Source of the DNA: Paracoccaceae bacterium
Lineage (GTDB): Bacteria > Pseudomonadota > Alphaproteobacteria > Rhodobacterales > Rhodobacteraceae
Direction: 5' to 3'
Assembly (NCBI GenBank): GCA_027489375.1
Contig: JAIXZW010000007.1
Coordinates: 186,001-250,000 of the forward strand
DNA length: 64,000 nucleotides
The notes beneath the pieces were generated by a model. The model was not told where the DNA came from and ran no database searches. It saw only the letters and a list, made by a program, of their open reading frames with translations. The translations under genes were made by a program, and so were the position numbers. Shown in pieces: positions 1 through 64,000 of this stretch; the first letter of the stretch is position 1; every line of letters starts with the position of its first letter.

Positions 1-501
1 GACTACACGCTGGGCGCATTGGTGCAGGCGAATTTCGGCCTGCGCGACTGGCTCACCGTCCTTGGCAAACCCGTGGGCAAGCTCTTTCCCGACAGCGCCC
101 CGCCCGCCTTGGAAACGGGGTCCATCATCGTCCTGCTCGCCACCGATGCGCCGCTCTCGGCGCTCTTGCTGCGGGCGCTGGCGAAGCGGGCGGCGCTGGG
201 CCTTGCGCGCAGCGGCACGCCGGGGGGCAACAGTTCGGGCGACATCTTCCTCGCCTTCTCCACCGCCGACATCGGCCCGATCCCCGACCGCGCCGCCCCG
301 CTGGTGGACGGGGCATCGCTCAACCCGCATCTCATCGACCCGCTCTACCTCGCCGCGGTCGAAGCGGTCGAGGAGGCGGTGGTCAACGCCCTCGTCGCCG
401 CCGATCCCGTGCCGATGTTCCGCCCGCGCGGCGCGATCATGCCCGCCATCGACACCGCCGCCCTCGCCGCGCTCTTCCGCTCAGATGCCGGCGCCAAGTA
501 G
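1..501 (+). CDS. P1 family (DmpA/S58-type) peptidase, C-terminal part
   Basis: The gene enters from the left edge, so only the last 166 residues are visible. They contain YTLGALVQANFG at residues 2-13 and, further on, TGSIIVLLATDAPL and GNSSGDIFLAFST. These blocks are characteristic of the C-terminal half of P1 (DmpA/L-aminopeptidase) enzymes. That family consists of self-cleaving N-terminal-nucleophile hydrolases that remove N-terminal residues from short peptides or amides. The autoproteolysis site lies upstream of what is visible, so catalytic competence cannot be judged. The last 21 bases overlap the 3' end of the convergent glycosidase-like gene. Confidence 0.85.
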   Translation, partial: DYTLGALVQANFGLRDWLTVLGKPVGKLFPDSAPPALETGSIIVLLATDAPLSALLLRALAKRAALGLARSGTPGGNSSGDIFLAFSTADIGPIPDRAAPLVDGASLNPHLIDPLYLAAVEAVEEAVVNALVAADPVPMFRPRGAIMPAIDTAALAALFRSDAGAK

Positions 502-2283
502 CATGAGAAGCGGCAGGAACGCGCCCAGCAAACCGCCGATCCCGAAATCGCCGCCCCCCAAATCGCCGCCCCCCAAATCGCCGCCCCCGGAATCTCCACC
601 GTCTTCATCCGGCTGATCCGCGGATCCGGTGGCGGTGTCATCGGGTCCGGCCCAGTCCTCGGACAGGTGCGCCGACACGGGCCCGGGATCGACCGGATCC
701 ATCGCAGGCTCGACAAAAGGACCGTCTAGCTCGACGCCCCGGTCGTCCAGCGCATAGGTCTCGATCTCGGCCAGCCCCGCATCGGTCTTGGCAAAGCTCA
801 GCCGGATCACCTCGTAAGGCTGGTCAAGCGCGACGGTCACACCCTCCGCATCCGCCTCGGGGACCACCGCCTGATGCACGCCCACGGCATAGGTGCGGCC
901 CTCGTTCGTCTCGTCCACCGCCGCATTGTCCGTCACGCCGAAGCGCGCCATCCAGTCGTCGGGCACCCGTGCGGTCAGGCTGTCGGCATAGACCGCCTTG
1001 TAGGTGCTGCCGATCCCGTCCATCTCCAGCGTCACCTTGCCGGGCGGGGCATCGTCCGCCGACAGAAAGACGACCAGCTTGTCCGCGCTCTCGAACCCGT
1101 AGACCCAGACATCGTCGCCGCGGTCGTTCATCATGCCGATCTTCAGGAGCCGCGTCCCTTGCGTCGATTCCGCCAGCATGTCGAGCATGTCCTGCCCCAC
1201 GAAATCCTGCGGCTTGCCTTGCGCATCCACCGTGGTGAACCGCCCCGCATGCTGCATGTCCACGCCGTAAACCCCCGCGCCGCCCATCCCCTCGGCCCCG
1301 TATTCGGCGAACATCTCCAAAAGCAGGCGCGGATGTTCCGGCCCATAGTCGCGCAGGCCAAGCTGGTCCTGCCAGAACTGCTCGAACCCCGCATCCGTGC
1401 GCTGCTGCAGGTCGATGTCCGCTGCCGAGACCACATGGCCCTGCGCCGCCTCGGCCTTGATATATTGGGCCAAAGCCTCGTCGCGGGTCAGCGACCCGAC
1501 GTTGTAGGTGCCAAGGAACAGCTCCGGCCGGTCCCCGCCATGCAATTCCGACTCCGCCTCCCATGCATCGAGGATCGTCCCGATCTCGGTCGCGGTGCGG
1601 TCAACGCCCGTCGCGGTCAGCGCGAAACGGTGGTGGATCACCAGATCCACCTCTGCCAGCGTGTCGCCGTGGAATTCGGCGCGGATCGCATCGTCCTCGA
1701 CCAGCGTCCTTCCGCATTGCACCGCGATGCCGACATCCGCCCCGACGAGGTTGACCGCCGGATCGTTCAACGCCGCCGACATCTCTTGCACGTAGATGTC
1801 CGCCACATGGCCATAAGCCTGCGCATCCGCGACCGACCCGCCAAAGGCCACATACCATTCGTTCCCGACCTCGAGTTGCAGGTGTTCGGGCAGCGGCCCG
1901 TAATGTCCGCCCAGAAGCTTGGCCATGAAACCGCGGATATCCGCCCGCAGGGCCGCATCGTTCCCCTCGTAGCGTTGCGTCGGCAGGATCACCGACAGCC
2001 CCGCCCCCTCGCTGCGCGCCTCGACGAACATCTCGGCAAGGCCCGGACGGCCCGTTGCGGGGTTGAACAACCCGTCATACTGGAATCCGTAGCGCGACGG
2101 ATCGCGCTCCGACAGGGTGCCCCCCGGCCATGTGATCAGCCCGACCTGATTGTCGGCCAACTGGCTGTCGAAGCGGTCGTAGCTGCGAAAGCCGGTGTAG
2201 TTGTAACCGAAATCCATCCCCGTGATGGCAAGGCTCTTGGGGGCAAGGGCGGCGGTGCCCGTCTCAAGTGCAATCGTGAACAT
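481..2283 (-). CDS. glycoside hydrolase clan GH-A-like protein with Gly/Asp repeat tail
   Basis: This protein of about 600 residues has features of a TIM-barrel glycosidase. WPGGTLSE lies near residue 60, and LEVGNEWY near residue 140 matches the Asn-Glu acid/base motif of clan GH-A (as in arabinofuranosidase-type families). I cannot place the nucleophile Glu or name a substrate. There is no N-terminal signal peptide. The C-terminus is acidic, then carries repeats of GGGDL/GGGDF encoded by three 15-bp DNA repeats, and ends in a hydrophobic stretch (GIGGLLGAFLPLLMLLGAGI). The ATG at 2283 is chosen because GGAAG lies 8 nt upstream; an ATG five codons earlier (2298) is the alternative. Export by a non-Sec route is possible but unproven. 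Confidence 0.6.
   Translation of the reverse strand: MFTIALETGTAALAPKSLAITGMDFGYNYTGFRSYDRFDSQLADNQVGLITWPGGTLSERDPSRYGFQYDGLFNPATGRPGLAEMFVEARSEGAGLSVILPTQRYEGNDAALRADIRGFMAKLLGGHYGPLPEHLQLEVGNEWYVAFGGSVADAQAYGHVADIYVQEMSAALNDPAVNLVGADVGIAVQCGRTLVEDDAIRAEFHGDTLAEVDLVIHHRFALTATGVDRTATEIGTILDAWEAESELHGGDRPELFLGTYNVGSLTRDEALAQYIKAEAAQGHVVSAADIDLQQRTDAGFEQFWQDQLGLRDYGPEHPRLLLEMFAEYGAEGMGGAGVYGVDMQHAGRFTTVDAQGKPQDFVGQDMLDMLAESTQGTRLLKIGMMNDRGDDVWVYGFESADKLVVFLSADDAPPGKVTLEMDGIGSTYKAVYADSLTARVPDDWMARFGVTDNAAVDETNEGRTYAVGVHQAVVPEADAEGVTVALDQPYEVIRLSFAKTDAGLAEIETYALDDRGVELDGPFVEPAMDPVDPGPVSAHLSEDWAGPDDTATGSADQPDEDGGDSGGGDLGGGDLGGGDFGIGGLLGAFLPLLMLLGAGI
545..589. repeat. three 15-bp tandem repeats in the glycosidase-like gene
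   Basis: Three consecutive copies of AAATCGCCGCCCCCC (the last ending in G) lie in frame in the minus-strand gene and encode the Gly-Gly-Asp-Leu/Phe-Gly repeats of its tail. Copy number can change without a frameshift. Confidence 0.85.
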
Positions 2284-2465
2284 GGCGGCGACTTCCATTC
2301 TGGAAGCGGGCTCCCACAGCCCGCCTGTCGCGCTTCTTCTGCGAATGTCATGCCCGCTGCGGTTGTCCGCCCCGTCGGTCTAGGCCCGACCCCGACCTTC
2401 GGCTTGGCAGGAACTGTGGCGGTCCCCCGAAGCCCCGCCGAAAGGATGGCCCCGCCCGACCTGCC

Positions 2466-3224
2466 TTATCGCAACAGGCCGCGCAACTGTGCCGCCACCG
2501 CCTGCAACTCCGGCAGCAACGCCGCGACGGCGGGACCGATCTCCTCGGGTCCCGCCGCGAAACCCGCGTTCAACGCGGCGATCACCTGCCCCCGTGCATT
2601 CGCAAGCGGCACGGCGACAGACCGCAGCCCCGTCTCGACCTCCTGATCGATCACCGCATGGCCCTGCGCCCGCACCCGAGCGACTTCGGCCATGACCGCC
2701 TCCGGCTCGGTCAGCGTGCGCGGCGTCCGCGCCGCAAGCCGCGTGCCGATCCGCGCCCGCGCCTCCGCCTCGGGCAGGGCCGCCAGCATCACCCGCCCCA
2801 TGCTGGTGCAATAGGCGGGCAGCCGCGACCCCGGCATCAGGCTGATCGACATGAGCTTCCTTTGCGCCGCCCGCGCCACATAGACGATCTCGGCCCCGTC
2901 CAGCACCGACACCGAACTGCTTTCCCCGATCCGCTCCGACAGCGCGTCCAGCGCGGGCTGCACGATGGCGGGCATCGGCATCGAGGCAAGGCAGGCCGTC
3001 CCCAACCGCAGCACGCGGGGGGTAAGCGTGAAGAATTTTCCGTCCCACTCGGCATAGCCGTGATGCGCCAGCGTCAAAAGACAGCGCCGCGCGGTCGCCC
3101 GGTCAAGGCCGGATGCCGCCGCCACCTCGGTGATCGACTGGCGCGGCGTCTCGGCCCCGAAGGTTTCGATCACCGCCAATCCCTTGGCCAGCCCGCCCAT
3201 GATGTCGCGTTCGGTTATCGTCAT
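2466..3224 (-). CDS. IclR family regulator of the adjacent pcaIJF genes (PcaR/PcaU-like)
   Basis: This 252-residue protein has an N-terminal winged helix (residues about 8-70, with SITEVAAASGLDRATARRCL as the recognition region) and an IclR effector-binding domain (about 85-250). The effector domain resembles the PcaR/PcaU/PobR subgroup that responds to aromatic-pathway intermediates. Longer readings of the frame exist, but the ATG at 3224 begins the typical MTITERDIMGGLAKGL start. The gene is divergent from pcaI across 127 bp that carry a long inverted repeat, its likely operator. Activation by beta-ketoadipate or a related acid is inferred from family and context, not seen. Confidence 0.85.
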   Translation of the reverse strand: MTITERDIMGGLAKGLAVIETFGAETPRQSITEVAAASGLDRATARRCLLTLAHHGYAEWDGKFFTLTPRVLRLGTACLASMPMPAIVQPALDALSERIGESSSVSVLDGAEIVYVARAAQRKLMSISLMPGSRLPAYCTSMGRVMLAALPEAEARARIGTRLAARTPRTLTEPEAVMAEVARVRAQGHAVIDQEVETGLRSVAVPLANARGQVIAALNAGFAAGPEEIGPAVAALLPELQAVAAQLRGLLR

Positions 3225-3236
3225 GCCCGCCGCCCT

Positions 3237-3275
3237 TTTGTGCGATATGTAAACAAATACAGCATAACGCACAAA
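3237..3275. promoter_or_regulatory. inverted-repeat operator between iclR and pcaI
   Basis: The arms TTTGTGCGATATG (3237-3249) and CATAACGCACAAA (3263-3275) form an inverted repeat matching at 12 of 13 positions, separated by 13 AT-rich bases. The centre-to-centre spacing suits two turns of helix. Its place between a divergent IclR gene and the pca genes suggests that it is the IclR binding site. The assignment is inferred. Confidence 0.65.
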
Positions 3276-3351
3276 CCGCATGGACGGAATACCCCCTCGG
3301 GCGCTATCCCGACCCGGACGCGACACCCCGTCCGACAGGAGAGGCGCACCG

Positions 3352-4086
3352 ATGGACAAGACCCTTCCCGACCTCGCCACAGCCGTGGCAGGCATAAAAG
3401 ACGGCATGACCGTGATGATCGGCGGCTTCGGCGGCTCGGGCGCGCCGATCGAACTGATCCACGCGCTGATCGACCGCTTCATCGCCACGGGCCACCCGCG
3501 CGACCTGACGGTGGTGAACAACAACGCGGGCAACGGCCATGTCGGTCTGGCCGCGCTGATCGAGGCGGGGATGGTGAAGAAACTCATCTGCTCTTTCCCG
3601 CGCTCGGCCGATCCGGTGGTCTTCACCGAACGCTACCTTGCCGGACAGATCGAGCTTGAGCTTGTCCCCCAAGGCACGCTGGCCGAACGCATCCGCGCAG
3701 GCGGCGCGGGCATCCCCGCCTTCTACACCCCCACAAGCTACGGCACCGACCTTGCCAAAGGCAAACCCGTCGAAGAATTCGAGGGCCGTCCCTACGTGCA
3801 GGAACGCTGGCTCAAGGCCGATTACGCGCTGGTCAAGGCGCATCTCGGCGATACCTTGGGCAACCTGACCTACCGGATGGCGGCGCGGAACTTCAACCCG
3901 CTGATGTGCACCGCCGCCGCCACGACCATCGTGCAGGTGTCGAAGATCGTCGAAGCGGGCAGCATCGACCCCGAAACCGTCATCACCCCCGGCATCTTCG
4001 TGCAAGGGCTGGTCGAAGTTGCGAACCCCGCGCAGGAAGAGACGCTCAACCGCGCCAATGCCCGTTACCCCGAGGTGGCAGAATGA
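3352..4086 (+). CDS. pcaI: 3-oxoadipate CoA-transferase subunit A
   Basis: Alpha subunit of the succinyl-CoA:3-oxoadipate CoA-transferase, which activates 3-oxoadipate to 3-oxoadipyl-CoA in the beta-ketoadipate pathway. It has 244 residues, normal for the family, with the CoA-binding glycine motif GGFGGSGAP near residue 24. The ATG at 3352 follows AGGAGAGG. Its stop overlaps the next start as ATGA, so subunits A and B should be translationally coupled. The separate-subunit form distinguishes it from fused mammalian SCOT enzymes. Acetoacetate CoA-transferase is the nearest alternative, but the 3-oxoadipyl-CoA thiolase gene next door favours the pca assignment. Confidence 0.9.
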   Translation: MDKTLPDLATAVAGIKDGMTVMIGGFGGSGAPIELIHALIDRFIATGHPRDLTVVNNNAGNGHVGLAALIEAGMVKKLICSFPRSADPVVFTERYLAGQIELELVPQGTLAERIRAGGAGIPAFYTPTSYGTDLAKGKPVEEFEGRPYVQERWLKADYALVKAHLGDTLGNLTYRMAARNFNPLMCTAAATTIVQVSKIVEAGSIDPETVITPGIFVQGLVEVANPAQEETLNRANARYPEVAE

Positions 4087-4754
4087 CCGCGAAACTTTCC
4101 CCCACCCAGATCGCATGGCGTGCCGCGCAGGACATCGCGGATGGCGCCTACGTCAACCTTGGCATCGGCTTTCCCGAGATGGTGGCGAAGTTCCAGCCCC
4201 CCGGACGGCAGGCGATCTTCCACACCGAAAACGGCATCCTCGGCTTTGGCGAAGCGCCCCCCGCGGGGTCCGAGGATTGGGACCTGATCAACGCGGGCAA
4301 AAAGGCCGTGACGATCAAACCCGGTACCGCCTTCTTCCATCACGCCGACAGCTTCGCGATGGTGCGGGGCGGGCATCTCGACGTGGCGATCCTCGGCGCT
4401 TACGAGGTGGCCGAGACGGGCGATCTTGCGAACTGGTCCACGGGGCCGAAGGGCGTGCCTGCCGTGGGCGGGGCGATGGACCTTGTGCATGGCGCGAAAC
4501 GCGTGGCCGTGATCACCGACCACGTGACCAAAGAGGGCAAGCCCAAACTGGTCAAGCGCTGCTCCCTTCCGCTGACGGGGGTTGCTTGCGTGACCCGCAT
4601 CTACTCCAGCCTTGCGGTGATCGACATCGAAGGCGGCCGCTTCGTGCTGCGCGAGAAACTCCCGTCGCTCTCGGTGGATGAATTGCAAGCCATGACGGGG
4701 GCGGACATGCTCGTCCCCGTCCCCCCCGCCGACCTGATCGTTCCGGAGCTTTGA
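4083..4754 (+). CDS. pcaJ: 3-oxoadipate CoA-transferase subunit B
   Basis: Beta subunit of the CoA-transferase, 223 residues. The motif TENGILGFG near residue 46 contains the Glu that forms the covalent CoA thioester in this family. It also has the conserved GIGFPEMV near the N-terminus. It starts inside the pcaI stop (ATGA) and its own TGA directly abuts the ATG of pcaF, so the three genes form one transcript. Enzyme and context agree. Confidence 0.9.
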   Translation: MTAKLSPTQIAWRAAQDIADGAYVNLGIGFPEMVAKFQPPGRQAIFHTENGILGFGEAPPAGSEDWDLINAGKKAVTIKPGTAFFHHADSFAMVRGGHLDVAILGAYEVAETGDLANWSTGPKGVPAVGGAMDLVHGAKRVAVITDHVTKEGKPKLVKRCSLPLTGVACVTRIYSSLAVIDIEGGRFVLREKLPSLSVDELQAMTGADMLVPVPPADLIVPEL

Positions 4755-5954
4755 ATGACCCCCGTTTACATCTGCGACTATATCCGCACGCCCATCGGCC
4801 GCTTCGGCGGGTCACTGTCGTCGGTCCGCGCCGATGACCTTGGCGCGATCCCGCTGCGGGCGCTGATGGCCCGCAATGCGGGCGTCGATTGGGACGCGGT
4901 GGATGATGTCATCTTCGGCTGCGCCAATCAGGCGGGCGAGGATAACCGCAACGTGGCCCGCATGTCCGCGCTGCTGGCAGGTCTGCCCGTGGGTGTCACG
5001 GGAACCACGATCAACCGCCTCTGCGGGTCGGGCATGGATGCGGTGCTTGCCGCCGCCCGCCAGATCGCGGCGGGCGAGGCGGAACTGGTGATCGCAGGCG
5101 GGGTGGAAAGCATGTCCCGCGCCCCCTTCGTCATGCCCAAGGCCGACACCGCCTTTTCCCGCAACGCCGAGATTTACGACACCACCATCGGTTGGCGCTT
5201 CGTGAACCCCGCGATGCAGGCGGCTTACGGCACCGATTCCATGCCGCAGACGGGCCAGAACGTCGCCGACGACTATGGCATCAGCCGCGAGGCGCAGGAT
5301 GGCATGGCGCTGGCAAGCCAGACCAAAGCCTCGGCCGCGCAGGCAAACGGCAGGCTGGCCAGGGAAATCACGCCCGTCACCATCGCGCAGAAAAAGGGCG
5401 ATGCGCTGGTCGTTGACCGCGACGAACATCCCCGCGCCACGACGGTCGAGGCTTTGGCCAAGCTGCGCGCTCTGTTCCCCGACGGATCGGTCACGGCGGG
5501 CAATGCCAGCGGCGTCAACGATGGCGCGGCGGCGCTGGTCCTTGCCTCGGAAGCGGCGATCAGGCGTCACGGCCTGCGCCCCATCGCCCGCATCCTTGGC
5601 GGCGCGACGGCGGGTGTTCCCCCGCGCATCATGGGCATCGGTCCCGCGCCCGCCAGCCAGAAGCTGATCGACCGGCTGGGGCTGAAGCAAAGCGATTTCG
5701 ATGTGATCGAACTGAACGAAGCCTTCGCCGCCCAAGGCATCGCCACGCTGCGCCAACTTGGCATCGCCGACGATGACCCCCGCGTGAACCGCAACGGCGG
5801 GGCCATCGCGCTTGGCCACCCGCTTGGCATGTCGGGCGCGCGCATCACCGGCACGGCGGCGCTGGAACTGCACGAAACGGCGGGCAAACGCGCGCTTTCG
5901 ACCATGTGCATCGGCGTGGGTCAGGGCATCGCGATCGCGCTGGAACGGGTCTGA
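4755..5954 (+). CDS. pcaF: 3-oxoadipyl-CoA thiolase
   Basis: This thiolase has 399 residues and cleaves 3-oxoadipyl-CoA with CoA to acetyl-CoA and succinyl-CoA, the last step of the beta-ketoadipate pathway. The active-site Cys lies in [11 protein letters not shown] near residue 90. [14 protein letters not shown] and the second Cys in [10 protein letters not shown] lie near the C-terminus. Its place directly after pcaIJ separates it from general acetyl-CoA acetyltransferases, which look alike. The upstream ring-cleavage genes (pcaHG, B, C, D) are not in the window. The gene ends 8 bp from the convergent yacG. Confidence 0.88.
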
Positions 5955-5962
5955 GCGCGGCC

Positions 5963-6145
5963 CTATTGCGGGCGGAGCGGGCGGTCGCCGTCGTCCACCC
6001 CTTCGCCCTCGGACGGCTCGTCCTCGGCCACGGGGATCGCGTAACTGCCCTTCAGCCACCGCCCCAGATCGACATCCGCGCAGCGGCGCGAACAGAAGGG
6101 GCGGTATTTCGGATCCGCCTCCTTCTGGCAGATCGGGCAACTCAC
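5963..6145 (-). CDS. yacG: DNA gyrase inhibitor YacG, small zinc protein
   Basis: This 60-residue protein carries the YacG zinc site CPIC-x15-CSRRC at its N-terminus, followed by the family motif DLGRWL. YacG proteins bind gyrase B and block DNA binding in E. coli. The start is a GTG at 6145 that overlaps the rng stop as GTGA; no other start gives the zinc motif at the N-terminus. The tail (residues 40-60) is acidic and unconserved. It is the last gene of the infA-maf-rng-yacG run. Confidence 0.85.
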   Translation of the reverse strand: MSCPICQKEADPKYRPFCSRRCADVDLGRWLKGSYAIPVAEDEPSEGEGVDDGDRPLRPQ

Positions 6146-7179
6146 GGCAGCACCTCGGCCAAAGGCAGACGGTCGCGCTTGCGCGTCATCTCGAACAGGC
6201 CGAGCGTCGTCCATCCGGCAAGGTTCGTCTCCGCTGCCTCGTGCTTGAACGCGGCCCGCACCACCTGATCGAGGATCGCCCGCTCCTTCTTCGGCACGGG
6301 CGCGAAATCCACCACCACCTGCCCGCCAAGGCCGCGCAGCCGCAACTGGCGCGGCAAATCCCGCGCCGCCGCGATATTCACCTTCAGCGCCGCCGCAGGG
6401 CTGGTATCCGCCCCCGTGTTCACATCCACCGCCACCAGCGCCCGCGTCGGTTCGATCATCATGTGACCACCCCCAGCCAGATCGACCCGCGCCCCGCGAA
6501 GCGCGTCGATCATCTCCAGCACGCCATGATCGGCAAAGCCGCCCTGAACCACCTCGTCCGGCGCGGGGTCGGCCCAGTCGCGCCACGCCGCCTCATGCGC
6601 GGCAGGCCCGTCGACCAGCAACTCCGGCCCGCCCTCGGTATCGGCCAGCACCGCAAGGGCCAACTCCTTGACCGACAGGATATCGTCGGCCACCTCCGCC
6701 TCATCCGCCTCGGCAGAAGCCGAGCGCAGGATCAGCCCGAGTTCCTCCGGCGCCCCCGCCATCGCCTCGGCGGCAAGCGCGGCAAGCCCCTCCCGAACCT
6801 CCTCGTCGCGGATGCGGCGCGAGATGTTCAGCCCCGGCGCACCGGGCGTGATGATCGCATGGCGCGACCGGAACAGAAGGCGCGTCGTCACCGGCACGGC
6901 CTTGCCCGGTTCGGTCGGCCCCGTCACCTGCACCAAAAGCCGCTGCCCCGGCGCGATGCCCGAGATTTGCCGCAGGAACCCCGAAGCGCCCTCGGGCAGC
7001 TTGACGAAGATGCCGCCCTGCCCCTTCACCGGACGGTCCGCCACGGCGCGGAAGATCGCACCGGGCAAAACCTCGTCCCCCGCAGGGTCGATGAACAGGT
7101 CTTCAAGCTGTCCGTCCACGACCAAAGCGGCGGCATCGCGCCCTTCGATCTGGTCCAGAATGACGACACGGCCTTTCAT
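6142..7179 (-). CDS. rng: ribonuclease E/G family protein, short form
   Basis: This 345-residue protein matches the catalytic core of RNase [12 protein letters not shown] and QVVVDFAP hold the two aspartates that bind the catalytic magnesium. It is well below the usual RNase G length of about 490, and I see no CPxC zinc link, which in RNase E holds dimers together. Such short forms occur in alphaproteobacteria. Likely roles are processing of rRNA or selected mRNAs in the cytoplasm. The ATG at 7179 overlaps the maf stop (ATGA), and its own stop overlaps the yacG start (GTGA). Confidence 0.85.
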
Positions 7180-7751
7180 GCGTTCCTCCAAACGGGATAA
7201 CCCGCCGCCTGCAACAGCGCCGCCGTCTCCGCCAGTGGCAGCCCGACGATGCCGGTAAAACTGCCCGAAATCCACGGGATAAAGGCACCGGCGGCACCTT
7301 GGATGGCATAGCCCCCCGCCTTGCCCTGCCACTCGCCTCCGGCAAGATAGGCGTTCAGCTCCGCATCCGACAGCCGCTTCATCTTCACGGCGGAAACGGA
7401 CTCCTTGACCCAGACCCGTTCACCCCGCTTCACGGCCACGGCGGTGATCACCTCGTGCCGCCGCCCGCCAAGCGCGATCAGGAACTCCGCCGCCTCCGCC
7501 GCATCGCGCGGCTTGCCAAGGATGCGGCGGCCCAGCGCCACGGTGGTATCGGCGCACAGCACCACATCCTCGGCCCCCGCCACGACCGCCGCCGCCTTTT
7601 CGCGGGCAAGACGCGCGCAATAGGGACGCGGCAACTCGCCGCGTTTGGGGTCTTCGTCGATATCGGGAGGCAGGATGGCATCGGGCACAAGGCCAAGCTG
7701 CGCCAGCAATTCCTTGCGGCGCGGGCTTGCCGATCCGAGGATCAGCTTCAC
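7176..7751 (-). CDS. maf: Maf-like nucleotide pyrophosphatase
   Basis: This Maf/HAM1-fold protein has 191 residues. It shows the opening motif [14 protein letters not shown], the catalytic region [15 protein letters not shown] and, later, [10 protein letters not shown]. Maf proteins hydrolyse non-canonical or modified nucleoside triphosphates (dTTP/UTP or methylated forms) and are linked to septum control. It sits between infA and rng with 4-base overlaps on both sides. Confidence 0.92.
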
Positions 7752-7966
7752 TTGAAGCGGTAGTTGATGCGGCCTTTCGACAGGTCGTAGGGGGTCATCT
7801 CCACCTGCACCTTGTCGCCCGCGAGGACACGGATGCGGTTCTTGCGCATCTTGCCTGCCATCACCGCGATCAATTCATGGCCGTTGTCCAGCTCGACCCT
7901 GAATGTCGCATTCGGCAGGAGTTCCTTCACGACGCCCGGGAATTCGAGGATGTCTTCCTTAGCCAT
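7748..7966 (-). CDS. infA: translation initiation factor IF-1
   Basis: At 72 residues this is the standard IF-1 length and a single S1/OB fold: [13 protein letters not shown], then [18 protein letters not shown] and the final [13 protein letters not shown]. It binds the ribosomal A site during initiation. It leads the overlapping group infA-maf-rng-yacG, so its promoter should lie in 7967-8093. Confidence 0.97.
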
Positions 7967-8093
7967 GATCTCTCCAAATGGGGTTCAAGCCCGTTGGGCG
8001 GACCCAAGAGCTTCGGGCTGTGCTAATGCGCCTGTCGGGCCGGATTTTCAAGAGGAAAATGGGGGAGGGACGCGCATAACGGGCAGCGCCGGA

Positions 8094-8981
8094 TCAGGCC
8101 GGAACCGCCGGTTCGTCCATCCGCGCGCGCGCTTGCCGCAGGAAATGCCCGATCGCGGCACGGCCATAGGCGGCGTTCATATGGCTGTGGTCGCCGCGTG
8201 CATCGGCGGCACCGGCAACCACCACCCCACCCCCTTGGACAAGGTATTCCGCCCGTGTCGGCCCCCAGTCCCGCCCCAGACCGGCGGGCGGCGCCACAAA
8301 GCGCACCCCCTGCGCCGATGCCACCCGCTCCAATCGCGCACGCCACATCGCCAGAAAGGCCGCGGCCACTACAGGTTGCCCCGCCGCCGCCCGCCACGGC
8401 GCATAAAGACGGTGCTGGCTGGCAATGCAGGTCTCGGCATAGACCGGACGGCCGTAAATGAAAGGCCGCCGCTTCAGGTTGGGGTCGATTCCCCAGCCCG
8501 CCACCACCGCCCCGGCCGCCTCGTCCAGAGCGGCATCCAGAAAACCCGCGCCATAAGCCGCCCTTCCCCCCCCGAATCCGAACCCGACTCCAAACTCGAC
8601 CCCGAAGGGATCGCCCAGCGCGGCAAGTTCTGCCGCCCGCTCGGGAAACCACGCGACCCCCACGTGGACCGCCACATCATAGCTTGCCAGATCGACCTGG
8701 TCCCGCCCGCCATTCAGCGCCCGTGCCCGCGCGCGCTCCTCCTCCGTCACCACATGACGCGGCGCGAAAATTCCCTTTCCGCGCAGCCGGTATCGCGCAT
8801 GGAGCTTTTCCGGCACGGCAAAGAACGCCATCTCCACGCCCTCCGCCCCGTCGATGCCCACCCCGCCCTGTCCGACTCCGCCCTGTCCGACTCCGCCCTG
8901 TCCGGCCCCGCCCTGTCCGGCCCCGTCCCACGCATCGCGCCATGCGCCCACATGCGAATTGCCAAAGACGAGCACCCGCAT
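8094..8981 (-). CDS. SGNH/GDSL hydrolase-like protein paired with GSCFA gene
   Basis: This 295-residue protein opens with MRVLVFGNSHVGAW, matching SGNH block I, and ends with GDHSHMNAAYG, matching block V with its Asp and His. Both suggest an esterase or acyl-transfer fold acting on a glycan or lipid, though the substrate is unknown. Residues about 22-44 are Gly-Gln repeats (GQGGV) encoded by four 15-bp tandem repeats. The ATG at 8981 shares one base with the stop of the upstream GSCFA gene (TGATG), so the two are coupled. No signal peptide is visible. Confidence 0.6.
   Translation of the reverse strand: MRVLVFGNSHVGAWRDAWDGAGQGGAGQGGVGQGGVGQGGVGIDGAEGVEMAFFAVPEKLHARYRLRGKGIFAPRHVVTEEERARARALNGGRDQVDLASYDVAVHVGVAWFPERAAELAALGDPFGVEFGVGFGFGGGRAAYGAGFLDAALDEAAGAVVAGWGIDPNLKRRPFIYGRPVYAETCIASQHRLYAPWRAAAGQPVVAAAFLAMWRARLERVASAQGVRFVAPPAGLGRDWGPTRAEYLVQGGGVVVAGAADARGDHSHMNAAYGRAAIGHFLRQARARMDEPAVPA
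8861..8920. repeat. four 15-bp tandem repeats in the SGNH-like gene
   Basis: Four adjacent units of the form CYCCGCCCTGTCCGR lie in frame and encode Gly-Val/Ala-Gly-Gln-Gly on the minus strand. They fall just after the N-terminal GNSH block, a likely surface loop. Confidence 0.85.
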
Positions 8982-10054
8982 CAGCCCGCCTCCGCCGCAT
9001 CGGCGAAGCGGCCCAGCAAGGCCTCCTCGCAGCGCAGGTCGTCCTCGGCCTCTTCCGTATCCGCGCCACGCTCCGGCAGGGCCACCGCAGGCCCGCCCCC
9101 CGCCAGTCCATAGGCCGCACGCAGCACCGACATGACCGTTGCCACCCCTTCTTCGGTGACGTCCCGCAGGTTCTCCGCATAGAACCGCCCCCGCGCCGAG
9201 GCCGATGTGATGATCTCGTAGGACGGAAAGTAATCGACCCCCTCGTCCTCGGCCACGATCTCGTCGCAGGCGGCCCGCAGCACGGCCTTCGACCGCATGG
9301 TCGCCACCTCGACATGCGCGCCGCTCGCCGTCGCGGCCAGCGGCACGGGCGACACCGTCACCAGAAAGCGCAAGGCCGGATTGGCCGCCCGCGCCACGCC
9401 CATGAAATCGCGGAACGCGGCAACCGTCTCTGCCACCGTGTAATTGTGGAACACATGCCGCGCAGGGTCGTATTCGCCCCCCATGACACCCGGCGCCACC
9501 GGATAGACCGTGCCGCTTTCGCCATGCAGGAAGGCTTCGGTCAGGCCGAAGGTAAAGACGAACACATCCGCCGCCTCCCATGCCGCCCGCAGGCACGCCA
9601 GATGCCGCTGCCGCTGCCAGAGCACCTCCTCCGCCGTTTCCACGCCCGAAGGCTCGACCGAGGGGCGCTGCGCGTCGACGAAACGCGCACCAAGCCGCCA
9701 GACCGGATCGGCGGGTCGGAACCCCTCCCACGCCTCGCGGGCCAATTGCGCCAGATGCGCCGCGGTGTAGATATTGCCGTGACGGGCCGAAAACAGCCGG
9801 TAGCCGTGGTCCTTGGCCACCTTGTCCGAAACGAAATCGGGCACGGGTTCGGCGTCGATCACGCCCACCCCCGCCACGCGCAAGGCCCGTCCGACATGCT
9901 GGGCAAAGCACGACCCCGCCGTCGCCACCCGCATCTCCGGCACGATGGGGAAACGTGGCCGGAGCATCCCGCTCTCGGCAAAGGACGCCCGCCCCTCGAC
10001 CCCCGTCCGCCAATAGGCCCGCCGCTCCAGCTTCTGATAAGGCGAACGGGACAT
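8981..10054 (-). CDS. GSCFA domain-containing protein
   Basis: This 357-residue protein has the eponymous GSCFAQHVGRAL motif near residue 47. It continues with blocks typical of GSCFA proteins (YTAAHLAQL, FTFGLTEAF, FHNYTVAETVAAF, LVTVSPVPLAATA, DEGVDYFPSYEI). GSCFA domains are distantly related to SGNH hydrolases; the reaction is not known to me. The GSCFA and SGNH-like genes form a two-gene unit. The ATG at 10054 follows GGAGTGAGG, and three 12-bp repeats lie just upstream. Confidence 0.85.
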   Translation of the reverse strand: MSRSPYQKLERRAYWRTGVEGRASFAESGMLRPRFPIVPEMRVATAGSCFAQHVGRALRVAGVGVIDAEPVPDFVSDKVAKDHGYRLFSARHGNIYTAAHLAQLAREAWEGFRPADPVWRLGARFVDAQRPSVEPSGVETAEEVLWQRQRHLACLRAAWEAADVFVFTFGLTEAFLHGESGTVYPVAPGVMGGEYDPARHVFHNYTVAETVAAFRDFMGVARAANPALRFLVTVSPVPLAATASGAHVEVATMRSKAVLRAACDEIVAEDEGVDYFPSYEIITSASARGRFYAENLRDVTEEGVATVMSVLRAAYGLAGGGPAVALPERGADTEEAEDDLRCEEALLGRFADAAEAG

Positions 10055-10065
10055 AGCCTCACTCC

Positions 10066-10106
10066 GACCGATACGGCGACCGATACGGCGACCGATACGG
10101 CGACCG
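10066..10106. repeat. 12-bp tandem repeats upstream of the GSCFA gene
   Basis: GACCGATACGGC is repeated three times with a further five bases, ending 11 bp before the GSCFA start codon. It is non-coding. Copy-number change would alter the spacing of promoter or leader elements. Confidence 0.85.
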
Positions 10107-10242
10107 CAACTCGCACCCCTTATCGGCGCGGAACGGGGCGCTGGTCAAATGCGATATGCGCCAAAGGCTGGCCGGACGCACCAAAGGCAGGCAGCGGCCC
10201 TTGGCCCTTGGCCCGCGCAGGACACTCCCCTCGGGGAATGCG

Positions 10243-10848
10243 TCACACCTTCCGCATCCAGAACTGGAGGGGCTTCACCGTCTCGCCCTCCTGCCCCACG
10301 TCCTTCCACGAAAACTCCGCCACCACGCCCTCCAGCGGCGCGTAGCCCCGCCCCAGCCAGAAGGCATCGTTGGTCCGGTAACGCGCAGGCCGCAACGGGT
10401 GGTCGTCGGGCCGCATCACCGAACAAAAGGCCACATGGCTCCGCCCCAAGCCCCGCGCATGCTCCTCGCGCAGGTCAAAGAAGCGATGCCCGATCCCCTT
10501 GCCGCGATATTCCGGCAACAGCACCGATTCCGCCCCGTAAAGGATATGCTCCAACGCCACGCCCCGCCCCGCAAAGGGCGCGGCAAAGGCCTCGGCATGG
10601 TCCTCCATCGGGGTCGAGGTCGACGCCCCCACCAGCACATCGCCGAAGAACGCCCCCACCAGCAGCGCCCCCGCCGAGTCGCGATAGGTCTGCAGATACT
10701 CGCGCTCGTAATCGAGCGAGCCGTCGTAAAGATAGGGCCAGTCGCGGAACACCGCGATCCGCAGCCGCGCCACATCGTCCAGCGCCGACTCCAGCGCCGC
10801 CCCCCGCAGCGCCCGCACCGTGATCCCCTCGGGCAGCGCGCGCGTCAT
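10243..10848 (-). CDS. GNAT family N-acetyltransferase
   Basis: This 201-residue protein has the acetyl-CoA-binding motif A region around LLPEYRGKGIGHRFFDLREEHA (residues about 108-130), as in GNAT transferases. The substrate cannot be told from sequence. Its ATG overlaps the stop of the NTF2-like gene (ATGA at 10845-10848). It is last in a run of UPF0262, phosphatase, NTF2-like and GNAT. Confidence 0.8.
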   Translation of the reverse strand: MTRALPEGITVRALRGAALESALDDVARLRIAVFRDWPYLYDGSLDYEREYLQTYRDSAGALLVGAFFGDVLVGASTSTPMEDHAEAFAAPFAGRGVALEHILYGAESVLLPEYRGKGIGHRFFDLREEHARGLGRSHVAFCSVMRPDDHPLRPARYRTNDAFWLGRGYAPLEGVVAEFSWKDVGQEGETVKPLQFWMRKV

Positions 10849-11255
10849 GCGGAAACCTGCGCGATCCAGTCGTTCAGGTTGTAGAACGTCGTCACCCGCG
10901 CGATCTTCCCGCCCCGGATCTCGAAGAACCCGCCCGCAGGCAGGATGTAACGCTGCCCTTTCGCCTCGGGCAGACCCGGATCGGTCCTGAGGTATTCGCC
11001 ATGCACCACGAATTCCGCCGCGCCCCGCGTGCCGTCGTCATTGGCAAAGACCACCAGCTCCTTCAACGCCTCGCGGTAGCTCACCCCCATATGCCCGCAG
11101 AATTCCGCGAACTTCGCCCGCCCCCGCCGGATGCCGCCCTCGTTCACGCGGTGCTCCACATCCTCGGCCACGCAATCGAGCATGCCCGCGGCATCGCCCG
11201 CATTGAAGGCCGCGTAATAGCGCCCGATCAGGGCGATGGCGTCACTCCGGCTCAT
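10845..11255 (-). CDS. NTF2-like/SnoaL-type polyketide-cyclase-fold protein
   Basis: This 136-residue protein has the pattern of the NTF2-like cone fold (IGRYYAAFNAGDAAGMLDCV at the start, then a C-terminal IRGGKIARVTTFYNLNDW). The fold covers ketosteroid-isomerase-like enzymes and ligand-binding proteins; no specific function can be assigned. Four-base overlaps on both sides (ATGA) place it inside an operon with the phosphatase and the GNAT gene. Confidence 0.75.
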   Translation of the reverse strand: MSRSDAIALIGRYYAAFNAGDAAGMLDCVAEDVEHRVNEGGIRRGRAKFAEFCGHMGVSYREALKELVVFANDDGTRGAAEFVVHGEYLRTDPGLPEAKGQRYILPAGGFFEIRGGKIARVTTFYNLNDWIAQVSA

Positions 11256-11728
11256 GTCTTTTCACCCTCTTCCAGCGGCGGCCCGAACCGCGCGATCATC
11301 CGCTCCCTGATCTGGTCCCGCGCCTGACGGTATGCGGCAAGCTTGGCCTCCCGCGTCTCGCCCAGCCCCGTGGGATCAAGGATCGGCCAGTATTCTACGT
11401 CGAGATGGTAAAAGCGGGTCAGCTCCAGCGCCATTCTCTGGCTCGCGGGCGACAAGGCGACGATAAGATCGAACTGGCTCAGATCATCGCCCCATTCCTG
11501 CATCTCCTCGAAGGACCGGCTGCGATGCCGCGCCAATTCGATGCCCAGCTCCTGACAGACGGCGATGGAAAAGCCGTCCACCTCCATGTCATTCCTCACG
11601 CCCGCCGATTGGACATAGGCCTTCTGGCCATACATCTTCTTCATCAGCCCTTCGGCCATGGGCGAACGGACCGCGTTGTGGTCACAGCAGAACAGAACCG
11701 AATTCGGAAAGCCCTGCCCCAAGATCAA
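11252..11728 (-). CDS. low-molecular-weight protein tyrosine phosphatase family protein
   Basis: The catalytic loop CDHNAVRS fits the CX5R(S/T) signature near the N-terminus, and ILDPTG supplies the general-acid Asp near residue 125. Enzymes of this group dephosphorylate proteins, and related ones reduce arsenate. The longer frame upstream has no family resemblance. The best start is the TTG at 11728, which overlaps the UPF0262 stop as TTGA and yields about 158 residues; this start is inferred. Linkage to UPF0262 is common in alphaproteobacteria. Confidence 0.75.
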   Translation of the reverse strand: MILGQGFPNSVLFCCDHNAVRSPMAEGLMKKMYGQKAYVQSAGVRNDMEVDGFSIAVCQELGIELARHRSRSFEEMQEWGDDLSQFDLIVALSPASQRMALELTRFYHLDVEYWPILDPTGLGETREAKLAAYRQARDQIRERMIARFGPPLEEGEKT

Positions 11729-12204
11729 CCCCAATGCAGAACGCAGATCAGGGTGAACAGGCGGCGGGCGGTGTCGGTATCGACCTCGGCCTTTCCCTCC
11801 AGCCGCTCCTGCAACACCCGCGCGCCCTCGTTGTGGATGCCGCGCCGCGCCATGTCGATCGCCTCGATCTGGCTGGGAGGCAGGCGCTTGACCGCCTCGA
11901 AATAGCTTTCGCAAATCTGGAAGTAATCCTTCACCACCTGCCGGAACGGGCCGAGGCTCAGATGGAATTCCCCCACCTTCGTCTCGTCCTCGGTGGCGAT
12001 GTCAAAGACCAGCCGCCCCTCGCGGATCGCAAGGCCAAGGCGATAGGGTCCATCCGGCACCGCCCGCCCCTCGCGCACGGGCAGGGCGAAGCGGTTCTCC
12101 TCGAGAAGATCGAAGATCGCGACCCGCCGCTCCTGCTCGATTTCCGGCGTCGGACGGGCAAGGCCGCTTTCATCAATGTCGATATGGCAGATACGGTTGG
12201 TCAT
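11725..12204 (-). CDS. UPF0262 family protein
   Basis: This 159-residue protein matches the uncharacterised UPF0262 family of alphaproteobacteria (MTNRICHIDIDESG start, LGPFRQVVKDYFQICESYF middle, DMARRGIHNEGA). Function is unknown to me. It leads the run UPF0262, phosphatase, NTF2-like and GNAT. The ATG at 12204 is chosen because the family starts there; the frame runs further upstream without similarity. Confidence 0.85.
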   Translation of the reverse strand: MTNRICHIDIDESGLARPTPEIEQERRVAIFDLLEENRFALPVREGRAVPDGPYRLGLAIREGRLVFDIATEDETKVGEFHLSLGPFRQVVKDYFQICESYFEAVKRLPPSQIEAIDMARRGIHNEGARVLQERLEGKAEVDTDTARRLFTLICVLHWG

Positions 12205-12514
12205 GGGCGGCCCTTTCAACCCGTTGGTGATGCCCGACCCCAAAGAGCAGCGCAAGCGCCTTGGCCCCCGCCCGCCGCCGAAACTGCCGCCGAAACCGCC
12301 CCGCAGCCACCCCGAATCCCCCCGCCGCCGCCGCCCGTTGACCCGCCTTTCGCGGCAGCAGCCGCGCCACTGCACCCCCCGCTGTCTGAAAAGATCGTTT
12401 CAGCGCTTGCCCGATTGAACAAATGCGAGTCTACTCAAGTCACGAATGGCGGAAAACCGCCACGGTGAGTGAAGGTTCCAAACGACACGCACGACAACAA
12501 CAACGGGGAAGAAC
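12205..12514. other. intergenic region between UPF0262 and permease genes
   Basis: These 310 bp separate divergent genes. I see two small hairpins: CTGAAA/TTTCAG at 12387-12404, and TGGCGG-AAAA-CCGCCA at 12447-12462, the latter shortly before the permease ribosome binding site (GGGGAAG). No ORF or known riboswitch is recognised. Promoters for both directions should lie here. Confidence 0.5.
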
Positions 12515-14077
12515 ATGGCATCGGACAATTACACCGATCATGAGAAACACGAGGACATGAAGGTCCTCCACGGCATGGGCTACGCCCAGGAATTGCAACG
12601 CTCGATGTCGAAGTTCTCGAACTTCGCCATCTCCTTCTCGATCATCTGCATCCTCTCGGGGGGCATCAACTCGCTCGGTCAGGCAACCTCGGGCGCAGGC
12701 GGGGCGGCCATCGGCATCGGCTGGCCGATCGGCGTTCTGGTGTCGGGCGTCTTCGCGCTCGCTCTGGCGCAGATTTCCTCGGCCTATCCGACCGCAGGCG
12801 GCCTCTACCACTGGGGCTCGATCCTCGGGAACCGCTTCACGGGCTGGCTTTCTGCATGGCTGAACCTGCTCGGCCTCGTCACCGTTCTGGGCGCGATCAA
12901 CGTCGGCACCTATTATTTCTTCATGGGGGCATTCGGTGCGGGCTGGGGGCTGGAGGATACGCTGACCAACCGTGTGCTCTTCATGGCGGGGATCACGGGC
13001 CTTCAGGCGCTGATCAACCACATGGGGATCAAGCTCACGGCAAAGCTCACGGACTTTTCCGGCTACCTAATCTTTGCGACGGCGCTTTTGCTGACCGTGG
13101 CCTGCCTCGCCTCGGCGTCAAGCTTCGAGCTGAGCCGCCTCTGGACCTTTGGCAACTACACGGGGACCGAGGGCGCGTCGGGCGTCTGGCCTGTCGCCGT
13201 CGGGGGCGGGATGGCCTTCCTTCTGGGCCTCTTGCTGCCGGTCTACACCATCACCGGCTATGACGCCTCGGCGCATACGTCGGAAGAGACGATCAAGGCC
13301 GCCCATTCCGTGCCCTCGGGCATGGTGCATTCGGTGGTCTGGTCGGGCCTCTTCGGCTGGATCATGCTTTGCGCCTTTGTGCTGATGCTTCCGAACATGG
13401 ACGACGCCGCGAAACAGGGCTGGAACGTGTTCTTCTGGGCGATGGACGCGCAGATGAATCCGGTGCTGAAACAGGTGCTGTATGTGCTGATCTTCGTCTC
13501 GCAATTCCTGTGTGGTCTGGCGACGGTGACTTCGGTCAGCCGGATGCTCTTTGCCTTCAGCCGCGATGACGGGATGCCCATCGGCTCCAAGGCGCTGGCC
13601 ACGGTTTCGCCGAAATACCGCACGCCGGTCACGGCGATCTGGACGGGTTCGGTTCTGGCCACGCTCTTCGTCTGGCTGACCTCGGCCATCACCATCGCCG
13701 GAACGCCCGCCTATTCCATCGTGGTGTCCTGCACGGTGATCTTCCTGTTCCTGTCCTTTGCCGTGCCGATCGCGCTTGGCCTTTTCACCATCGGCGGGCC
13801 GAAATGGCCGACGATGGGGCCGTGGAACATCGGCATCGGCGCGTACAAGGTGGTGTCCGTGCTGTCGATCCTGTCGATGGCCCTGATCTTCTTCCTTGGC
13901 ATCCAGCCGCCGAACGACTGGGCGCTTGAAATCAGCCTCGGCTTCATCGTCCTTGCCCTGATCGTCTGGGTGCTGGTCGAGAACCGCCGCTTCAAAGGCC
14001 CGCCCATCGGGGACGAGATCGCCGCCCGCAAGGCCTCGATCGCCGCAGCCGAAGCCGCCGTGGGCGAAAAGGGCTGA
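12515..14077 (+). CDS. APC family amino-acid permease
   Basis: This 520-residue inner-membrane transporter has about twelve hydrophobic segments and the APC-superfamily opening SFSIICILSGGINSLG near residue 45, followed by SAYPTAGGLYHWGS. The pattern is that of the amino acid/choline transporter (GABA-permease-like) subgroup. A late segment GYDASAHTSEETIKA is also typical. The exact substrate is open. It stands alone, with a strong terminator 17 bp downstream. Confidence 0.85.
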   Translation: MASDNYTDHEKHEDMKVLHGMGYAQELQRSMSKFSNFAISFSIICILSGGINSLGQATSGAGGAAIGIGWPIGVLVSGVFALALAQISSAYPTAGGLYHWGSILGNRFTGWLSAWLNLLGLVTVLGAINVGTYYFFMGAFGAGWGLEDTLTNRVLFMAGITGLQALINHMGIKLTAKLTDFSGYLIFATALLLTVACLASASSFELSRLWTFGNYTGTEGASGVWPVAVGGGMAFLLGLLLPVYTITGYDASAHTSEETIKAAHSVPSGMVHSVVWSGLFGWIMLCAFVLMLPNMDDAAKQGWNVFFWAMDAQMNPVLKQVLYVLIFVSQFLCGLATVTSVSRMLFAFSRDDGMPIGSKALATVSPKYRTPVTAIWTGSVLATLFVWLTSAITIAGTPAYSIVVSCTVIFLFLSFAVPIALGLFTIGGPKWPTMGPWNIGIGAYKVVSVLSILSMALIFFLGIQPPNDWALEISLGFIVLALIVWVLVENRRFKGPPIGDEIAARKASIAAAEAAVGEKG

Positions 14078-14094
14078 CCTTTCCAAAAGATCGC

Positions 14095-14124
14095 AAAGGG
14101 CCGGAGGGAAACCTCCGGCCTTTT
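14095..14124 (+). terminator. Rho-independent terminator of the permease gene
   Basis: A 9-bp stem GGCCGGAGG/CCTCCGGCC (14099-14107, 14112-14120) with a GAAA loop is followed by TTTTC. Confidence 0.9.
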
Positions 14125-14143
14125 CTCCTGCCGGACGCCGAAG

Positions 14144-14188
14144 GCAAATTTCTCCGAAGAAATTTGCAAATTCGTTCCAACGAATTTG
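14144..14188. repeat. double-hairpin intergenic element, copy A
   Basis: GCAAATTTCT-CCGA-AGAAATTTGC (14144-14167) is followed, sharing one C, by CAAATTCGT-TCCA-ACGAATTTG (14167-14188). Both stems are perfect. The same architecture with different stem bases recurs at 20626 and 40964. Confidence 0.85.
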
Positions 14189-14321
14189 GTCCCTGTGCCG
14201 TGCCGCACCACAATCCCTTGCGCGGCGCGGTCTAACCCCCTAAACCCCCGTCAATTTGCGATTAGCACGAATCCACCACCCGCCGCATATCGCAGCGGGA
14301 TGGCACATGCGGGACAGGAAA

Positions 14322-17300
14322 ATGCCGAAAAGAACCGATATCTCCTCGATCATGATCATCGGCGCCGGTCCCATCGTCATCGGGCAAGCCTGCGAATTCG
14401 ACTACTCGGGCGCACAAGCCTGCAAGGCGCTGCGCGAGGAAGGCTACCGCGTCATCCTCGTCAACTCCAACCCCGCGACGATCATGACCGATCCGGGGCT
14501 GGCCGACGCCACCTACATCGAACCGATCACCCCCGAAGTCGTCGCCAAGATCATCGAGAAAGAGCGCCCCGACGCACTCCTTCCCACGATGGGCGGCCAG
14601 ACCGGCCTGAACACCGCGCTCGCCCTCGCCGACCTCGGCGTGCTTGAGAAATTCGGCGTCGAACTGATCGGCGCCAACCGCGAGGCCATCGAAATGGCCG
14701 AAGACCGCAAACTCTTCCGCGAAGCGATGGACCGCATCGGTCTGGAAAACCCCAAGGCCACGATCATCGCCGCCCCGAAACTCGCCTCGGGCAAATACGA
14801 CATCGCCGCAGGCATCCGCGAGGCGGTGGCGGCGCTCGACTACGTGGGCCTTCCCGCCATCATCCGCCCCGCCTTCACCCTCGGCGGCACGGGCGGCGGC
14901 GTCGCCTACAACCGCGACGATTACGAAGCCATCGTCAAATCCGGTCTCGAAGCCTCGCCGATGGCACAGGTGCTGATCGACGAATCCCTCCTCGGCTGGA
15001 AAGAATACGAGATGGAGGTGGTCCGCGACCGCAAGGACAACGCCATCATCGTCTGCGCCATCGAAAACATCGACCCGATGGGCGTCCACACCGGCGACAG
15101 CATCACCGTGGCGCCTGCCCTCACGCTGACCGACAAGGAATACCAGATCATGCGCAACGGCTCCATCGCCGTGCTGCGCGAGATCGGCGTGGAAACCGGC
15201 GGCTCCAACGTGCAATGGGCGATCAACCCCGCCGATGGCCGCATGGTCGTGATCGAGATGAACCCCCGCGTCTCGCGCTCCTCGGCGCTGGCGTCGAAAG
15301 CCACGGGCTTCCCCATCGCGAAAATCGCCGCCAAACTCGCCATCGGCTACACGCTGGACGAACTCGACAACGACATCACCAAGGTGACGCCCGCCTCGTT
15401 CGAGCCGTCCATCGACTATGTCGTCACCAAAATCCCGCGCTTCGCCTTCGAGAAATTCCCCGGCTCCGAACCCAACCTCACCACCGCGATGAAATCCGTG
15501 GGCGAGGTCATGGCAATCGGCCGCACCATCCACGAATCCCTGCAAAAGGCGCTCGCCAGCCTTGAAACCGGCCTCACCGGCTTTGACGAAATCGCCATTC
15601 CGGGCGCACCCGACAAGGCCGCGATCACCAAGGCGCTGACCCAGCAGACCCCCGACCGCATCCGCGTCATTGCCCAGGCCATGCGCCACGGCCTCTCGGA
15701 TGACGAAATCCAGGCCGCCACCGCCTTCGATCCGTGGTTCCTCGCCCGCATCCGCGAAATCATCGACATCGAGGCCGAGGTCCGCAAATCCGGCCTCCCC
15801 CTCGACGCCGCAGGCATCCGCCGCCTGAAAATGTATGGCTTCACCGACGCCCGCCTTGCCAAGCTGACGGGCCGCGACGAGGCACAGGTCCGCCGCGCCC
15901 GCCGCAACCTCGGCGTCACGGCGGTGTTCAAACGCATCGACACCTGCGCCGCCGAATTCGAAGCGCAAACCCCCTACATGTATTCCACCTACGAATCCCC
16001 CGTCATGGGCGATGTGGAATGCGAGGCCCGCCCCAGCACGGCGAAAAAGGTCGTCATCCTCGGCGGTGGCCCGAACCGCATCGGTCAGGGCATCGAATTC
16101 GACTATTGCTGCGTCCACGCCTGCTACGCCCTGACGGCGGCGGGCTATGAAACCATCATGGTCAATTGCAACCCCGAAACCGTGTCGACCGACTACGACA
16201 CCTCGGACCGCCTCTATTTCGAACCGCTGACGCTGGAACACGTGCTGGAAATCCTGCGCGTCGAACAGGAAAACGGCACCCTCCACGGCGTCATCGTGCA
16301 ATTCGGCGGCCAGACCCCGCTGAAACTCGCCAACGCCCTGCATGAAGAGGGCATCCCGATCCTCGGCACCACGCCCGACGCGATCGACCTCGCCGAAGAC
16401 CGCGAACGCTTCCAGCACCTCCTGCAATCGCTCAACCTGCGCCAGCCGCACAACGGCACCGCCCGTTCCCGCGACGAAGCCTTCGCCGTGGCGAAAGACG
16501 TGGGCTACCCGCTGGTGATCCGCCCCTCCTTCGTCCTCGGTGGTCGCGCGATGGAGATCGTGCGCTCCGACGAACAGCTCGAACGCTACATCACCACCGC
16601 CGTGAACGTCTCGGGCGACAGCCCCGTCCTGCTCGACAGCTACCTGTCCGGCGCCATCGAGGTTGACGTCGACGCGCTCTGCGACGGCACCGACGTCCAC
16701 GTCGCCGGCATCATGGAACATATCGAGGAAGCGGGCGTCCACTCGGGCGACTCGGCCTGCTGCCTGCCGCCGCACTCGCTTTCCACCGAAACCATCGCCG
16801 AACTGAAACGCCAGACCGTCATCATGGCCAAGGCGCTCAACGTCGTCGGCCTGATGAACGTGCAATTCGCCATCAAGGACGGCACGATCTACGTGCTCGA
16901 GGTGAACCCCCGCGCCTCGCGCACCGTCCCCTTCGTGGCAAAAGCGACCGACAGCGCCATCGCCTCCATCGCCGCACGGCTCATGGCGGGCGAGAAGCTG
17001 ACGAACTTCCCGCTCCGCGCCGCCTATCCCGCAGGCGTCGGCCCCGACAGCGCCCTGCCGCTGGCCGATCCGAACACGCTGGCCGACCCGATCACCCCGT
17101 GGTTCAGCGTCAAGGAAGCCGTCCTCCCCTTCGCCCGCTTCCCCGGCGTCGACCCGCTGCTCGGCCCCGAAATGCGCTCGACGGGCGAGGTGATGGGCTG
17201 GGACCGCAGCTTCGCCCTCGCCTTCCTCAAGGCGCAGATGGGCGCAGGCACCATGCTGCCGGAACAGGGCCGCGTCTTCCTGTCGGTCAAGGACATGGAC

Positions 17301-17651
17301 AAGACCGATGCACTGGCCAACGCCGCCCGCGACCTCGTCTCGATGGGGTTCGAGATCGTGGCGACCAAAGGCACCGGCGACTGGCTGAAAGCCCGGGGGA
17401 TCAAGGCCGAAGCCGTGAACAAGGTCTACGAAGGCCGCCCGAACATCGTTGACCGCCTCAAGAACAACGACATCGCCCTCGTCCTCAACACGACCGAAGG
17501 CACGCAAGCCATCAGCGACAGCCGCGACATCCGCCGCGTCGCGCTGATGGACAAGATCCCCTACTTCACCACCGCCGCCGCCTCCATTGCCGCCGTCGCC
17601 GCGATGAAGGCACGGGGCGAAGGCTACGGGGTGCGGACGTTGCAGGGCTAA
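14322..17651 (+). CDS. carB: carbamoyl-phosphate synthase large subunit
   Basis: This 1109-residue protein makes carbamoyl phosphate from bicarbonate, ammonia delivered by CarA, and two ATP, for pyrimidine and arginine synthesis. It shows the internal duplication of the family: two glycine-rich starts ([19 protein letters not shown] at residue 11 and [19 protein letters not shown] near 580), two ATP-grasp halves, and a C-terminal allosteric domain (last ~140 residues). The length is close to the usual 1070-1100. The ATG at 14322 follows ACAGGAAA and begins the normal MPKRTDI start. carA is not adjacent. Confidence 0.97.
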
Positions 17652-17660
17652 GGAACGCCG

Positions 17661-17691
17661 CCACTCTCCCCGACATGGGGGGAGAGTGGCC
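17661..17691. terminator. hairpin between convergent carB and BrnA-like gene
   Basis: A perfect 12-bp stem (GCCACTCTCCCC, 17661-17672, with GGGGAGAGTGGC, 17680-17691) lies between two converging genes. There is no U-run, so its terminator role is likely but not certain. Confidence 0.5.
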
Positions 17692-17720
17692 CACGGCGCG
17701 GCCGGGGTCGGCTTCAACCC

Positions 17721-18188
17721 TCACTCCAACCGCTTCATCCGCAACGCCTCGGCCAGCAGCGCCCGCTTTTCCGCCTCCAGCGCCTCCAGCCTCGGCTTGC
17801 CTCCCTCCAGACCCTGCACCAGCGCGCCCCAGACCGGCCGCTCGCCCGCGAACTCGGTTTGCGACCGCAGGAACCACGGGTCCGTCTCGCCCCCGCGCAC
17901 CACGCCAGCCAGTCGCGCATGCATGTAGGACCGCAGCACCTCGTTCATGCGCGGCCCGTGCCCCGGACCCATCGACTTGAAAAAGCGGACCACATCCTCG
18001 TCGATCCCCAGCGTCATGCGCAGCTTCGCCTTGGGATGGCGGCGCTTGGCGATCTCGTGCCATTCCTCGGGAACGCGGCTCGTCGCCTCGATCGTATGGT
18101 GCAGGTCCCATTCCAGCCGCCGCATCGCATCGGCCATGTAATGGTAATGCTCCGCCTGCCGCCCCTTCAGCTTCTTCAGATCGACCAT
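17721..18188 (-). CDS. BrnA-antitoxin-like (DUF4415-type) protein
   Basis: This 155-residue protein has a central segment (about residues 62-92: KLRMTLGIDEDVVRFFKSMG, then MNEVLRSYMHARL) with the strand-helix-helix pattern of BrnA-type ribbon-helix-helix antitoxins. Flanking charged helices extend it well beyond the typical BrnA length. No BrnT toxin gene is adjacent, so it is probably a stand-alone regulator or orphan rather than half of a toxin-antitoxin pair. The ATG at 18188 has GGGGGGCAGG directly upstream; a TTG nine codons earlier is less likely. Confidence 0.55.
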   Translation of the reverse strand: MVDLKKLKGRQAEHYHYMADAMRRLEWDLHHTIEATSRVPEEWHEIAKRRHPKAKLRMTLGIDEDVVRFFKSMGPGHGPRMNEVLRSYMHARLAGVVRGGETDPWFLRSQTEFAGERPVWGALVQGLEGGKPRLEALEAEKRALLAEALRMKRLE

Positions 18189-18304
18189 CCTGCCCCCCGC
18201 ACCTGCCCGCGCCAACCCTGCCAGCCAAGGATGAATCCGCCGTTAACCCACCGTTTGCAGCGTCTGCATCACCTGTGCATCCGCGCCGCTCCGGAAAGCA
18301 TCGC

Positions 18305-18333
18305 TTGACACGGGGGCGGAAAACCCCCATCTG
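18305..18333 (+). promoter_or_regulatory. sigma-70-like promoter upstream of structured RNA and rhlE
   Basis: A consensus -35 box TTGACA (18305-18310) is followed after 17 bases by CCATCT, a poor -10 box. The perfect -35 box in an otherwise GC-rich gap suggests a promoter about 200 bp upstream of rhlE. Confidence 0.45.
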
Positions 18334-18337
18334 CCCC

Positions 18338-18480
18338 CCATGTCCGCCCTCCGCTGCCGCGTGAGCAGCCCCCGACGGGGAGCCAGACCGGACCAAAGGT
18401 TCCCACCTTCACGCAGGGGTTCCGCGCTGGGCTTTCGCCCGCGCCCTACCTGCAACCGCCGCACTCCGCGGCCCCTTTGC
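18338..18480 (+). ncRNA. candidate structured RNA or long leader (6S-like?) upstream of rhlE
   Basis: Between the TTGACA box and rhlE lies a stretch rich in nested pairings. GCAGG (18413-18417) can pair with CCTGC (18449-18453) around an inner hairpin GGGC-TTTC-GCCC flanked by GCGC arms. GGACC-AAA-GGTTCC and AAGGT-TCCC-ACCTT are competing hairpins, and GCCGCG (about 18356) can pair with CGCGGC (about 18468). The overall look, a long imperfect rod with open centre, recalls alphaproteobacterial 6S RNA, but I cannot confirm that. It may equally be a long 5' leader of the helicase mRNA. Ends are approximate. Confidence 0.35.
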
Positions 18481-18511
18481 CCATTCGCATATGGGCAGGA
18501 AAGACAGACAT

Positions 18512-19900
18512 ATGACCACCTTCGCCGAACTCGGCCTCTCGACCAAGCTTCTGAAAGCCTTGGAAAAAACCAACCTCAAGGACCCGACGCCGATTCAGGC
18601 GCAGGCCATCCCCCACATCATGAAGGGCCGCGACCTCATGGGTCTGGCCCAGACCGGCACCGGCAAGACCGCGGCCTTCGGCCTGCCGCTGCTGCACCGC
18701 ATCCTCGACATCGGCCACCCGCCCGCGCCCCGCACCGTGCGCGCGCTGATCCTTGCGCCCACGCGCGAGCTGGTCACGCAAATCCATGACAACCTTACCA
18801 TTTTCACCAAAGGCACCCCCGCCAAGGTCATCATGGTCGTCGGCGGCGCCTCGCTGAACCGTCAGGCGATGAACCTCGCCCGCGGCGCCGACGTGCTGGT
18901 CGCCACCCCCGGCCGCCTGATCGACCTTCTGGAACGCGGCGACGTCGACCTGCAAGCCACCGGCTATCTGGTGCTGGACGAGGCGGACCACATGCTCGAC
19001 ATGGGCTTCATCCATGCGCTCCGCCGCATCGCCAAGCATATTCCCGTGAAACGTCAAACACTTCTCTTCTCGGCCACCATGCCGAAAGACATCGAGGAAA
19101 TCGCCGACACCTACCTCCGCGACCCCGTCCGCGTGCAGGTCGCCCCCCCCGGCAAGCCGGTGGAACGCATCGTTCAAGGCGTCCACTTCATCCCCAACGG
19201 CGACAAGGCGCGACTGCTCGAGGAATACCTCAAAAAGCACCCGACCGAACAGGCGCTCGTCTTCGGCCGCACCAAGCATGGCTCTGAAAAGCTTGCCAAA
19301 TTGCTTGGCACATGGGGCTTCAAGGTGGGCAGCATCCACGGCAACAAAAGCCAGAACCAGCGCGACCGCACCCTGACCGAATTCCGCAACGGCGAACTTG
19401 ACGTCCTTGTCGCCACCGACGTCGCCGCCCGCGGCATCGACATTCCCGGCGTCCGCCATGTCTACAACTTCGACCTGCCCAACGTGCCGGAAAACTACGT
19501 CCACCGCATCGGCCGCACCGCCCGCGCAGGCGCCGAAGGCACCGCAGTCGCCTTCTGCGCTCCGGCCGAGATGGACGAACTCCGCGCCGTGGAAAAGGTG
19601 ATGAAAAAGGCGATTCCGGTCATCGGCGGTGCGCCGTGGTCGGCCGAAATGGTCGCCGCAGCCCCGAAACCCGGCCAGAACCGCGGCCAACGCCCCGGCG
19701 GCGGCCGCCCCGGCCAGCCCAAGGCGCAGGGTCAGGCGACCAAATCCTACGCCCCGCGCGGCGACGGCAAACCGCAGGGCAAGCCGCAAGGCAAACCGCA
19801 GGGCGCCAAACCCGCCCGCCCGATGGGCGGCGGCCAAAGCCCCAGCCGTCCGAACAGCGCCAAACCCGCCCGCCCGCAGCAGAACCGCCGCCCGGGCTAA
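18512..19900 (+). CDS. rhlE: DEAD-box RNA helicase, RhlE type
   Basis: This 462-residue ATP-dependent RNA helicase has all motifs in order: Q motif DPTPIQAQAIP, I AQTGTGKT, Ia PTRELVTQ, II DEAD (VLDEADHMLD), III SATMP, V ARGIDIPG and VI HRIGRTARAG. The tail after residue 385 is Gly/Pro/Gln/Arg-rich with repeats of KPQG and is probably disordered and RNA-binding. Such helicases act in ribosome assembly and RNA turnover. The ATG at 18512 with AGGAAAG upstream is chosen over an ATG seven codons earlier. A long structured region precedes it. Confidence 0.92.
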   Translation: MTTFAELGLSTKLLKALEKTNLKDPTPIQAQAIPHIMKGRDLMGLAQTGTGKTAAFGLPLLHRILDIGHPPAPRTVRALILAPTRELVTQIHDNLTIFTKGTPAKVIMVVGGASLNRQAMNLARGADVLVATPGRLIDLLERGDVDLQATGYLVLDEADHMLDMGFIHALRRIAKHIPVKRQTLLFSATMPKDIEEIADTYLRDPVRVQVAPPGKPVERIVQGVHFIPNGDKARLLEEYLKKHPTEQALVFGRTKHGSEKLAKLLGTWGFKVGSIHGNKSQNQRDRTLTEFRNGELDVLVATDVAARGIDIPGVRHVYNFDLPNVPENYVHRIGRTARAGAEGTAVAFCAPAEMDELRAVEKVMKKAIPVIGGAPWSAEMVAAAPKPGQNRGQRPGGGRPGQPKAQGQATKSYAPRGDGKPQGKPQGKPQGAKPARPMGGGQSPSRPNSAKPARPQQNRRPG

Positions 19901-19918
19901 GGCAGCACGGCAAAGGCC

Positions 19919-19999
19919 TTTTCACCTTTGCCCAAATACTCTCGGGGGGAAGCCCGCAGGTTCCCCGAACCTGCGGGCGCGGGGGGCAGACGGCCCCCC
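19919..19999 (+). repeat. mosaic intergenic repeat (CTCGGGGGG core), copy 1
   Basis: TTCACCTTTGCCCAAATA, then CTCTCGGGGGG, is followed by a variable hairpin (CCCGCAGGTTC/GAACCTGCGGG) and the constant hairpin GGGGGGC-AGACG-GCCCCCC. The same order of parts recurs at 20714, 30520, 30607, 38336 and 38427. It lies between rhlE and tdk. Confidence 0.85.
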
Positions 20000-20046
20000 G
20001 ACTTTCCACCCTTCCAAGGCCCGGCGCGATGCGCTAATCCGCCCGC

Positions 20047-20625
20047 ATGGCAAAGCTCTACTTCCATTACTCGACCATGAACGCGGGGAAATCGACCCTG
20101 CTCCTGCAAGCCTCGCACAACTACCGCGAGGGGGGCATGGCCACCTATCTCCTCACCGCGCAATTCGACAATCGCGCGGGTCAGGGGCGCATCGCCTCGC
20201 GCATCGGCATCGGCGAAGCCGCCGACACCTTCGCCCCCGCCGACGACATGTTCGCCAAGATTTCCAACCGCTTGGCCCAAGGCCCCGTCGCCTGCGTCTT
20301 CGTGGACGAGGCGCAGTTCCTGTCCAAGGATCAGGTCTGGCAACTCGCCCGCGCCGTCGACGACCTCAAGACCCCCGTCATGTGCTACGGCCTGCGCGTC
20401 GATTTCCAAGGCAACCTCTTCCCCGGCTCGGCCGCCCTTCTGGCATGGGCCGACGAGATGCGCGAAGTCCGCACCATCTGCCATTGCGGCAAGAAGGCCA
20501 CGATGGTCATCCGCCGCGGTCCCGATGGCAAGGCGCTGAAAACCGGCGAACAGGTGGTGATCGGCGGCAACGAAACCTATGTCAGCCTCTGCCGCAAACA
20601 CTGGCGCGAGGCGGTCGGCGACTGA
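20047..20625 (+). CDS. tdk: thymidine kinase, type II
   Basis: This 192-residue enzyme phosphorylates thymidine (and deoxyuridine) for salvage. The P-loop is MNAGKSTLLL near residue 11, the DxxQ-type motif is FVDEAQFLS near residue 84, and the C-terminal zinc ligands are CHCGK and CRKHW. The length is normal. Together with the deo genes further along, it closes the pyrimidine-salvage route. The double-hairpin element copy B begins on the base after its stop codon. Confidence 0.95.
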   Translation: MAKLYFHYSTMNAGKSTLLLQASHNYREGGMATYLLTAQFDNRAGQGRIASRIGIGEAADTFAPADDMFAKISNRLAQGPVACVFVDEAQFLSKDQVWQLARAVDDLKTPVMCYGLRVDFQGNLFPGSAALLAWADEMREVRTICHCGKKATMVIRRGPDGKALKTGEQVVIGGNETYVSLCRKHWREAVGD

Positions 20626-20670
20626 CAAATTCCTTCGAAGGAATTTGCAAAACTCTTCCAAGAGTTTTGC
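20626..20670. repeat. double-hairpin intergenic element, copy B
   Basis: CAAATTCCTT-CG-AAGGAATTTG (20626-20647) is joined, sharing a G, to GCAAAACTCT-TCCA-AGAGTTTTGC (20647-20670). It starts immediately after the tdk stop, so it may act as the tdk 3' end structure. Confidence 0.85.
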
Positions 20671-20713
20671 GCCCCTCCCCCAAGACGCCCGCATCGCCCC
20701 GCGCAAAGCAAAA

Positions 20714-20780
20714 GGGGGGCCGTCTGCCCCCCTCGCCGCCAAGGCGGCTCACCCCCCGAGGATATTTGGGCCAGTGTGAA
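20714..20780 (-). repeat. mosaic intergenic repeat (CTCGGGGGG core), copy 2
   Basis: Read on the minus strand: TTCACACTGGCCCAAATA, TCCTCGGGGGG, the variable hairpin GAGCCGCC/GGCGGC and the constant hairpin GGGGGGC-AGACG-GCCCCCC. It lies between the convergent tdk and DMT transporter genes. Confidence 0.85.
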
Positions 20781-20797
20781 AGCCGCAAAGGGGCAGC

Positions 20798-21721
20798 TCA
20801 CGCCGCCGCGACCGCCTTCCCGCGCAGCGCGATCATCGACCCCGCCGCCACGATCAGCGCCATGCCGACCACCGCAAGCGGTGCCAACCCCGTCCCCCAA
20901 AGCATCCAGGTCCAGAAGGCAGACGCGGGCAGGATCACATATTCCAGCACGCTCGCCTTGGCCGCGTCGGTGATCTGATAGGCGCGGATCATCATCACCA
21001 CCCCGACCAGCGATCCCGCGGCCTGTACGAAGGTCCAGAAATAGAACGTCCCCGACGGCCAGACCGGCCCGCGTTGCAGGAACCCCGCCGCCCCTTCGGG
21101 CACGACAAGCGGCATCGCCGTCAGCACCACCATCCCGATCGCGCCAAGGATGCCCAGCGCCACGAAGAACCCCGCGACCAGCGTGGCCGCGCTTTCCTCG
21201 GCGCACCATTCCCGCGTCGCGATATTGCCCATCGCATACATCGCCCCCGCCAGCACCGGCAGCACCGCGGGAAGCGAGGCCCCCGCCATCGCCTCGGGTC
21301 CCAGCACAAGGATCACCCCCGCAAAGCCCAGAACCACCGCCAGCACCTGCACCGGCCCGATCTTCTGCCCGTAGACGAAGCGCGAGATCAGCAAGACCCA
21401 GATCGGTGCCGAAAACAGCCCCGCCGCCACCAGCGCCACGTCAAGGAAGGCCAGCGCCCCGAAATAGATCAGCATCGCGAGGCCATGGATCGCCGACCGC
21501 GCCGCCACGCCCCCCCAGCGCACGGGGCGCACGCGGAACCCCGCCGCATAGGAGGCCACGGCCAGCAGGACCATCGCCATGCAGGTCCGCGTGAAGTGGA
21601 ACTGCCACAGCCCGACCTCGGACGCGATCACCCGCACATAGTTGTCGGTAAAGCCGATCACCATCGCATAGACGAAGATGAACCCCGTCGCGGCCAGCAC
21701 CCTGTCGCTTTGTCCCATCAT
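20798..21721 (-). CDS. EamA/DMT family transporter
   Basis: This 307-residue inner-membrane protein has about ten hydrophobic helices in two EamA-type halves (VLAATGFIFVYAMVIGFTDN at the start and a second half from about residue 155). DMT proteins of this size export or import small metabolites; the substrate is unknown. It is divergent from the acyl-CoA ligase gene across about 100 bp, but functional linkage is not shown. Confidence 0.82.
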   Translation of the reverse strand: MMGQSDRVLAATGFIFVYAMVIGFTDNYVRVIASEVGLWQFHFTRTCMAMVLLAVASYAAGFRVRPVRWGGVAARSAIHGLAMLIYFGALAFLDVALVAAGLFSAPIWVLLISRFVYGQKIGPVQVLAVVLGFAGVILVLGPEAMAGASLPAVLPVLAGAMYAMGNIATREWCAEESAATLVAGFFVALGILGAIGMVVLTAMPLVVPEGAAGFLQRGPVWPSGTFYFWTFVQAAGSLVGVVMMIRAYQITDAAKASVLEYVILPASAFWTWMLWGTGLAPLAVVGMALIVAAGSMIALRGKAVAAA

Positions 21722-21824
21722 TGCGCCTTCTTGAAACTCTCGCCTCCTTGGTGAACCCTGCTAATCTCGGACCTGCACGCCTGAAAGCGACATTGCAGGT
21801 GCCATTGCTGGGGGAGTTGACGAA

Positions 21825-23456
21825 ATGGGTTGGTTGGCCGACGAGACGGGGCTGGAAAAATGCGCGGCGAATTACACGCCGCTGACGCCGCTCTCCTTCC
21901 TGAAACGCGCGGCGGACATCCATGCGAACCGCACCGCCGTGGTGTGGAAATCGACCCGCCTGACCTATGCCGATTACGCCGCCGAAGTCTCGCGCATGGC
22001 CTCTGCCCTCGCCCGCCACGGCATCACCCCGGGCGATGTGGTGGCAACGCTCATCCCCAACATCCCCCAGCAGGCGGTCGCCCATTTCGGCGTCCCTGCG
22101 GCGGGGGCGATCCTGAACACCATCAACACCCGCCTCGACGCCGATACCGTGGCCTATATCTTCGGCCATGCGGGGGCAAAGATCGTCCTCTGCGACACCG
22201 CCTTCCTCCCGCTTGCGGAAGAGGCGATCAAGCGCATGGACACCGGCCCCGCCCCGCAAATCGTCGAGGTGGTGGACCACGGCTTCACCGCCACCGGCCA
22301 TTACCTGACCTATGACGCGCTTCTGGCGCAGGGCGACCCCGCCGCGGCATGGGTGATGCCCGAGGACGAATGGGAATCCATCGCCATCAACTACACCTCC
22401 GGCACCACGGGCCGGCCCAAGGGCGTGGTCTACCACCATCGCGGGGCTTACCTCTCGGCCACCGCCAACATCCTGTCGTGGCGCATGGTGCTGCACCCCG
22501 TCTACCTGACCATCGTGCCCTTGTTCCACTGCAACGGCTGGACCCATACGTGGATGACCCCGATCCTTGCCGGAACGCTCGTCTGCTGCCGCGACATCAC
22601 GGCGAAAGCGATCTATGACGCCATCGCCGACGAAGGCGTCACCCATTTCGGCGGCGCGCCCATCGTGCTCAACACCATCATCAACGCCCCCGACAGCGAC
22701 CGCCGCCCCTTCGACCACATCGTCGAGGTCTTCACCGCAGGCGCCCCCCCGCCCGCCGCCACCCTCGCCGCCTTCGAGCCGCTCGGCTTCAATGTGACCC
22801 AAGTCTACGGCCTCACGGAAACCTACGGTCCCGCCACCGAATGCACATGGCGCGACGAATGGAACGGCGCGACCAAGGACGAGCGCGCCGCCTACAAGGC
22901 CCGAACGGGTGTGGCCATGCCCATGCTCGAAGGGGCCGAGGTGCATGATACCCAAGGCCGCCCCGTTCCCCGCGACGGCCAGCACCTTGGCGAAATCGCC
23001 ATGCGCGGCAACATGGTGATGAAGGGCTATTACAAGAACCCCAAAGCCACCGCCGAGGCGTTCAAGGGCGGCTGGTTCCGCTCCGGCGACATCGCCTTCC
23101 AGCACCCGGACGGCTACATCAAGATCACCGACCGCGCCAAGGACATCATCATCTCGGGCGGCGAGAACGTCAGCTCGGTCGAGGTCGAGGGCGCATTGAT
23201 GCACCACCCCGCCGTCAGCCTTTGCGCCGTGGTCGCAAAGCCAGACGAGAAATGGGGCGAGGTGCCTTGCGCCTTCGTCGAGTTGAAAGCCGGCGCCACC
23301 GCGACCGAAGCCGAACTCATCGCCCATTGCCGCAGCCGCCTCGCAGGGTTCAAGACACCCAAACACGTGGTCTTTGCCGACCTGCCCAAGACATCGACGG
23401 GCAAGATCCAGAAATTCGAACTCCGCGCCGTGGCGAAGCTGATGGATTCCGCCTGA
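21825..23456 (+). CDS. acyl-CoA synthetase (medium-chain/DmdB-like AMP-forming ligase)
   Basis: This 543-residue adenylate-forming ligase has the AMP motif INYTSGTTGRPKGVVYHH near residue 188, FTAGAPPP, YGLTETYGP near 330, SGDIAF, and the C-terminal lysine loop TSTGKIQKFELR. It joins an acid to CoA through an acyl-AMP. The start (MGWLADETGLEKCAAN) resembles marine and Rhodobacteraceae ligases acting on short or medium acids, including the DmdB type that activates 3-methylmercaptopropionate. I cannot separate these from sequence alone. GGGGAG precedes the ATG. Confidence 0.85.
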   Translation: MGWLADETGLEKCAANYTPLTPLSFLKRAADIHANRTAVVWKSTRLTYADYAAEVSRMASALARHGITPGDVVATLIPNIPQQAVAHFGVPAAGAILNTINTRLDADTVAYIFGHAGAKIVLCDTAFLPLAEEAIKRMDTGPAPQIVEVVDHGFTATGHYLTYDALLAQGDPAAAWVMPEDEWESIAINYTSGTTGRPKGVVYHHRGAYLSATANILSWRMVLHPVYLTIVPLFHCNGWTHTWMTPILAGTLVCCRDITAKAIYDAIADEGVTHFGGAPIVLNTIINAPDSDRRPFDHIVEVFTAGAPPPAATLAAFEPLGFNVTQVYGLTETYGPATECTWRDEWNGATKDERAAYKARTGVAMPMLEGAEVHDTQGRPVPRDGQHLGEIAMRGNMVMKGYYKNPKATAEAFKGGWFRSGDIAFQHPDGYIKITDRAKDIIISGGENVSSVEVEGALMHHPAVSLCAVVAKPDEKWGEVPCAFVELKAGATATEAELIAHCRSRLAGFKTPKHVVFADLPKTSTGKIQKFELRAVAKLMDSA

Positions 23457-23576
23457 CGCCAAACCTGCAATCCCGCCTGCGGGAAAGGTCGTGTAATGAG
23501 TGCTTCCTTGTGGCGACGTCTGCGCTGCGCTATCGTTTCAACACACGTAAATGACGCCTCCGGCCAACCACCCCGC

Positions 23577-24596
23577 ATGACCGCGCTCAAGAAATACCAG
23601 AGGCTGGAAAGCCCCGGCCTCTGGCGCGATACGCCCGATGCGCAGCGGCGCGAGGTGATCGTCGCTTTCCGCGATGCGACCCTCGTGCTCACCGATCCGC
23701 GCACCGAACGGCCCATCACCCATTGGTCGCTCCCCGCGCTGATCCGGCTCAATCCCGGCACCCACCCCGCCCTCTACGCCCCCGGTCCCGACGCCGACGA
23801 AACGCTCGAGGTCGAGGATGCCGACATGATCGGCGCGCTCGAAACCGTGCTCGCCGTGGTGCGCCGCCGCACGGCCCGCCCGGGGCGGTTGCGCGGCTCG
23901 CTCATCGCGGGGCTGACGCTGGCGATCCTCGGCGTGGGCGTGGTCTTCGTGCCGGACGCGCTGTTGCGCCATACGGCGGGGATGCTGCCCTTTGCCACCC
24001 GCGCGGCCATCGGTCAGGCGGCGCTGTCCGATGTGATCCGCCTGACGGGGAAACCCTGCTCCTCGCCGCTTGGCGACCGCGCGCTCTCGCTTCTGTCCGA
24101 GCGGCTTTTCGGCGGGGCGGGGCCGACGCTTCTGGTGATGCGTCAGGGCGTGACGGGGGCGACCCACCTGCCCGGCAACCTGATCCTGCTCTCGGCCGAA
24201 ACGCTCAAGGTGCCGCTGCCCGAAGCACTGGCAGGCTACGCCCTTGCCGAAACCACCGCCGCCGCGGGGGCCGACCCGATCCTTCCGGTCCTCGGCCATG
24301 CGGGCCTGCCCGCCACCGTCCGCCTGCTGACCACCGGAACCCTGCCGCAATCCGCGATGCAGGGCTATGGCGAGGTGCTGCTGAAAGCCGCCCCCGCCGC
24401 CCTCCCGCCCGAAACCTTGCTTGCGGCCTTCGAGAAAGCCGCCGTCTCCTCGGCCCCCTACGCCTATGCGCTGGACCCTTCGGGCGAAACCACCCTCTCG
24501 CTGATCGAGGCCGACCCCTATCGCGGCGGCAGCCCCCGCGCGCTTCTGAACGCCGCCGACTGGGACAGCCTGCGCACCATCTGCGACGGGGCATGA
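23577..24596 (+). CDS. uncharacterised membrane-anchored protein
   Basis: I do not recognise this protein of about 339 residues. It has a soluble N-terminus with a PH-like opening (LWRDTPDAQRREVIVAFRDA), one clear membrane segment (LIAGLTLAILGVGVVFVPDALL, about residues 106-128) and a large C-terminal domain. The ATG at 23577 (MTALKKYQRLESPGLW) is preferred over a longer reading that lacks similarity to its surroundings. Codon use is like its neighbours. The minus-strand terminator at 24596 follows directly. Confidence 0.7.
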   Translation: MTALKKYQRLESPGLWRDTPDAQRREVIVAFRDATLVLTDPRTERPITHWSLPALIRLNPGTHPALYAPGPDADETLEVEDADMIGALETVLAVVRRRTARPGRLRGSLIAGLTLAILGVGVVFVPDALLRHTAGMLPFATRAAIGQAALSDVIRLTGKPCSSPLGDRALSLLSERLFGGAGPTLLVMRQGVTGATHLPGNLILLSAETLKVPLPEALAGYALAETTAAAGADPILPVLGHAGLPATVRLLTTGTLPQSAMQGYGEVLLKAAPAALPPETLLAAFEKAAVSSAPYAYALDPSGETTLSLIEADPYRGGSPRALLNAADWDSLRTICDGA

Positions 24597-24622
24597 AAAA
24601 GCCCCCTGTCCGCACAGGGGGC
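24596..24622 (-). terminator. terminator serving the SPOR-protein gene
   Basis: The stem GCCCCCTGT/ACAGGGGGC (24601-24609, 24614-24622) has a 4-base loop. The U-run is on the minus strand (AAAAA at 24596-24600), so it mainly ends leftward transcripts, and it may also help end the rightward gene. Confidence 0.75.
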
Positions 24623-24657
24623 CTTCCACACCTTTACCCGTTTCTGCTCGACGGTAA

Positions 24658-25854
24658 CTACCTCACGAAAGCATCGGCAAAACCTGCGGCCCGCACCGCC
24701 GCCAGCGCGGCATAGACATCGTCCGGCGATCCGAACGGCCCCGCCATCACCACGGCCAGCCCCCGCGCCCGCGCCCGCGCCACGGGAAGGCCCGCCGCCG
24801 CAAGCCGCGCCGCCGCACCCTCGGCATTGGCGGGCACGCCGAAACTGCCCACCTGCACATAGCGGGCGCCAAGCGCCGAGGGTTCGGATTTGGACGAAAC
24901 GGTGAAACTGCCCCCGCTCTCGGCATAGCCGCCCGTCATCACAGCCGTTGCCGCCGCCCGACGCCCGCGCGGGGTGTCACCCACCAGCCTTGCCGGAACC
25001 TTGCGCGTCCAGACCTGATCCTGCGCCGCTTGTCCCCGCGCCGTGCCGACGCCGCGCAACGGGTTCAGACGGTCATCCTTCCATGCGGGCACATAACCCG
25101 CAGGAGCGGCCACGGAAGCCGAAGCCACCCGCACCTCGCGCCCGCCCGACCGCACCGCCGAAGGCTGCCCCAAGGGGGCCGGGGCGGCACGCAATGGCGC
25201 ATCCGCAGGTCCCTCCTCGAAGGCCGCGCCCACACCCGCCGCAGCGAATGTCGGCGACCGCAAGCCGCGCAACTGCCCGTCGCCCGGCGCGCACACCAGC
25301 ACCGTCCCGCCATTCGTCAAAGGCAACCGCTTCAGGCTGGGGGCCGAGGCAGGGCAGGTCACGCCCCCCGCCGAGGCCGCAACCGAAGCCCCCGGTTTCA
25401 CCGTCACCATCAGCGGCGAAGGGGCCGCCGCAGCGACCACGGGCGCAGCCGGCGGCAAAGTCGGGATCGCCCGCCCCACCCGCGCAGGCGGCGGCACATA
25501 GCTCGCTTCGGGAACCGCCCCTGCGGTCCGCATCACCGGCTGTTGCGCGGGCATCTGGCGCGGTGCAGGCTCCGGCGCGGCCTGCGCGACCGCCACCGCC
25601 CCCTTGCCGCCAAAGGTCGGCGGATAGCCGCACAGCACCTTGCGGTTCGATCCGACGCGGGGCACCCACGAGACGTTCCCGCCCACTCCCGCACGCAGGA
25701 AGACACAGCCACGGCTGTCGATATATTGCATGCCCTTGTAGCCCGCAGGCGGCAATTCCTTCGGCCCGCCGATCTGCGCGATGGTCTGCGCCTCGGCAAA
25801 GGACAATCCGACAAAGGCCGCCAAAAGGGCAGCCGCCAGCAATCTGATACTCAT
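24658..25854 (-). CDS. SPOR domain-containing envelope protein
   Basis: This 398-residue protein has a signal peptide (MSIRLLAAALLAAFVGLSFAEA) and a Pro/Ala-rich, probably disordered middle (residues about 95-330). The C-terminal SPOR domain (RYVQVGSFGVPANAEGAAAR onward) would bind denuded glycan strands of septal peptidoglycan. The N-terminal third has three Cys (GCVF, LCGYP, VTCPA), which may form disulphides in the periplasm. The ATG at 25854 has a GGGGG tract upstream. It is a single gene, upstream of and co-directional with nothing close. Confidence 0.82.
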   Translation of the reverse strand: MSIRLLAAALLAAFVGLSFAEAQTIAQIGGPKELPPAGYKGMQYIDSRGCVFLRAGVGGNVSWVPRVGSNRKVLCGYPPTFGGKGAVAVAQAAPEPAPRQMPAQQPVMRTAGAVPEASYVPPPARVGRAIPTLPPAAPVVAAAAPSPLMVTVKPGASVAASAGGVTCPASAPSLKRLPLTNGGTVLVCAPGDGQLRGLRSPTFAAAGVGAAFEEGPADAPLRAAPAPLGQPSAVRSGGREVRVASASVAAPAGYVPAWKDDRLNPLRGVGTARGQAAQDQVWTRKVPARLVGDTPRGRRAAATAVMTGGYAESGGSFTVSSKSEPSALGARYVQVGSFGVPANAEGAAARLAAAGLPVARARARGLAVVMAGPFGSPDDVYAALAAVRAAGFADAFVR

Positions 25855-25921
25855 GACTACCCCCAAGTAGCGTGGGAGCAATCATGCGATAGTGTCACGC
25901 CCGAGTAAAGCGAAACGTGGC

Positions 25922-26554
25922 TTATTTTGTGCCGAACATGCGGTCGCCCGCATCCCCTAGTCCCGGCACGATATAACCGTGGTCGTTCAGGTGGCTGTCG
26001 ACCGAGGCTGTCACGATGGGAACGTCGGGATGCGCCTCCTTCATCCGCTTGATCCCTTCGGGTGCGGCAAGCAGGCACAGGAAGCGGATGTTTTTCGCCC
26101 CCTTCGACTTGATCAGGTCGATGGCCGCCGCACTGGAATTCCCCGTGGCCAGCATGGGATCGACCACGATCACCACCCGATCCTCAAGCTGTTCGGGCAG
26201 CTTGCAATAGTATTGCACGGGTTGCAGCGTCTCGGGATCGCGGTAAAGCCCCACGAACCCCACCCGCGCCGCGGGGATCAATTCGAGAATCCCGTCCAGA
26301 AGGCCATTCCCCGCCCGCAGGATCGACACCAGCGCAAGCTTCTTGCCGTCGATGGTCGGCGCATCCATCGGCTCGAGCGGCGTCTCGATCCGCTTCGTCG
26401 TCATCGGCAGACCCCGCGTCACCTCATAGGCAAGCAGCAGGCTGATTTCGCGCAGCAACTGCCGGAAGGACGCGGTCGACGTGTCCTTCTCCCGCATCAG
26501 GGTCAGCTTGTGCTGCACCAGCGGGTGCGAAACGACGGTCAGATGGTCCAGCAT
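25922..26554 (-). CDS. upp: uracil phosphoribosyltransferase
   Basis: This 210-residue enzyme makes UMP from uracil and PRPP. The PRPP loop is [18 protein letters not shown] near residue 125, and the uracil-binding tail [17 protein letters not shown] is typical of the family. It is the last gene of the cdd-deoA-deoB-add-upp unit, placed 10 bp after add. Confidence 0.96.
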
Positions 26555-26564
26555 GGACGCCCCC

Positions 26565-27542
26565 TCAGAGCTTTTTCAAAATCCTCTCGCGGGTATCGGC
26601 GTCACAAAAGGCCGCGTCAAGCGAGGCCCGCGCAATCCCCGCAAAAACCCCCTCGTCCCAGTCGAAAGCGCGGTTCAGCATCTCGTATTCCCGCGCCATC
26701 GTCGTGTGGAAGAACGGCGGATCGTCGGTCGAGATCGTGACCTTCACCCCCCGCTCGTAAAGCTGCCCGATGGGATGCTGCCGCCAGCCCTTGTAGATGC
26801 CCAGCGCGATGTTCGACCCCGGACAGACCTCCAGCACCACGCCGCTCTCGGCCAGCTCGTCCACCAGCGCCAGATCCTCGATCGCCCTGACCCCATGCCC
26901 GATACGCTCGACACCCAAATCCCGCACTGCATCGCGGACCGAGTCAGGCCCGCCCCATTCCCCCGCATGGGCCGTCAGCCGCAACCCCGCCTCGCGCGCG
27001 CAGTCGAAGGACCACAGGAAATCCTTGGGTTTGCCGATCTTCTCATCCCCGGCGATGCCGAAACCCACGATGAAATCCCCCGCCGTCTCGGCCGCGCACA
27101 GCGCCGTCTCGCGCGCCTTGTCGGGGCCGAAATGCCGGATGCAGGTGATGATCCCGCGCAGGGTGACGCCCATCGTCGCCTCTGCCTTCTCGCCCGCTTC
27201 GCGGATCGCGTGCAGATACTCCCGCCACGCCCCCACATCCCGCCCGCCGCAGAAATCGGGCGACAGGAAGGTTTCGGAATAGACCACGCCACTTGCAGCG
27301 CTTTCCTCAAGCACGGCGAGCGTCAGACGGTAATAGTCCTCGGGCTTCACAAGCACGCTCGTCGCCGCCTCGTAGACCTTCAGGAAATCCCAGAAGTCCT
27401 TGTATTTGTAATCGCCCTTCGCATCGAAGATGCCGCCGATGTCGACCTTCTTCTCCTTGGCCAATCCGGCGATGAAGGCGGGCGGCGCCGCCCCTTCCAG
27501 ATGCAGGTGCAATTCCACTTTGGGCAATGCGGCAACGCTCAC
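26565..27542 (-). CDS. add: adenosine deaminase
   Basis: This 325-residue zinc enzyme deaminates adenosine (and deoxyadenosine) to inosine. The zinc and catalytic residues are visible: ELHLHLEG near residue 10, HAGEW near 190, IGHG and STDDPPF near 270. The start is a GTG at 27542 that overlaps the deoB stop as GTGA. The related adenine deaminase is the main alternative; the nucleoside-salvage context favours adenosine. Confidence 0.9.
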
Positions 27543-28741
27543 AGGAAACTCCTCCCCTTTTCAAGCCGCAGCCCCAGATGGGCCGCGACGCTCGCCCCCA
27601 CATCGACGAAATCGCAAAGCCCGCCGTTTTGGCCGATGCTGCCCGCCCCCGCACCCCAGCAGACGACCGGAACCCGCTCGCGCGTATGCTCCGTCCCGCG
27701 CCATGTCGGATCATTGCCGTGATCGGCGGTAAAGATCGCCAGATCCCCCGCCCGCAACCGCGCCAGAAACCCGCCCACCCGCGCATCGAACCATTCAAGC
27801 TGCCGCGCATAGCCCGACACATCGCGCCGATGCCCGAAATTCGTATCGAACTCGACAAAGTTGGCAAAGGTCAAGGAACCCTCCTCCGCACCCTCGGCCA
27901 AAGCCTCCAGATGTTGGAAAAGGGCTGCATCGTCCTTTCCCTTCCACAGCGTCCCGATCCCGCGATGGCTGAAGATATCGCCGATCTTGCCCACCGCATG
28001 GGTCGCCCGCCCCGCCCCCGCCACCACGTCAAGCAGCGTCGGCGCGGGCGGCGCGATGGCGAAATCGCGCCGGTTCCCCGTGCGCTTGAACGCCCCCTCG
28101 ACACCCACGAAAGGCCGCGCAATCGCCCGCCCGACCTTCATCGCATGCAGGCGCGGCGCGATATCGGCGCAAAGCTTCACCAGACGCTCCAGCCCGAACA
28201 CCTCTTCATGCGCCGCAATCTGGAACACCGAATCCGCGCTGGTGTAACAGATCGGCCAGCCCGTCCGCAGATGCTGCGCGCCGAAACGGTCGATGATCTC
28301 GGTCCCCGAGGCGTGGCAGTTCCCAAGGATCCCGCTTACCCCCGCCAGACGGCAAACCTCGTCCACCAGTTCTTTCGGAAAGGCCGGAACCGTGTTCGGG
28401 AAATAGGTCCAGTCCCACGGCACCGGCACCCCCGCCAGTTCCCAATGGCCCGAAGGCGTGTCCTTGCCCCGCGACACCTCGGTCGCAGCCCCCCAACGCC
28501 CCTTCGGCACCGGCTCCAGCCGCGGCGCCGCCTGACCCGAGGCCAGCCGCACCGCCGCCCCCAGCCCCAGCGCATCGAGGTTCGGCAGGCACAGCGGCCC
28601 CGACCGCCCCTCCTCCGCCCGCCCCGCCGCGCATTCGGCGGCGATATGGCCCAGCGTATTGGCCCCCTCGTCGCCAAAGGCCGCCGCATCCGGCGCGCCG
28701 CCGCAGCCGACGCTGTCCATCACCACCAGAAATGCCCGCAT
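27539..28741 (-). CDS. deoB: phosphopentomutase
   Basis: This 400-residue, manganese-dependent enzyme interconverts ribose- or deoxyribose-1-phosphate and the 5-phosphate. It has the alkaline-phosphatase-fold metal motifs VVMDSVGCGGAPDA at the start, EFDTNFGHRRD near residue 300 and FTADHGND near 340. Its ATG shares one base with the deoA stop (TGATG), and its stop overlaps the add start. It takes the deoxyribose-1-phosphate made by DeoA. Confidence 0.95.
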   Translation of the reverse strand: MRAFLVVMDSVGCGGAPDAAAFGDEGANTLGHIAAECAAGRAEEGRSGPLCLPNLDALGLGAAVRLASGQAAPRLEPVPKGRWGAATEVSRGKDTPSGHWELAGVPVPWDWTYFPNTVPAFPKELVDEVCRLAGVSGILGNCHASGTEIIDRFGAQHLRTGWPICYTSADSVFQIAAHEEVFGLERLVKLCADIAPRLHAMKVGRAIARPFVGVEGAFKRTGNRRDFAIAPPAPTLLDVVAGAGRATHAVGKIGDIFSHRGIGTLWKGKDDAALFQHLEALAEGAEEGSLTFANFVEFDTNFGHRRDVSGYARQLEWFDARVGGFLARLRAGDLAIFTADHGNDPTWRGTEHTRERVPVVCWGAGAGSIGQNGGLCDFVDVGASVAAHLGLRLEKGRSFL

Positions 28742-30048
28742 CACTGCACCCGCTTCATCACCAAGGGCGGTTCCTCCGGCTCCGAGGTGCCGATCCGGTA
28801 GGCCGCCTTCACCGCCGCCACCGCCCGCTCCGCCGCCGCCTGATCCGCCGCATGCACCATGCAAAGCGGCACGCCCTGCATCACGCTCTCGCCCAATCCG
28901 GCAAGGTCCGACAACCCGACCGAAGGGTTCACCCGATCCCCCTCGCGCAGGCGCCCGCCGCCCAGATGGACCACCGCTTCGCCCAGCGCCCGCCCGTCGA
29001 TGCCCACGACGAAACCGTCGCTGTCACTCTCCACTTCGATCACCACGGGGGCCGAGGGCAACCTGTCCGGCCAACGGTCGACGAAATCCACAGGTCCGCC
29101 CTGCGCCGCGACCATGCGCCCGAAATACTCCGCCGCCTGCCCGCTTTCCAGGGCATCGACGATCCGCCCCGCGCCATCCTCGGCATCCGCCGCCAATCCG
29201 CCCAGCGCCAGCGCCTCGCCGCCCAAAGCGGCGGTCAGGTCCCAAAGCGCCGCGTTGATGCTGGTCCCCGTCAACGTCTCCATCACCTCGATCACCTCAA
29301 GCGCATTGCCCGCCGCCGTGGCAAGCGGCTGGCTCATGTCGGTGATGAGGGCACTCGTCATGCACCCTGCCCCCTGCGCCGCGCTGACCAGCGCCCGCGC
29401 AAGCGCTTCGGCCTTCTCCATCGTAGCCATGAACGCGCCCGAGCCGCATTTGACATCCAGCACCAGCGCCTCCAGCCCCGCCGACAGCTTCTTCGACAGG
29501 ATCGAGGCGGTGATCAGGTCGATGCTTTCGACGGTCGAGGTCACATCGCGGATCGCATAAAGCCGCTTGTCCGCAGGCGCGATCTCGGCGCTCGCCGCCA
29601 CGATGGCGCAACGCACCTGCCCCATCTGCGCGCGCAACTGCGCCTCGGTCAGCCCGACGCGGAAACCGGGGATGGATTCCAGCTTGTCCAGCGTCCCCCC
29701 CGTATGCCCGAGCCCCCGCCCCGAAATCATCGGAACATAAGCCCCACAAGCCGCCAAGGCAGGAGCGAGAAGCAAGGACACGCAATCCCCGATCCCGCCC
29801 GTGGAATGCTTGTCCACCACCGGACCGTTCAGGTCCCAATGCAAGACCTTGCCCGAATCCCGCATCCCCGTGGTCAGCGCAACGCGGCCCTCCTCGCCCA
29901 AGCCCTGCAACAGCACCGCCATCGCAAAGGCTCCGGCCTGCGCATCGGTCACGGTGCCATCGGCCAATCCGGCGGCGAACCAGCGCAATTCCCCCGCCGA
30001 TGGCTGCCCCCCGTCCCGCAACAGCTTGATGATGCCGCGCGCGTCCAC
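28741..30048 (-). CDS. deoA: thymidine phosphorylase
   Basis: This 435-residue enzyme splits thymidine or deoxyuridine with phosphate into base and deoxyribose-1-phosphate. The motif VDKHSTGGIGD near residue 80 is the nucleoside phosphorylase family II signature, followed by MISGRGLGHTGGTLDKLES. The start is the GTG at 30048, one base after the cdd stop; no ATG gives the normal N-terminus. It belongs to the cdd-deoA-deoB-add-upp operon. Confidence 0.95.
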   Translation of the reverse strand: MDARGIIKLLRDGGQPSAGELRWFAAGLADGTVTDAQAGAFAMAVLLQGLGEEGRVALTTGMRDSGKVLHWDLNGPVVDKHSTGGIGDCVSLLLAPALAACGAYVPMISGRGLGHTGGTLDKLESIPGFRVGLTEAQLRAQMGQVRCAIVAASAEIAPADKRLYAIRDVTSTVESIDLITASILSKKLSAGLEALVLDVKCGSGAFMATMEKAEALARALVSAAQGAGCMTSALITDMSQPLATAAGNALEVIEVMETLTGTSINAALWDLTAALGGEALALGGLAADAEDGAGRIVDALESGQAAEYFGRMVAAQGGPVDFVDRWPDRLPSAPVVIEVESDSDGFVVGIDGRALGEAVVHLGGGRLREGDRVNPSVGLSDLAGLGESVMQGVPLCMVHAADQAAAERAVAAVKAAYRIGTSEPEEPPLVMKRVQ

Positions 30049-30049
30049 C

Positions 30050-30445
30050 TTACGCCCGGTCCATATGCGCGGCGGTAAAGACCCCCGGCAGCAGGTCCGC
30101 CACGGTCATCACCTTCTGCACACCATCCGTGGTGCAAAGCCGCACCTTCACATCCTGCGCCGCGAATTCCGCGATCTTCTGGCGGCACCCGCCACAGGGC
30201 GGCACAGGTTCGGGACTGTCCGCGATCACGCAAACTTCCGCGATCCGCGTCTCGCCCGCCGCGATCATCGCGGCAATCGCCCCCGCTTCGGCGCAGGTGC
30301 CTTCGGGATAGGCCACGTTCTCGACGTTGCAGCCCACATAGACCGCCCCGTGCACCCCCCGTATCGCCGCCCCCCCCTTGAACCGCGAATAGGGCGCATA
30401 GGCCCGCTCCCGAACTTCCGTGGCAGCTTGCAACAGCATCTTCAT
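30050..30445 (-). CDS. cdd: cytidine deaminase
   Basis: This homotetrameric-type enzyme has 131 residues and the zinc site TCAEAGAI (Cys and catalytic Glu) and PCGGCRQ (two Cys). It converts cytidine or deoxycytidine to uridine or deoxyuridine. It leads the salvage operon. The ATG at 30445 is the normal start for this small form; the frame extends upstream into repeat DNA. Confidence 0.95.
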   Translation of the reverse strand: MKMLLQAATEVRERAYAPYSRFKGGAAIRGVHGAVYVGCNVENVAYPEGTCAEAGAIAAMIAAGETRIAEVCVIADSPEPVPPCGGCRQKIAEFAAQDVKVRLCTTDGVQKVMTVADLLPGVFTAAHMDRA

Positions 30446-30519
30446 GGTCCTTCCCGCAATTTCCCTCAATCTGCGACCGCTGCCCCGCTTATGCAAGGCG
30501 CACGACGCGTGACCCAAAA

Positions 30520-30584
30520 GGGGGGCCTTCCGCCCCCCTCGCCGCAAGCGGCTCACCCCCCGAGGATATTTGGGAACAGATGAA
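30520..30584 (-). repeat. mosaic intergenic repeat (CTCGGGGGG core), copy 3
   Basis: On the minus strand: TTCATCTGTTCCCAAATA, TCCTCGGGGGG, the variable hairpin GCCGCTTGCGGC and a constant-type hairpin GGGGGGC-GGAAG-GCCCCCC. Its loop differs from the AGACG of the other copies. It faces copy 4. Confidence 0.85.
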
Positions 30585-30606
30585 GCAAGGGAACACCCTT
30601 ACCGCC

Positions 30607-30678
30607 TTTCATCTGTTCGGAAATATCCTCGGGGGGAAGGGGCGCGGCACGCGCCCCGCGGGGGGCAGACAGCCCCCC
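30607..30678 (+). repeat. mosaic intergenic repeat (CTCGGGGGG core), copy 4
   Basis: TTCATCTGTTCGGAAATA, TCCTCGGGGGG, then the variable hairpin GGGGCGCG/CGCGCCCC and GGGGGGC-AGACA-GCCCCCC. With copy 3 it forms inverted arms of 29 bp (30556-30584 and 30608-30636) that match at 27 positions. Confidence 0.85.
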
Positions 30679-30689
30679 GTCCAACGGTG

Positions 30690-31787
30690 TCACAGACGCG
30701 ACGTCGCCGGATTTCCCGGCAAGGTCACTTCCAGAAGTTCCAGATCCGCCGAAGGCTGCGCGTAGCGCGTGGCCATCCCCGGCGGGATCACGAAGGCATC
30801 GCCCGCCGACAGGGCGAACGGCTCCTTGCCCTCACCCTCAAGCACCATCGTCCCGCCCATGACGAAGGTGAAGAGGATATCCCCCCCGTGCTTGGTCCAG
30901 ACCGTCTCGCCCCCGTCGGGCCGCGCCACCATGACCGAGGCGACACCCTTCGTATTCGCGTCGATCGTCGTGTCCCGCGCGACGAAGCCCGGCAGGCGGA
31001 AGGGTTTGAACTCCCCCTTCGCCCCGACGTTGTAGACGAACCTCTGCCCTTGCCATTCCCGCTCGGGCCGCAGATGCGGGGTGGGCAGGGTCATGTCGTG
31101 GTCGATCTCGGTGATATGCTCGGCCGGAACCCCGATCTCGATCACCTCGATCCCGTCGCTCGCATGCAGCACGCGGTGGCGGATTTCGGGCGGCTGGATG
31201 AAGCAATCCCCCGCCGTCAGCCGGATCGGCGCGCCCTGATCCTCGTAGACCACATCGACCCAGCCGTTGATGCAGAAGATGAGCTGGAACCCCACCTTGT
31301 GGAAATGCACCATATCCGGCACCGGCCCGCCATCGGGGATGCGGATGTGGCTTGCGATCATCGCCCCGCCCAGGCGCGAGGGGACGAGGTCGCGATATTG
31401 CATCCCCGCCCGCCCGATCACCCAGGGCGCCTGATCCGCCAGCCGCCGCACGACGAAGGCATGTTCCGTCGCGGGCAGCACCACCGGCGGGTTCGCCTCG
31501 TCGATCTCGACCCGCGTGCCGTTCGGGGCCACCAGCACCCGCGCGCCATCTGCGAAACTGTCGGGATCGTCGGTCAGGATGCGGATCGTCCCCGCAGGCT
31601 CCGCCGCGCCCTTCTGGATGCGGATGCGCAACCCGTGCCCCGACAGCACCGCCACCTCGGGGTTGTCGGCGGGGTAGATCATATCCAGCCGGAAGCCGAG
31701 CGTCTTGGTATAGAACGGCAGGTCATCCCGCAGCTCTTGCGTCGGCAGGCGGATTTCGGCACGGGTTTCGGTCTTTTTTTCCAGCAT
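30690..31787 (-). CDS. VOC-like plus double-cupin protein
   Basis: The N-terminal third of this 365-residue protein (residues about 10-60, PTQELRDDLPFYTKTLGFRL) reads like a glyoxalase/VOC half-module. Two cupin barrels follow. The first holds HFHKVGFQLIFCINGWVDVV with GDCFIQPPEIRHRV, and the second holds TFVMGGTMVLEGEG with GDAFVIPPGMATRY. The second lacks the usual metal-binding His set, so probably only the first binds metal. A catabolic dioxygenase or a small-molecule sensor is possible; the substrate is unknown. It is divergent from maeB. Confidence 0.65.
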   Translation of the reverse strand: MLEKKTETRAEIRLPTQELRDDLPFYTKTLGFRLDMIYPADNPEVAVLSGHGLRIRIQKGAAEPAGTIRILTDDPDSFADGARVLVAPNGTRVEIDEANPPVVLPATEHAFVVRRLADQAPWVIGRAGMQYRDLVPSRLGGAMIASHIRIPDGGPVPDMVHFHKVGFQLIFCINGWVDVVYEDQGAPIRLTAGDCFIQPPEIRHRVLHASDGIEVIEIGVPAEHITEIDHDMTLPTPHLRPEREWQGQRFVYNVGAKGEFKPFRLPGFVARDTTIDANTKGVASVMVARPDGGETVWTKHGGDILFTFVMGGTMVLEGEGKEPFALSAGDAFVIPPGMATRYAQPSADLELLEVTLPGNPATSRL

Positions 31788-31904
31788 GGCGCACCTCGGA
31801 TTTGCGGGCCAAGATGATGCGGCAGAAGGGGGATTTGCAAGCCACCCCGAAAACTCTTATTCGGGAAGCGGGACTTGACGCGCAAATCCGCGCGCCCGAA
31901 ACTC

Positions 31905-31918
31905 GTTTAACGTTAAAC
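31905..31918. promoter_or_regulatory. perfect palindrome upstream of maeB
   Basis: GTTTAACGTTAAAC is a perfect 14-bp palindrome with a central CG, 20 bp before the maeB start. The form is typical of LacI/GalR-type operators. The regulator is not in the window and binding is inferred. Confidence 0.5.
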
Positions 31919-31938
31919 AAAATTCAGACGAGGCAGCG

Positions 31939-34218
31939 ATGGACGACGGAAAGCCGACAAACGCACGGCAGGCGGCGCTGGATTACCACGAATTCCCCAA
32001 GCCCGGAAAACTGGAAATCCGCGCCACGAAGCCGCTTGCCAACGGTCGTGACCTGTCCCGCGCCTATTCTCCCGGCGTCGCCGAAGCCTGCCTCGAAATC
32101 AAGGCCGACCCCGCCACCGCCTCGCGCTACACCTCGCGCGGCAACCTCGTCGCGGTCGTGACCAACGGCACCGCGGTGCTGGGCCTTGGCAACATCGGCG
32201 CGCTGGCCTCGAAACCGGTGATGGAGGGGAAAGCCGTCCTCTTCAAGAAATTCGCCAATATCGACTGCTTCGACATCGAATTGAACGAACCCGACCCCGA
32301 GAAACTGGCCGATATCGTCTGCGCGCTCGAACCCACCTTCGGTGCGATCAACCTCGAAGACATCAAGGCGCCCGACTGCTTCATCGTCGAAAAACTCTGC
32401 CGCGAGCGGATGAACATCCCCGTTTTCCACGACGACCAGCACGGCACCGCCATCGTCGTCGGTGCCGCCGCCACGAACGCGCTGATCGTCGCGGGCAAGA
32501 AGTTCGAGGATATCAAGGTCGTATCCACCGGCGGCGGGGCGGCGGGCATCGCCTGCCTCAACATGCTCCTGAAACTCGGCGTGAAGCGCGAGAATGTCTG
32601 GCTCTGCGACCTTGCCGGCCTCGTCTACGAAGGCCGCAACGAACAGATGACCGCGCAGAAAGAGGAATACGCCCAAGGCACCACCGCCCGCACGCTGGCA
32701 GAGGTGATCGAAGGCGCCGACCTCTTCCTCGGCCTCTCCGGCCCCGGCGTGCTGACGCCGGACATGGTCGCCAAGATGGCCCCGCGCCCGATCATCTTTG
32801 CCCTTGCCAACCCCACCCCCGAAATCCTGCCCGACGAGGTGCGCTCCGTCGCACCCGAAGCGATCATCGCCACGGGCCGGTCCGACTTTCCCAATCAGGT
32901 CAACAACGTCCTCTGCTTCCCCTTCATCTTCCGCGGCGCGCTCGACGTCGGCGCGACGGTCATCAACAAGCAGATGGAACTGGCCTGCATCGAGGGCATC
33001 GCGGCCCTTGCCCGCGCCACCACCAGCGCCGAAGCCGCCGCCGCCTATTCCGGTGAAAAGCTGTCCTTCGGGGCGGATTACCTCATCCCCAAACCCTTCG
33101 ACCCGCGCCTGATCGGCGTGGTCGCCACCGCCGTGGCCCGCGCCGCGATGGAAACCGGCGTCGCCACCCGCCCCATCGCCGACCTCGAAGCCTACAAGCG
33201 CCAGCTCGACGGTTCGGTGTTCAAATCCGCCCTCATCATGCGCCCCGTATTCGAGGCGTCCAAGGTCAGCGCCCGCCGCATCGTCTTTGCCGAGGGCGAG
33301 GACGAGCGCGTCCTCCGCGCCGCCCATGCGATGATGGAGGAAACCAACGACGTTCCCATCCTCATCGGCCGCCCCGAAGTGGTCGAGATGCGCTGCGAAC
33401 GCGCGGGCCTGCCCATCCGTCCCGGCGTCGATATCCACCTCGTGAACCCCGAAAACGACCCGCGCTACCGCGATTACTGGGGCACCTATCACGAACTCAT
33501 GGCCCGCCGTGGCGTCACACCCGATATCGCCCGCGCCGTGATGCGCACCAACACCACCGCCATCGGCGCGATCATGGTCCATCGGGGCGAGGCCGACAGC
33601 ATGATCTGCGGCACCTTCGGCCAATACCTATGGCACCTCGGCTATGTGCGGCAGGTCCTTGCCCGTGGCGGCTTGCATCCTGTGGGCGCGCTTTCGCTGA
33701 TGATCCTTGAAGATGGCCCCCTGTTCGTGGCCGACACGCAGGTCCACCCCGAACCCACCCCGCAGCAGATCATGGAAACCGTGCTTGGTGCCGCCCGCCA
33801 CGTCCGCCGCTTCGGGCTGGAACCGAAGATCGCGCTCTGCACGCAAAGCCAGTTCGGCAACATGGAAAACGCCGCCGCCCTGCGGATGCGCGCAGCACTC
33901 GAACTCCTCGACGCCCGCGAACCCGACTTCTGCTACGAGGGCGAGATGAACGTGGACTCCGCACTCGACCAGCAGTTGCGCGACCGCCTTTTGCCGCACA
34001 GCCGGATGGAGGGGGCGGCCAACGTCCTCGTCTTCGCATCGACCGATGCGGCGGCAGCCACGCGCAACATCCTCAAGATGAAAGCGAACGGGCTGGAGGT
34101 CGGCCCCATCCTGATGGGCATGGGAAACAAGGCCCATATCGTGACGCCCTCGATCACCGCTCGCGGGTTGCTGAACATCTCGGCGCTGGCCGGAACCCCC
34201 GTCACCCATTACGGCTGA
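31939..34218 (+). CDS. maeB: NADP-dependent malic enzyme with phosphotransacetylase-like domain
   Basis: This 759-residue enzyme decarboxylates malate to pyruvate with NADP. The catalytic half (1-about 425) has the opening [20 protein letters not shown], the metal site FHDDQHGTA, and the dinucleotide loop [12 protein letters not shown]. The C-terminal half (about 430-759) is the phosphate acetyltransferase-like domain found in MaeB; in studied enzymes this domain is regulatory, not catalytic. It sits next to prpE in a carbon-metabolism stretch. A palindrome at 31905 may be its operator, and a perfect hairpin follows its stop. Confidence 0.95.
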
Positions 34219-34242
34219 CGCATCCGCAGATTCGCGGACCGG

Positions 34243-34274
34243 AACGGGGCAAAGTTTGCAAACTTTGCCCCGTT
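34243..34274. terminator. 32-bp perfect palindrome downstream of maeB
   Basis: AACGGGGCAAAGTTTG (34243-34258) pairs fully with the following CAAACTTTGCCCCGTT (34259-34274). Only TT follows on the plus strand, so it is a weak or alternative type of terminator. The inside can also fold as two GCAAA/TTTGC mini-hairpins. Two imperfect GCAAA-TTTGC hairpins follow near 34305 and 34340. Confidence 0.55.
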
Positions 34275-34438
34275 TCGCTTCCAACCGCGAATAACCCCGC
34301 CCTTTGCAAAACTTTGCAGCCCGCCCCGCGCCATTTCTGCAAACATTTTGCCGCACCCCGCCCGCGCTTGCGGTAACAGCGTTGCGCGACCGCCCCCCGC
34401 GCGGGTAACAAACCGCAACTCGTGGAGGAGGGCATACC

Positions 34439-36331
34439 GTGGCATACCGTGACATCTACGCGAAGTGGAAGGCCGACCCCGAAGCCTACTGGCTCGACGC
34501 CGCAGGGGCCATCGACTGGGTGCAGCGTCCCGTCACCGCGCTGAACGACAGCCGCGCCCCGCTTTACGAATGGTTCACCGATGCCCGCGTCAACACCTGC
34601 TGGAATGCGGTGGACCGCCACGTCCTCGCCGGACGCGGCAAGCAAGCCGCCATCATCCACGACAGCCCCGTGACGGGGACGAAACACGTCATCACCTATG
34701 ACGAACTGCTCGACCGCGTCTCGCGCCTTGCGGGGGCGTTGAAAGCGCGCGGCGTGGGCAAGGGCGACCGCGTCATCATCTACATGCCGATGGTGCCCGA
34801 AGCGCTTGAGGCCATGCTCGCCTGCGGCCGCATCGGCGCGATCCATTCGGTGGTCTTCGGCGGCTTCGCGGCCAACGAACTCGCCGTGCGCATCGACGAT
34901 TGCAAACCCAAAGCCATCCTCGCCGCCTCCTGCGGGATCGAACCGAACCGCGTGGTGCATTACAAACCGCTGCTCGACGGCGCGATCGACCTTGCCACCC
35001 ACAAACCCGACTTCTGCGTCATCCTGCAACGCGAGCAAGAGGTGGCAAAGCTGGTCGAAGGCCGCGACCTTGCGTGGCATAGCTTCCAATACGGCGTCGA
35101 ACCCGCCGATTGCCTGCCGGTCGAGGGCAACCACCCCGCCTATATCCTCTACACCTCCGGCACCACCGGCGCGCCCAAGGGCGTGGTGCGCCCGACCGCG
35201 GGGCATCTCGTGGCGCTGGCATGGACCATGCGCGCGATCTACGACTGCGGCGTGGGCGATGTGTTCTGGGCGGCCTCCGACGTGGGCTGGGTCGTGGGCC
35301 ACAGCTACATCTGCTACGCCCCCCTCATCGCCGGATGCACCACCATCGTGTATGAGGGCAAACCCGTCGGCACGCCCGATGCGGGCGCCTTCTGGCGCGT
35401 GATTTCGGAACACAGGGTCCGCGCGTTCTTCACCGCGCCCACCGCCCTCCGCGCCATCAAGCGCGACGACCCCGAGGGCAAGCTGGTCAAGGATTACGAC
35501 CTCTCCCGCCTCAAGGCGCTCTACCTTGCGGGCGAACGCGCCGACCCCGACACGATCCACTGGGCGCAGCGCCACCTGAACGTCCCCGTGGTGGACCACT
35601 GGTGGCAGACCGAAACCGGCTATGCCATCGCGGCCAACCCCTTGGGCATCGAACACCTGCCCGTCAAGGTCGGCTCCCCCTCGGTCGCCATGCCCGGCTT
35701 CGACGTGCAGGTGCTGGACGAAGGCGGCCACCCCGTCCCCGCAGGCCAGCTTGGCGCCATCGCGATCAAACTGCCCCTGCCCCCCGGCACCCTGCCCACC
35801 CTCTGGAACGCCGAGGACCGGTTCCGTAAATCCTACCTCGACCACTTCCCCGGCTATTACGAAACCGGCGACGCGGGCTATGTGGACGAAGACGGCTACC
35901 TCTACATCATGGCCCGCACCGATGACGTGATCAACGTCGCAGGCCACCGCCTTTCGACCGGCGCGATGGAGGAAGTGCTCGCCAACCACAAGGATGTCGC
36001 CGAATGCGCCGTGATCGGCGTGGCCGATGCGCTGAAAGGGCAATCCCCCCTCGGCTTCCTCTGCCTGAACAAGGGCTGCACCACCCCGCATGACCAGATC
36101 ATCCGCGACTGCGTGCAACTGATGCGCGACAAGATCGGCCCCGTGGCCGATTTCAAACGCGCCGTGGTGATCGACCGCCTGCCCAAAACCCGCTCGGGCA
36201 AGATCCTGCGCGGCACGATGGTCAAGCTCGCCGATGGCGAGGCGTTCAAGATGCCCGCCACCATCGACGACCCCGCCATCCTCGACGAAATCCGCACCGC
36301 GCTGCAATCCATCGGTCTGGCCAAGGGCTGA
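34439..36331 (+). CDS. prpE: propionyl-CoA synthetase
   Basis: This 630-residue AMP-forming ligase activates propionate to propionyl-CoA. It has the acetyl/propionyl-CoA synthetase core LYTSGTTGAPKGVVRPTAGH near residue 238, DHWWQTETGYAIAAN near 385, YYETGDAGYVDEDGYLYIM, and the acetylatable lysine site KTRSGKILRG. The opening YRDIYAKWKADPEAYW and ASDVGWVVGHSYI agree with PrpE rather than AcsA. The start is GTG at 34439 with GGAGGAG upstream. The start lies in a 10-bp direct duplication (GGCATACCGT twice). Confidence 0.9.
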   Translation: MAYRDIYAKWKADPEAYWLDAAGAIDWVQRPVTALNDSRAPLYEWFTDARVNTCWNAVDRHVLAGRGKQAAIIHDSPVTGTKHVITYDELLDRVSRLAGALKARGVGKGDRVIIYMPMVPEALEAMLACGRIGAIHSVVFGGFAANELAVRIDDCKPKAILAASCGIEPNRVVHYKPLLDGAIDLATHKPDFCVILQREQEVAKLVEGRDLAWHSFQYGVEPADCLPVEGNHPAYILYTSGTTGAPKGVVRPTAGHLVALAWTMRAIYDCGVGDVFWAASDVGWVVGHSYICYAPLIAGCTTIVYEGKPVGTPDAGAFWRVISEHRVRAFFTAPTALRAIKRDDPEGKLVKDYDLSRLKALYLAGERADPDTIHWAQRHLNVPVVDHWWQTETGYAIAANPLGIEHLPVKVGSPSVAMPGFDVQVLDEGGHPVPAGQLGAIAIKLPLPPGTLPTLWNAEDRFRKSYLDHFPGYYETGDAGYVDEDGYLYIMARTDDVINVAGHRLSTGAMEEVLANHKDVAECAVIGVADALKGQSPLGFLCLNKGCTTPHDQIIRDCVQLMRDKIGPVADFKRAVVIDRLPKTRSGKILRGTMVKLADGEAFKMPATIDDPAILDEIRTALQSIGLAKG

Positions 36332-36336
36332 ACCGC

Positions 36337-36373
36337 CCCCCCCTTCCCCGACCGGCGCCGCCGGAAGGGGGGG
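36337..36373 (+). terminator. GC-rich hairpin after prpE
   Basis: An 11-bp stem CCCCCCCTTCC/GGAAGGGGGGG (36337-36347, 36363-36373) has a 15-base loop. No U-run follows, so the terminator role is tentative. Confidence 0.4.
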
Positions 36374-36491
36374 AGGCGGGCGGCAAAAGGACGGGCGAGG
36401 CGGCGCAAGACCCCCCCCGTCCCTTGCCCCGCCCCTTTCCCCGCCCCAACCGCATCTGGACCGCATCCGCGCCAGCGCGTAACGTCTGCCC

Positions 36492-36887
36492 ATGACCACC
36501 GCGCCGCAGTCACCACCCCCCTGCCCTTGGGCCGCCGCCGCCGACCTCATCGGCGACGGCGCTTCGCTGCGCTCCATCCTCGCGCTGGCGGGTTCCGAAA
36601 CCGGCCCCCGCATCCTCGCGCAGATGGAAGCCGATCTGGTCGTGACCGGCCACGGCCTGCAATCGGCCGTGACAGCCCGCGACTTCGCGGCAATCCGCGC
36701 CCAGAGCCACGTGCTCATCTCCATCGTCGGCACCATCGGCGCGATGGGCCTGCACGCCGCCGCCTGCCGCCTGAACGAAGCCGCCCATGCCGCCGACACG
36801 GGCAGCGTCGCCGCGCTGGTCCCGCCGCTTCTGGCCGATACCGCACGTCTGGTCGACGCCATCCGCGCCATCGGTGCCGCCCGATGA
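36492..36887 (+). CDS. Hpt domain phosphotransfer protein (LuxU-like)
   Basis: This 131-residue helical protein carries the Hpt motif RAQSHVLISIVGTIGAMGL. His73 would be the phosphoryl acceptor; the usual following Lys-Gly is replaced by Ile-Ser. It has no other domain. Its stop overlaps the ATG of the sigma-54-dependent regulator gene (ATGA). That regulator is close to LuxO, so the pair looks like a LuxU-LuxO phosphorelay arm. The hybrid sensor kinase that would feed it is not in the window. Confidence 0.75.
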   Translation: MTTAPQSPPPCPWAAAADLIGDGASLRSILALAGSETGPRILAQMEADLVVTGHGLQSAVTARDFAAIRAQSHVLISIVGTIGAMGLHAAACRLNEAAHAADTGSVAALVPPLLADTARLVDAIRAIGAAR

Positions 36888-38293
36888 CCGCCCCGCTCCT
36901 GCTGATCGAGGATACGCCCTCGCTGCAAATGGTCTACCGCTCGGTCCTCACCTCGGCGGGCCATGCCGTCCGCGTGGCAAGCAACGCCGCCGACGGGCTG
37001 GCGGCCTTCGTCGACGCCACCCCCTCCGTCATCCTGCTCGACCTCATGTTGCCCGACCGCGACGGGCTCGACCTCATGGCCGACATGCTCGCGCAACGAC
37101 CCGATGTCCCCGTCATCGTGATCACCGCCAACGGTTCGATCAACAAGGCGGTCGAGGCGATGCGGGCCGGAGCGCATGACTTCCTCGTGAAACCCTTCGA
37201 CGAAACCCGCTTCCTCGGCGCGGTCGAGAATGCGCTGACGGGGCACAGCGCGGCATCGCCGCGCAAGCACGCACCGGCGCCCCGCCAGCGTCCCGCCACC
37301 ACCGTCGCCCCCGCCTCCGACGCCTTCATCGGCTCGTCCGAGCCGATGGCCCGCATCCATGCCAAGATCCGCTCCGTCGCCCGTTCGATGGCGACCGTGT
37401 TCATCACCGGCGAAAGCGGCACGGGCAAGGAACTCTGCGCCCTCGCCGTCCATGACAATTCCGCCCGCGCCTCCGGCCCCTTCATCGCGCTGAACTGCGG
37501 TGCGATCCCGCAGGACCTGCTGGAATCCGAAGTCTTCGGCCATGTGAAGGGCAGCTTCACCGGCGCGATCTCCGACAAACCGGGTGCCGCGGCGGCGGCG
37601 GATGGCGGCACGCTCTTTCTGGACGAAATCTGCGAGATGGCCCCGGCGCTGCAGACGAAACTTCTGCGCTTCCTGCAAACCTCCACCGTCCAGCCCGTGG
37701 GGGCGACGCGCCCGCGCAAGGTCAACGTCCGCATCGTCTGCGCCACGAACAAGGACCCGCTCGAAGCCGTCCGCTCCGGCCAGTTCCGCGAGGACCTCTA
37801 CTACCGGCTCTTCGTGGTGCCGATCCACATGCCCCCCCTGCGCGAGCGGGGCGAGGATGTGCTCGAAATCGCCCGCGCCGCGCTCCACCGCTTCTCGAAC
37901 GAGGAGGGACGCAACTTCACCGACCTCTCGCCCGAGGTGGAGGCGCTCTTCCGCACCCACCCCTGGCCCGGCAACGTGCGCCAGCTCCTCAACGTCATCC
38001 GCCATGTCGTGGTGCTGAACGACGGCGGCCTCGTCCTGCCCGAGATGCTGCCCGAAAGCCTCAGCACCGGTCGCCCCGCCCCCTCCCCGGGCGCAGCGCC
38101 CGAAGGCGGCGCACCCCCGACCGCCCGCACCGACCTCGACCGGCTGATCGGCCGCCCCCTGGCCGAGATCGAACGCCTTCTGATCGAAGCCACGCTCGAC
38201 CGCTGCAACGGATCGGTCCCCAAGGCGGCACGGATGCTCGACCTCTCCCCCTCCACCCTCTACCGCAAGATCGAAGCCTGGCGGCAAGGCTGA
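36884..38293 (+). CDS. luxO: LuxO-like sigma-54-dependent response regulator
   Basis: This 469-residue protein has a receiver domain (1-120, Asp53 in ILLDLMLPDRDG), an AAA+ sigma-54 activation domain (about 145-380) and a Fis-type HTH at the C-terminus (SVPKAARMLDLSPSTLYRKI). Walker A is GESGTGKEL and Walker B is GGTLFLDEICEM. The sigma-54 contact loop reads GSFTGA instead of the common GAFTGA. Long stretches (EVFGHVKGSFTGA, LQTKLLRFLQT, EDLYYRL) match the LuxO group more than NtrC. It should activate promoters of the -24/-12 type, possibly small RNAs as in Vibrio. It is coupled to the Hpt gene. Confidence 0.82.
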   Translation: MTAPLLLIEDTPSLQMVYRSVLTSAGHAVRVASNAADGLAAFVDATPSVILLDLMLPDRDGLDLMADMLAQRPDVPVIVITANGSINKAVEAMRAGAHDFLVKPFDETRFLGAVENALTGHSAASPRKHAPAPRQRPATTVAPASDAFIGSSEPMARIHAKIRSVARSMATVFITGESGTGKELCALAVHDNSARASGPFIALNCGAIPQDLLESEVFGHVKGSFTGAISDKPGAAAAADGGTLFLDEICEMAPALQTKLLRFLQTSTVQPVGATRPRKVNVRIVCATNKDPLEAVRSGQFREDLYYRLFVVPIHMPPLRERGEDVLEIARAALHRFSNEEGRNFTDLSPEVEALFRTHPWPGNVRQLLNVIRHVVVLNDGGLVLPEMLPESLSTGRPAPSPGAAPEGGAPPTARTDLDRLIGRPLAEIERLLIEATLDRCNGSVPKAARMLDLSPSTLYRKIEAWRQG

Positions 38294-38335
38294 CCCAAGC
38301 CCCGCCCTCGCCGCGCCCCTGCCCGACCAAAGCAC

Positions 38336-38399
38336 GGGGGGCCGTCTGCCCCCCGCCGCGCCAAGGCGCGCCCCCCGAGGATATTTGTGCAAGCGTGAA
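38336..38399 (-). repeat. mosaic intergenic repeat (CTCGGGGGG core), copy 5
   Basis: On the minus strand: TTCACGCTTGCACAAATA, TCCTCGGGGGG, the variable hairpin GCGCGCCTTGGCGCG and GGGGGGC-AGACG-GCCCCCC. It faces copy 6, 27 bp away. Confidence 0.85.
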
Positions 38400-38426
38400 A
38401 GGGCAAAAGCGCCGCCGCCCCCCGCC

Positions 38427-38477
38427 TTCACACTGGCGCAAATATCCTCGGGGGGTGCGGGGGGCAGACGGCCCCCC
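38427..38477 (+). repeat. mosaic intergenic repeat (CTCGGGGGG core), copy 6
   Basis: TTCACACTGGCGCAAATA, TCCTCGGGGGG, then TGC and the constant hairpin GGGGGGC-AGACG-GCCCCCC. The variable hairpin is missing, so this is the shortest full copy. Confidence 0.85.
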
Positions 38478-38527
38478 GTGGACGGCCCGGCCAACGCAGC
38501 CCCGTCAGAACTTGCGCCCGCGCCGCA

Positions 38528-39289
38528 TCACGCGAATTGCTCGTTGATCAGCCGCTCTTCCAGACCATGCCCCGGATCGAACAGGATGCGGTGGCGCACA
38601 TCGGGTTCCGAACGGACCTCGACCGATCCCACCTCGCGCACCGATCCGCGGCTGTCGGCATCGGCCATGACGGGGCGTTTCTCGGCCTCGAGCACCTCGA
38701 AGCGCACGACCGCCGTCTTGGGCAGCAGCGCCCCGCGCCAGCGCCGCGGGCGGAAGGCCGACATGGCCGTAAGGGCCAGCACATCCGACCCGATGGGCAG
38801 GATCGGCCCGTGGGCGGAATAGTTATAGGCCGTCGATCCCGCAGGCGTCGCCACCAGCGCCCCGTCGCAGACCAGCTCCTCCATCCGCACCCGCCCGTCG
38901 ACGCTGATCCGCAGCTTCGCCGCCTGTGGACCCGCCCGCAAAAGCGACACCTCGTTGATCGCCAGCGCCCGCGTCTCGGACCCGTCCACGCCCACAGCCG
39001 TCATCCGCAGCGGGTTGATCACCGTCTCCTCCGCCTCGGCCAGCCGGTCCGGCAGATCACCCGGCTGATAGGTGTTCATCAGGAAGCCCACCGTGCCGCA
39101 ATTCATGCCATAGACCGGCAGCGCCAGCCGTTCGGTGTCATGCAGCGTCTGGAGCATGAAGCCATCGCCCCCCAGCGCCACCACGACATCGGCCACATCA
39201 AGCGACGCCTGCCCGTAACGCGCCGTCAGCACGCGCAGCGCCTCTTGCCCCGCCGCCGAATTGCTTGCCGTAAAGGCGATCCGCGCCAT
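38528..39289 (-). CDS. nadK: NAD kinase
   Basis: This 253-residue enzyme phosphorylates NAD to NADP. The motif [10 protein letters not shown] near residue 45 is the NAD/diacylglycerol-kinase-type GGDG site, and [20 protein letters not shown] near 147 is the second conserved block, including NAD contacts. The ATG at 39289 gives the usual compact start MARIAFTAS; the frame extends upstream without similarity. It is divergent from glyA. Confidence 0.92.
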
Positions 39290-39543
39290 GCCCAGCCCCT
39301 GCCCCGCCCCTCGTGTTCCGTTCCGCCGGTTCCGCCCCACCTTGCGAAGTCGGCACCCGGAACTCAAGCCCCCACCGCCGCGGACGGCAGGGCGTTCCGA
39401 TAGGCGGCAAGGTTTCCGATATGTCGCTTTATTTCGCAGCGGCCCTCATTGGAGTCGTTTTCTTGCCTTTCCGCAACGGCACCCTTGCTCTAGATAGGCC
39501 CCGAGCCCGCATTTCCAGCATTCCGCCCCGAAAGGAGCCTTCC

Positions 39544-40839
39544 ATGAACGCCCCCCACCGCGACACCGGATTCTTCACCGAAAGCCTGACCACCCGCGAC
39601 CCCGAGCTGTTCGGCGCGATCACGCAGGAACTCGGCCGCCAGCGGCACGAGATCGAACTCATCGCTTCGGAAAACATCGTCTCGCGCGCCGTGATGGAAG
39701 CCCAAGGCTCCGTCATGACCAACAAATACGCCGAAGGCTATCCGGGAAAGCGCTACTACGGCGGCTGCCAATATGTGGACATCGCGGAAAACCTCGCCAT
39801 CGACCGCGCCTGCCAGCTGTTCAAATGCGCCTTCGCCAACGTGCAGCCGAACTCCGGCAGCCAGGCGAACCAGGGTGTGTTCCAGGCGCTCTTGCAGCCC
39901 GGTGACACCATCCTCGGCATGTCGCTCGACGCGGGCGGCCACCTCACCCACGGCGCGGCCCCGAACCAGTCGGGCAAGTGGTTCAAGGCCGTGCAATACG
40001 GCGTGCGCAAGCAGGACCTCGAACTGAACTACGATCAGGTCGCCGAACTCGCCGCCGAGCACAAGCCGAAGCTGATCATCGCGGGCGGCTCGGCCATTCC
40101 GCGCGTCATCGACTTCAAGAAGATGCGCGAAATCGCGGATTCGGTCGGCGCTTACCTGCTGGTCGACATGGCGCACTTCGCGGGTCTGGTCGCGGCGGGT
40201 CTTTACCCCTCGCCCTTCCCCCATGCCCATGTCGCCACCACCACCACGCACAAGACGCTGCGCGGCCCGCGCGGCGGCATGATCCTGACGGACGATGAAA
40301 CCATCGCCAAAAAGGTCAACTCGGCCATCTTCCCCGGCATCCAGGGCGGCCCGCTGATGCATGTGATCGCCGCCAAGGCCGTGGCCTTCGGCGAGGCGCT
40401 GCGCCCCGAATTCGTCACCTACCAGAAGCAGGTCGTGGCCAACGCCAAGGCACTTGCCGACGAGCTGATGAAGGGCGGGCTCGACATCGTCACCGGCGGC
40501 ACCGACACGCACCTGATGCTGGTGGACCTGCGCCCCAAGGGCGTGAAGGGCAACGCGACCGAGAAAGCCCTGGGCCGCGCCCACATCACCTGCAACAAGA
40601 ACGGCATCCCCTTCGACACCGAAAAGCCGACGATCACCTCCGGAGTCCGCCTCGGCACCCCCGCAGGCACCACCCGCGGCTTCGGTGAGGCCGAGTTCCG
40701 CCAGATCGCGGCTTGGATCACCGAAGTCGTCGACGGCCTGGCGGCCAATGGCGAAGAGGGCAACGGCGATGTCGAAGCCAAGGTCAAGGCCGAGGTCGAG
40801 GCGCTCTGCAAGCAGTTCCCGATCTACCCGACGCTCTGA
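39544..40839 (+). CDS. glyA: serine hydroxymethyltransferase
   Basis: This 431-residue PLP enzyme converts serine and tetrahydrofolate to glycine and methylene-tetrahydrofolate. The PLP lysine lies in [14 protein letters not shown] near residue 237, and [11 protein letters not shown] and [14 protein letters not shown] are the N-terminal signatures. The ATG at 39544 follows AAAGGAG, as expected. The same frame stays open upstream to an ATG at 39421 with a hydrophobic stretch, but the family start and ribosome binding site argue against it. A strong terminator follows. Confidence 0.96.
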
Positions 40840-40858
40840 TCGGCCCCGAAACGGACAG

Positions 40859-40889
40859 CAAAGGCGCGCCCGATGTGGCGCGCCTTTTT
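40859..40889 (+). terminator. Rho-independent terminator of glyA
   Basis: AAGGCGCGCC (40861-40870), a six-base loop, and GGCGCGCCTT (40877-40886) are followed by more T residues. Confidence 0.92.
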
Positions 40890-40898
40890 CTTTGCCCG

Positions 40899-40920
40899 TT
40901 CACCTTGGCACAAATACTCG
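40899..40920 (+). repeat. half copy of the mosaic intergenic repeat
   Basis: TTCACCTTGGCACAAATACT-CG matches the left end of the mosaic element and stops where the G-run would begin. It may be a decayed copy (copy 7), just after the glyA terminator. Confidence 0.6.
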
Positions 40921-40963
40921 ATCCAACCTCAGCCCCCGTCGCTGCACCGACCACCCCTGCCGC

Positions 40964-41008
40964 CAAAATCCTTCGAAGGATTTTGCAAATTTCTTCGAAG
41001 AAATTTGC
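40964..41008. repeat. double-hairpin intergenic element, copy C
   Basis: CAAAATCCTT-CG-AAGGATTTTG (40964-40985) shares a G with GCAAATTTCTT-CG-AAGAAATTTGC (40985-41008). Both stems are perfect. It lies 43 bp upstream of the DUF817 start, so here it precedes a gene as well as following one. Confidence 0.85.
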
Positions 41009-41050
41009 CGCAAACCCCTCTACCCTCCCGCCAAAGCGTCACGAGTCCCC

Positions 41051-41920
41051 ATGCCCCGCCCCGACACCTCTCACGATACGACAAGCACCCTAGAACACCG
41101 CCTCGGCGCAAGTGCCCGCCGCGTCCTTCCCGAATTCGCGCTTTTCGTGCTGAAACAGGGCTGGGCCTGCCTCTTCGGCGGCCTCATGCTCGCCGCCATC
41201 CTTGCCACCAAACTCCTGTGGCAGCCCGACTGGCCGCTCCACCGCTACGACGCGCTCTTTCTCTTCGCGCTCATCACCCAAGCCCTCTTCCTCCGCTTCC
41301 GGCTCGAGACGTGGGAGGAGGCACGGGTCATCCTCCTCTTCCACCTCACGGGAACGGCGATGGAATGGTTCAAGGTCCACGCCGGATCATGGTCCTACCC
41401 CGAACCCGCGCTGTTCAAGCTGATGGGCGTGCCGCTCTTTTCGGGCTTCATGTATGCCGCCGTGGGCAGCTACATGGCCCGCGTGATCCGCATCTTCGAC
41501 ATGCGCTTCACCCCCTACCCGCCCTTCGCGCTGACCGTCCTGCTCGCCGCCGCGATCTACGCCAATTTCTTCGCCCACCACTTCCTGCCTGACATCCGCT
41601 TCGCCCTCTTCGCCGCGACCATCCTGCTTTTTGCCCGCACGCGCGTCTGGTTCCGCACGGGCCAGCACCACCGCTGGATGCCGCTTCCCCTTGCCGCGCT
41701 CCTGTCCAGCATCGCGCTCTGGGTGGCGGAAAACATCGGCACCGCCACGGGGACATGGCTCTACTCCGGCCAGATCGCGGGGCAGGCTGTCAGCTTCGCC
41801 AAGCTCGGCTCGTGGTATCTCCTGCTCTACGTCTCCTTCGTCACGGTCACGCTGGTCAGCCGTTCCGCGCTTGGCGATGCCGCCCCCGCCACTGGCACCC
41901 GCCGGACCGCCCCGCTATAA
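41051..41920 (+). CDS. DUF817 family integral membrane protein
   Basis: This 289-residue protein with about eight hydrophobic helices matches the DUF817 family: ALITQALFLRFRLETWEEA, then EWFKVHAGSWSYPEPALFKLMGVPLFSGFMY split across the centre, and WVAENIGTATGTWLYSGQ. Function is unknown. The ATG at 41051 begins a short polar N-terminus before the first helix. It is followed after 7 bp by an esterase gene on the same strand. Confidence 0.82.
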   Translation: MPRPDTSHDTTSTLEHRLGASARRVLPEFALFVLKQGWACLFGGLMLAAILATKLLWQPDWPLHRYDALFLFALITQALFLRFRLETWEEARVILLFHLTGTAMEWFKVHAGSWSYPEPALFKLMGVPLFSGFMYAAVGSYMARVIRIFDMRFTPYPPFALTVLLAAAIYANFFAHHFLPDIRFALFAATILLFARTRVWFRTGQHHRWMPLPLAALLSSIALWVAENIGTATGTWLYSGQIAGQAVSFAKLGSWYLLLYVSFVTVTLVSRSALGDAAPATGTRRTAPL

Positions 41921-41927
41921 GCGCGCC

Positions 41928-42710
41928 ATGCTCGCCCTGACCCGCCACCCCGCCGCCACCCCGACCGATGCCCCGCCGCTTGTGATCGCGCACGGGCTTT
42001 ACGGCACGGGCCGCAACTGGGGCGTCATCGCCCGCCGTCTGGCCGACACCCGCGACGTCTATACCGTCGACATGCGCAACCACGGCGACAGCCCGCGTGC
42101 GGACACCCACAGCTACCCCGACCTCGCCGCCGATCTGGCCGAGGTTGCGCGCCACATCGGCACCCCCATCGACCTGTTGGGCCATTCGATGGGCGGCAAG
42201 GCCGCGATGCAACTCGCCCTCACCGAACCCGCGCTGCTGCGCCGCCTGATCGTCGCCGACATCGCCCCCGTGGCCTACAGCCACGACCAGACCCGCCACA
42301 TCGACGCCATGCGCGCGCTTGACCTCGCCGACCTCTCCACGCGGGGCGAGGCTGACCGCCGCCTCTCGGCCCATGTCGAGGATGCGGGCCTGCGCGCCTT
42401 CTTCCTGCAATCGCTGGACCTCAAGGCCGAGGGCGGCCCCCGCTGGCGGCTCAACTTCGACACGCTGGCACGCGAGATGCCGAACATCGTCGGCTGGCCC
42501 GAAACCGAAGGGCGCTTCGACCGCCCCGCGCTCTTCCTGACGGGGTCCGAAAGCCACTACGTCAAACCCGAATACCGCGAGAAGATCAGGCACCTCTTCC
42601 CCAAGGCCCGCTTCGCCAAACTCCAGGGCGCGGGCCACTGGCTCCACGCCGACAAACCGCGCGAATTCGAGGAAACCTGCCGCGTCTTCCTCTCCGCGCC
42701 CGACAGCTGA
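41928..42710 (+). CDS. alpha/beta hydrolase, YbfF/ABHD11-like esterase
   Basis: This 260-residue hydrolase has the oxyanion block IAHGLYGTGRNWG near residue 22, the nucleophile elbow LLGHSMGGKAA near residue 85 and the catalytic His in LQGAGHWLHAD near 235. VDMRNHGDSP is the YbfF/ABHD11 signature. It is a cytoplasmic esterase or acyl-thioesterase of unknown substrate. It probably shares a transcript with the DUF817 gene. Confidence 0.88.
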   Translation: MLALTRHPAATPTDAPPLVIAHGLYGTGRNWGVIARRLADTRDVYTVDMRNHGDSPRADTHSYPDLAADLAEVARHIGTPIDLLGHSMGGKAAMQLALTEPALLRRLIVADIAPVAYSHDQTRHIDAMRALDLADLSTRGEADRRLSAHVEDAGLRAFFLQSLDLKAEGGPRWRLNFDTLAREMPNIVGWPETEGRFDRPALFLTGSESHYVKPEYREKIRHLFPKARFAKLQGAGHWLHADKPREFEETCRVFLSAPDS

Positions 42711-42715
42711 AACGC

Positions 42716-42740
42716 AAAAGGGCGGGCAAAGCGCCCGCCC
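42716..42740 (-). terminator. terminator of the cytochrome b561 gene
   Basis: The stem GGGCGGGC/GCCCGCCC (42720-42727, 42733-42740) has AAAA at 42716-42719, giving a U-run on the minus strand. It lies between convergent genes. Confidence 0.7.
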
Positions 42741-42762
42741 CCCGTTCCGCGAAAGCCTGCGC

Positions 42763-43245
42763 TTACTGCGGGCGCTTCATGCGCAGCAGCAGACCGTCCT
42801 TCAGGATGAAATGGTGATAGAGCGCCGCCACCACATGCACCGCGATCAGCCCGATCAGCACGGGCTTTGCCATCTCGTGCAATTCCGCGATCTCCTCGCT
42901 CGCCCCGAACCACGCGGCAAGACCGACCAGCGGTGCCACGATCAGGATGGCATAAAAGGCCCAATGCCCGACCTTCGCCGCCAGTCCCTGCATCCCCGCG
43001 CCTTCCTCCGGCACGCCACGCACCAGACGCAACCGCAGCCGCCACAGGACCAGCAGCAGGATCAGCACACCCCCGACGATATGGGCAATCGCGGCCCCCG
43101 TGTAACCCGACGCCCCGGCATCGACGCGCGCATCGAAACCGTCGCCGATCCCTTCGCCAAAGATCAGTTGCAGGATCACCAGCGCCGCGACGATCCAGTG
43201 AAGCCGGATTTGCAGCGCGCTGTAGCCAAGGGGTCTGACGGACAT
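42763..43245 (-). CDS. cytochrome b561 family protein
   Basis: This 160-residue protein has four membrane helices. His in LHWIVAALVI (helix 1), HIVGG (helix 2), GHWAFYAILI and HVVAALYHHFILKD fit the haem-binding positions of bacterial CybB-type b561. It would move electrons from quinol or superoxide at the inner membrane. The ATG at 43245 (MSVRPLGYS) is preferred, with AAGGTG upstream. It stands alone. Confidence 0.88.
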   Translation of the reverse strand: MSVRPLGYSALQIRLHWIVAALVILQLIFGEGIGDGFDARVDAGASGYTGAAIAHIVGGVLILLLVLWRLRLRLVRGVPEEGAGMQGLAAKVGHWAFYAILIVAPLVGLAAWFGASEEIAELHEMAKPVLIGLIAVHVVAALYHHFILKDGLLLRMKRPQ

Positions 43246-43332
43246 GGGAAGGCACCTTAAAGGGTTGAACGTTGCCCGCAACATGCGCCCTGCGCCCCGC
43301 CGATGTAAAGCCCGCCGAACCGCGCGGCGGGA

Positions 43333-45090
43333 TCAGAAGAAGATGTCGTCCAACCCGTCGTCGCCCCCAGCCCCGCCCGCATGTTCCCCGCCCGCCCGTT
43401 CCGCGCCCTCCGTCGGCACCGGCGCGGGGGGGGCCACGCTTGCCAGCACCAGCGCCAGATCGCCGCCCGCCACGCGGTCATGCACATCGCGCTCGGATTG
43501 CATCGTGTAGCGGCCACGCAATACGGCAAGCCGCGCCTTGCCCTCGTCGTCCAGCGCACGGCGCGGCCCGAACATGGCCCGCCGCGCCGCCAGCGCCGCA
43601 TCGAAAAGGGCCATCTCGCGCAGCAAAAGCTGGAAGCGCGTCAATTGCTGCGCCGCCTGACCAAGCCGCAGCGGCAGATGCCGCCCCGCCTCGTCGAACA
43701 GGCGCGACGCATCCGCCCGACCCTGTCCGATCTCGCCGATCACCGCCCCGAGCGCGGTGGATTCGTCGAAGAAATGCCGCAGCGTCGCATCCAGCTTCGC
43801 CACCGTATCCCCGCCCAGCGCATCGGCAAGGTCTGCCGTCCGCGCAAGCGCCTGCTGCAGATTGGCGACGATCGTGTCGCTTTCGTCGGTCAGCGTGCGC
43901 AGCCATTGCGCAAGCTCGCGCAAGGCCCGCCCCTCTTCGCCCAGCTTGGCGCAGATCAGCACGGCATTCAGCCCCGACAGGCGCACCTGATGACCAATCT
44001 GGCGCAGCGCCGCCTCGTGCTGGAAGATCGCCCAGAGCCGCAGCCGCAACTCCAGCGACCGTTCGCGCATCCCGTCCAGCCGCGCCCGCACGGCAAGGAT
44101 GGCATCACGGAACCCCTCGACCCCGCCTTCGGCCTCGTCGGCACGGTCAAGATAGAAAGAGCGCGCCTGCGCCACGGTCTGCTCCGCCTCCGAGCGCACG
44201 GCTTCGGCGGCCTTGACGGAAACCCCGATCTCGCCCGCCGCAGCCTCCACCGCCGCCGCCGCCAGCCCCTTGGCAAGGTCGAGAAGCACCGGCTCCAGCG
44301 GCCCGCCACCCCGCGCCTGCGCCAGCACATCGCGCACCCGCTCCAGCCGCTGCCGCGTCGCATCCCCCGATTGCAGCGCGATCACCAACCGCGCCACCTC
44401 GGCGTCGATGCCCGCCATCCGTGCGCCCAGTTCCGCATTGGTCGCGGCAAGCCCGTCCTGACGCCGCAGCACCCCCTCCGCCACCCGCCCGAAGCGGGCG
44501 AGCGCCGGCAACACCCGCTGGCCGAGTTCGATGCGCAGCCCTTGCGTCTCTTCCTCCATCGCGGCCATGTCGTCGCCGATCACCGCCATCGCGCCGCGCA
44601 CGTCGGCCAGAATGCCCTCGGCCTCGGCCGCCATTGCGGCCAGCCGTTCGATGAAGGCCGTGACCTGCGGGCGCGGCGGGTTCAGCCCGTTGCCCTGAAT
44701 GCGTGCATTGATCGACACATTGGCGATGGTCCGCACCACGCGGTCAAGGTCGGCCACCTCGATCCGCACGCCGCGCACCGCAGACCGCAGCGCATCGCCC
44801 GCCTCCAGAAAGCCGGTGAAGCTGTCCTGCACATCGGCAAGATTGCCCTTCGTCCCGCCCACCAGCTTCAACAGCCGTGCGCCGTTCTGGGGGCCGAACA
44901 CCACCCGCAGCCGGTCGAACTGCCCGCCCAGAAGCCGCAGCAGGTCGACCGAGCCGACAAGCTCGTCGCCCGCCGACAGAAAGCTCGCCTCGGTGCGGCG
45001 CAGCACTTCGGAAAGGACCTCATCGGGATTGGAAAAGCCCGCCACTCCGGCAAGGGCCACGCCCCCCATGCGCTGCGCCATGATCGTCAT
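43333..45090 (-). CDS. uncharacterised chemosensory-operon protein with receptor-tip-like segments
   Basis: This 585-residue, almost wholly helical, soluble protein is the last gene of the che operon. Its ATG overlaps the cheB stop (ATGA). Residues 364-404 contain GLNAVLICAKLGEEGRAL, which lines up with the signalling tip of chemoreceptors ([19 protein letters not shown] in the MCP of this operon). A weaker echo (SINARIQGNGL) lies near residue 125. No membrane segment or sensor domain is seen. The C-terminus ends GDDGLDDIFF, acidic then hydrophobic, similar in style to CheY-binding tails such as that of CheZ. It could be a soluble receptor-like array component or a phosphatase; the function is not established. 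Confidence 0.65.
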   Translation of the reverse strand: MTIMAQRMGGVALAGVAGFSNPDEVLSEVLRRTEASFLSAGDELVGSVDLLRLLGGQFDRLRVVFGPQNGARLLKLVGGTKGNLADVQDSFTGFLEAGDALRSAVRGVRIEVADLDRVVRTIANVSINARIQGNGLNPPRPQVTAFIERLAAMAAEAEGILADVRGAMAVIGDDMAAMEEETQGLRIELGQRVLPALARFGRVAEGVLRRQDGLAATNAELGARMAGIDAEVARLVIALQSGDATRQRLERVRDVLAQARGGGPLEPVLLDLAKGLAAAAVEAAAGEIGVSVKAAEAVRSEAEQTVAQARSFYLDRADEAEGGVEGFRDAILAVRARLDGMRERSLELRLRLWAIFQHEAALRQIGHQVRLSGLNAVLICAKLGEEGRALRELAQWLRTLTDESDTIVANLQQALARTADLADALGGDTVAKLDATLRHFFDESTALGAVIGEIGQGRADASRLFDEAGRHLPLRLGQAAQQLTRFQLLLREMALFDAALAARRAMFGPRRALDDEGKARLAVLRGRYTMQSERDVHDRVAGGDLALVLASVAPPAPVPTEGAERAGGEHAGGAGGDDGLDDIFF

Positions 45091-46223
45091 CCCGTCGCTC
45101 CCAACCGCTGCCTGCGGGCAAAGCCCATGATCGCCGCCGCAATCCGCTCCAGCGGAAGGGTCTGCACCGCGCTGCCCATCTCGACCGCCTCGCGCGGCAT
45201 GCCGTAGACGACGCAGCTTGCCTCGTCCTGCGCGATGGTGGGAGCACCCATCGCCTTCATCTCGCCCATGCAGCGCGCGCCGTCGTCGCCCATGCCGGTC
45301 AGGATGATGCCCATCGCATTGGCCCCCGCCTGCACCGCCGCCGACCGGAACAGAACATCGACCGACGGGCGATGGCGGCTCACCTGCGCGCCGCCGACCA
45401 CATGGGCGCGGTAGCTTTGGCCCACACGTCGCAGCATCAGATGGCTGTCCCCCTGCGCGATCACCACGTTTCCCTGCGTCAGCACGGCGCCCTCGCTCGC
45501 CTCCACGATGTTCACCGCGCAAAGCGAATTCAGGCGTTTGGCAAAGGCCGCGGTGAATCCCGGCGGCATGTGCTGCACGATGGCGATGGCGGGCGCATCG
45601 GGCGGCAGCATCTCGAGCAGCACCCGCAACGCCTCGGTCCCGCCGGTCGACGCGCCGATGCAGACGATCGGCTCGGTCTTCGGCACCGCCCGCCCGATCA
45701 CCGGCGGCGGCAGGATCTCGTCCGCCGTCAGCTTCGGCCCGGGCGGGGCCATGCGCACCTGCGCGGGTCGCTGCGGCCTGCGGCCCAGACGGCTCTGCAC
45801 CGCCGCATGGATCGCGTCGCAGATGCGCACCGTCGCCTCCTGCCGCGACATCTCGTCCTTCGGCGAGGGTTTGAGGATCACCTCCACCGCCCCCGCCTCC
45901 AGCGCCTCGAAGCTCTTTTCCGATCCGAATTCCGTATGGCTCGAACAGACCACCACCGGCATCGGCCGCTGCTCCATGATCCGCTTGAGGAACGTGATCC
46001 CGTCCATCCCCGGCAATTCGAGGTCGAGCAGGATCACATCCGGCAATTCCGCCTTCATCAGCCGAACGGCGGCAAAGGCATCTCCCGCCGCGCCCATGAC
46101 ACACAGCCCCGCATCGCCCTCCACGATCTTGCGCAGCATGGTGCGGGCCGATGTGGAATCGTCCACGATCAGCACCTTGATCTTCTGCTCTGCGCGGGGA
46201 TTTGGACGCGGGGATGTCAACAT
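45087..46223 (-). CDS. cheB: protein-glutamate methylesterase CheB
   Basis: This 378-residue enzyme removes methyl groups from (and deamidates) chemoreceptors. The receiver domain (about 14-135) has Asp67 in VILLDLELPGMDG. The methylesterase domain (about 185-378) has Ser in CIGASTGGTEAL, His in IVQHMPPGFTAAF and Asp in GMGDDGA. It starts three bases after the cheR stop and overlaps the next gene. Confidence 0.96.
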   Translation of the reverse strand: MLTSPRPNPRAEQKIKVLIVDDSTSARTMLRKIVEGDAGLCVMGAAGDAFAAVRLMKAELPDVILLDLELPGMDGITFLKRIMEQRPMPVVVCSSHTEFGSEKSFEALEAGAVEVILKPSPKDEMSRQEATVRICDAIHAAVQSRLGRRPQRPAQVRMAPPGPKLTADEILPPPVIGRAVPKTEPIVCIGASTGGTEALRVLLEMLPPDAPAIAIVQHMPPGFTAAFAKRLNSLCAVNIVEASEGAVLTQGNVVIAQGDSHLMLRRVGQSYRAHVVGGAQVSRHRPSVDVLFRSAAVQAGANAMGIILTGMGDDGARCMGEMKAMGAPTIAQDEASCVVYGMPREAVEMGSAVQTLPLERIAAAIMGFARRQRLGATG

Positions 46224-46226
46224 GTC

Positions 46227-47084
46227 TCAGACCTTCTGGAAAATCGTCGGCCGCACCTGCTTCAGCCCATCCATGCGCACGACCATGCTTTCGGCATGGC
46301 CCACGACCAGATAGCCGCCCGGTGCGACATGGTTCGCAAGCCGCGCAACGACCCGCTCCTGATCCACCTGATCGAAATAGATCAGCACGTTGCGCAGGAA
46401 GATCAGATCGACATCGCGGTCGACCGGATAGGTCTCGTCCATCAGGTTCAGATGGCGGAAGCGCACATGCCGCCGCAACTCCGGCACCACCCGCACCTTG
46501 CCCGCCACGCTCGGATGGCGCGAGGACAGGAAGTACCGCTTCACCAGTTCCGGCGGCACGGTGGACAACTGGTCCGAGGAATAGACGGCCTCCGCCCCCC
46601 GCTCCAGCATCCGCTGGGAAATGTCCGTCCCCAGCACCGCAAAGTCAAAGGTCGTCCCCCGCCGCTGCGCCTCGGCGAGGACCATTGCCGAGGTATAGGC
46701 CTCCGCCCCTTCCGACGCGGCCGCGCTCCACAGCTTGAACCGCGGCTTGCGCCCCGCCTTCGGCCCCGACCGCGCCGCCGCAAGACGGTTGGGCAGGGCT
46801 TCGTTGGCAAGGAAATCGAAATGGTCGCTCTCGCGGAAGAAACTCGTCGTATTCGTCGTGATCAGGTCGATCACGATCCGCAACTCCTCTTCCATCCCCT
46901 GCCCGTCCAGAAGCTGGTGCAGATAGGCTTCGGTATCGGGCAGACCAAAGGCGATCACGCGCTTGCGCAAACGCTGTTCGATCATCACGACCTTGCTCTG
47001 CGGCAGGCTGATGCCGGTCAGGGACCGGATCAACTCGCGGAAGCGGTCACTGTAGTTGGTGCCGCCGGCTGACATCACATTCAT
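46227..47084 (-). CDS. cheR: chemoreceptor methyltransferase CheR
   Basis: About 285 residues; it transfers methyl from SAM to receptor glutamates. An N-terminal helical domain (YSDRFRELIRSLTGISL, then MIEQRLRKRV) is followed by the SAM domain with LWSAAASEGAEAYTSAMVL and DLIFLRNVLIYFD. No C-terminal pentapeptide-binding insertion is noted beyond the usual. The start is ATG at 47084; a GTG one codon upstream is possible. Confidence 0.95.
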   Translation of the reverse strand: MNVMSAGGTNYSDRFRELIRSLTGISLPQSKVVMIEQRLRKRVIAFGLPDTEAYLHQLLDGQGMEEELRIVIDLITTNTTSFFRESDHFDFLANEALPNRLAAARSGPKAGRKPRFKLWSAAASEGAEAYTSAMVLAEAQRRGTTFDFAVLGTDISQRMLERGAEAVYSSDQLSTVPPELVKRYFLSSRHPSVAGKVRVVPELRRHVRFRHLNLMDETYPVDRDVDLIFLRNVLIYFDQVDQERVVARLANHVAPGGYLVVGHAESMVVRMDGLKQVRPTIFQKV

Positions 47085-47099
47085 CACACTCGTCCCACA

Positions 47100-47612
47100 T
47101 CAGGCCGCAACCTGCATCTCCGACAGGTCGACCCGCTCGAACAACCGGTCAAGGTCGAGCACGCTCACCACGTCGCCCTTCAACCGCCCGATCCCTGCGA
47201 TGGCACTGCCCGACCAGCGCAGCAGTTCCGCTTCGGCCAGGGGCCGGATCGACGGCTCGTCCAACTGCGTCACCTCGATCACGCGGTCGGTCTTGACCCC
47301 GATGATCGCACGGCCCCCCGCATGCGCCACCCAGACGACGAGGATGCGGGTCTGCCCCGTATCCTCGCCCGCCGGACGGCCGAGCAGGCGGCGCAGGTCG
47401 ACCACGGGGATATTCGCCCCCCGAAGGTCGATGATCCCCAAAAGATACTCCGGCGCATTCGGCATCACCGCCACGGGCCGCAGGTCCAGAATCTCCTGAA
47501 CACGGCTCACCTCCACCGCATAAAGCGCGGCATCGGCGATGAAGGTCACGACATCTCCCATCGCAGCGCCCCGGTCGTCGGGGGCGCCGCTGCCTTCCAC
47601 GGGTCCGGCCAT
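47100..47612 (-). CDS. cheW: chemotaxis coupling protein CheW (second copy)
   Basis: This 170-residue CheW links CheA to receptors. It has FIADAALYAVEVSRVQEILD at the start, GIIDLRGANIPVVDLRRLLG in the centre and GVKTDRVIEVTQLD afterwards. An N-terminal extension of about 18 residues precedes the fold. The ATG at 47612 has GGGGGCGG upstream, 10 bp after the mcp stop. It shares limited identity with the other CheW at 49333, so the two may have distinct partners. Confidence 0.93.
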   Translation of the reverse strand: MAGPVEGSGAPDDRGAAMGDVVTFIADAALYAVEVSRVQEILDLRPVAVMPNAPEYLLGIIDLRGANIPVVDLRRLLGRPAGEDTGQTRILVVWVAHAGGRAIIGVKTDRVIEVTQLDEPSIRPLAEAELLRWSGSAIAGIGRLKGDVVSVLDLDRLFERVDLSEMQVAA

Positions 47613-47622
47613 CACCGCCCCC

Positions 47623-49299
47623 TTACGCCGCGTCGCGGCGTTTGAAGTTGGCGTCGAAATCGTCGCCCTCTCCGTCAAGGTCGAAGTCGAAGCCGCCATC
47701 GCTCGAAAGCGGCTTGCGCGGTTTCGAAGGCTGCCGCGCCGCGACCGACGCCGCAGGCCGCATCCGCCCGTTGCCGATGATGACACCCGCAGCACCACCC
47801 TCTTCGATCTTGAAGAAGTCGACCGCCGCCGCCAGTGCATCCGACTGGCTCGCCAGTTCCGTGGCGCTGGACGACAGCTCTTCCGACGCGCTGGTGTTCT
47901 GCTGCGTCACCTTGTCAAGCTGCTGGATCGACATGGAAATCTGCGCCGACCCCGTCGCCAGTTCGCGGCTCGCCGCCGAAATCTCGGTCACAAGCGCGCT
48001 GGTCTTCTCGATATCCGGCACAAGGCCAAGCAGCATCTCGCCCGCGCTCGCCGCCGTCCGCACCGTGCTTGCCGACAGGGACGAGATTTCCGCAGCCGCC
48101 GTCTGGCTGCGCTCGGCCAGCTTGCGCACTTCGGCCGCCACCACCGCGAAACCGCGGCCATGCTCGCCCGCCCGCGCCGCTTCCACCGCGGCGTTCAGCG
48201 CCAGAAGGTCGGTCTGCCGCGCGATTTCCTGCACGATCATGATCCGGTCGGCGATGGTCTGCATCGCCTGCACCGCATCGGCCACGGCCTTGCCGCTGGT
48301 GCGCGCATCCTCGGCCGACTTCACCGCCATACGCTCGGTGATCTGGGCATTGTCCGCGCTTTGCTTGATGTTGGCCGACATCTCCTCGACCGAAGCCGAA
48401 GCCTCTTCCGTCGATGCCGCCTGCTCCGTCGCACCCTGCGAAAGCTGTTCCGAGGTCGCCGCCATCTGCGCCGAACCCGCCGCCACGTTGCGCACGGCCA
48501 TCGTCACATTGCCCACGACCTCGCGCAGCTTCAGGATCATCTGGTTCACGGTGTCCTGCAACTGCGCGACCTCGTCATTGCCCTTGGTCGCCATCGTGCG
48601 CCGCAGGTCGCCCGAAGCCACCGCCGTTGCCAGTTCGATGCACTGGTTCATCCGGCCCGCGATCGACATGACGACCAGCGCCGCCGAAACCGTCCCGATG
48701 GCAAGCGAAGCGACCAGAAGCGAGATCAGAAGCACGCGGGCCGAAGCATAGTCCGCATTCATCTGCGCCACGGCGGCATTCGATTCCTCGTGCACCGCAT
48801 TGCGCAGCGCCTCGATGGCGTCGTTGTTCGCCGTCTCGACCGCCAGCGCCTCGCTCAGCAGCAGGTCATTCGCTGCCGCCGTCTGCCCCGCCGCCTTCAG
48901 CTTCAGGACGCGGTCGGCCAGCGCGGCGTTCTTTTCATGCTCCACAAGATAGGCGTCGAGCAGCGGTGCCTGCTCGGCGGTCAGGTGGGCGCGCATGATC
49001 CCGACATCCTTGTCGACCTGCGCGTGATAGGTCTCGCGCTCGGCCAGCATCCGCGGCGCACGGCCCGCATCGGGCAGCGACGGTTCGACAAGGCTTTCGC
49101 GCAGGTTGATCTGCAACAGCAGTTCCTGCGTGATCAGGTCTTCGGCGGTCAGCATCCGCAGCACATCCGACTCCACCATTTCGGTGATCGAGTCATTCGC
49201 GGTCTTCAATTCATGCAGCGACATCACCGCAGACACACCGCTCAGCAGGAACACGACGCCAAAGATGGCCCCGAGTTTGGTTTTGATCGTCAATTTCAT
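47623..49299 (-). CDS. methyl-accepting chemotaxis protein
   Basis: This 558-residue transmembrane receptor has a first helix ([17 protein letters not shown]), a periplasmic four-helix-bundle-type domain (about 35-190), a second helix ([19 protein letters not shown]) and a HAMP region. A cytoplasmic signalling domain follows, with tip [18 protein letters not shown] and [18 protein letters not shown]. The tail is acidic and lacks a CheR-binding NWETF-type pentapeptide. The ATG at 49299 is chosen over a TTG six codons upstream. It is the only full receptor in this che operon. Confidence 0.94.
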
Positions 49300-49332
49300 C
49301 GCACTGTCACCCTTCAATGGTATCGCTGACTG

Positions 49333-49815
49333 TCACGCCGCCGCCGCTTGCGCGGTCTGGGCCGAAAAGATTGCAGGAAGATCGGGCAGCAGCACGAAGC
49401 CATCCGCCCCCTTGTAAAGCCCGATCAGATACTCGGGCGGCCAGATGCTTGCCGTGTCGGGCAAGCGCTCCATCGCGCCCGTCTCGATGGTCGCGACCTC
49501 GTAGACCGCATCCGCCTGTATGGCGACCAGCGCAGGCTCCCCGTCGAGCGGGATTTCCAGCACGAGGATGCGGCTCCGCTCGTCCGCCTCGGCATCGGGA
49601 ATGCCGAGCGCGATCTTCAGGTTCGCCAAAGGCACGACAGACCCGCGCACATTCACCACATGCGGCACGAAAGCCCCCGCGCCCGGCACCCGCGTCACGG
49701 GCAGCGGATCAAGGATCTCGCGCAGCAAATCGGCCGAAATCGCAAGCGTCTGGCTTCCCAGCGCAAGCGTCACCAAAGTGACCTGTTCCTTCTGTTGCAG
49801 CACCGCCAGTTTCAT
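49333..49815 (-). CDS. cheW: chemotaxis coupling protein CheW (first copy)
   Basis: This 160-residue protein has the CheW fold: VTLVTLALGSQTLAISADLL, then PHVVNVRGSVVPLANLKIAL and AIQADAVYEVATIE. The core is flanked by a short N-terminus and an Ala-rich tail. Its ATG overlaps the cheA stop (ATGA), so it is coupled to the kinase and is the likely main adaptor. Confidence 0.92.
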   Translation of the reverse strand: MKLAVLQQKEQVTLVTLALGSQTLAISADLLREILDPLPVTRVPGAGAFVPHVVNVRGSVVPLANLKIALGIPDAEADERSRILVLEIPLDGEPALVAIQADAVYEVATIETGAMERLPDTASIWPPEYLIGLYKGADGFVLLPDLPAIFSAQTAQAAAA

Positions 49816-51911
49816 GCCGCCACCTCTGCAAATGCCATGCCCGCAAATCCGGCCGGACCCGTTCCGCGGCCCAATCCGATCAGATGGCCCACGTCGAGGA
49901 TCAAGGCCACCGACCCGTCACCAAGGATCGTCGCCCCCGAAACCGCCCGCACACCCGCGTGCAGCTTCGACATCTGCTTGATCACCGTCTGGTTCGTGCC
50001 GACGATCCGGTCGACCACGATCCCCACGCGGTTCTCGCCCGTTGCGACGATGACCACATTCTGCTCAGCCCCCGGCTCGCCCGCGCAATCGAACAGCCCG
50101 CGCAGCCGCAGGAAGGGCACGAAGCGGCCGCGGATATCCAGAAAATCCCCCGTCCGCTTCGGCAGCGCCCGATCCGGCGGCAACGCCACGATCTCTTGCA
50201 CCATCGCCATCGGCAGGGTGTATTTCTCGCCCGCCACCTCGACGAGCAGCCCTTCGATGATCGCCAGCGTCAGCGGCAGCCGCAGTGTCACACTCGTCCC
50301 CGACCCGAGCGTCGATTCGATCTCGATCGCCCCGCGCAGGCTTTCGATGGTGCGCCGCACCACATCCATGCCGACGCCTCGGCCCGAAAGCTCCGTCACC
50401 TCGGTCGCTGTCGAAAAACCCGGCTCGAAGACCAGCGCGAAGACCTGCGCCTCGGTCAGCACGGCATCGGGCGCGATGATCCCTTGCGCCACCGCCTTGG
50501 CGCGGATGCGCGCGGGGTCCATTCCCCGCCCGTCGTCGCGCACGCGGATCAGCACCTCGGCCCCCGCATGTTCGGCGGACAACTCGATCATCCCCGTCTG
50601 GGGCTTGCCGCTGGACTGCCGCTCCTCCGCCGTCTCCATCCCGTGGTCGATGGCGTTGCGCAGCACATGCACCAGCGGATCGGCCAGCTTTTCGATCACC
50701 GTCTTGTCAAGCTCGGTATCCTCGCCCTGCACGTTGAAGCTGACGGGCTTGCCCAGATTGTCCGACAGGCCCGAAATCAGCCGCCGGAAGCGCCCGACCA
50801 GCGACCGCATCGGCACCATCCGCATCGTCATCGTCGCATCGCGCAGCCCCGCCGCCAGCCGTGTGATCTGCTCGGCGGTGGACATCAGCGCCGGATCACG
50901 GCTCTGCCGCGCCAGTTCCGTCAGCCGCGCCTCGACGATCACCAACTCGCCTACCGCATCCATCAGCGCATCCAGCCGCTCCGCCGGAACGCGGATCGTC
51001 GCAGCCGCCGCAACCACCGCCGGACCCTCGGCCACAGCGGAAGCGACAGCCTGCAGCACGGACGCCGCCTGCACCGGCGTCGCCGCCACCTGTGCCAAAG
51101 GCCCGGCACCTGCGGGCGCGGCAACCGCCCCGCCCCCCGCCCCAGCCCCCGCCCCAGCCTCCTCGCCAGCCTCCTCGCCGGCCCCCTCGCCGAGTTCGAA
51201 GGCGAAGCCCTCCCCCTCGGGCAAGGCGCGGACCAGCTTCCATTCGGCATCGGTGAACAGGAACACGTCCTCCACCTGCGCCTCGGTCACGGCGGCGGGC
51301 AGGCGCATGCGCCAGACGATATGGCACTGGTCCGGTTCCAGCAGGTCAAGCGGCGGCACATCCGCCAGATCGGCCACGATCCCCTCGGCCCCCATCGCCC
51401 GCAATTCGGCCAGCACCACCTCGGGCCGCGCACCAAGGCCAAGTGCCTCGCCCAACAGGCGGAACTCCAGCAAAGCCGGCCCCGTCACCAAGGGCGTCAC
51501 CAAGGGCGTCGCCACGGGCACCGCCGCCGCAGGCTCCGCCGTCCCTTCGGCCAAGGCACCAAGCCCCGCAAGGATCGCATCGCGCCGCCCCTCGGGATCG
51601 GCCACACCATCGACCAGCCCCGGAATCTCGTCCCGCGCCGCCAGCGCCAGCCGGATCAACTCGGCGCTCACCGGCACCTCGCCGCCGCGCACGCGGTCGA
51701 ACAGCGTTTCGAAACGGTGGATGAACGCCGCAAGCTCGACAAAGCCGAACATCGCCCCGCTGCCCTTGACCGTATGCAGGTCGCGGAACACCTGATTGAC
51801 CAGCCCCATATCCTGCGGCGCCGCCTTCAGATCAAGCAGCCCGCGCTCCAGACTGTCCAACAGATCGCGCAATTCCTCGCGGAACACGCCCGCCAATTCG
51901 TCATCTACCAT
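49812..51911 (-). CDS. cheA: chemotaxis histidine kinase CheA
   Basis: 699 residues. P1 (1-105) has His46 in DLHTVKGSGAMFGF, the autophosphorylation site. A middle region with an Ala/Gly/Glu linker (about 245-265) replaces or shortens P2. P3 dimerisation helices follow. P4 has VLRNAIDHGMETAEERQ, VRDDGRGMDP and GRGVGMDVVRR for ATP binding. P5 at the C-terminus is the CheW-like regulatory domain. It phosphorylates CheY and CheB. Its ATG shares a base with the cheY stop. Confidence 0.96.
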   Translation of the reverse strand: MVDDELAGVFREELRDLLDSLERGLLDLKAAPQDMGLVNQVFRDLHTVKGSGAMFGFVELAAFIHRFETLFDRVRGGEVPVSAELIRLALAARDEIPGLVDGVADPEGRRDAILAGLGALAEGTAEPAAAVPVATPLVTPLVTGPALLEFRLLGEALGLGARPEVVLAELRAMGAEGIVADLADVPPLDLLEPDQCHIVWRMRLPAAVTEAQVEDVFLFTDAEWKLVRALPEGEGFAFELGEGAGEEAGEEAGAGAGAGGGAVAAPAGAGPLAQVAATPVQAASVLQAVASAVAEGPAVVAAAATIRVPAERLDALMDAVGELVIVEARLTELARQSRDPALMSTAEQITRLAAGLRDATMTMRMVPMRSLVGRFRRLISGLSDNLGKPVSFNVQGEDTELDKTVIEKLADPLVHVLRNAIDHGMETAEERQSSGKPQTGMIELSAEHAGAEVLIRVRDDGRGMDPARIRAKAVAQGIIAPDAVLTEAQVFALVFEPGFSTATEVTELSGRGVGMDVVRRTIESLRGAIEIESTLGSGTSVTLRLPLTLAIIEGLLVEVAGEKYTLPMAMVQEIVALPPDRALPKRTGDFLDIRGRFVPFLRLRGLFDCAGEPGAEQNVVIVATGENRVGIVVDRIVGTNQTVIKQMSKLHAGVRAVSGATILGDGSVALILDVGHLIGLGRGTGPAGFAGMAFAEVAA

Positions 51912-52276
51912 TACCCGAGTACCTTCTTGATGACCGCCAGAAGCTTGTCCTGCGTAAAGGGCTTGAGCATCCAGCCCAGCGCCCCCGCCTCGCGCGCCTG
52001 CGCCTTGAGTCCCTCTTCCCCGTCCGTCGACAGCACGACGATGGGCACGCCCCGCCCCATCGGATGCGCCCGCAGCGCACGGATCATGCCCAGACCGTCA
52101 AGGTTCGGCATGTTCTGGTCGGTGATGATCGCATCGACGCCGCCGGCCGTGGCCTTGTCCAGACCGTCCTGCCCGTCGACAGCCTCGATCACGCGATAGC
52201 CCGCCTCTTGCAGCGTCATCGCGATCATCCGCCGGATCGACGGGCTGTCATCCACCGTCAGGATTGTCTTGGTCAT
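51911..52276 (-). CDS. cheY: chemotaxis response regulator CheY
   Basis: This 121-residue single receiver domain has the acidic pair Asp9-Asp10, the acceptor Asp53 in AIITDQNMPNLDG, Thr/Ser in VVLSTDGEEG and the conserved Lys in WMLKPFTQ. It is the output of the operon's CheA; whether it acts on the flagellar motor or another target cannot be told. It overlaps STAS (ATGA) and cheA (TAATG). Confidence 0.95.
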   Translation of the reverse strand: MTKTILTVDDSPSIRRMIAMTLQEAGYRVIEAVDGQDGLDKATAGGVDAIITDQNMPNLDGLGMIRALRAHPMGRGVPIVVLSTDGEEGLKAQAREAGALGWMLKPFTQDKLLAVIKKVLG

Positions 52277-52572
52277 CTCTGTCCCCCGTTGAAATCTTGC
52301 GCAGGCAAGGGCAGGCCCAGACGCGGCAGGGCCAGCGCCCGTGCCGCCTCGGCGACGGCGCAGCCTTCGGGCAGGGCCAGATGCAACCTGCGCCCTGTGC
52401 GGTCGGCCAGATGGCCCGCCGAAACGATCACCTGCAGAATTCCTGCATCGACCTGCGACACCCCGCCCAGATCGAGCGTCACGTCACCAAGGTCCAGCGC
52501 CCCGCACAGGTCGGCCGCCAGATCGCGTGCATCCGCCTGCCGCAGAATGCCGGTCTTCGCGATGGTCTTCAT
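52273..52572 (-). CDS. STAS domain protein
   Basis: This 99-residue STAS fold has GDVTLDLGGVSQVDAGILQV near the centre, where anti-sigma antagonists carry DLSxVxxxDSxG. The usual phospho-Ser position is Ala or Gly here, so phosphorylation control is doubtful. It is the first gene of the che operon and is coupled to cheY. STAS proteins head several alphaproteobacterial che clusters; the role is unknown. Confidence 0.82.
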   Translation of the reverse strand: MKTIAKTGILRQADARDLAADLCGALDLGDVTLDLGGVSQVDAGILQVIVSAGHLADRTGRRLHLALPEGCAVAEAARALALPRLGLPLPAQDFNGGQR

Positions 52573-52732
52573 TGCAAAACATGCCCCCGCCTAAATCGTC
52601 GCGCACGAACCGCGCCGGTAAGGCAGGGCTGCGACATCTGCTCAAACGGCGCGTTTCGTCAGGCTGTTAGGGGCAAAAGCGCATTAACAAATAAAAATGC
52701 CGCCCCCCGAAGGGCGCGGCAATCGCAGGACA

Positions 52733-52764
52733 GGCAGGGACCGGCAAGCGGTGCGGTCCCTGCC
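52733..52764. other. strong hairpin between the adhesin and che operons
   Basis: GGCAGGGACCG (52733-52743) pairs with CGGTCCCTGCC (52754-52764) over 11 bp. A second hairpin AAGCGC/GCGCTT lies at 52775-52792. Both follow the 3' end of the leftward adhesin genes. There is no U-run, so it may be a Rho-type or processing site, or partial attenuation between the two operons. Confidence 0.55.
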
Positions 52765-52806
52765 ATGAAACCCCAAGCGCGGAATCTGCGCTTCGGATCA
52801 AAGCTC

Positions 52807-53514
52807 TTACTGCGAGCCGACGAGCGAGTTCACAAGGTTCGAACCGACCTCGGTCGCCGTGCCCATCTGGCCCGAGATCGTCGCCGTCATAGCGCCCGAA
52901 CCCAGGGCACCGATGGCGGTGGTGCCGATGTTGCCAACCGTGGTGTTCACGTCGGCGAGGGCCAGGTTGACCGAACCGTCGATGTAGCCCGAGTTGACCG
53001 AGATGTTCTGCATCGCGACCGGGTTCATGATGGCGCCGTACTGCTCAGCCGACATGCCGGCCGAGGTGCTCAGACCTTCCGAGGTCGACGAAGCCTTGGC
53101 CAGCAGGCCCGAAGCGTCGAAGGTCGCGGTCATGTTGCCCGACTGCAGAGCGCCGATGGCGGTCGTCGACAGGTTGCCGAGTTCCAGCGTCAGCGGGTTC
53201 AGCACGTTGAGCAGCGAAGCCGGAACGTCCGAACCGTAAACGCTCGAGTTCACCTGGCTGTAAGAGCCGAAGCCGTTCGGCCCAGCGAGCGAGTCGATGA
53301 TGGTGGTGAAATCGCCCATGTTGCGGGTCGTGTCGATGTCGATGTAGCCGTCGACTTCGTTCAGGTTCTGCGCAACGTTCGACAGGCTCGCCGACAGGCT
53401 GTCAGCGTCCAGCAGGATATTGTCGAGCAGCGAGGACGAGGTTTCCTGGGCGAAAGCCGAACCGCCAAAGGCGACTGCGGCCACGAAGGCGGTGGTGGAA
53501 AGAAACTTTTGCAT
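52807..53514 (-). CDS. secreted repeat protein, HfaD/curlin-like candidate
   Basis: This 235-residue protein has a clear signal peptide (MQKFLSTTAFVAAVAFGGSA, cleavage after AFA). The mature part is poor in charged residues and rich in Gly, Ser, Asn and Thr. Two copies of a motif are visible: GNLSTTAIGALQSGNMTATF (about 113-132) and GNIGTTAIGALGSGAMTATI (about 194-213). The neighbouring HfaA-like protein carries a similar stretch (SYAVGALNTGTTNI). It lies downstream of a CsgG-type secretion lipoprotein, the position taken by hfaD in Caulobacter. Length and sequence are too far from known HfaD to be sure. Confidence 0.6.
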   Translation of the reverse strand: MQKFLSTTAFVAAVAFGGSAFAQETSSSLLDNILLDADSLSASLSNVAQNLNEVDGYIDIDTTRNMGDFTTIIDSLAGPNGFGSYSQVNSSVYGSDVPASLLNVLNPLTLELGNLSTTAIGALQSGNMTATFDASGLLAKASSTSEGLSTSAGMSAEQYGAIMNPVAMQNISVNSGYIDGSVNLALADVNTTVGNIGTTAIGALGSGAMTATISGQMGTATEVGSNLVNSLVGSQ

Positions 53515-53623
53515 CTGTTGTCTTCCTGTATCGCGCCCCTGCCCCCCGCAGGTCCGCTATTGTTATGGGGGCAATGGGGGCCCCATCCTGCCGGATCGCT
53601 CCGGCCTGATCGTGTCTTTCGCC

Positions 53624-55153
53624 TCACCCGCCCGAAGGGGAGAACATCACGCTCCCCTGCGGTAGCTGCGGTGCGACGAACATGTTCGTGGGCGGCTGCA
53701 CGCGGATCACGCTCGGCATGGTCAGCGATGCAGGTTCCAGCGCCGGTGACGGGCGCGGTGTCGGCGTGGGAGCGGCCGCGACCGGCGCGCCCTGCGGTGC
53801 GGGCAGGGCCGAGGTCTTGCGCTGCGGCGCACCGGGCACCACGGGCGGTGCGGCCTTTTCCGCCTGCGCCGCATCCGCAGCCTCGCGGCCCGCCGCGGCG
53901 GCGATCTTCATCGCCTCCTGCACGACCACGGCCGCCACATCGCCCTCTTCGCCATCCAGCCCGCGCCGCGCCGCCTCTTGCAACAGCTTCAGCGCCAGAT
54001 TGGCCATCTGGATCGCCTCTGCCGCCAGCTTCATGCGGTCCTCGGACAACTCGGCCTCCTGCGACTTCTTCGCCGTCTGGATCGCCTTGGTCGCGGTCTT
54101 GGCCGCTTCTTTGCCGATCAGCGACGCCTGCTCCCGCGGATCGCGTGGATTGTTGCCCCTGCCGTCCGGCGCGTCGCCCTGCGGCGCGGCACCCTCGGGC
54201 ACGTCCTCTTGCGGCATCGCGCCCGGACCAAGCGGCTGCGGGTTCTGCGGCGGCAAGGCCTGCTGCACCGGCACGTTCAGATCGCCGCCACCCTGCGCCG
54301 ACGCCTCGAGGAACGACGGGTCCGCCGTTCCGTTATGCTCCACCGCTCCGGCACCGCCGGGCACCAGCCCGCGGCATTGCGCATAGACGCCGGGGTTCAT
54401 CACCTGACCCAGCAGCTCGAAGGTCGCAAGGCTGACCATCTGGCGCAGCGCGAAGTTCATCGCCTCGCGCTCCATCCCGCCCGCATCCAGCGACACCAGC
54501 GTATCGCCAAAGAACTGCGACCCGCTGAAACCCGCCTCGGACATGAAGATCTGCTTCTGCAGCGGGATCGACGCCACGACCCGCCCCGTGAAGGCATCGA
54601 CCATCGACAGGTCCAGCCCCACCATGATCCGGCTCTGCCGCTTTTTCGGCCCGAAGCCCGCGACCGTAACCTCGTATCCCCCGCCCGGAATGTAATCGAG
54701 ACTGTTGATACTGCCCGAAACGTAGAAATTCACCGGCACCTGGCTCTTGATGTCGCGGATGCCCCACGTCGCCTCGATCACCGAAACGTTGACCTGACTG
54801 CGGTTCACCACCGTCACACCGGCGCGGAACAGCGCCGATTGCACCATGTCCCCCGCGCCCTGCGTCACCATCTTGCCCGAGCCGCCGTCGTTGAACGACT
54901 CCTTGCCCGTGTTGTCCGTGACCTGCCCGACCGCAAAGACGACGTTGCGCTTGATCTTGCCGCGCAGACAGCCCAGCGCCGAATCGAACGCCGTCACGAT
55001 GTCCTCGATCGGCGGACCCTGAACCAGATTGGCCCGCTCCCAGGGCTTTTCCGTCGCCCCCGGAACCTGCGTGCAACCCGCCACGGCAAGCGCCACCACG
55101 GCCGATACGATCCGCCGCGCCGCGACCCCCTGTTTTCCCCGCATCAGTTGCAT
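53624..55153 (-). CDS. hfaB: CsgG/HfaB-type outer-membrane lipoprotein
   Basis: This 509-residue lipoprotein has the lipobox AVAGC. A CsgG-type domain follows (about 45-260), with VVFAVGQVTDNTG, MVQSALFRAGVTVVNRS, YVSGSINSLDYIPGGGYEV and GLDLSMVDAFTGRVVASI. CsgG/HfaB proteins form the outer-membrane channel that exports curli subunits or anchors the Caulobacter holdfast. A further 250 residues, rich in Pro, Gln and Ala with a coiled-coil-like block (about 330-420), extend it well past the usual length (CsgG about 277). The ATG at 55153 has AGGGG upstream and overlaps the HfaA-like gene by 10 bp. Confidence 0.8.
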   Translation of the reverse strand: MQLMRGKQGVAARRIVSAVVALAVAGCTQVPGATEKPWERANLVQGPPIEDIVTAFDSALGCLRGKIKRNVVFAVGQVTDNTGKESFNDGGSGKMVTQGAGDMVQSALFRAGVTVVNRSQVNVSVIEATWGIRDIKSQVPVNFYVSGSINSLDYIPGGGYEVTVAGFGPKKRQSRIMVGLDLSMVDAFTGRVVASIPLQKQIFMSEAGFSGSQFFGDTLVSLDAGGMEREAMNFALRQMVSLATFELLGQVMNPGVYAQCRGLVPGGAGAVEHNGTADPSFLEASAQGGGDLNVPVQQALPPQNPQPLGPGAMPQEDVPEGAAPQGDAPDGRGNNPRDPREQASLIGKEAAKTATKAIQTAKKSQEAELSEDRMKLAAEAIQMANLALKLLQEAARRGLDGEEGDVAAVVVQEAMKIAAAAGREAADAAQAEKAAPPVVPGAPQRKTSALPAPQGAPVAAAPTPTPRPSPALEPASLTMPSVIRVQPPTNMFVAPQLPQGSVMFSPSGG

Positions 55154-55698
55154 GTCTGCCCCTGCGCGCTGGAGGCCATGCTGATGTCGATCCCGAACGA
55201 GGCGTCGAGGTTCGGCGTCGTCGATTCCATGGTGGTCAGCGTGCCGTCGATGCAGCCCTGGCTGTCGGCGCGGATCGTCGAATCGACCGTGTTGTTGTCG
55301 CCCGTCACGTCGATGTTCGTCGTGCCGGTGTTGAGTGCGCCCACCGCATAGCTCGACTGCGCCGAATCCCCGACCTGGAACTCGGACCGGTTCGTCGCGC
55401 CCTCGCCGACCATCACTTCCTGATAGTTCTGGCGGTTGTCATAGTTGTTCACCGTCGTGGCCCTGCCCGCATTCCGCGCCGCCAGCATCGCCTGCGCCTG
55501 CTGCAACTGGAGTGTCCGCTCCGCCACCGTGGAAAAGCCCCAGCCGCTCGACCAGTTCTGCCCTGATGAGGTCCATTCCTGCGCCGCCGCAGCCCCTGCG
55601 AGCAGCGCCCAACCGATCAGCGCCGCCGGAGCAACCGCTCCGGCTCTGCGCAAGGCCCGCTTCAGCGAAACCGTTCTTCGTCCCGTCGTCATCATCAT
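55144..55698 (-). CDS. hfaA: HfaA-like holdfast-anchor/curli-like protein
   Basis: This 184-residue secreted protein has a signal peptide ending AGAAAA-QE. The mature start QEWTSSGQNWSSGWGF is followed by an Asn-rich zone (TVNNYDNRQNY). It then carries QVGDSAQSSYAVGALNTG and TTNIDVTGDNNTVDSTI, which resemble curli or HfaA beta-repeats. Two Cys near the C-terminus may form a disulphide. The three ATG codons in a row at the start (55698, 55695, 55692) leave the exact start open. It lies directly before the CsgG-type gene. Confidence 0.65.
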   Translation of the reverse strand: MMMTTGRRTVSLKRALRRAGAVAPAALIGWALLAGAAAAQEWTSSGQNWSSGWGFSTVAERTLQLQQAQAMLAARNAGRATTVNNYDNRQNYQEVMVGEGATNRSEFQVGDSAQSSYAVGALNTGTTNIDVTGDNNTVDSTIRADSQGCIDGTLTTMESTTPNLDASFGIDISMASSAQGQTCN

Positions 55699-55735
55699 CT
55701 TTCAGCCGGCTCCTGCCGCGCCCACAGATCCGCGC

Positions 55736-56347
55736 TCAATACGTCGCGCTTACCGACACACCCCCCGGCCCCGCCGAAGCCGAGTAGCTTCCCGAAGACG
55801 AGGTCGTGGAACTCGAGGAACTGCCGCCCCCCGCGGACGACGACGAAGATGTCCCGCCCGAGGTCGTCGCACTGCTCGACGAGCCGCCACCGGCATAAGC
55901 GCCCGAAGCGCTCCCCCCGCCCGTGGTTGTCGACGAACTTCCCGTCGGCGAAGCCGAAGCCGAGGAAGACGTCCCCCCGCTCGTCGACGTGGCCGAGGTG
56001 CTGCCACCGCCCGCACTGGCCGAAGCAGACCCGCCCGACGCAGGCGGAGGCGGAGGCGGAGGCGGAGGCGGAGGCGGAGGCGGCGGCGGCGGCGGAGGGG
56101 GCGGCGGCGGCGGCGGCGGCGGCGGGAAGATGCCGCCCGTCGTCACCTGCGCACCCGCCACGACCGGCGCCACCAGCGGCGCACATTTCAGCGCCGCGGG
56201 CCGCGACCATTTTTCGTCAAGGACCAGCCCTTGCTCTTCCGCCCAGCAATAAGCGTTCTGGTATTGTGGCGGCTGGGTGCAGCCCGCCACAAATCCGGCC
56301 ACCGGAACGACGACAAGACCAAGAATATTCAAACCGAGACGGCGCAT
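55736..56347 (-). CDS. poly-proline, Ser/Gly-rich lipoprotein
   Basis: This 203-residue lipoprotein has the lipobox VAGC (near residue 23) and a small globular part with two Cys (YCWAEEQ and LKCAPLV). An unbroken run of 28 prolines (about residues 75-102) is followed by a Ser/Gly/Thr/Ala tail with no charged residues. It leads the adhesin locus. Poly-Pro rods often act as spacers across peptidoglycan or from the outer membrane to the surface, so this may be a stalk-like anchor. Relatives are not recognised. Confidence 0.7.
   Translation of the reverse strand: MRRLGLNILGLVVVPVAGFVAGCTQPPQYQNAYCWAEEQGLVLDEKWSRPAALKCAPLVAPVVAGAQVTTGGIFPPPPPPPPPPPPPPPPPPPPPPPPPPPPASGGSASASAGGGSTSATSTSGGTSSSASASPTGSSSTTTGGGSASGAYAGGGSSSSATTSGGTSSSSSAGGGSSSSSTTSSSGSYSASAGPGGVSVSATY
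56042..56125. repeat. Pro-codon tandem tract (84 bp)
   Basis: The proline run is encoded by a GCC/TCC-type tract: six-base units GGCGGA on the plus strand repeated about seven times, then mostly GGC triplets. Slippage is likely, and lengths may vary between isolates or assemblies. Confidence 0.85.
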
Positions 56348-56514
56348 AGGGAAACCCTGTCAAACAATTCAGGTTTGACGTAACACCTTGGTCTTTATGC
56401 GCAAACCTGTCTTACTGCTGATGCAGCATCCCCAAGCAGACTGTAAAAATCTTTGGTATTAATTATGAAAATCGGATTCGCGGAGCTTTTCGCCGATTTC
56501 GCCCATTTTAATAC

Positions 56515-56546
56515 AAAAGGCGCCAAAGGTATTAAACCTCGGCGCC
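56515..56546 (-). terminator. terminator of the RHH-like gene
   Basis: GGCGCC (56519-56524) with AGGT pairs with ACCT and GGCGCC (56541-56546). AAAA at 56515-56518 gives the U-run on the minus strand. It ends leftward transcription ahead of the adhesin operon. Confidence 0.75.
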
Positions 56547-56584
56547 CCTTTCGGTAAACTCAGCCAAAATCCGGATTTTCCCGG

Positions 56585-56845
56585 TCACACATGCCCGTTC
56601 TGCCGCAGCCAGCTCGACAGGATCGAACGGATCGCCTGTGGCCGGCTCACCTCGTCGTCGAGCGAGGCGCGGTATTTCTCCAGCGCGGCCAGTTGGCGCG
56701 CCGTCAGATGCACGCCCACCAGAAAGCGCTTGCGGTCGGCGGCACTTGCCGAACCCAGCCACTCGGCCGGATAGACGTCGCCCGTCGCGGGATCCGTCCG
56801 CCCCAAGCCTTCGCTTCCGCCCGCCTCGTTGTGCATGTCCATCAT
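56585..56845 (-). CDS. small ribbon-helix-helix-like protein
   Basis: This 86-residue protein has a C-terminal half (FLVGVHLTARQLAALEKY, then VSRPQAIRSILSSWL) with the strand-helix-helix pattern of RHH DNA-binding proteins. The N-terminal half is short and acidic. Two ATG starts are adjacent (56845, 56842), with GGGGGTGG upstream. It lies between the adhesin operon and the LuxR-type regulator, both on the same strand. A role in their control is possible but unproven. Confidence 0.6.
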   Translation of the reverse strand: MMDMHNEAGGSEGLGRTDPATGDVYPAEWLGSASAADRKRFLVGVHLTARQLAALEKYRASLDDEVSRPQAIRSILSSWLRQNGHV

Positions 56846-56979
56846 CGCCACCCCCGTAGCCTCGCCCAAGTTATAGGCCGGAACGAAAGATAGTGTAGAC
56901 GGCCTTCGGTCTGCGCTTCGCACAGGTTTCCACTGCCGCTACAACCTCTTGGCCATCCCGCCGCTTCCGCGCCATACCG

Positions 56980-57612
56980 TCAGGCAAGCCCGCTCGCGAT
57001 GGATTTCATCGCGATCTGCGTGCGGTTCGTCACGTTCATCTTGGCGCAGAGCGACCGCACATGCATCTTCACCGTGATCTCGGTCAGACCAAGCTCGCGC
57101 GCGATGTCCTTGTTCGTCTCGCCCTTGCAGATGCGCCGCAGCACATCCATCTCCCGCGCCGAGATATTGCCCGACTGCGTGCGCCGGTCCACCCGCGCAA
57201 GCGTCGACGTGACCGTGCTCGGAATATAGACCTCGCCCGATTCGACGAACCGGATGGCATTCGCAAGCGACTTGGCCGACAGCGTCTTCGGGATATAACC
57301 CGACACGCCCATTTCAAGCGCCTTGAAAATCGCCTCTTGCCGCACCTGACCCGAGAAAAGAACCACCTTCCCCCCGTCATTTGCAGCGACAGCCGCTTCC
57401 ACGCCCTGCAAGCCGTTCATCCCCGGCATATCAAGATCAAGCAAAACGACATCGAAATGTCCGTTCTCCTCGATCCGCGACAATACCGTTTCAAGGCTTT
57501 CTGCGCGGCTGGAAACAAACCCCCCGTCACTCGCAAGAAATATATCGATCATGTCCACCAATAGGGCGTGATCATCCGCGATTAACACGGATATTTTGCG
57601 TGCATCTTGCAT
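56980..57612 (-). CDS. NarL/LuxR-type response regulator
   Basis: This 210-residue protein has a receiver domain (1-120) with acceptor Asp59 in VVLLDLDMPGMNG and Lys in YIPKTLS. The LuxR-type HTH (about 145-210) reads ISAREMDVLRRICKGETNKD and then IARELGLTEITVKMHVRSL. No partner kinase is adjacent. The ATG at 57612 is chosen; an in-frame start 13 codons upstream is weaker. It is near the adhesin locus and could control it. Confidence 0.88.
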   Translation of the reverse strand: MQDARKISVLIADDHALLVDMIDIFLASDGGFVSSRAESLETVLSRIEENGHFDVVLLDLDMPGMNGLQGVEAAVAANDGGKVVLFSGQVRQEAIFKALEMGVSGYIPKTLSAKSLANAIRFVESGEVYIPSTVTSTLARVDRRTQSGNISAREMDVLRRICKGETNKDIARELGLTEITVKMHVRSLCAKMNVTNRTQIAMKSIASGLA

Positions 57613-57684
57613 CTTCGAACCTTTCCCGAGTTCCGAATTAGGCAGCCGCATCAGTGGATCGGGCCGAATGATCTTTCAAGTTCG

Positions 57685-57713
57685 TTGAAGTCTAGGTTGC
57701 CACGCGAAAGATA
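57685..57713 (+). promoter_or_regulatory. candidate promoter of the small RNA
   Basis: TTGAAG (57685-57690), 17 bases, then AAGATA (57708-57713). Rightward transcription would start near 57720. Divergent from the LuxR-type regulator gene. Confidence 0.45.
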
Positions 57714-57719
57714 GGGATC

Positions 57720-57940
57720 GGGTGACTTAGGCCCGTGCCAGCCGGACGGGGAACCCTAACGAAAGAGATTTTCCCAAACCGGTGGAGCATGACGACAGAC
57801 CGAAGCCCCGCCCCGCATCGCATGCACGGCTTGCGGCACCGCCCCCGCGGGCCATGATCGACCCTGCGATCGTCCCTGACCCGGGCGTATCATACTGCCG
57901 TTCGAATATCCTCGCCCCGGCCTCGTGCCGGGGTTTTTTT
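57720..57940 (+). ncRNA. candidate small RNA, about 220 nt
   Basis: A promoter-like pair at 57685-57713 and a very strong terminator at 57915-57940 frame a region with no credible gene on either strand. The only ORFs inside are short, with poor ribosome binding sites. No known RNA family is recognised. Its ends are inferred from the two signals only. It lies in a 411-bp gap between two leftward genes. Confidence 0.4.
57915..57940 (+). terminator. strong Rho-independent terminator with no gene before it
   Basis: CCCCGGC-CTCGT-GCCGGGG (57915-57933) is followed by seven T residues. The genes on both sides are on the minus strand, so this plus-strand terminator implies a non-coding transcript. 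Confidence 0.9.
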
Positions 57941-57964
57941 ATCCCGCACGGCCTTGGCGGACGC

Positions 57965-57988
57965 AAAAGGGGCGGCTTGCGCCGCCCC
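57965..57988 (-). terminator. terminator of the small lipoprotein gene
   Basis: GGGGCGGC-TTGC-GCCGCCCC (57969-57988), with AAAA at 57965-57968 giving a U-run on the minus strand. Confidence 0.8.
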
Positions 57989-58023
57989 GTTCGGTCTTCC
58001 CTCAGGCCGTGACCCGACGCAGA

Positions 58024-58356
58024 TCAGGCACATTCCTGAACACGCGCCTCGAGCGCGAGGATCTTGCCCTTGCTCGTCGCGATGGCACCCTCGCGGTCGG
58101 CACCCGTCAGGCTCGACACCGGCACGAGCACGAGGAACACGCCGATCGCATCCCCGGTCTGCGCCCTCTTCTGCTGGGTTTCCAGCGCGGAAAGCGTGGC
58201 CCGCTCCTGCTCCAGCATCGGACGGGCCTTCTTGCAGGACAGGTTGTCATAGGAACCCGCCATCGACACCGGCGCAATCGAAGCCGGCGACTTCGCACAA
58301 GCCGACAAAGAACCGCCCGCAACCATGAGCGCGAGCGAAAGGTTGAGTAGTTTCAT
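58024..58356 (-). CDS. small lipoprotein with coiled-coil segment
   Basis: This 110-residue protein has a lipoprotein signal (MKLLNLSLALMVAGGSLSAC). The mature part has one further Cys (LSCKKA), a helical segment (ARPMLEQERATLSALETQQK) and a hydrophobic stretch GVFLVLVPVSSLTG that may insert in the membrane. A second C-terminal helix ends QECA. The ATG at 58356 has GGAG upstream. Function is unknown. Confidence 0.7.
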   Translation of the reverse strand: MKLLNLSLALMVAGGSLSACAKSPASIAPVSMAGSYDNLSCKKARPMLEQERATLSALETQQKRAQTGDAIGVFLVLVPVSSLTGADREGAIATSKGKILALEARVQECA

Positions 58357-58671
58357 AAAATTGAACTCCAAAAGCATGCAATTGAACCTGCCGGATCACC
58401 ACAGGAACCCAAGTCACTCGCACCCAAATCGACAGCCCAACCCGCCCTGCATCCGACCGGCGCCAGCCGCGGTCAATCTTCGTTAACGAAATCGGTGAAT
58501 TGCGGACGGCCCCTGTATCCCCCAAGCCACCGTAAGCCCCTGACCTGCCCCCCGCATCGCCCCCCCCGCATAACCCCGGCGCGGGCCTCCACGCCATATC
58601 GGCAAGGCGCAAACAAACAGACCGCGCCAAGGCAGGCGGGCGCGGGGTCACGGACGGTGTTCAGGGAAATC
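58357..58671. other. intergenic region between lipoprotein and tRNA-Ala
   Basis: These 315 bp contain no credible ORF. I see the 12-bp palindrome TTCGTTAACGAA (58479-58490), which may be an operator or upstream element of the lipoprotein gene. The part nearest the tRNA holds its 3' flank; no clear U-run terminator is seen. Confidence 0.5.
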
Positions 58672-58747
58672 TGGTGGAGCAGAGGGGGATCGAACCCCTG
58701 ACCTTATCATTGCGAACGATACGCTCTCCCAACTGAGCTACTGCCCC
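58672..58747 (-). tRNA. tRNA-Ala (anticodon CGC)
   Basis: A full cloverleaf: the acceptor stem GGGGCAG/CTGCTCC contains the G3-U70 pair that marks alanine tRNAs. D-arm GCTC/GAGC; anticodon loop TTCGCAA with anticodon CGC; T-arm AGGGG-TTCGATC-CCCCT; discriminator A and encoded CCA. 76 nt in all. It reads GCG codons. Confidence 0.95.
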
Positions 58748-58758
58748 ATCCGCGCGGG

Positions 58759-58788
58759 TGTTCTGGCGCATGAAAGGGGCACTGTCAA
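58759..58788 (-). promoter_or_regulatory. promoter of tRNA-Ala
   Basis: On the minus strand, TTGACA (58783-58788), 18 bases, then AGAACA (58759-58764). The start point would lie a few bases before the tRNA. Confidence 0.55.
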
Positions 58789-58809
58789 GCGCCCCCGATC
58801 AGCGCCGAT

Positions 58810-59256
58810 TCACGCCCGCTGCGTCATATGGCCCTGCACGAAGGCCACGATTTCCGCCGCAGGCCGCGCTCCCGCCAGACGCGCCACCTCGCGCCCGCGC
58901 CGATAAAGGACCAGCGCCGGAATCCCGCGGATATTCGCCTGCTGCGCGATCCTCGGCTGGTCCTCGGTGTTCAGTTTGGCCAGCCGCACTTGCGGTGCCA
59001 AAGTCTTGGCCGCCTTGGCGAATTCCGGTGCCATCATCCGGCACGGCCCGCACCACGGCGCCCAGTAATCGACCAAGAGCGGCAGGTCGTCCCCCCGCAC
59101 GGCCTTGTCATGCGACAGCCCGTCCAGCTCGTGCACGCGCCCGTCCGCCAGCGCCTCGCCGCATGATCCGCATTTCGGTCCCGCCGCCAGACGCTCTGCC
59201 GGCACGCGGTTCGCCTGCCCGCAGGTGGCGCAAACCAATCTGATCCCTTCCGCCAT
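58810..59256 (-). CDS. trxC: thioredoxin 2
   Basis: This 148-residue protein has an N-terminal zinc ribbon (CATCGQ, then CGSC) and a thioredoxin fold with active site [12 protein letters not shown] near residue 70 and the cis-Pro in GIPAL. TrxC reduces cytoplasmic disulphides and is often induced by oxidative stress; the zinc part is redox-sensitive. The start is ATG at 59256 just after a GTG. Confidence 0.95.
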
Positions 59257-59328
59257 CACGACCTCACATTCATTTCCACGAATATGAGTGCGGCCCCGCC
59301 CGCAAACAAGACCCGCCCGACCGCCATG

Positions 59329-59655
59329 TCACAGGAAATCCGCTTCCTCGCCGGTCACATCGACGCCCAACGCCTCCAGCCCCGCTTCGAGGTTCTCGGC
59401 CAGATGCGGCATGCCCATCAGATACTGGTCCGTCGGCACCGTCGCCTCGGCATAGGCCGTCTCGACCGCTTCGGCATAGGCTTCCGCCTCGAACGCGCCA
59501 CGCCCGACCCATGCGATCGCGGTCAGATGCGCTTTCTCGTCATCGTTCAACCCGTCGATAAAGGCGTGCAGCTCGCGCTCCGCCACGGCCCCCTCTCGGG
59601 CCTGAAAGATCACCTGAACCACCTTGTCGGCGCTGATCTCGATCATGTCGCTCAT
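59329..59655 (-). CDS. DUF3775 family protein
   Basis: This 108-residue acidic helical protein resembles DUF3775 (MIEISADKVVQVIFQAREG, HAFIDGLNDDEKAHL, ALMWVG-type block AIAWVGRGAFEAEA, MPHLAENLEAGLEALG). Function is unknown. It lies between trxC and azlD on the same strand with short gaps. Confidence 0.75.
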   Translation of the reverse strand: MSDMIEISADKVVQVIFQAREGAVAERELHAFIDGLNDDEKAHLTAIAWVGRGAFEAEAYAEAVETAYAEATVPTDQYLMGMPHLAENLEAGLEALGVDVTGEEADFL

Positions 59656-59736
59656 CCCCGTTGGCTGCAGGGATGGTCGCGCCGCAGCGCCTGCTCTGCA
59701 AGGGCTTTAACGACTGTTACGAAAAACGTGAAACCG

Positions 59737-60048
59737 TCACGCCAGCGCAAAGACCGCGCCGTAAGCCAGCGACCCCGCAAGCGTGGCCAGCACCACCGAC
59801 CGCCGCCAGACCCAGACCGCCAGCACGGCAGCGATCCCCGCCACCAGCGGCAGTCGTGCCGCCCCCACCATCGGCAGGACCGAGGCGACGACCAGCGTGG
59901 CAATCGCCGCAGGGCCGGTGGCGGCCAGAAACCGCGCCATGCGCCCCGCCGCCTGCCCCTCGCCCCAGCCCATGCGGATCGGCCCGTAGCGAAAGGCGTA
60001 ATTGGCCAGACCCACGATCAGCGCCAGAACGACAACCTCGCCCCTCAT
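59737..60048 (-). CDS. azlD: AzlD family branched-chain amino-acid exporter subunit
   Basis: This 103-residue protein has three to four hydrophobic helices (VVVLALIVGLANYAFRYGPI, AIATLVVASVLPMV, LVAGIAAVLAVWVW). It is the small subunit of the AzlC/AzlD (LIV-E) exporter. Its ATG overlaps the azlC stop (ATGA). Confidence 0.85.
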   Translation of the reverse strand: MRGEVVVLALIVGLANYAFRYGPIRMGWGEGQAAGRMARFLAATGPAAIATLVVASVLPMVGAARLPLVAGIAAVLAVWVWRRSVVLATLAGSLAYGAVFALA

Positions 60049-60746
60049 TTCCGCACCACCCCCGCCAAAGCGCCAGCGACCATCCCGCCAAGGATGCCGA
60101 CCGTTGGCGAAACCGCCAGCGTCCCCGCCACCGTCGCAACACCCGCAACCGCGATCACCGGCACCGCCGCCCGCGTCAGGATCGACAGAAGCAGCGCAAG
60201 GAACAGCGCGGGCAGCATGAAGCCCAAACCCGCCTCCACCGCCGGATAGGCCTGCAAGGCACCGCCCCCCGCGAGCGTGCCGACCGCCGTGCCCGACACC
60301 CATGCCGCATAGGCACCCAACCCGATGCCATACATGAACGGCTCGCCAAACCGCCGCCCGCGCGCCAATTCGCCCAAGGCCGCGCCGAACACCTCGTCCG
60401 TCAGCCCCCATGCCCAGCCCCACGCCCGCTTGCGTGCCGCATCGGCCCCCGCCGCCCGCATCAGCGCAGGCCCGTAAAGCACATGGCGCAGGTTCATGGC
60501 GACAAGGGTGAAAGCCGACACCAGCACCGGCGCCCCCGATGCCACAAGCGCCAGCGCCAGAAACTGCGATGCACCGGCATAGATGACCAGCGACAGCATC
60601 ACCGCCTCGGCCTCTGAAAACCCCGCCTTGGTCGCGGCCACGCCAAAGGCGAATGCGATCGGGAAATAGCCCAAGGCGATGGGCAGGGCGGTGACAAGGC
60701 CACTCGCAAAACCGGACGTTTCCTCGCGCACCGCACACTCCCGCAT
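60045..60746 (-). CDS. azlC: AzlC family branched-chain amino-acid exporter
   Basis: This 233-residue membrane protein has the AzlC blocks ALPIALGYFPIAFAFG, VIYAGASQFLALAL, NLRHVLYGPAL and WGLTDEVFG. With AzlD it exports branched-chain amino acids or analogues. The ATG at 60746 gives the normal start. No Lrp-type regulator is adjacent. Confidence 0.9.
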   Translation of the reverse strand: MRECAVREETSGFASGLVTALPIALGYFPIAFAFGVAATKAGFSEAEAVMLSLVIYAGASQFLALALVASGAPVLVSAFTLVAMNLRHVLYGPALMRAAGADAARKRAWGWAWGLTDEVFGAALGELARGRRFGEPFMYGIGLGAYAAWVSGTAVGTLAGGGALQAYPAVEAGLGFMLPALFLALLLSILTRAAVPVIAVAGVATVAGTLAVSPTVGILGGMVAGALAGVVRK

Positions 60747-60901
60747 CGACACGCCAGGACTTAGCCGCGCGACCCCGCCGATGACAAGTCTCGCCCGCAA
60801 AAAGATGACCGCGGCGTTAACCCTTCACATCGCGCGTCTGCATCGGGTGTGCATCCGCGCCCCGGAATCGGATTTGAACTCCACTCCGTGAAATCAACGA
60901 C

Positions 60902-61876
60902 TTAGACCGTTTCCACCCAAGCCTCGGGAAGCAGCCTTTCCACGTCCTCGCGTCTGCACAATTCCGTCGCCGCCGACATCACCGCCGCCGCCGCAGCCGC
61001 AACGCCGGTGGACAAAGCCTCGGCCTCGCTCCCGCCCCGCGCCAGCGTCAGCACGTAACCGCCGACGAAACTGTCCCCCGCCCCGACCTTGGACCGCACC
61101 TCGACCTTCGGCGCCTTGGCGAAAAGGCGCAGCCCCTCGCCGGCCAGCACCGACCCGTCCGCGCCCCGCGCCACGATCACCTTCTTCGCCACGCCCCGCG
61201 CCACCAATTCGCCCGCGAAATCCGCCGTATCGGCGCGGGTTTCCAGATGCCGCCCCGCCAGCGCCTCGGCCTCTTCGCCATCCATGCGCAGCACTTCCAG
61301 CCCCGCAACCGGATGCTCCACCGCCCGCGTCAAGGCGGCCCCGCTCGTGTCCATCACCACCCGCATCCCCGCCATCGCCGCCGCCAGCCTGGCGGGGAAA
61401 TCCACGGGCACACCGGGGGGCTGACTGCCTGAAATCACTGAAAAACCGCCCGGTTTTCCGGCGGCGCGCAGCAGCATGAAGACCCGCTCCTGATCCTCGT
61501 CGCGCCAGACCGGTCCCGGCAGCATGAAGCGGTATTGCCGCCCCGTCGCCGCCTCGTTCACCATCAGGCTTTGCCGCGTCTCGCCCGGCCCCGTGATGCC
61601 CAGAAACATCACGCCCTCGCGCCGGATCAACTCGGCCAGCCGGTCGCCCGTCAGCCCGCCCAGCGCCACCAGCGCCAGCGACTCGCCGCCCAAAAGATGC
61701 ACCGCGCGGCTCACGTTCAGCCCCCCGCCACCGGGGTCGAGCTGCGGGTCCGAACAGCGCAGCTTTTCATCGGGCCGCATCGCCGCAACCTCGGTCGCCA
61801 TGTCGAGCGCAGGGTTCAACGTCAATGTCAGGATCGGCGCCTGCTGTTCGAACACCCCTTTTGCACCCGTTGCCAT
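60902..61876 (-). CDS. PfkB family sugar-phosphate kinase (1-phosphofructokinase-type)
   Basis: This 324-residue ribokinase-fold kinase has the opening LTLTLNPALDMATEV and GGGGLNVSRAVHLLGG, as in 1-phosphofructokinase, tagatose-6-phosphate kinase and PfkB. The ATP and anion site KVGAGDSFVGGYVL near residue 255 holds the catalytic Asp. No PTS genes are adjacent, so the exact sugar phosphate is open; a 6-phosphofructokinase 2-like role is plausible. It is divergent from wrbA. Confidence 0.85.
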   Translation of the reverse strand: MATGAKGVFEQQAPILTLTLNPALDMATEVAAMRPDEKLRCSDPQLDPGGGGLNVSRAVHLLGGESLALVALGGLTGDRLAELIRREGVMFLGITGPGETRQSLMVNEAATGRQYRFMLPGPVWRDEDQERVFMLLRAAGKPGGFSVISGSQPPGVPVDFPARLAAAMAGMRVVMDTSGAALTRAVEHPVAGLEVLRMDGEEAEALAGRHLETRADTADFAGELVARGVAKKVIVARGADGSVLAGEGLRLFAKAPKVEVRSKVGAGDSFVGGYVLTLARGGSEAEALSTGVAAAAAAVMSAATELCRREDVERLLPEAWVETV

Positions 61877-62050
61877 CACACCCTCCGCGCTTCCGTTCGC
61901 GGCGTTATGATAGCGGTAACAACCCCCGTGCTACAACCCGCGCAACCACGCACATAACCTCTGCGCCCATCGGCATTTCCGCACAGGGCAAAACCGACTA
62001 CCTGAAGGGCACAGAATTCAGACGCTCCCGTTCAGGAAAGAAGGCTCGAA

Positions 62051-62644
62051 ATGACCGTCAAACTCGCAATCGTCTACTACTCGACCTACGGCACCAACCA
62101 CAAAATGGCCGAAATCGCCGCCGAAGCCGCCCGCGCCGCAGGGGCCGAGGTCAAGGTTCTTCGCGTCGCCGAAACCGCTCCGGCCGAAGTCGTCAATTCG
62201 CAGGACGCATGGAAAGCCGCCGCCGAGAACCAATCGTCGGTCGCCGTGGCCACCCCCGCCGACATGGAATGGGCCGACGCCTACATCTTCTCGACCCCGA
62301 CCCGCTTCGGCGGCGCCACCTCGCAGATGCGCGCCTTCATCGACACGCTCGGCGGCCAGTGGTTCACCGGCAAACTGGCGAACAAGGCGATCTCGGCCAT
62401 GACCTCGGCCCAGAACGCGCATGGCGGGCAAGAGGCGACGATCCTCGGCCTCTACACCACCTTCCTGCACTGGGGCGCCATCATCGCAGCCCCCGGCTAC
62501 ACCGACGCCGCGATTTTCGGCGCGGGCGGCAACCCCTACGGCTACAGCCACACCCAGGGTGCGGAATTCGACGAGAAGGTCGTGGCCGCCATCGGCCACC
62601 AGGCCAAGCGCACCGTCGAAATCGCGGCCAAGCTCAAGGCCTGA
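62051..62644 (+). CDS. wrbA: NAD(P)H:quinone oxidoreductase, WrbA type
   Basis: This 197-residue flavodoxin-like FMN enzyme reduces quinones by two electrons, limiting radical formation. It has the FMN phosphate loop [13 protein letters not shown] near residue 10, FSTPTRFGG near 80, and [14 protein letters not shown] near 118. The tail [14 protein letters not shown] is typical of WrbA. The ATG is preceded by AGGAAAGAAGG. A shared terminator follows. Confidence 0.94.
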
Positions 62645-62662
62645 TCTTTGTCATTATGACAC

Positions 62663-62690
62663 AAAAGGGGCGGCTCCGGCCGCCCCTTTT
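62663..62690. terminator. bidirectional terminator between wrbA and MBL gene
   Basis: AAAAGGGGCGGC-TCCG-GCCGCCCCTTTT (62663-62690) has a 12-bp perfect stem with A/T runs on both sides. It can end transcripts from both convergent genes. Confidence 0.92.
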
Positions 62691-62705
62691 GCTTTGTCAG
62701 TATAG

Positions 62706-63629
62706 TTAACCGAACATGAACTGGTAGGAGGCCGGAACGTAGCGGAACCCGCCCCCCGCCGCCTCGACGAAGCCGATCCCCGGAAAGGGCATGTGGTATC
62801 CGGCAAAGGGAATCCGCTCGGCGGCCAGCATGTCCAGCATCTTGCGGCGCGTTGCCGCCGCAACCGCCTTGTCCTGATCGAAGCGCACCTCCCAATCGGG
62901 GTTGGCCAGCGACCAGACGTAATGGTTCGTCGTATCCGCCAGCACCATCATCTGCGCCCCGCCGCTTTCCAGACGATAGGCGAAATGCCCCGCCGTATGC
63001 CCCGGTGCCGCCACCGCGGTGATGCCGGACACGACCGCCCCGCCATCGTCAAGGAAGCTGAACTTGTCGTTCAGCGGCACGACATTCGCCTCGAACCCCT
63101 CGTTCCCCGCCTTGGACCAGTCGTTGTGCTCTGCCGCGCCCGTCACGTAACGGGCATTGGCAAAAGTCGGGGTTGCCCCGCCCAAGCCGCCGATATGGTC
63201 GCCGTGCATATGGGTGATGACCACGACATCCACCTGATCCGGCGCGATCCCCGCCGATGCCAGCGCCGCCGTGATCCCCTCGGGGTTCAGCCCCGTGTCG
63301 AACAGCACCAGCTCCTTGCCGGTGTTGACCAGAACGGGCGCAAAGCTGTTGAAGCTCTTGTCCGCCGGAATGAAATTCGCCGCCGACACCGCCGCGAAAT
63401 CCCCGGCCGGAACGTTCAGCCCGAAGGTCTCCTGCGGCTTGTCCCCCTCGCGCGATCCGGCAAGCAGGGTCGTCACCTCGAAAGCCCCCAGCTTGGCGCG
63501 GTGGAACAGCGGCATCCTCGGCCCCTGCAAGGGCACCGCCGCCTGCGCCGCCATCGGCAAAAGCGCCGGAGCAAGGGGCAAGGCCACAGCGGCAAACATC
63601 GCCTGACGGCGCGATAGGGTCTGGCTCAT
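62706..63629 (-). CDS. Tat-exported metallo-beta-lactamase-fold hydrolase
   Basis: The twin-arginine-like signal of this 307-residue protein is MSQTLSRRQAMFAAVALPLA (cleavage near AAQA). The metal motif is THMHGDHIGG near residue 145, with later metal ligands in PGHTAGHFAY, LADTTNH and GYHMPF. It is a periplasmic hydrolase of the general MBL family (quorum-quenching lactonase, sulfatase or others); it is not an obvious resistance enzyme. The ATG at 63629 has GGGAGGATGAG upstream. Confidence 0.88.
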   Translation of the reverse strand: MSQTLSRRQAMFAAVALPLAPALLPMAAQAAVPLQGPRMPLFHRAKLGAFEVTTLLAGSREGDKPQETFGLNVPAGDFAAVSAANFIPADKSFNSFAPVLVNTGKELVLFDTGLNPEGITAALASAGIAPDQVDVVVITHMHGDHIGGLGGATPTFANARYVTGAAEHNDWSKAGNEGFEANVVPLNDKFSFLDDGGAVVSGITAVAAPGHTAGHFAYRLESGGAQMMVLADTTNHYVWSLANPDWEVRFDQDKAVAAATRRKMLDMLAAERIPFAGYHMPFPGIGFVEAAGGGFRYVPASYQFMFG

Positions 63630-63757
63630 CTCATCCTCCCGAAATCTGTAAACTCTCGAAAGGATAGTTTTTACCCCCGCCCCGCCCACCCGCGCCCCGA
63701 TCACAAGGGCGTCACCGTGGCGTCAGGCGGGCCGCCACAATGGCGTCAGTCGCGGCT

Positions 63758-64000
63758 TCAATCCCGCTCCCACCACGGGTCGATGGTGGCGATATCCTCG
63801 TCCGACCAGCCGAAGTGATGCGCCAGCTCATGCACCAGAACATGCGCCACGAACTCGCCCAAGCCCACATCCCCCCGATCACACCATTCGTCCAGAATGG
63901 GCCGCCGGAACAGCCAGATCGTGTCGGGCTGCATCGGCTGGTCCGCCACCGACTTCTGCGTCAGAGGCACCCCGTCATAAAGCCCCGTCAATTCGAAGGG
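63758..64000 (-). CDS. minimal metallopeptidase family protein, C-terminal part
   Basis: The last 80 residues are in view and the start lies beyond the right edge. GLYDGVPLTQKS and VLVHELAHHFGWSDEDI carry the HExxH zinc motif of small MMP-like Zn peptidases (COG3824 type). The substrate is unknown. Confidence 0.85.
   Translation of the reverse strand, partial: PFELTGLYDGVPLTQKSVADQPMQPDTIWLFRRPILDEWCDRGDVGLGEFVAHVLVHELAHHFGWSDEDIATIDPWWERD

Follow-up and report, generated by a model that had tools for sequence, protein, structure and literature searches.

The terminal gene of a chemotaxis operon in a member of the Paracoccaceae raises the question of what use such an operon has for a soluble, helical protein that appears to carry degenerate chemoreceptor tips. 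This gene, here named X, occupies 43333..45090 on the minus strand of the window, by which we mean the whole stretch of 64,000 nucleotides that was analysed, and it encodes 585 aa in which translation and family alignments locate a DxxxQ motif, two tip segments derived from MCPs and, at the C-terminus, an acidic-hydrophobic stretch. The open reading frame and its place in the che operon, both put forward in the original prediction, are real: X is read from the minus strand, and its start ATG overlaps the stop codon of cheB. A plus-strand reading of 43333-45090 as a gene was rejected.

According to Pfam, X is the terminal che gene of the minus-strand operon STAS-CheY-CheA-CheW-MCP-CheW-CheR-CheB-X. 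The first gene encodes a STAS-domain protein of the anti-sigma-antagonist type (52273..52572), followed by CheY, the proposed substrate of X (51911..52276), CheA (49812..51911), CheW (49333..49815), an MCP with a 4-helix-bundle sensor, HAMP and an intact signalling tip (47623..49317), a second CheW (47100..47840 as the longest ORF, its true start lying probably beyond the MCP stop), CheR (46227..47087) and CheB (45087..46223), all on the minus strand. The CheA of this operon is one of three H-kinase_dim (CheA-type kinase) matches in the 3.9 Mb genome. A FliM gene is found about 10 kb from a different CheA (contig C7 of the same genome, about 202-213 kb; loci L101 and L159), so that the output of the window's operon need not be the flagellum, and the flagellar che cluster is probably another one. 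On the strand of the che operon and upstream of it, a CsgG-family protein (53624-55153; HfaB-like in NCBIfam, below the cut-off), surrounded by unassigned ORFs, hints at a possible link to surface adhesion. Elsewhere in the window, a minus-strand ORF of 1430 aa (34202-38494) had no Pfam or NCBIfam match and is probably spurious, with the real gene on the plus strand, because the open frame opposite to it (36332-38293) shows similarity to a response-regulator domain, 28% to CheY.

The original prediction rested on residues 364-404, which had been aligned by eye with the signalling tip of the operon's own MCP. They lie within the second tip segment (43855..44004, minus strand; residues 363-412, RQIGHQVRLSGLNAVLICAKLGEEGRALRELAQWLRTLTDESD..., with GLNAVLICAKLGEEGRAL at residues 373-390), which hhalign aligns with MCPs and in which 34/50 residues are invariant in 15 sequences. 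A pairwise comparison with the operon's own MCP shows weak likeness, with 14/42 identities in an ungapped alignment, a result that 12/1000 shuffles of X also reach. Profiles make it firm: when 21 X-type proteins were compared with 16 MCPs, X 353-467 aligned with a probability of 95.6% (P 1.2e-8), and the reversed MCP profile, used as a control, gave 1.8%. The segment is also conserved among homologues, 29 of its 41 residues being invariant in these 15 sequences, X itself plus 14 close relatives, compared with 101/585 over the whole protein. A weaker echo that had been noticed near residue 125 proved genuine as well. This first tip echo (44632..44745, minus strand; residues 116-153, DRVVRTIANVSINARIQGNGLNPPRPQ..., tip Asn128) is more degenerate, with 22/38 residues invariant in the same 15 sequences; by hhalign, the N-terminal half of X aligns with MCPs at 52-55% (P 1.2e-4 to 1.4e-4; reversed 2.0-2.4%), placing SINA on ALNA, and with the C half at 87-91% (P 1e-6 to 4e-6; reversed 23-36%). 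Neither a match to another family lacking any alignment to MCPs nor a loss of conservation in this segment, the two outcomes named beforehand as contrary to a chemoreceptor tip, was observed, because descent from the MCP tip and conservation of the segment are both supported.

Relatives of X show how far such tips have diverged. Pfam detects MCPsignal (PF00015) in L025 (88 bits), L026 (99.5) and L027 (42.7), finds it below the 34.6 cut-off in L028 (33.0 bits) and L016 (23), and gives no match in X at E<=1; L025, from a Magnetococcales MAG, and L026, from another proteobacterial MAG, have a complete MCP tip. The X family is thus a decay series starting at a genuine chemoreceptor tip, and the alignments show that both tips of X descend from the MCP signalling domain. 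As had been proposed, X has no sensor domain detectable by Pfam, and it is soluble, hydropathy staying below the membrane-helix level throughout, with no membrane helix found at a maximum 19-residue mean of 1.44; the same maximum is 2.83 in L025, 2.61 in L026, 2.11 in L131 and 2.84 in L137. Searches with X returned DUF948 (E 1.8e-4, below cut-off), one weaker row and nothing else from Pfam, no match at E<=0.1 from NCBIfam and none among PLSDB plasmids. The X profile run against PDB sequences retrieved MCPs and chemoreceptors first (best 1.5e-18), coiled coils following from 6.7e-5.

AlphaFold (8 sequences; mean pLDDT 81, pTM 0.57) predicted X to be all helix. The first echo forms a turn (135-140) joining helices 67-134 and 141-260, and the second tip sits within one unbroken helix (324-491), which was again unbroken when the C half alone (residues 262-545) was modelled (pLDDT 66). 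These models, which are monomers built on few sequences, speak against a hairpin at the second tip. Foldseek gave no match to the model at E<=1e-3. In VIA-align, 8c5v_I aligned with X 10-261 over 249 residues (Z 9.9, rmsd 6.9) and 3g6b_A with X 32-243 over 210 residues (Z 9.3, rmsd 3.4); both are MCP structures, and the comparison does not discriminate helical bundles, unrelated helical rows outranking the MCPs with up to Z 15.9 and CheZ being absent from the best 50 rows.

Conservation in X is concentrated outside the tips as well. Invariant positions in the 15 sequences cluster at 116-153, 236-252 (9/17) and 363-412, and invariance elsewhere does not exceed 12%, save in two short C-terminal motifs (4/16 and 3/9). 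In an alignment of 10 diverse members, built without regard to motifs, the invariant residues are M1, E34, F37, E148, Q240, D243, R246, Q247, N375, G384, L476, Y528, M530, E533, R534 and H537; Q240, D243, R246 and Q247 are invariant also in 14 non-redundant members, giving a central group L-Q-x-x-D-x-x-R-Q in the X family. This group lies in LQSGDATRQRLERV (44335..44376, minus strand; residues 239-252), where D243 and Q247 form a CheZ-type dyad in register with CheZ DLTGQ. Towards the end of the protein, a second strict motif, YTMQSERDVH (43480..43509, minus strand; residues 528-537), emerged from the family alignments; in the form Y[TA][MT]xx[EQ]RxxH it follows the helical part and precedes the tail in X-type proteins and in several intact-tip relatives, and no counterpart was seen in 30 CheZ sequences. 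A DNA pattern for YTMQSERDVH occurs in 6/397 genomes, four of which (G730, G696, G654 and G752) are pattern matches alone. The protein ends in DDGLDDIFF (43336..43362, minus strand; residues 577-585), which on comparison of tails resembles the CheY-binding tail of CheZ; where X ends in DDIFF, relatives end in DNIELF or DITFF.

The distance between tip and dyad is largely fixed. In X, D243 follows the first-tip Asn128 by 115 residues, and the same number separates tip Asn and Asp in 23/26 proteins (113, 113 and 117 in the other three). Three single-hairpin relatives are among them, their MCP tips, canonical or nearly so, having been located by the tip sequence itself. Among 78 ORFs bearing an MCP tip, defined by pattern and each terminated by a stop within its locus, 16 have Q..D...Q at +115 (13), +116 (2) or +117 (1), and all 16 finish with [IVLFM][DETS][LF]F, compared with 0/62 of the remaining tip-bearing ORFs. 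With the tip excluded, the DxxxQ segments of X-type (21) and intact-tip (15) proteins aligned in register at 97.4% (P 1.2e-11). In 11 of 16 ordinary MCPs, positions +111/+112 hold an E/Q pair, and 31/62 of the other MCPs have one somewhere in +109 to +114; we take the +111/+112 pair to mark the methylation helix position. If this pair is the methylation site, the dyad would lie about one turn past the methylation position, with Q240 on it.

A profile of the DxxxQ arm, again without the tip, found matches at E<=1e-3 in 105/299 genomes of the phylum. Besides three loci already in the set, 27 loci from these genomes (L115-L141) were read, and D...Q was present within the matched stretch in 27/27. 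Shorter members of about 330-350 aa (L128, L130, L132 and L139) keep QFED...Q and a DIDLF, DVDLF or EVELF tail, and no MCP tip was seen 115 residues upstream in these four. Exceptions concern the tail, L024 having no hydrophobic one and L116 a different end. Of the 19 matching genomes of a first search, L018 (internal stops, not family) and L019 (an MCP-like protein) were dropped, and L020-L023 are, judged by their length, the same contigs as L002, L014, L013 and L012. A wider search gave 165 matching genomes, with full-length scores (168-688 bits) only in X's own genome and in G104, G374 and G110; the remaining listed genomes score 58 bits or less and were treated as MCPs without individual checks. 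Membership of X in the DxxxQ hairpin family is well supported by these alignments, and the best reading of X would be an alphaproteobacterial soluble, internally duplicated form of this widespread family.

In CheZ of E. coli, the catalytic residues are numbered D143 and Q147. The available text of PMC7750401 and PMC12654446 identifies the D and Q of DXXXQ as the phosphatase residues of CheZ. The 30 CheZ sequences used here read [AET]xx[FY][QH]DL[TS]GQ, and D243/Q247, inside the predicted helix 141-260, agree with the CheZ feature of a DxxxQ on a helix; the residue before Gln is Gly in CheZ and Arg in X. A profile of 55 family members aligned with these sequences at 77-85% (P 6e-6 to 2e-5), with D and Q falling on DLTGQ, compared with 0.8-0.9% for reversed CheZ and 1.4% for the arm of 16 ordinary MCPs; as the 55 segments were excised by their Q..D...Q pattern, the invariance of the dyad in this set is not independent evidence. 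The 15 intact-tip members alone gave 80.6% and a 26-member profile 23-42%, and masking of 11 motif columns left the family at 12% (P 0.0024) in an unchanged register. Alone, the 21 X-type members reached 0.9%, and a full-length X-type profile 6.4%. For the reverse comparison, an HMM was built from the 30 CheZ sequences and used to scan every ORF in 35 che loci, among them three without a DxxxQ gene (L100, L101 and L155, the last cut); it gave six matches at E<=1e-3, all of them DxxxQ hairpins (L103, L143, L144, L148, L150 and L153), and there was no separate CheZ in the stretches covered. When the 55 members of the family were scored together with 62 ordinary MCPs, the top ten were all family (best 24.8 bits versus 8.8 for ordinary MCPs; medians 2.9 versus -2.5, relatedness not corrected), and X itself scored 1.2 bits, at rank 57/117. 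Pfam finds no CheZ (PF04344) in X at E<=1; of 8 members submitted to its model, one is matched, L129, which at 19.8 bits (E 8.2e-4) stays below the cut-off of 30.7 and also carries MCPsignal at 92 bits. The link to CheZ runs through intermediate members rather than X, and it is weak after motif masking.

Above the cut-off, CheZ has no match in the genome of X and none in the 16 other genomes of the same family with X, two of which (G002 and G006) have matches below the cut-off (E 0.0014 and 0.0074). CheZ is present elsewhere in the genome in 4/4 more distant carriers, three with an X-type protein (G104, G110 and G374) and one with a single hairpin (G183).

Of the 32 loci with a DxxxQ gene, 30 have it next to cheB or cheY in the series of che-like ORFs. 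These labels were assigned by the best BLAST hit among the proteins of the window, so that some CheY or CheB labels may belong to other response regulators. The cheY of L152 and that of L153 lie on the opposite strand, and L147 and L150 are ambiguous. Two DxxxQ hairpins occur in L143 (4661-5908 and 17572-18774), each followed by its own CheY. Proteins with an intact tip on the arm, labelled "methyl-accepting", stand beside cheY or after cheB, with the tip 115-117 residues upstream of DxxxQ. On plasmids of Pseudomonas sp. HR96 and Aeromonas sp. BC14, a DxxxQ hairpin annotated as "methyl-accepting chemotaxis protein" is followed by response regulator, STAS, CheA, MCP, CheW, CheR, CheD and CheB, with an additional MCP preceding CheR in BC14 only.

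A similar order has been described for stage 1 F7 clusters, which in the accessible portion of Ortega et al. 2020 (PMC7184735) comprise an anti-sigma antagonist, cheY, cheA, two cheW, an aer2-like receptor, cheR, cheD, cheB and an mcpA-like gene. The window's operon has this order minus cheD, with X in the mcpA slot, a likeness of gene order. The same portion of PMC7184735 reports that F7 clusters with a McpA-like receptor have no cheZ in the cluster, that the role of this receptor in F7 systems is unexplained, that two species keep their F7 array after its deletion, and that McpA-like receptors associate with the F6 array, as cited there. In what is available of a Vibrio review (PMC7534058), the McpA-like proteins CttP/PA0180 and VCA1088 are filed as 24H outliers, and CttP is linked to attraction to trichloroethylene. 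Excerpts of both sources describe the C-terminus of McpA as highly conserved, without CheR interaction and not a CheR pentapeptide. The literature searched, seen in part and with most subscription papers lying outside it, describes neither a DxxxQ motif in McpA-like receptors nor a CheZ-like chemoreceptor.

We favour, with moderate confidence, the view that X belongs to a receptor-derived family of CheZ-type CheY-P phosphatases, of which it is a soluble and duplicated form, and that it probably serves as a built-in "off switch", not as a decoy receptor. From the hairpin, which carries the Asp-xxx-Gln dyad 115 residues along the returning helix and ends in an acidic-hydrophobic tail, we infer phosphatase activity, binding of the tail to CheY and docking of the tips. 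The tail DDIFF would capture the phospho-CheY encoded in the same operon, and D243/Q247, on the helix below the first tip, would work on the phospho-Asp in the manner of D143/Q147 in CheZ, so that CheY-P is dephosphorylated. Through its tip-derived parts, X may attach to the CheA/CheW baseplate or to its partner subunit, and such docking would put the off switch beside the kinase, comparable to CheA-short holding CheZ in E. coli (as stated in the title of a cited reference). Several findings weigh against a phosphatase: X alone has no match to CheZ, Arg replaces the Gly before Gln, CheZ is present in the four more distant carriers and matched below the cut-off in G002 and G006, the second tip is modelled as unbroken helix, L024 and L116 deviate in the tail, the published traits of CttP fit a receptor, and a D...Q spacing arises by chance in helices.

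The role first proposed for X, a decoy or scaffold receptor shaping the array, would have its degenerate tips stand among MCP tips and tune or space the CheA/CheW array, with DxxxQ as a structural element. The MCP homology of X is firm, the second tip is its best conserved part (29/41 invariant; N375, A376, G384 and G387 kept in distant members), and clustering with the F6 array has been reported for a McpA-like protein in the accessible parts of PMC7184735 and PMC7534058; the degenerate tips may also dock to CheA/CheW. We nevertheless consider this role unlikely, and found it unsupported as the main reading because it omits the dyad motif Q240/D243/R246/Q247, the CheZ-like tail, the 115-residue spacing common to intact-tip relatives and the cheZ-less place of the gene. 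Moreover, the tip is more degenerate in the first hairpin, where the dyad lies, and the persistence of F7 arrays after deletion of the McpA-like receptor in two species, reported in the part of PMC7184735 available, argues against a scaffold.

A CheY-P buffer or sink, in which the tail binds CheY-P, the dyad is inactive and X, like an anchor, keeps CheY near the array, seems less probable still. It would suit the conserved tail, the position of the X gene in the operon of cheY, the 1.2 bits of X against CheZ and the Arg that replaces Gly before Gln; a mere binder, however, should not need both D243 and Q247, which are invariant amid mostly variable neighbours. That X is a substrate or regulator of CheR/CheB on the adaptation side is very improbable. 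In its favour, Q240 would be at the MCP methylation position, the Gln at +112 is invariant where 11/16 ordinary MCPs have the E/Q pair, the gene follows cheB, and the S. meliloti DXXXQ phosphatase CheT also partners CheR in the excerpts of PMC7750401 and PMC12654446, but the C-terminus was rejected as a CheR/CheB pentapeptide, the CheR pentapeptide matching in 0/16 intact-tip members versus 15/62 other MCPs, and the accessible text of PMC7184735 describes the McpA C-terminus as having no CheR interaction.

Returning to the phosphatase, many relatives now labelled receptors may be the same kind of off switch. On a broader suggestion we are more hesitant, although it could well be right: the McpA-like/24H receptors of cheZ-less F7-type clusters may be array-docked CheY phosphatases made from an MCP hairpin, in other words the missing CheZ, with their conserved C-terminus as a CheY-binding tail, and X would be the alphaproteobacterial branch, in which the unit was duplicated, lost its membrane anchor and let its tips diverge. 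These proteins would then not be receptors, or not only receptors. The clustering with the F6 array and the response to trichloroethylene linked to CttP fit a receptor, and so weigh against a phosphatase as the whole story. If true, a receptor-derived phosphatase would explain the puzzles of McpA-like proteins together, many annotated "methyl-accepting chemotaxis proteins" (matches in 105/299 genomes, 27 loci read, two plasmid examples) would be signal-termination enzymes, and CheZ and the MCP hairpin may have a common ancestry.

Compared with known systems, X is akin to the MCP signalling domain (PF00015) in that both its tips descend from it, and differs in being below Pfam detection, in its altered tip residues and in the DxxxQ beside the methylation-helix position. 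With CheZ (PF04344) it shares a DxxxQ on a long helix and a tail of similar acidic-hydrophobic composition (DDGLDDIFF, next to DDLLSSLGF and the alphaproteobacterial DDIDALFD of CheZ), whereas X has no direct sequence match, is much longer and bears MCP tips. CheT of Sinorhizobium and Agrobacterium is likewise an alphaproteobacterial DXXXQ CheY phosphatase, in S. meliloti one without significant homology to known chemotaxis proteins according to the available text of PMC7750401 and PMC12654446; compared with X by description only, it differs in that the same text describes no MCP tip for it. Unlike McpA-like receptors, X has two degenerate tips and no membrane segment, and its operon lacks cheD. 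X occupies the same slot after cheB as these receptors, in a cluster without cheZ as described in the portion of the literature available, and intact-tip proteins with such neighbourhoods carry DxxxQ at 115-117 and end in DITFF or EVELF; CttP and VCA1088 are tied to the DxxxQ family by gene order and by their published description, as far as the sources extend.
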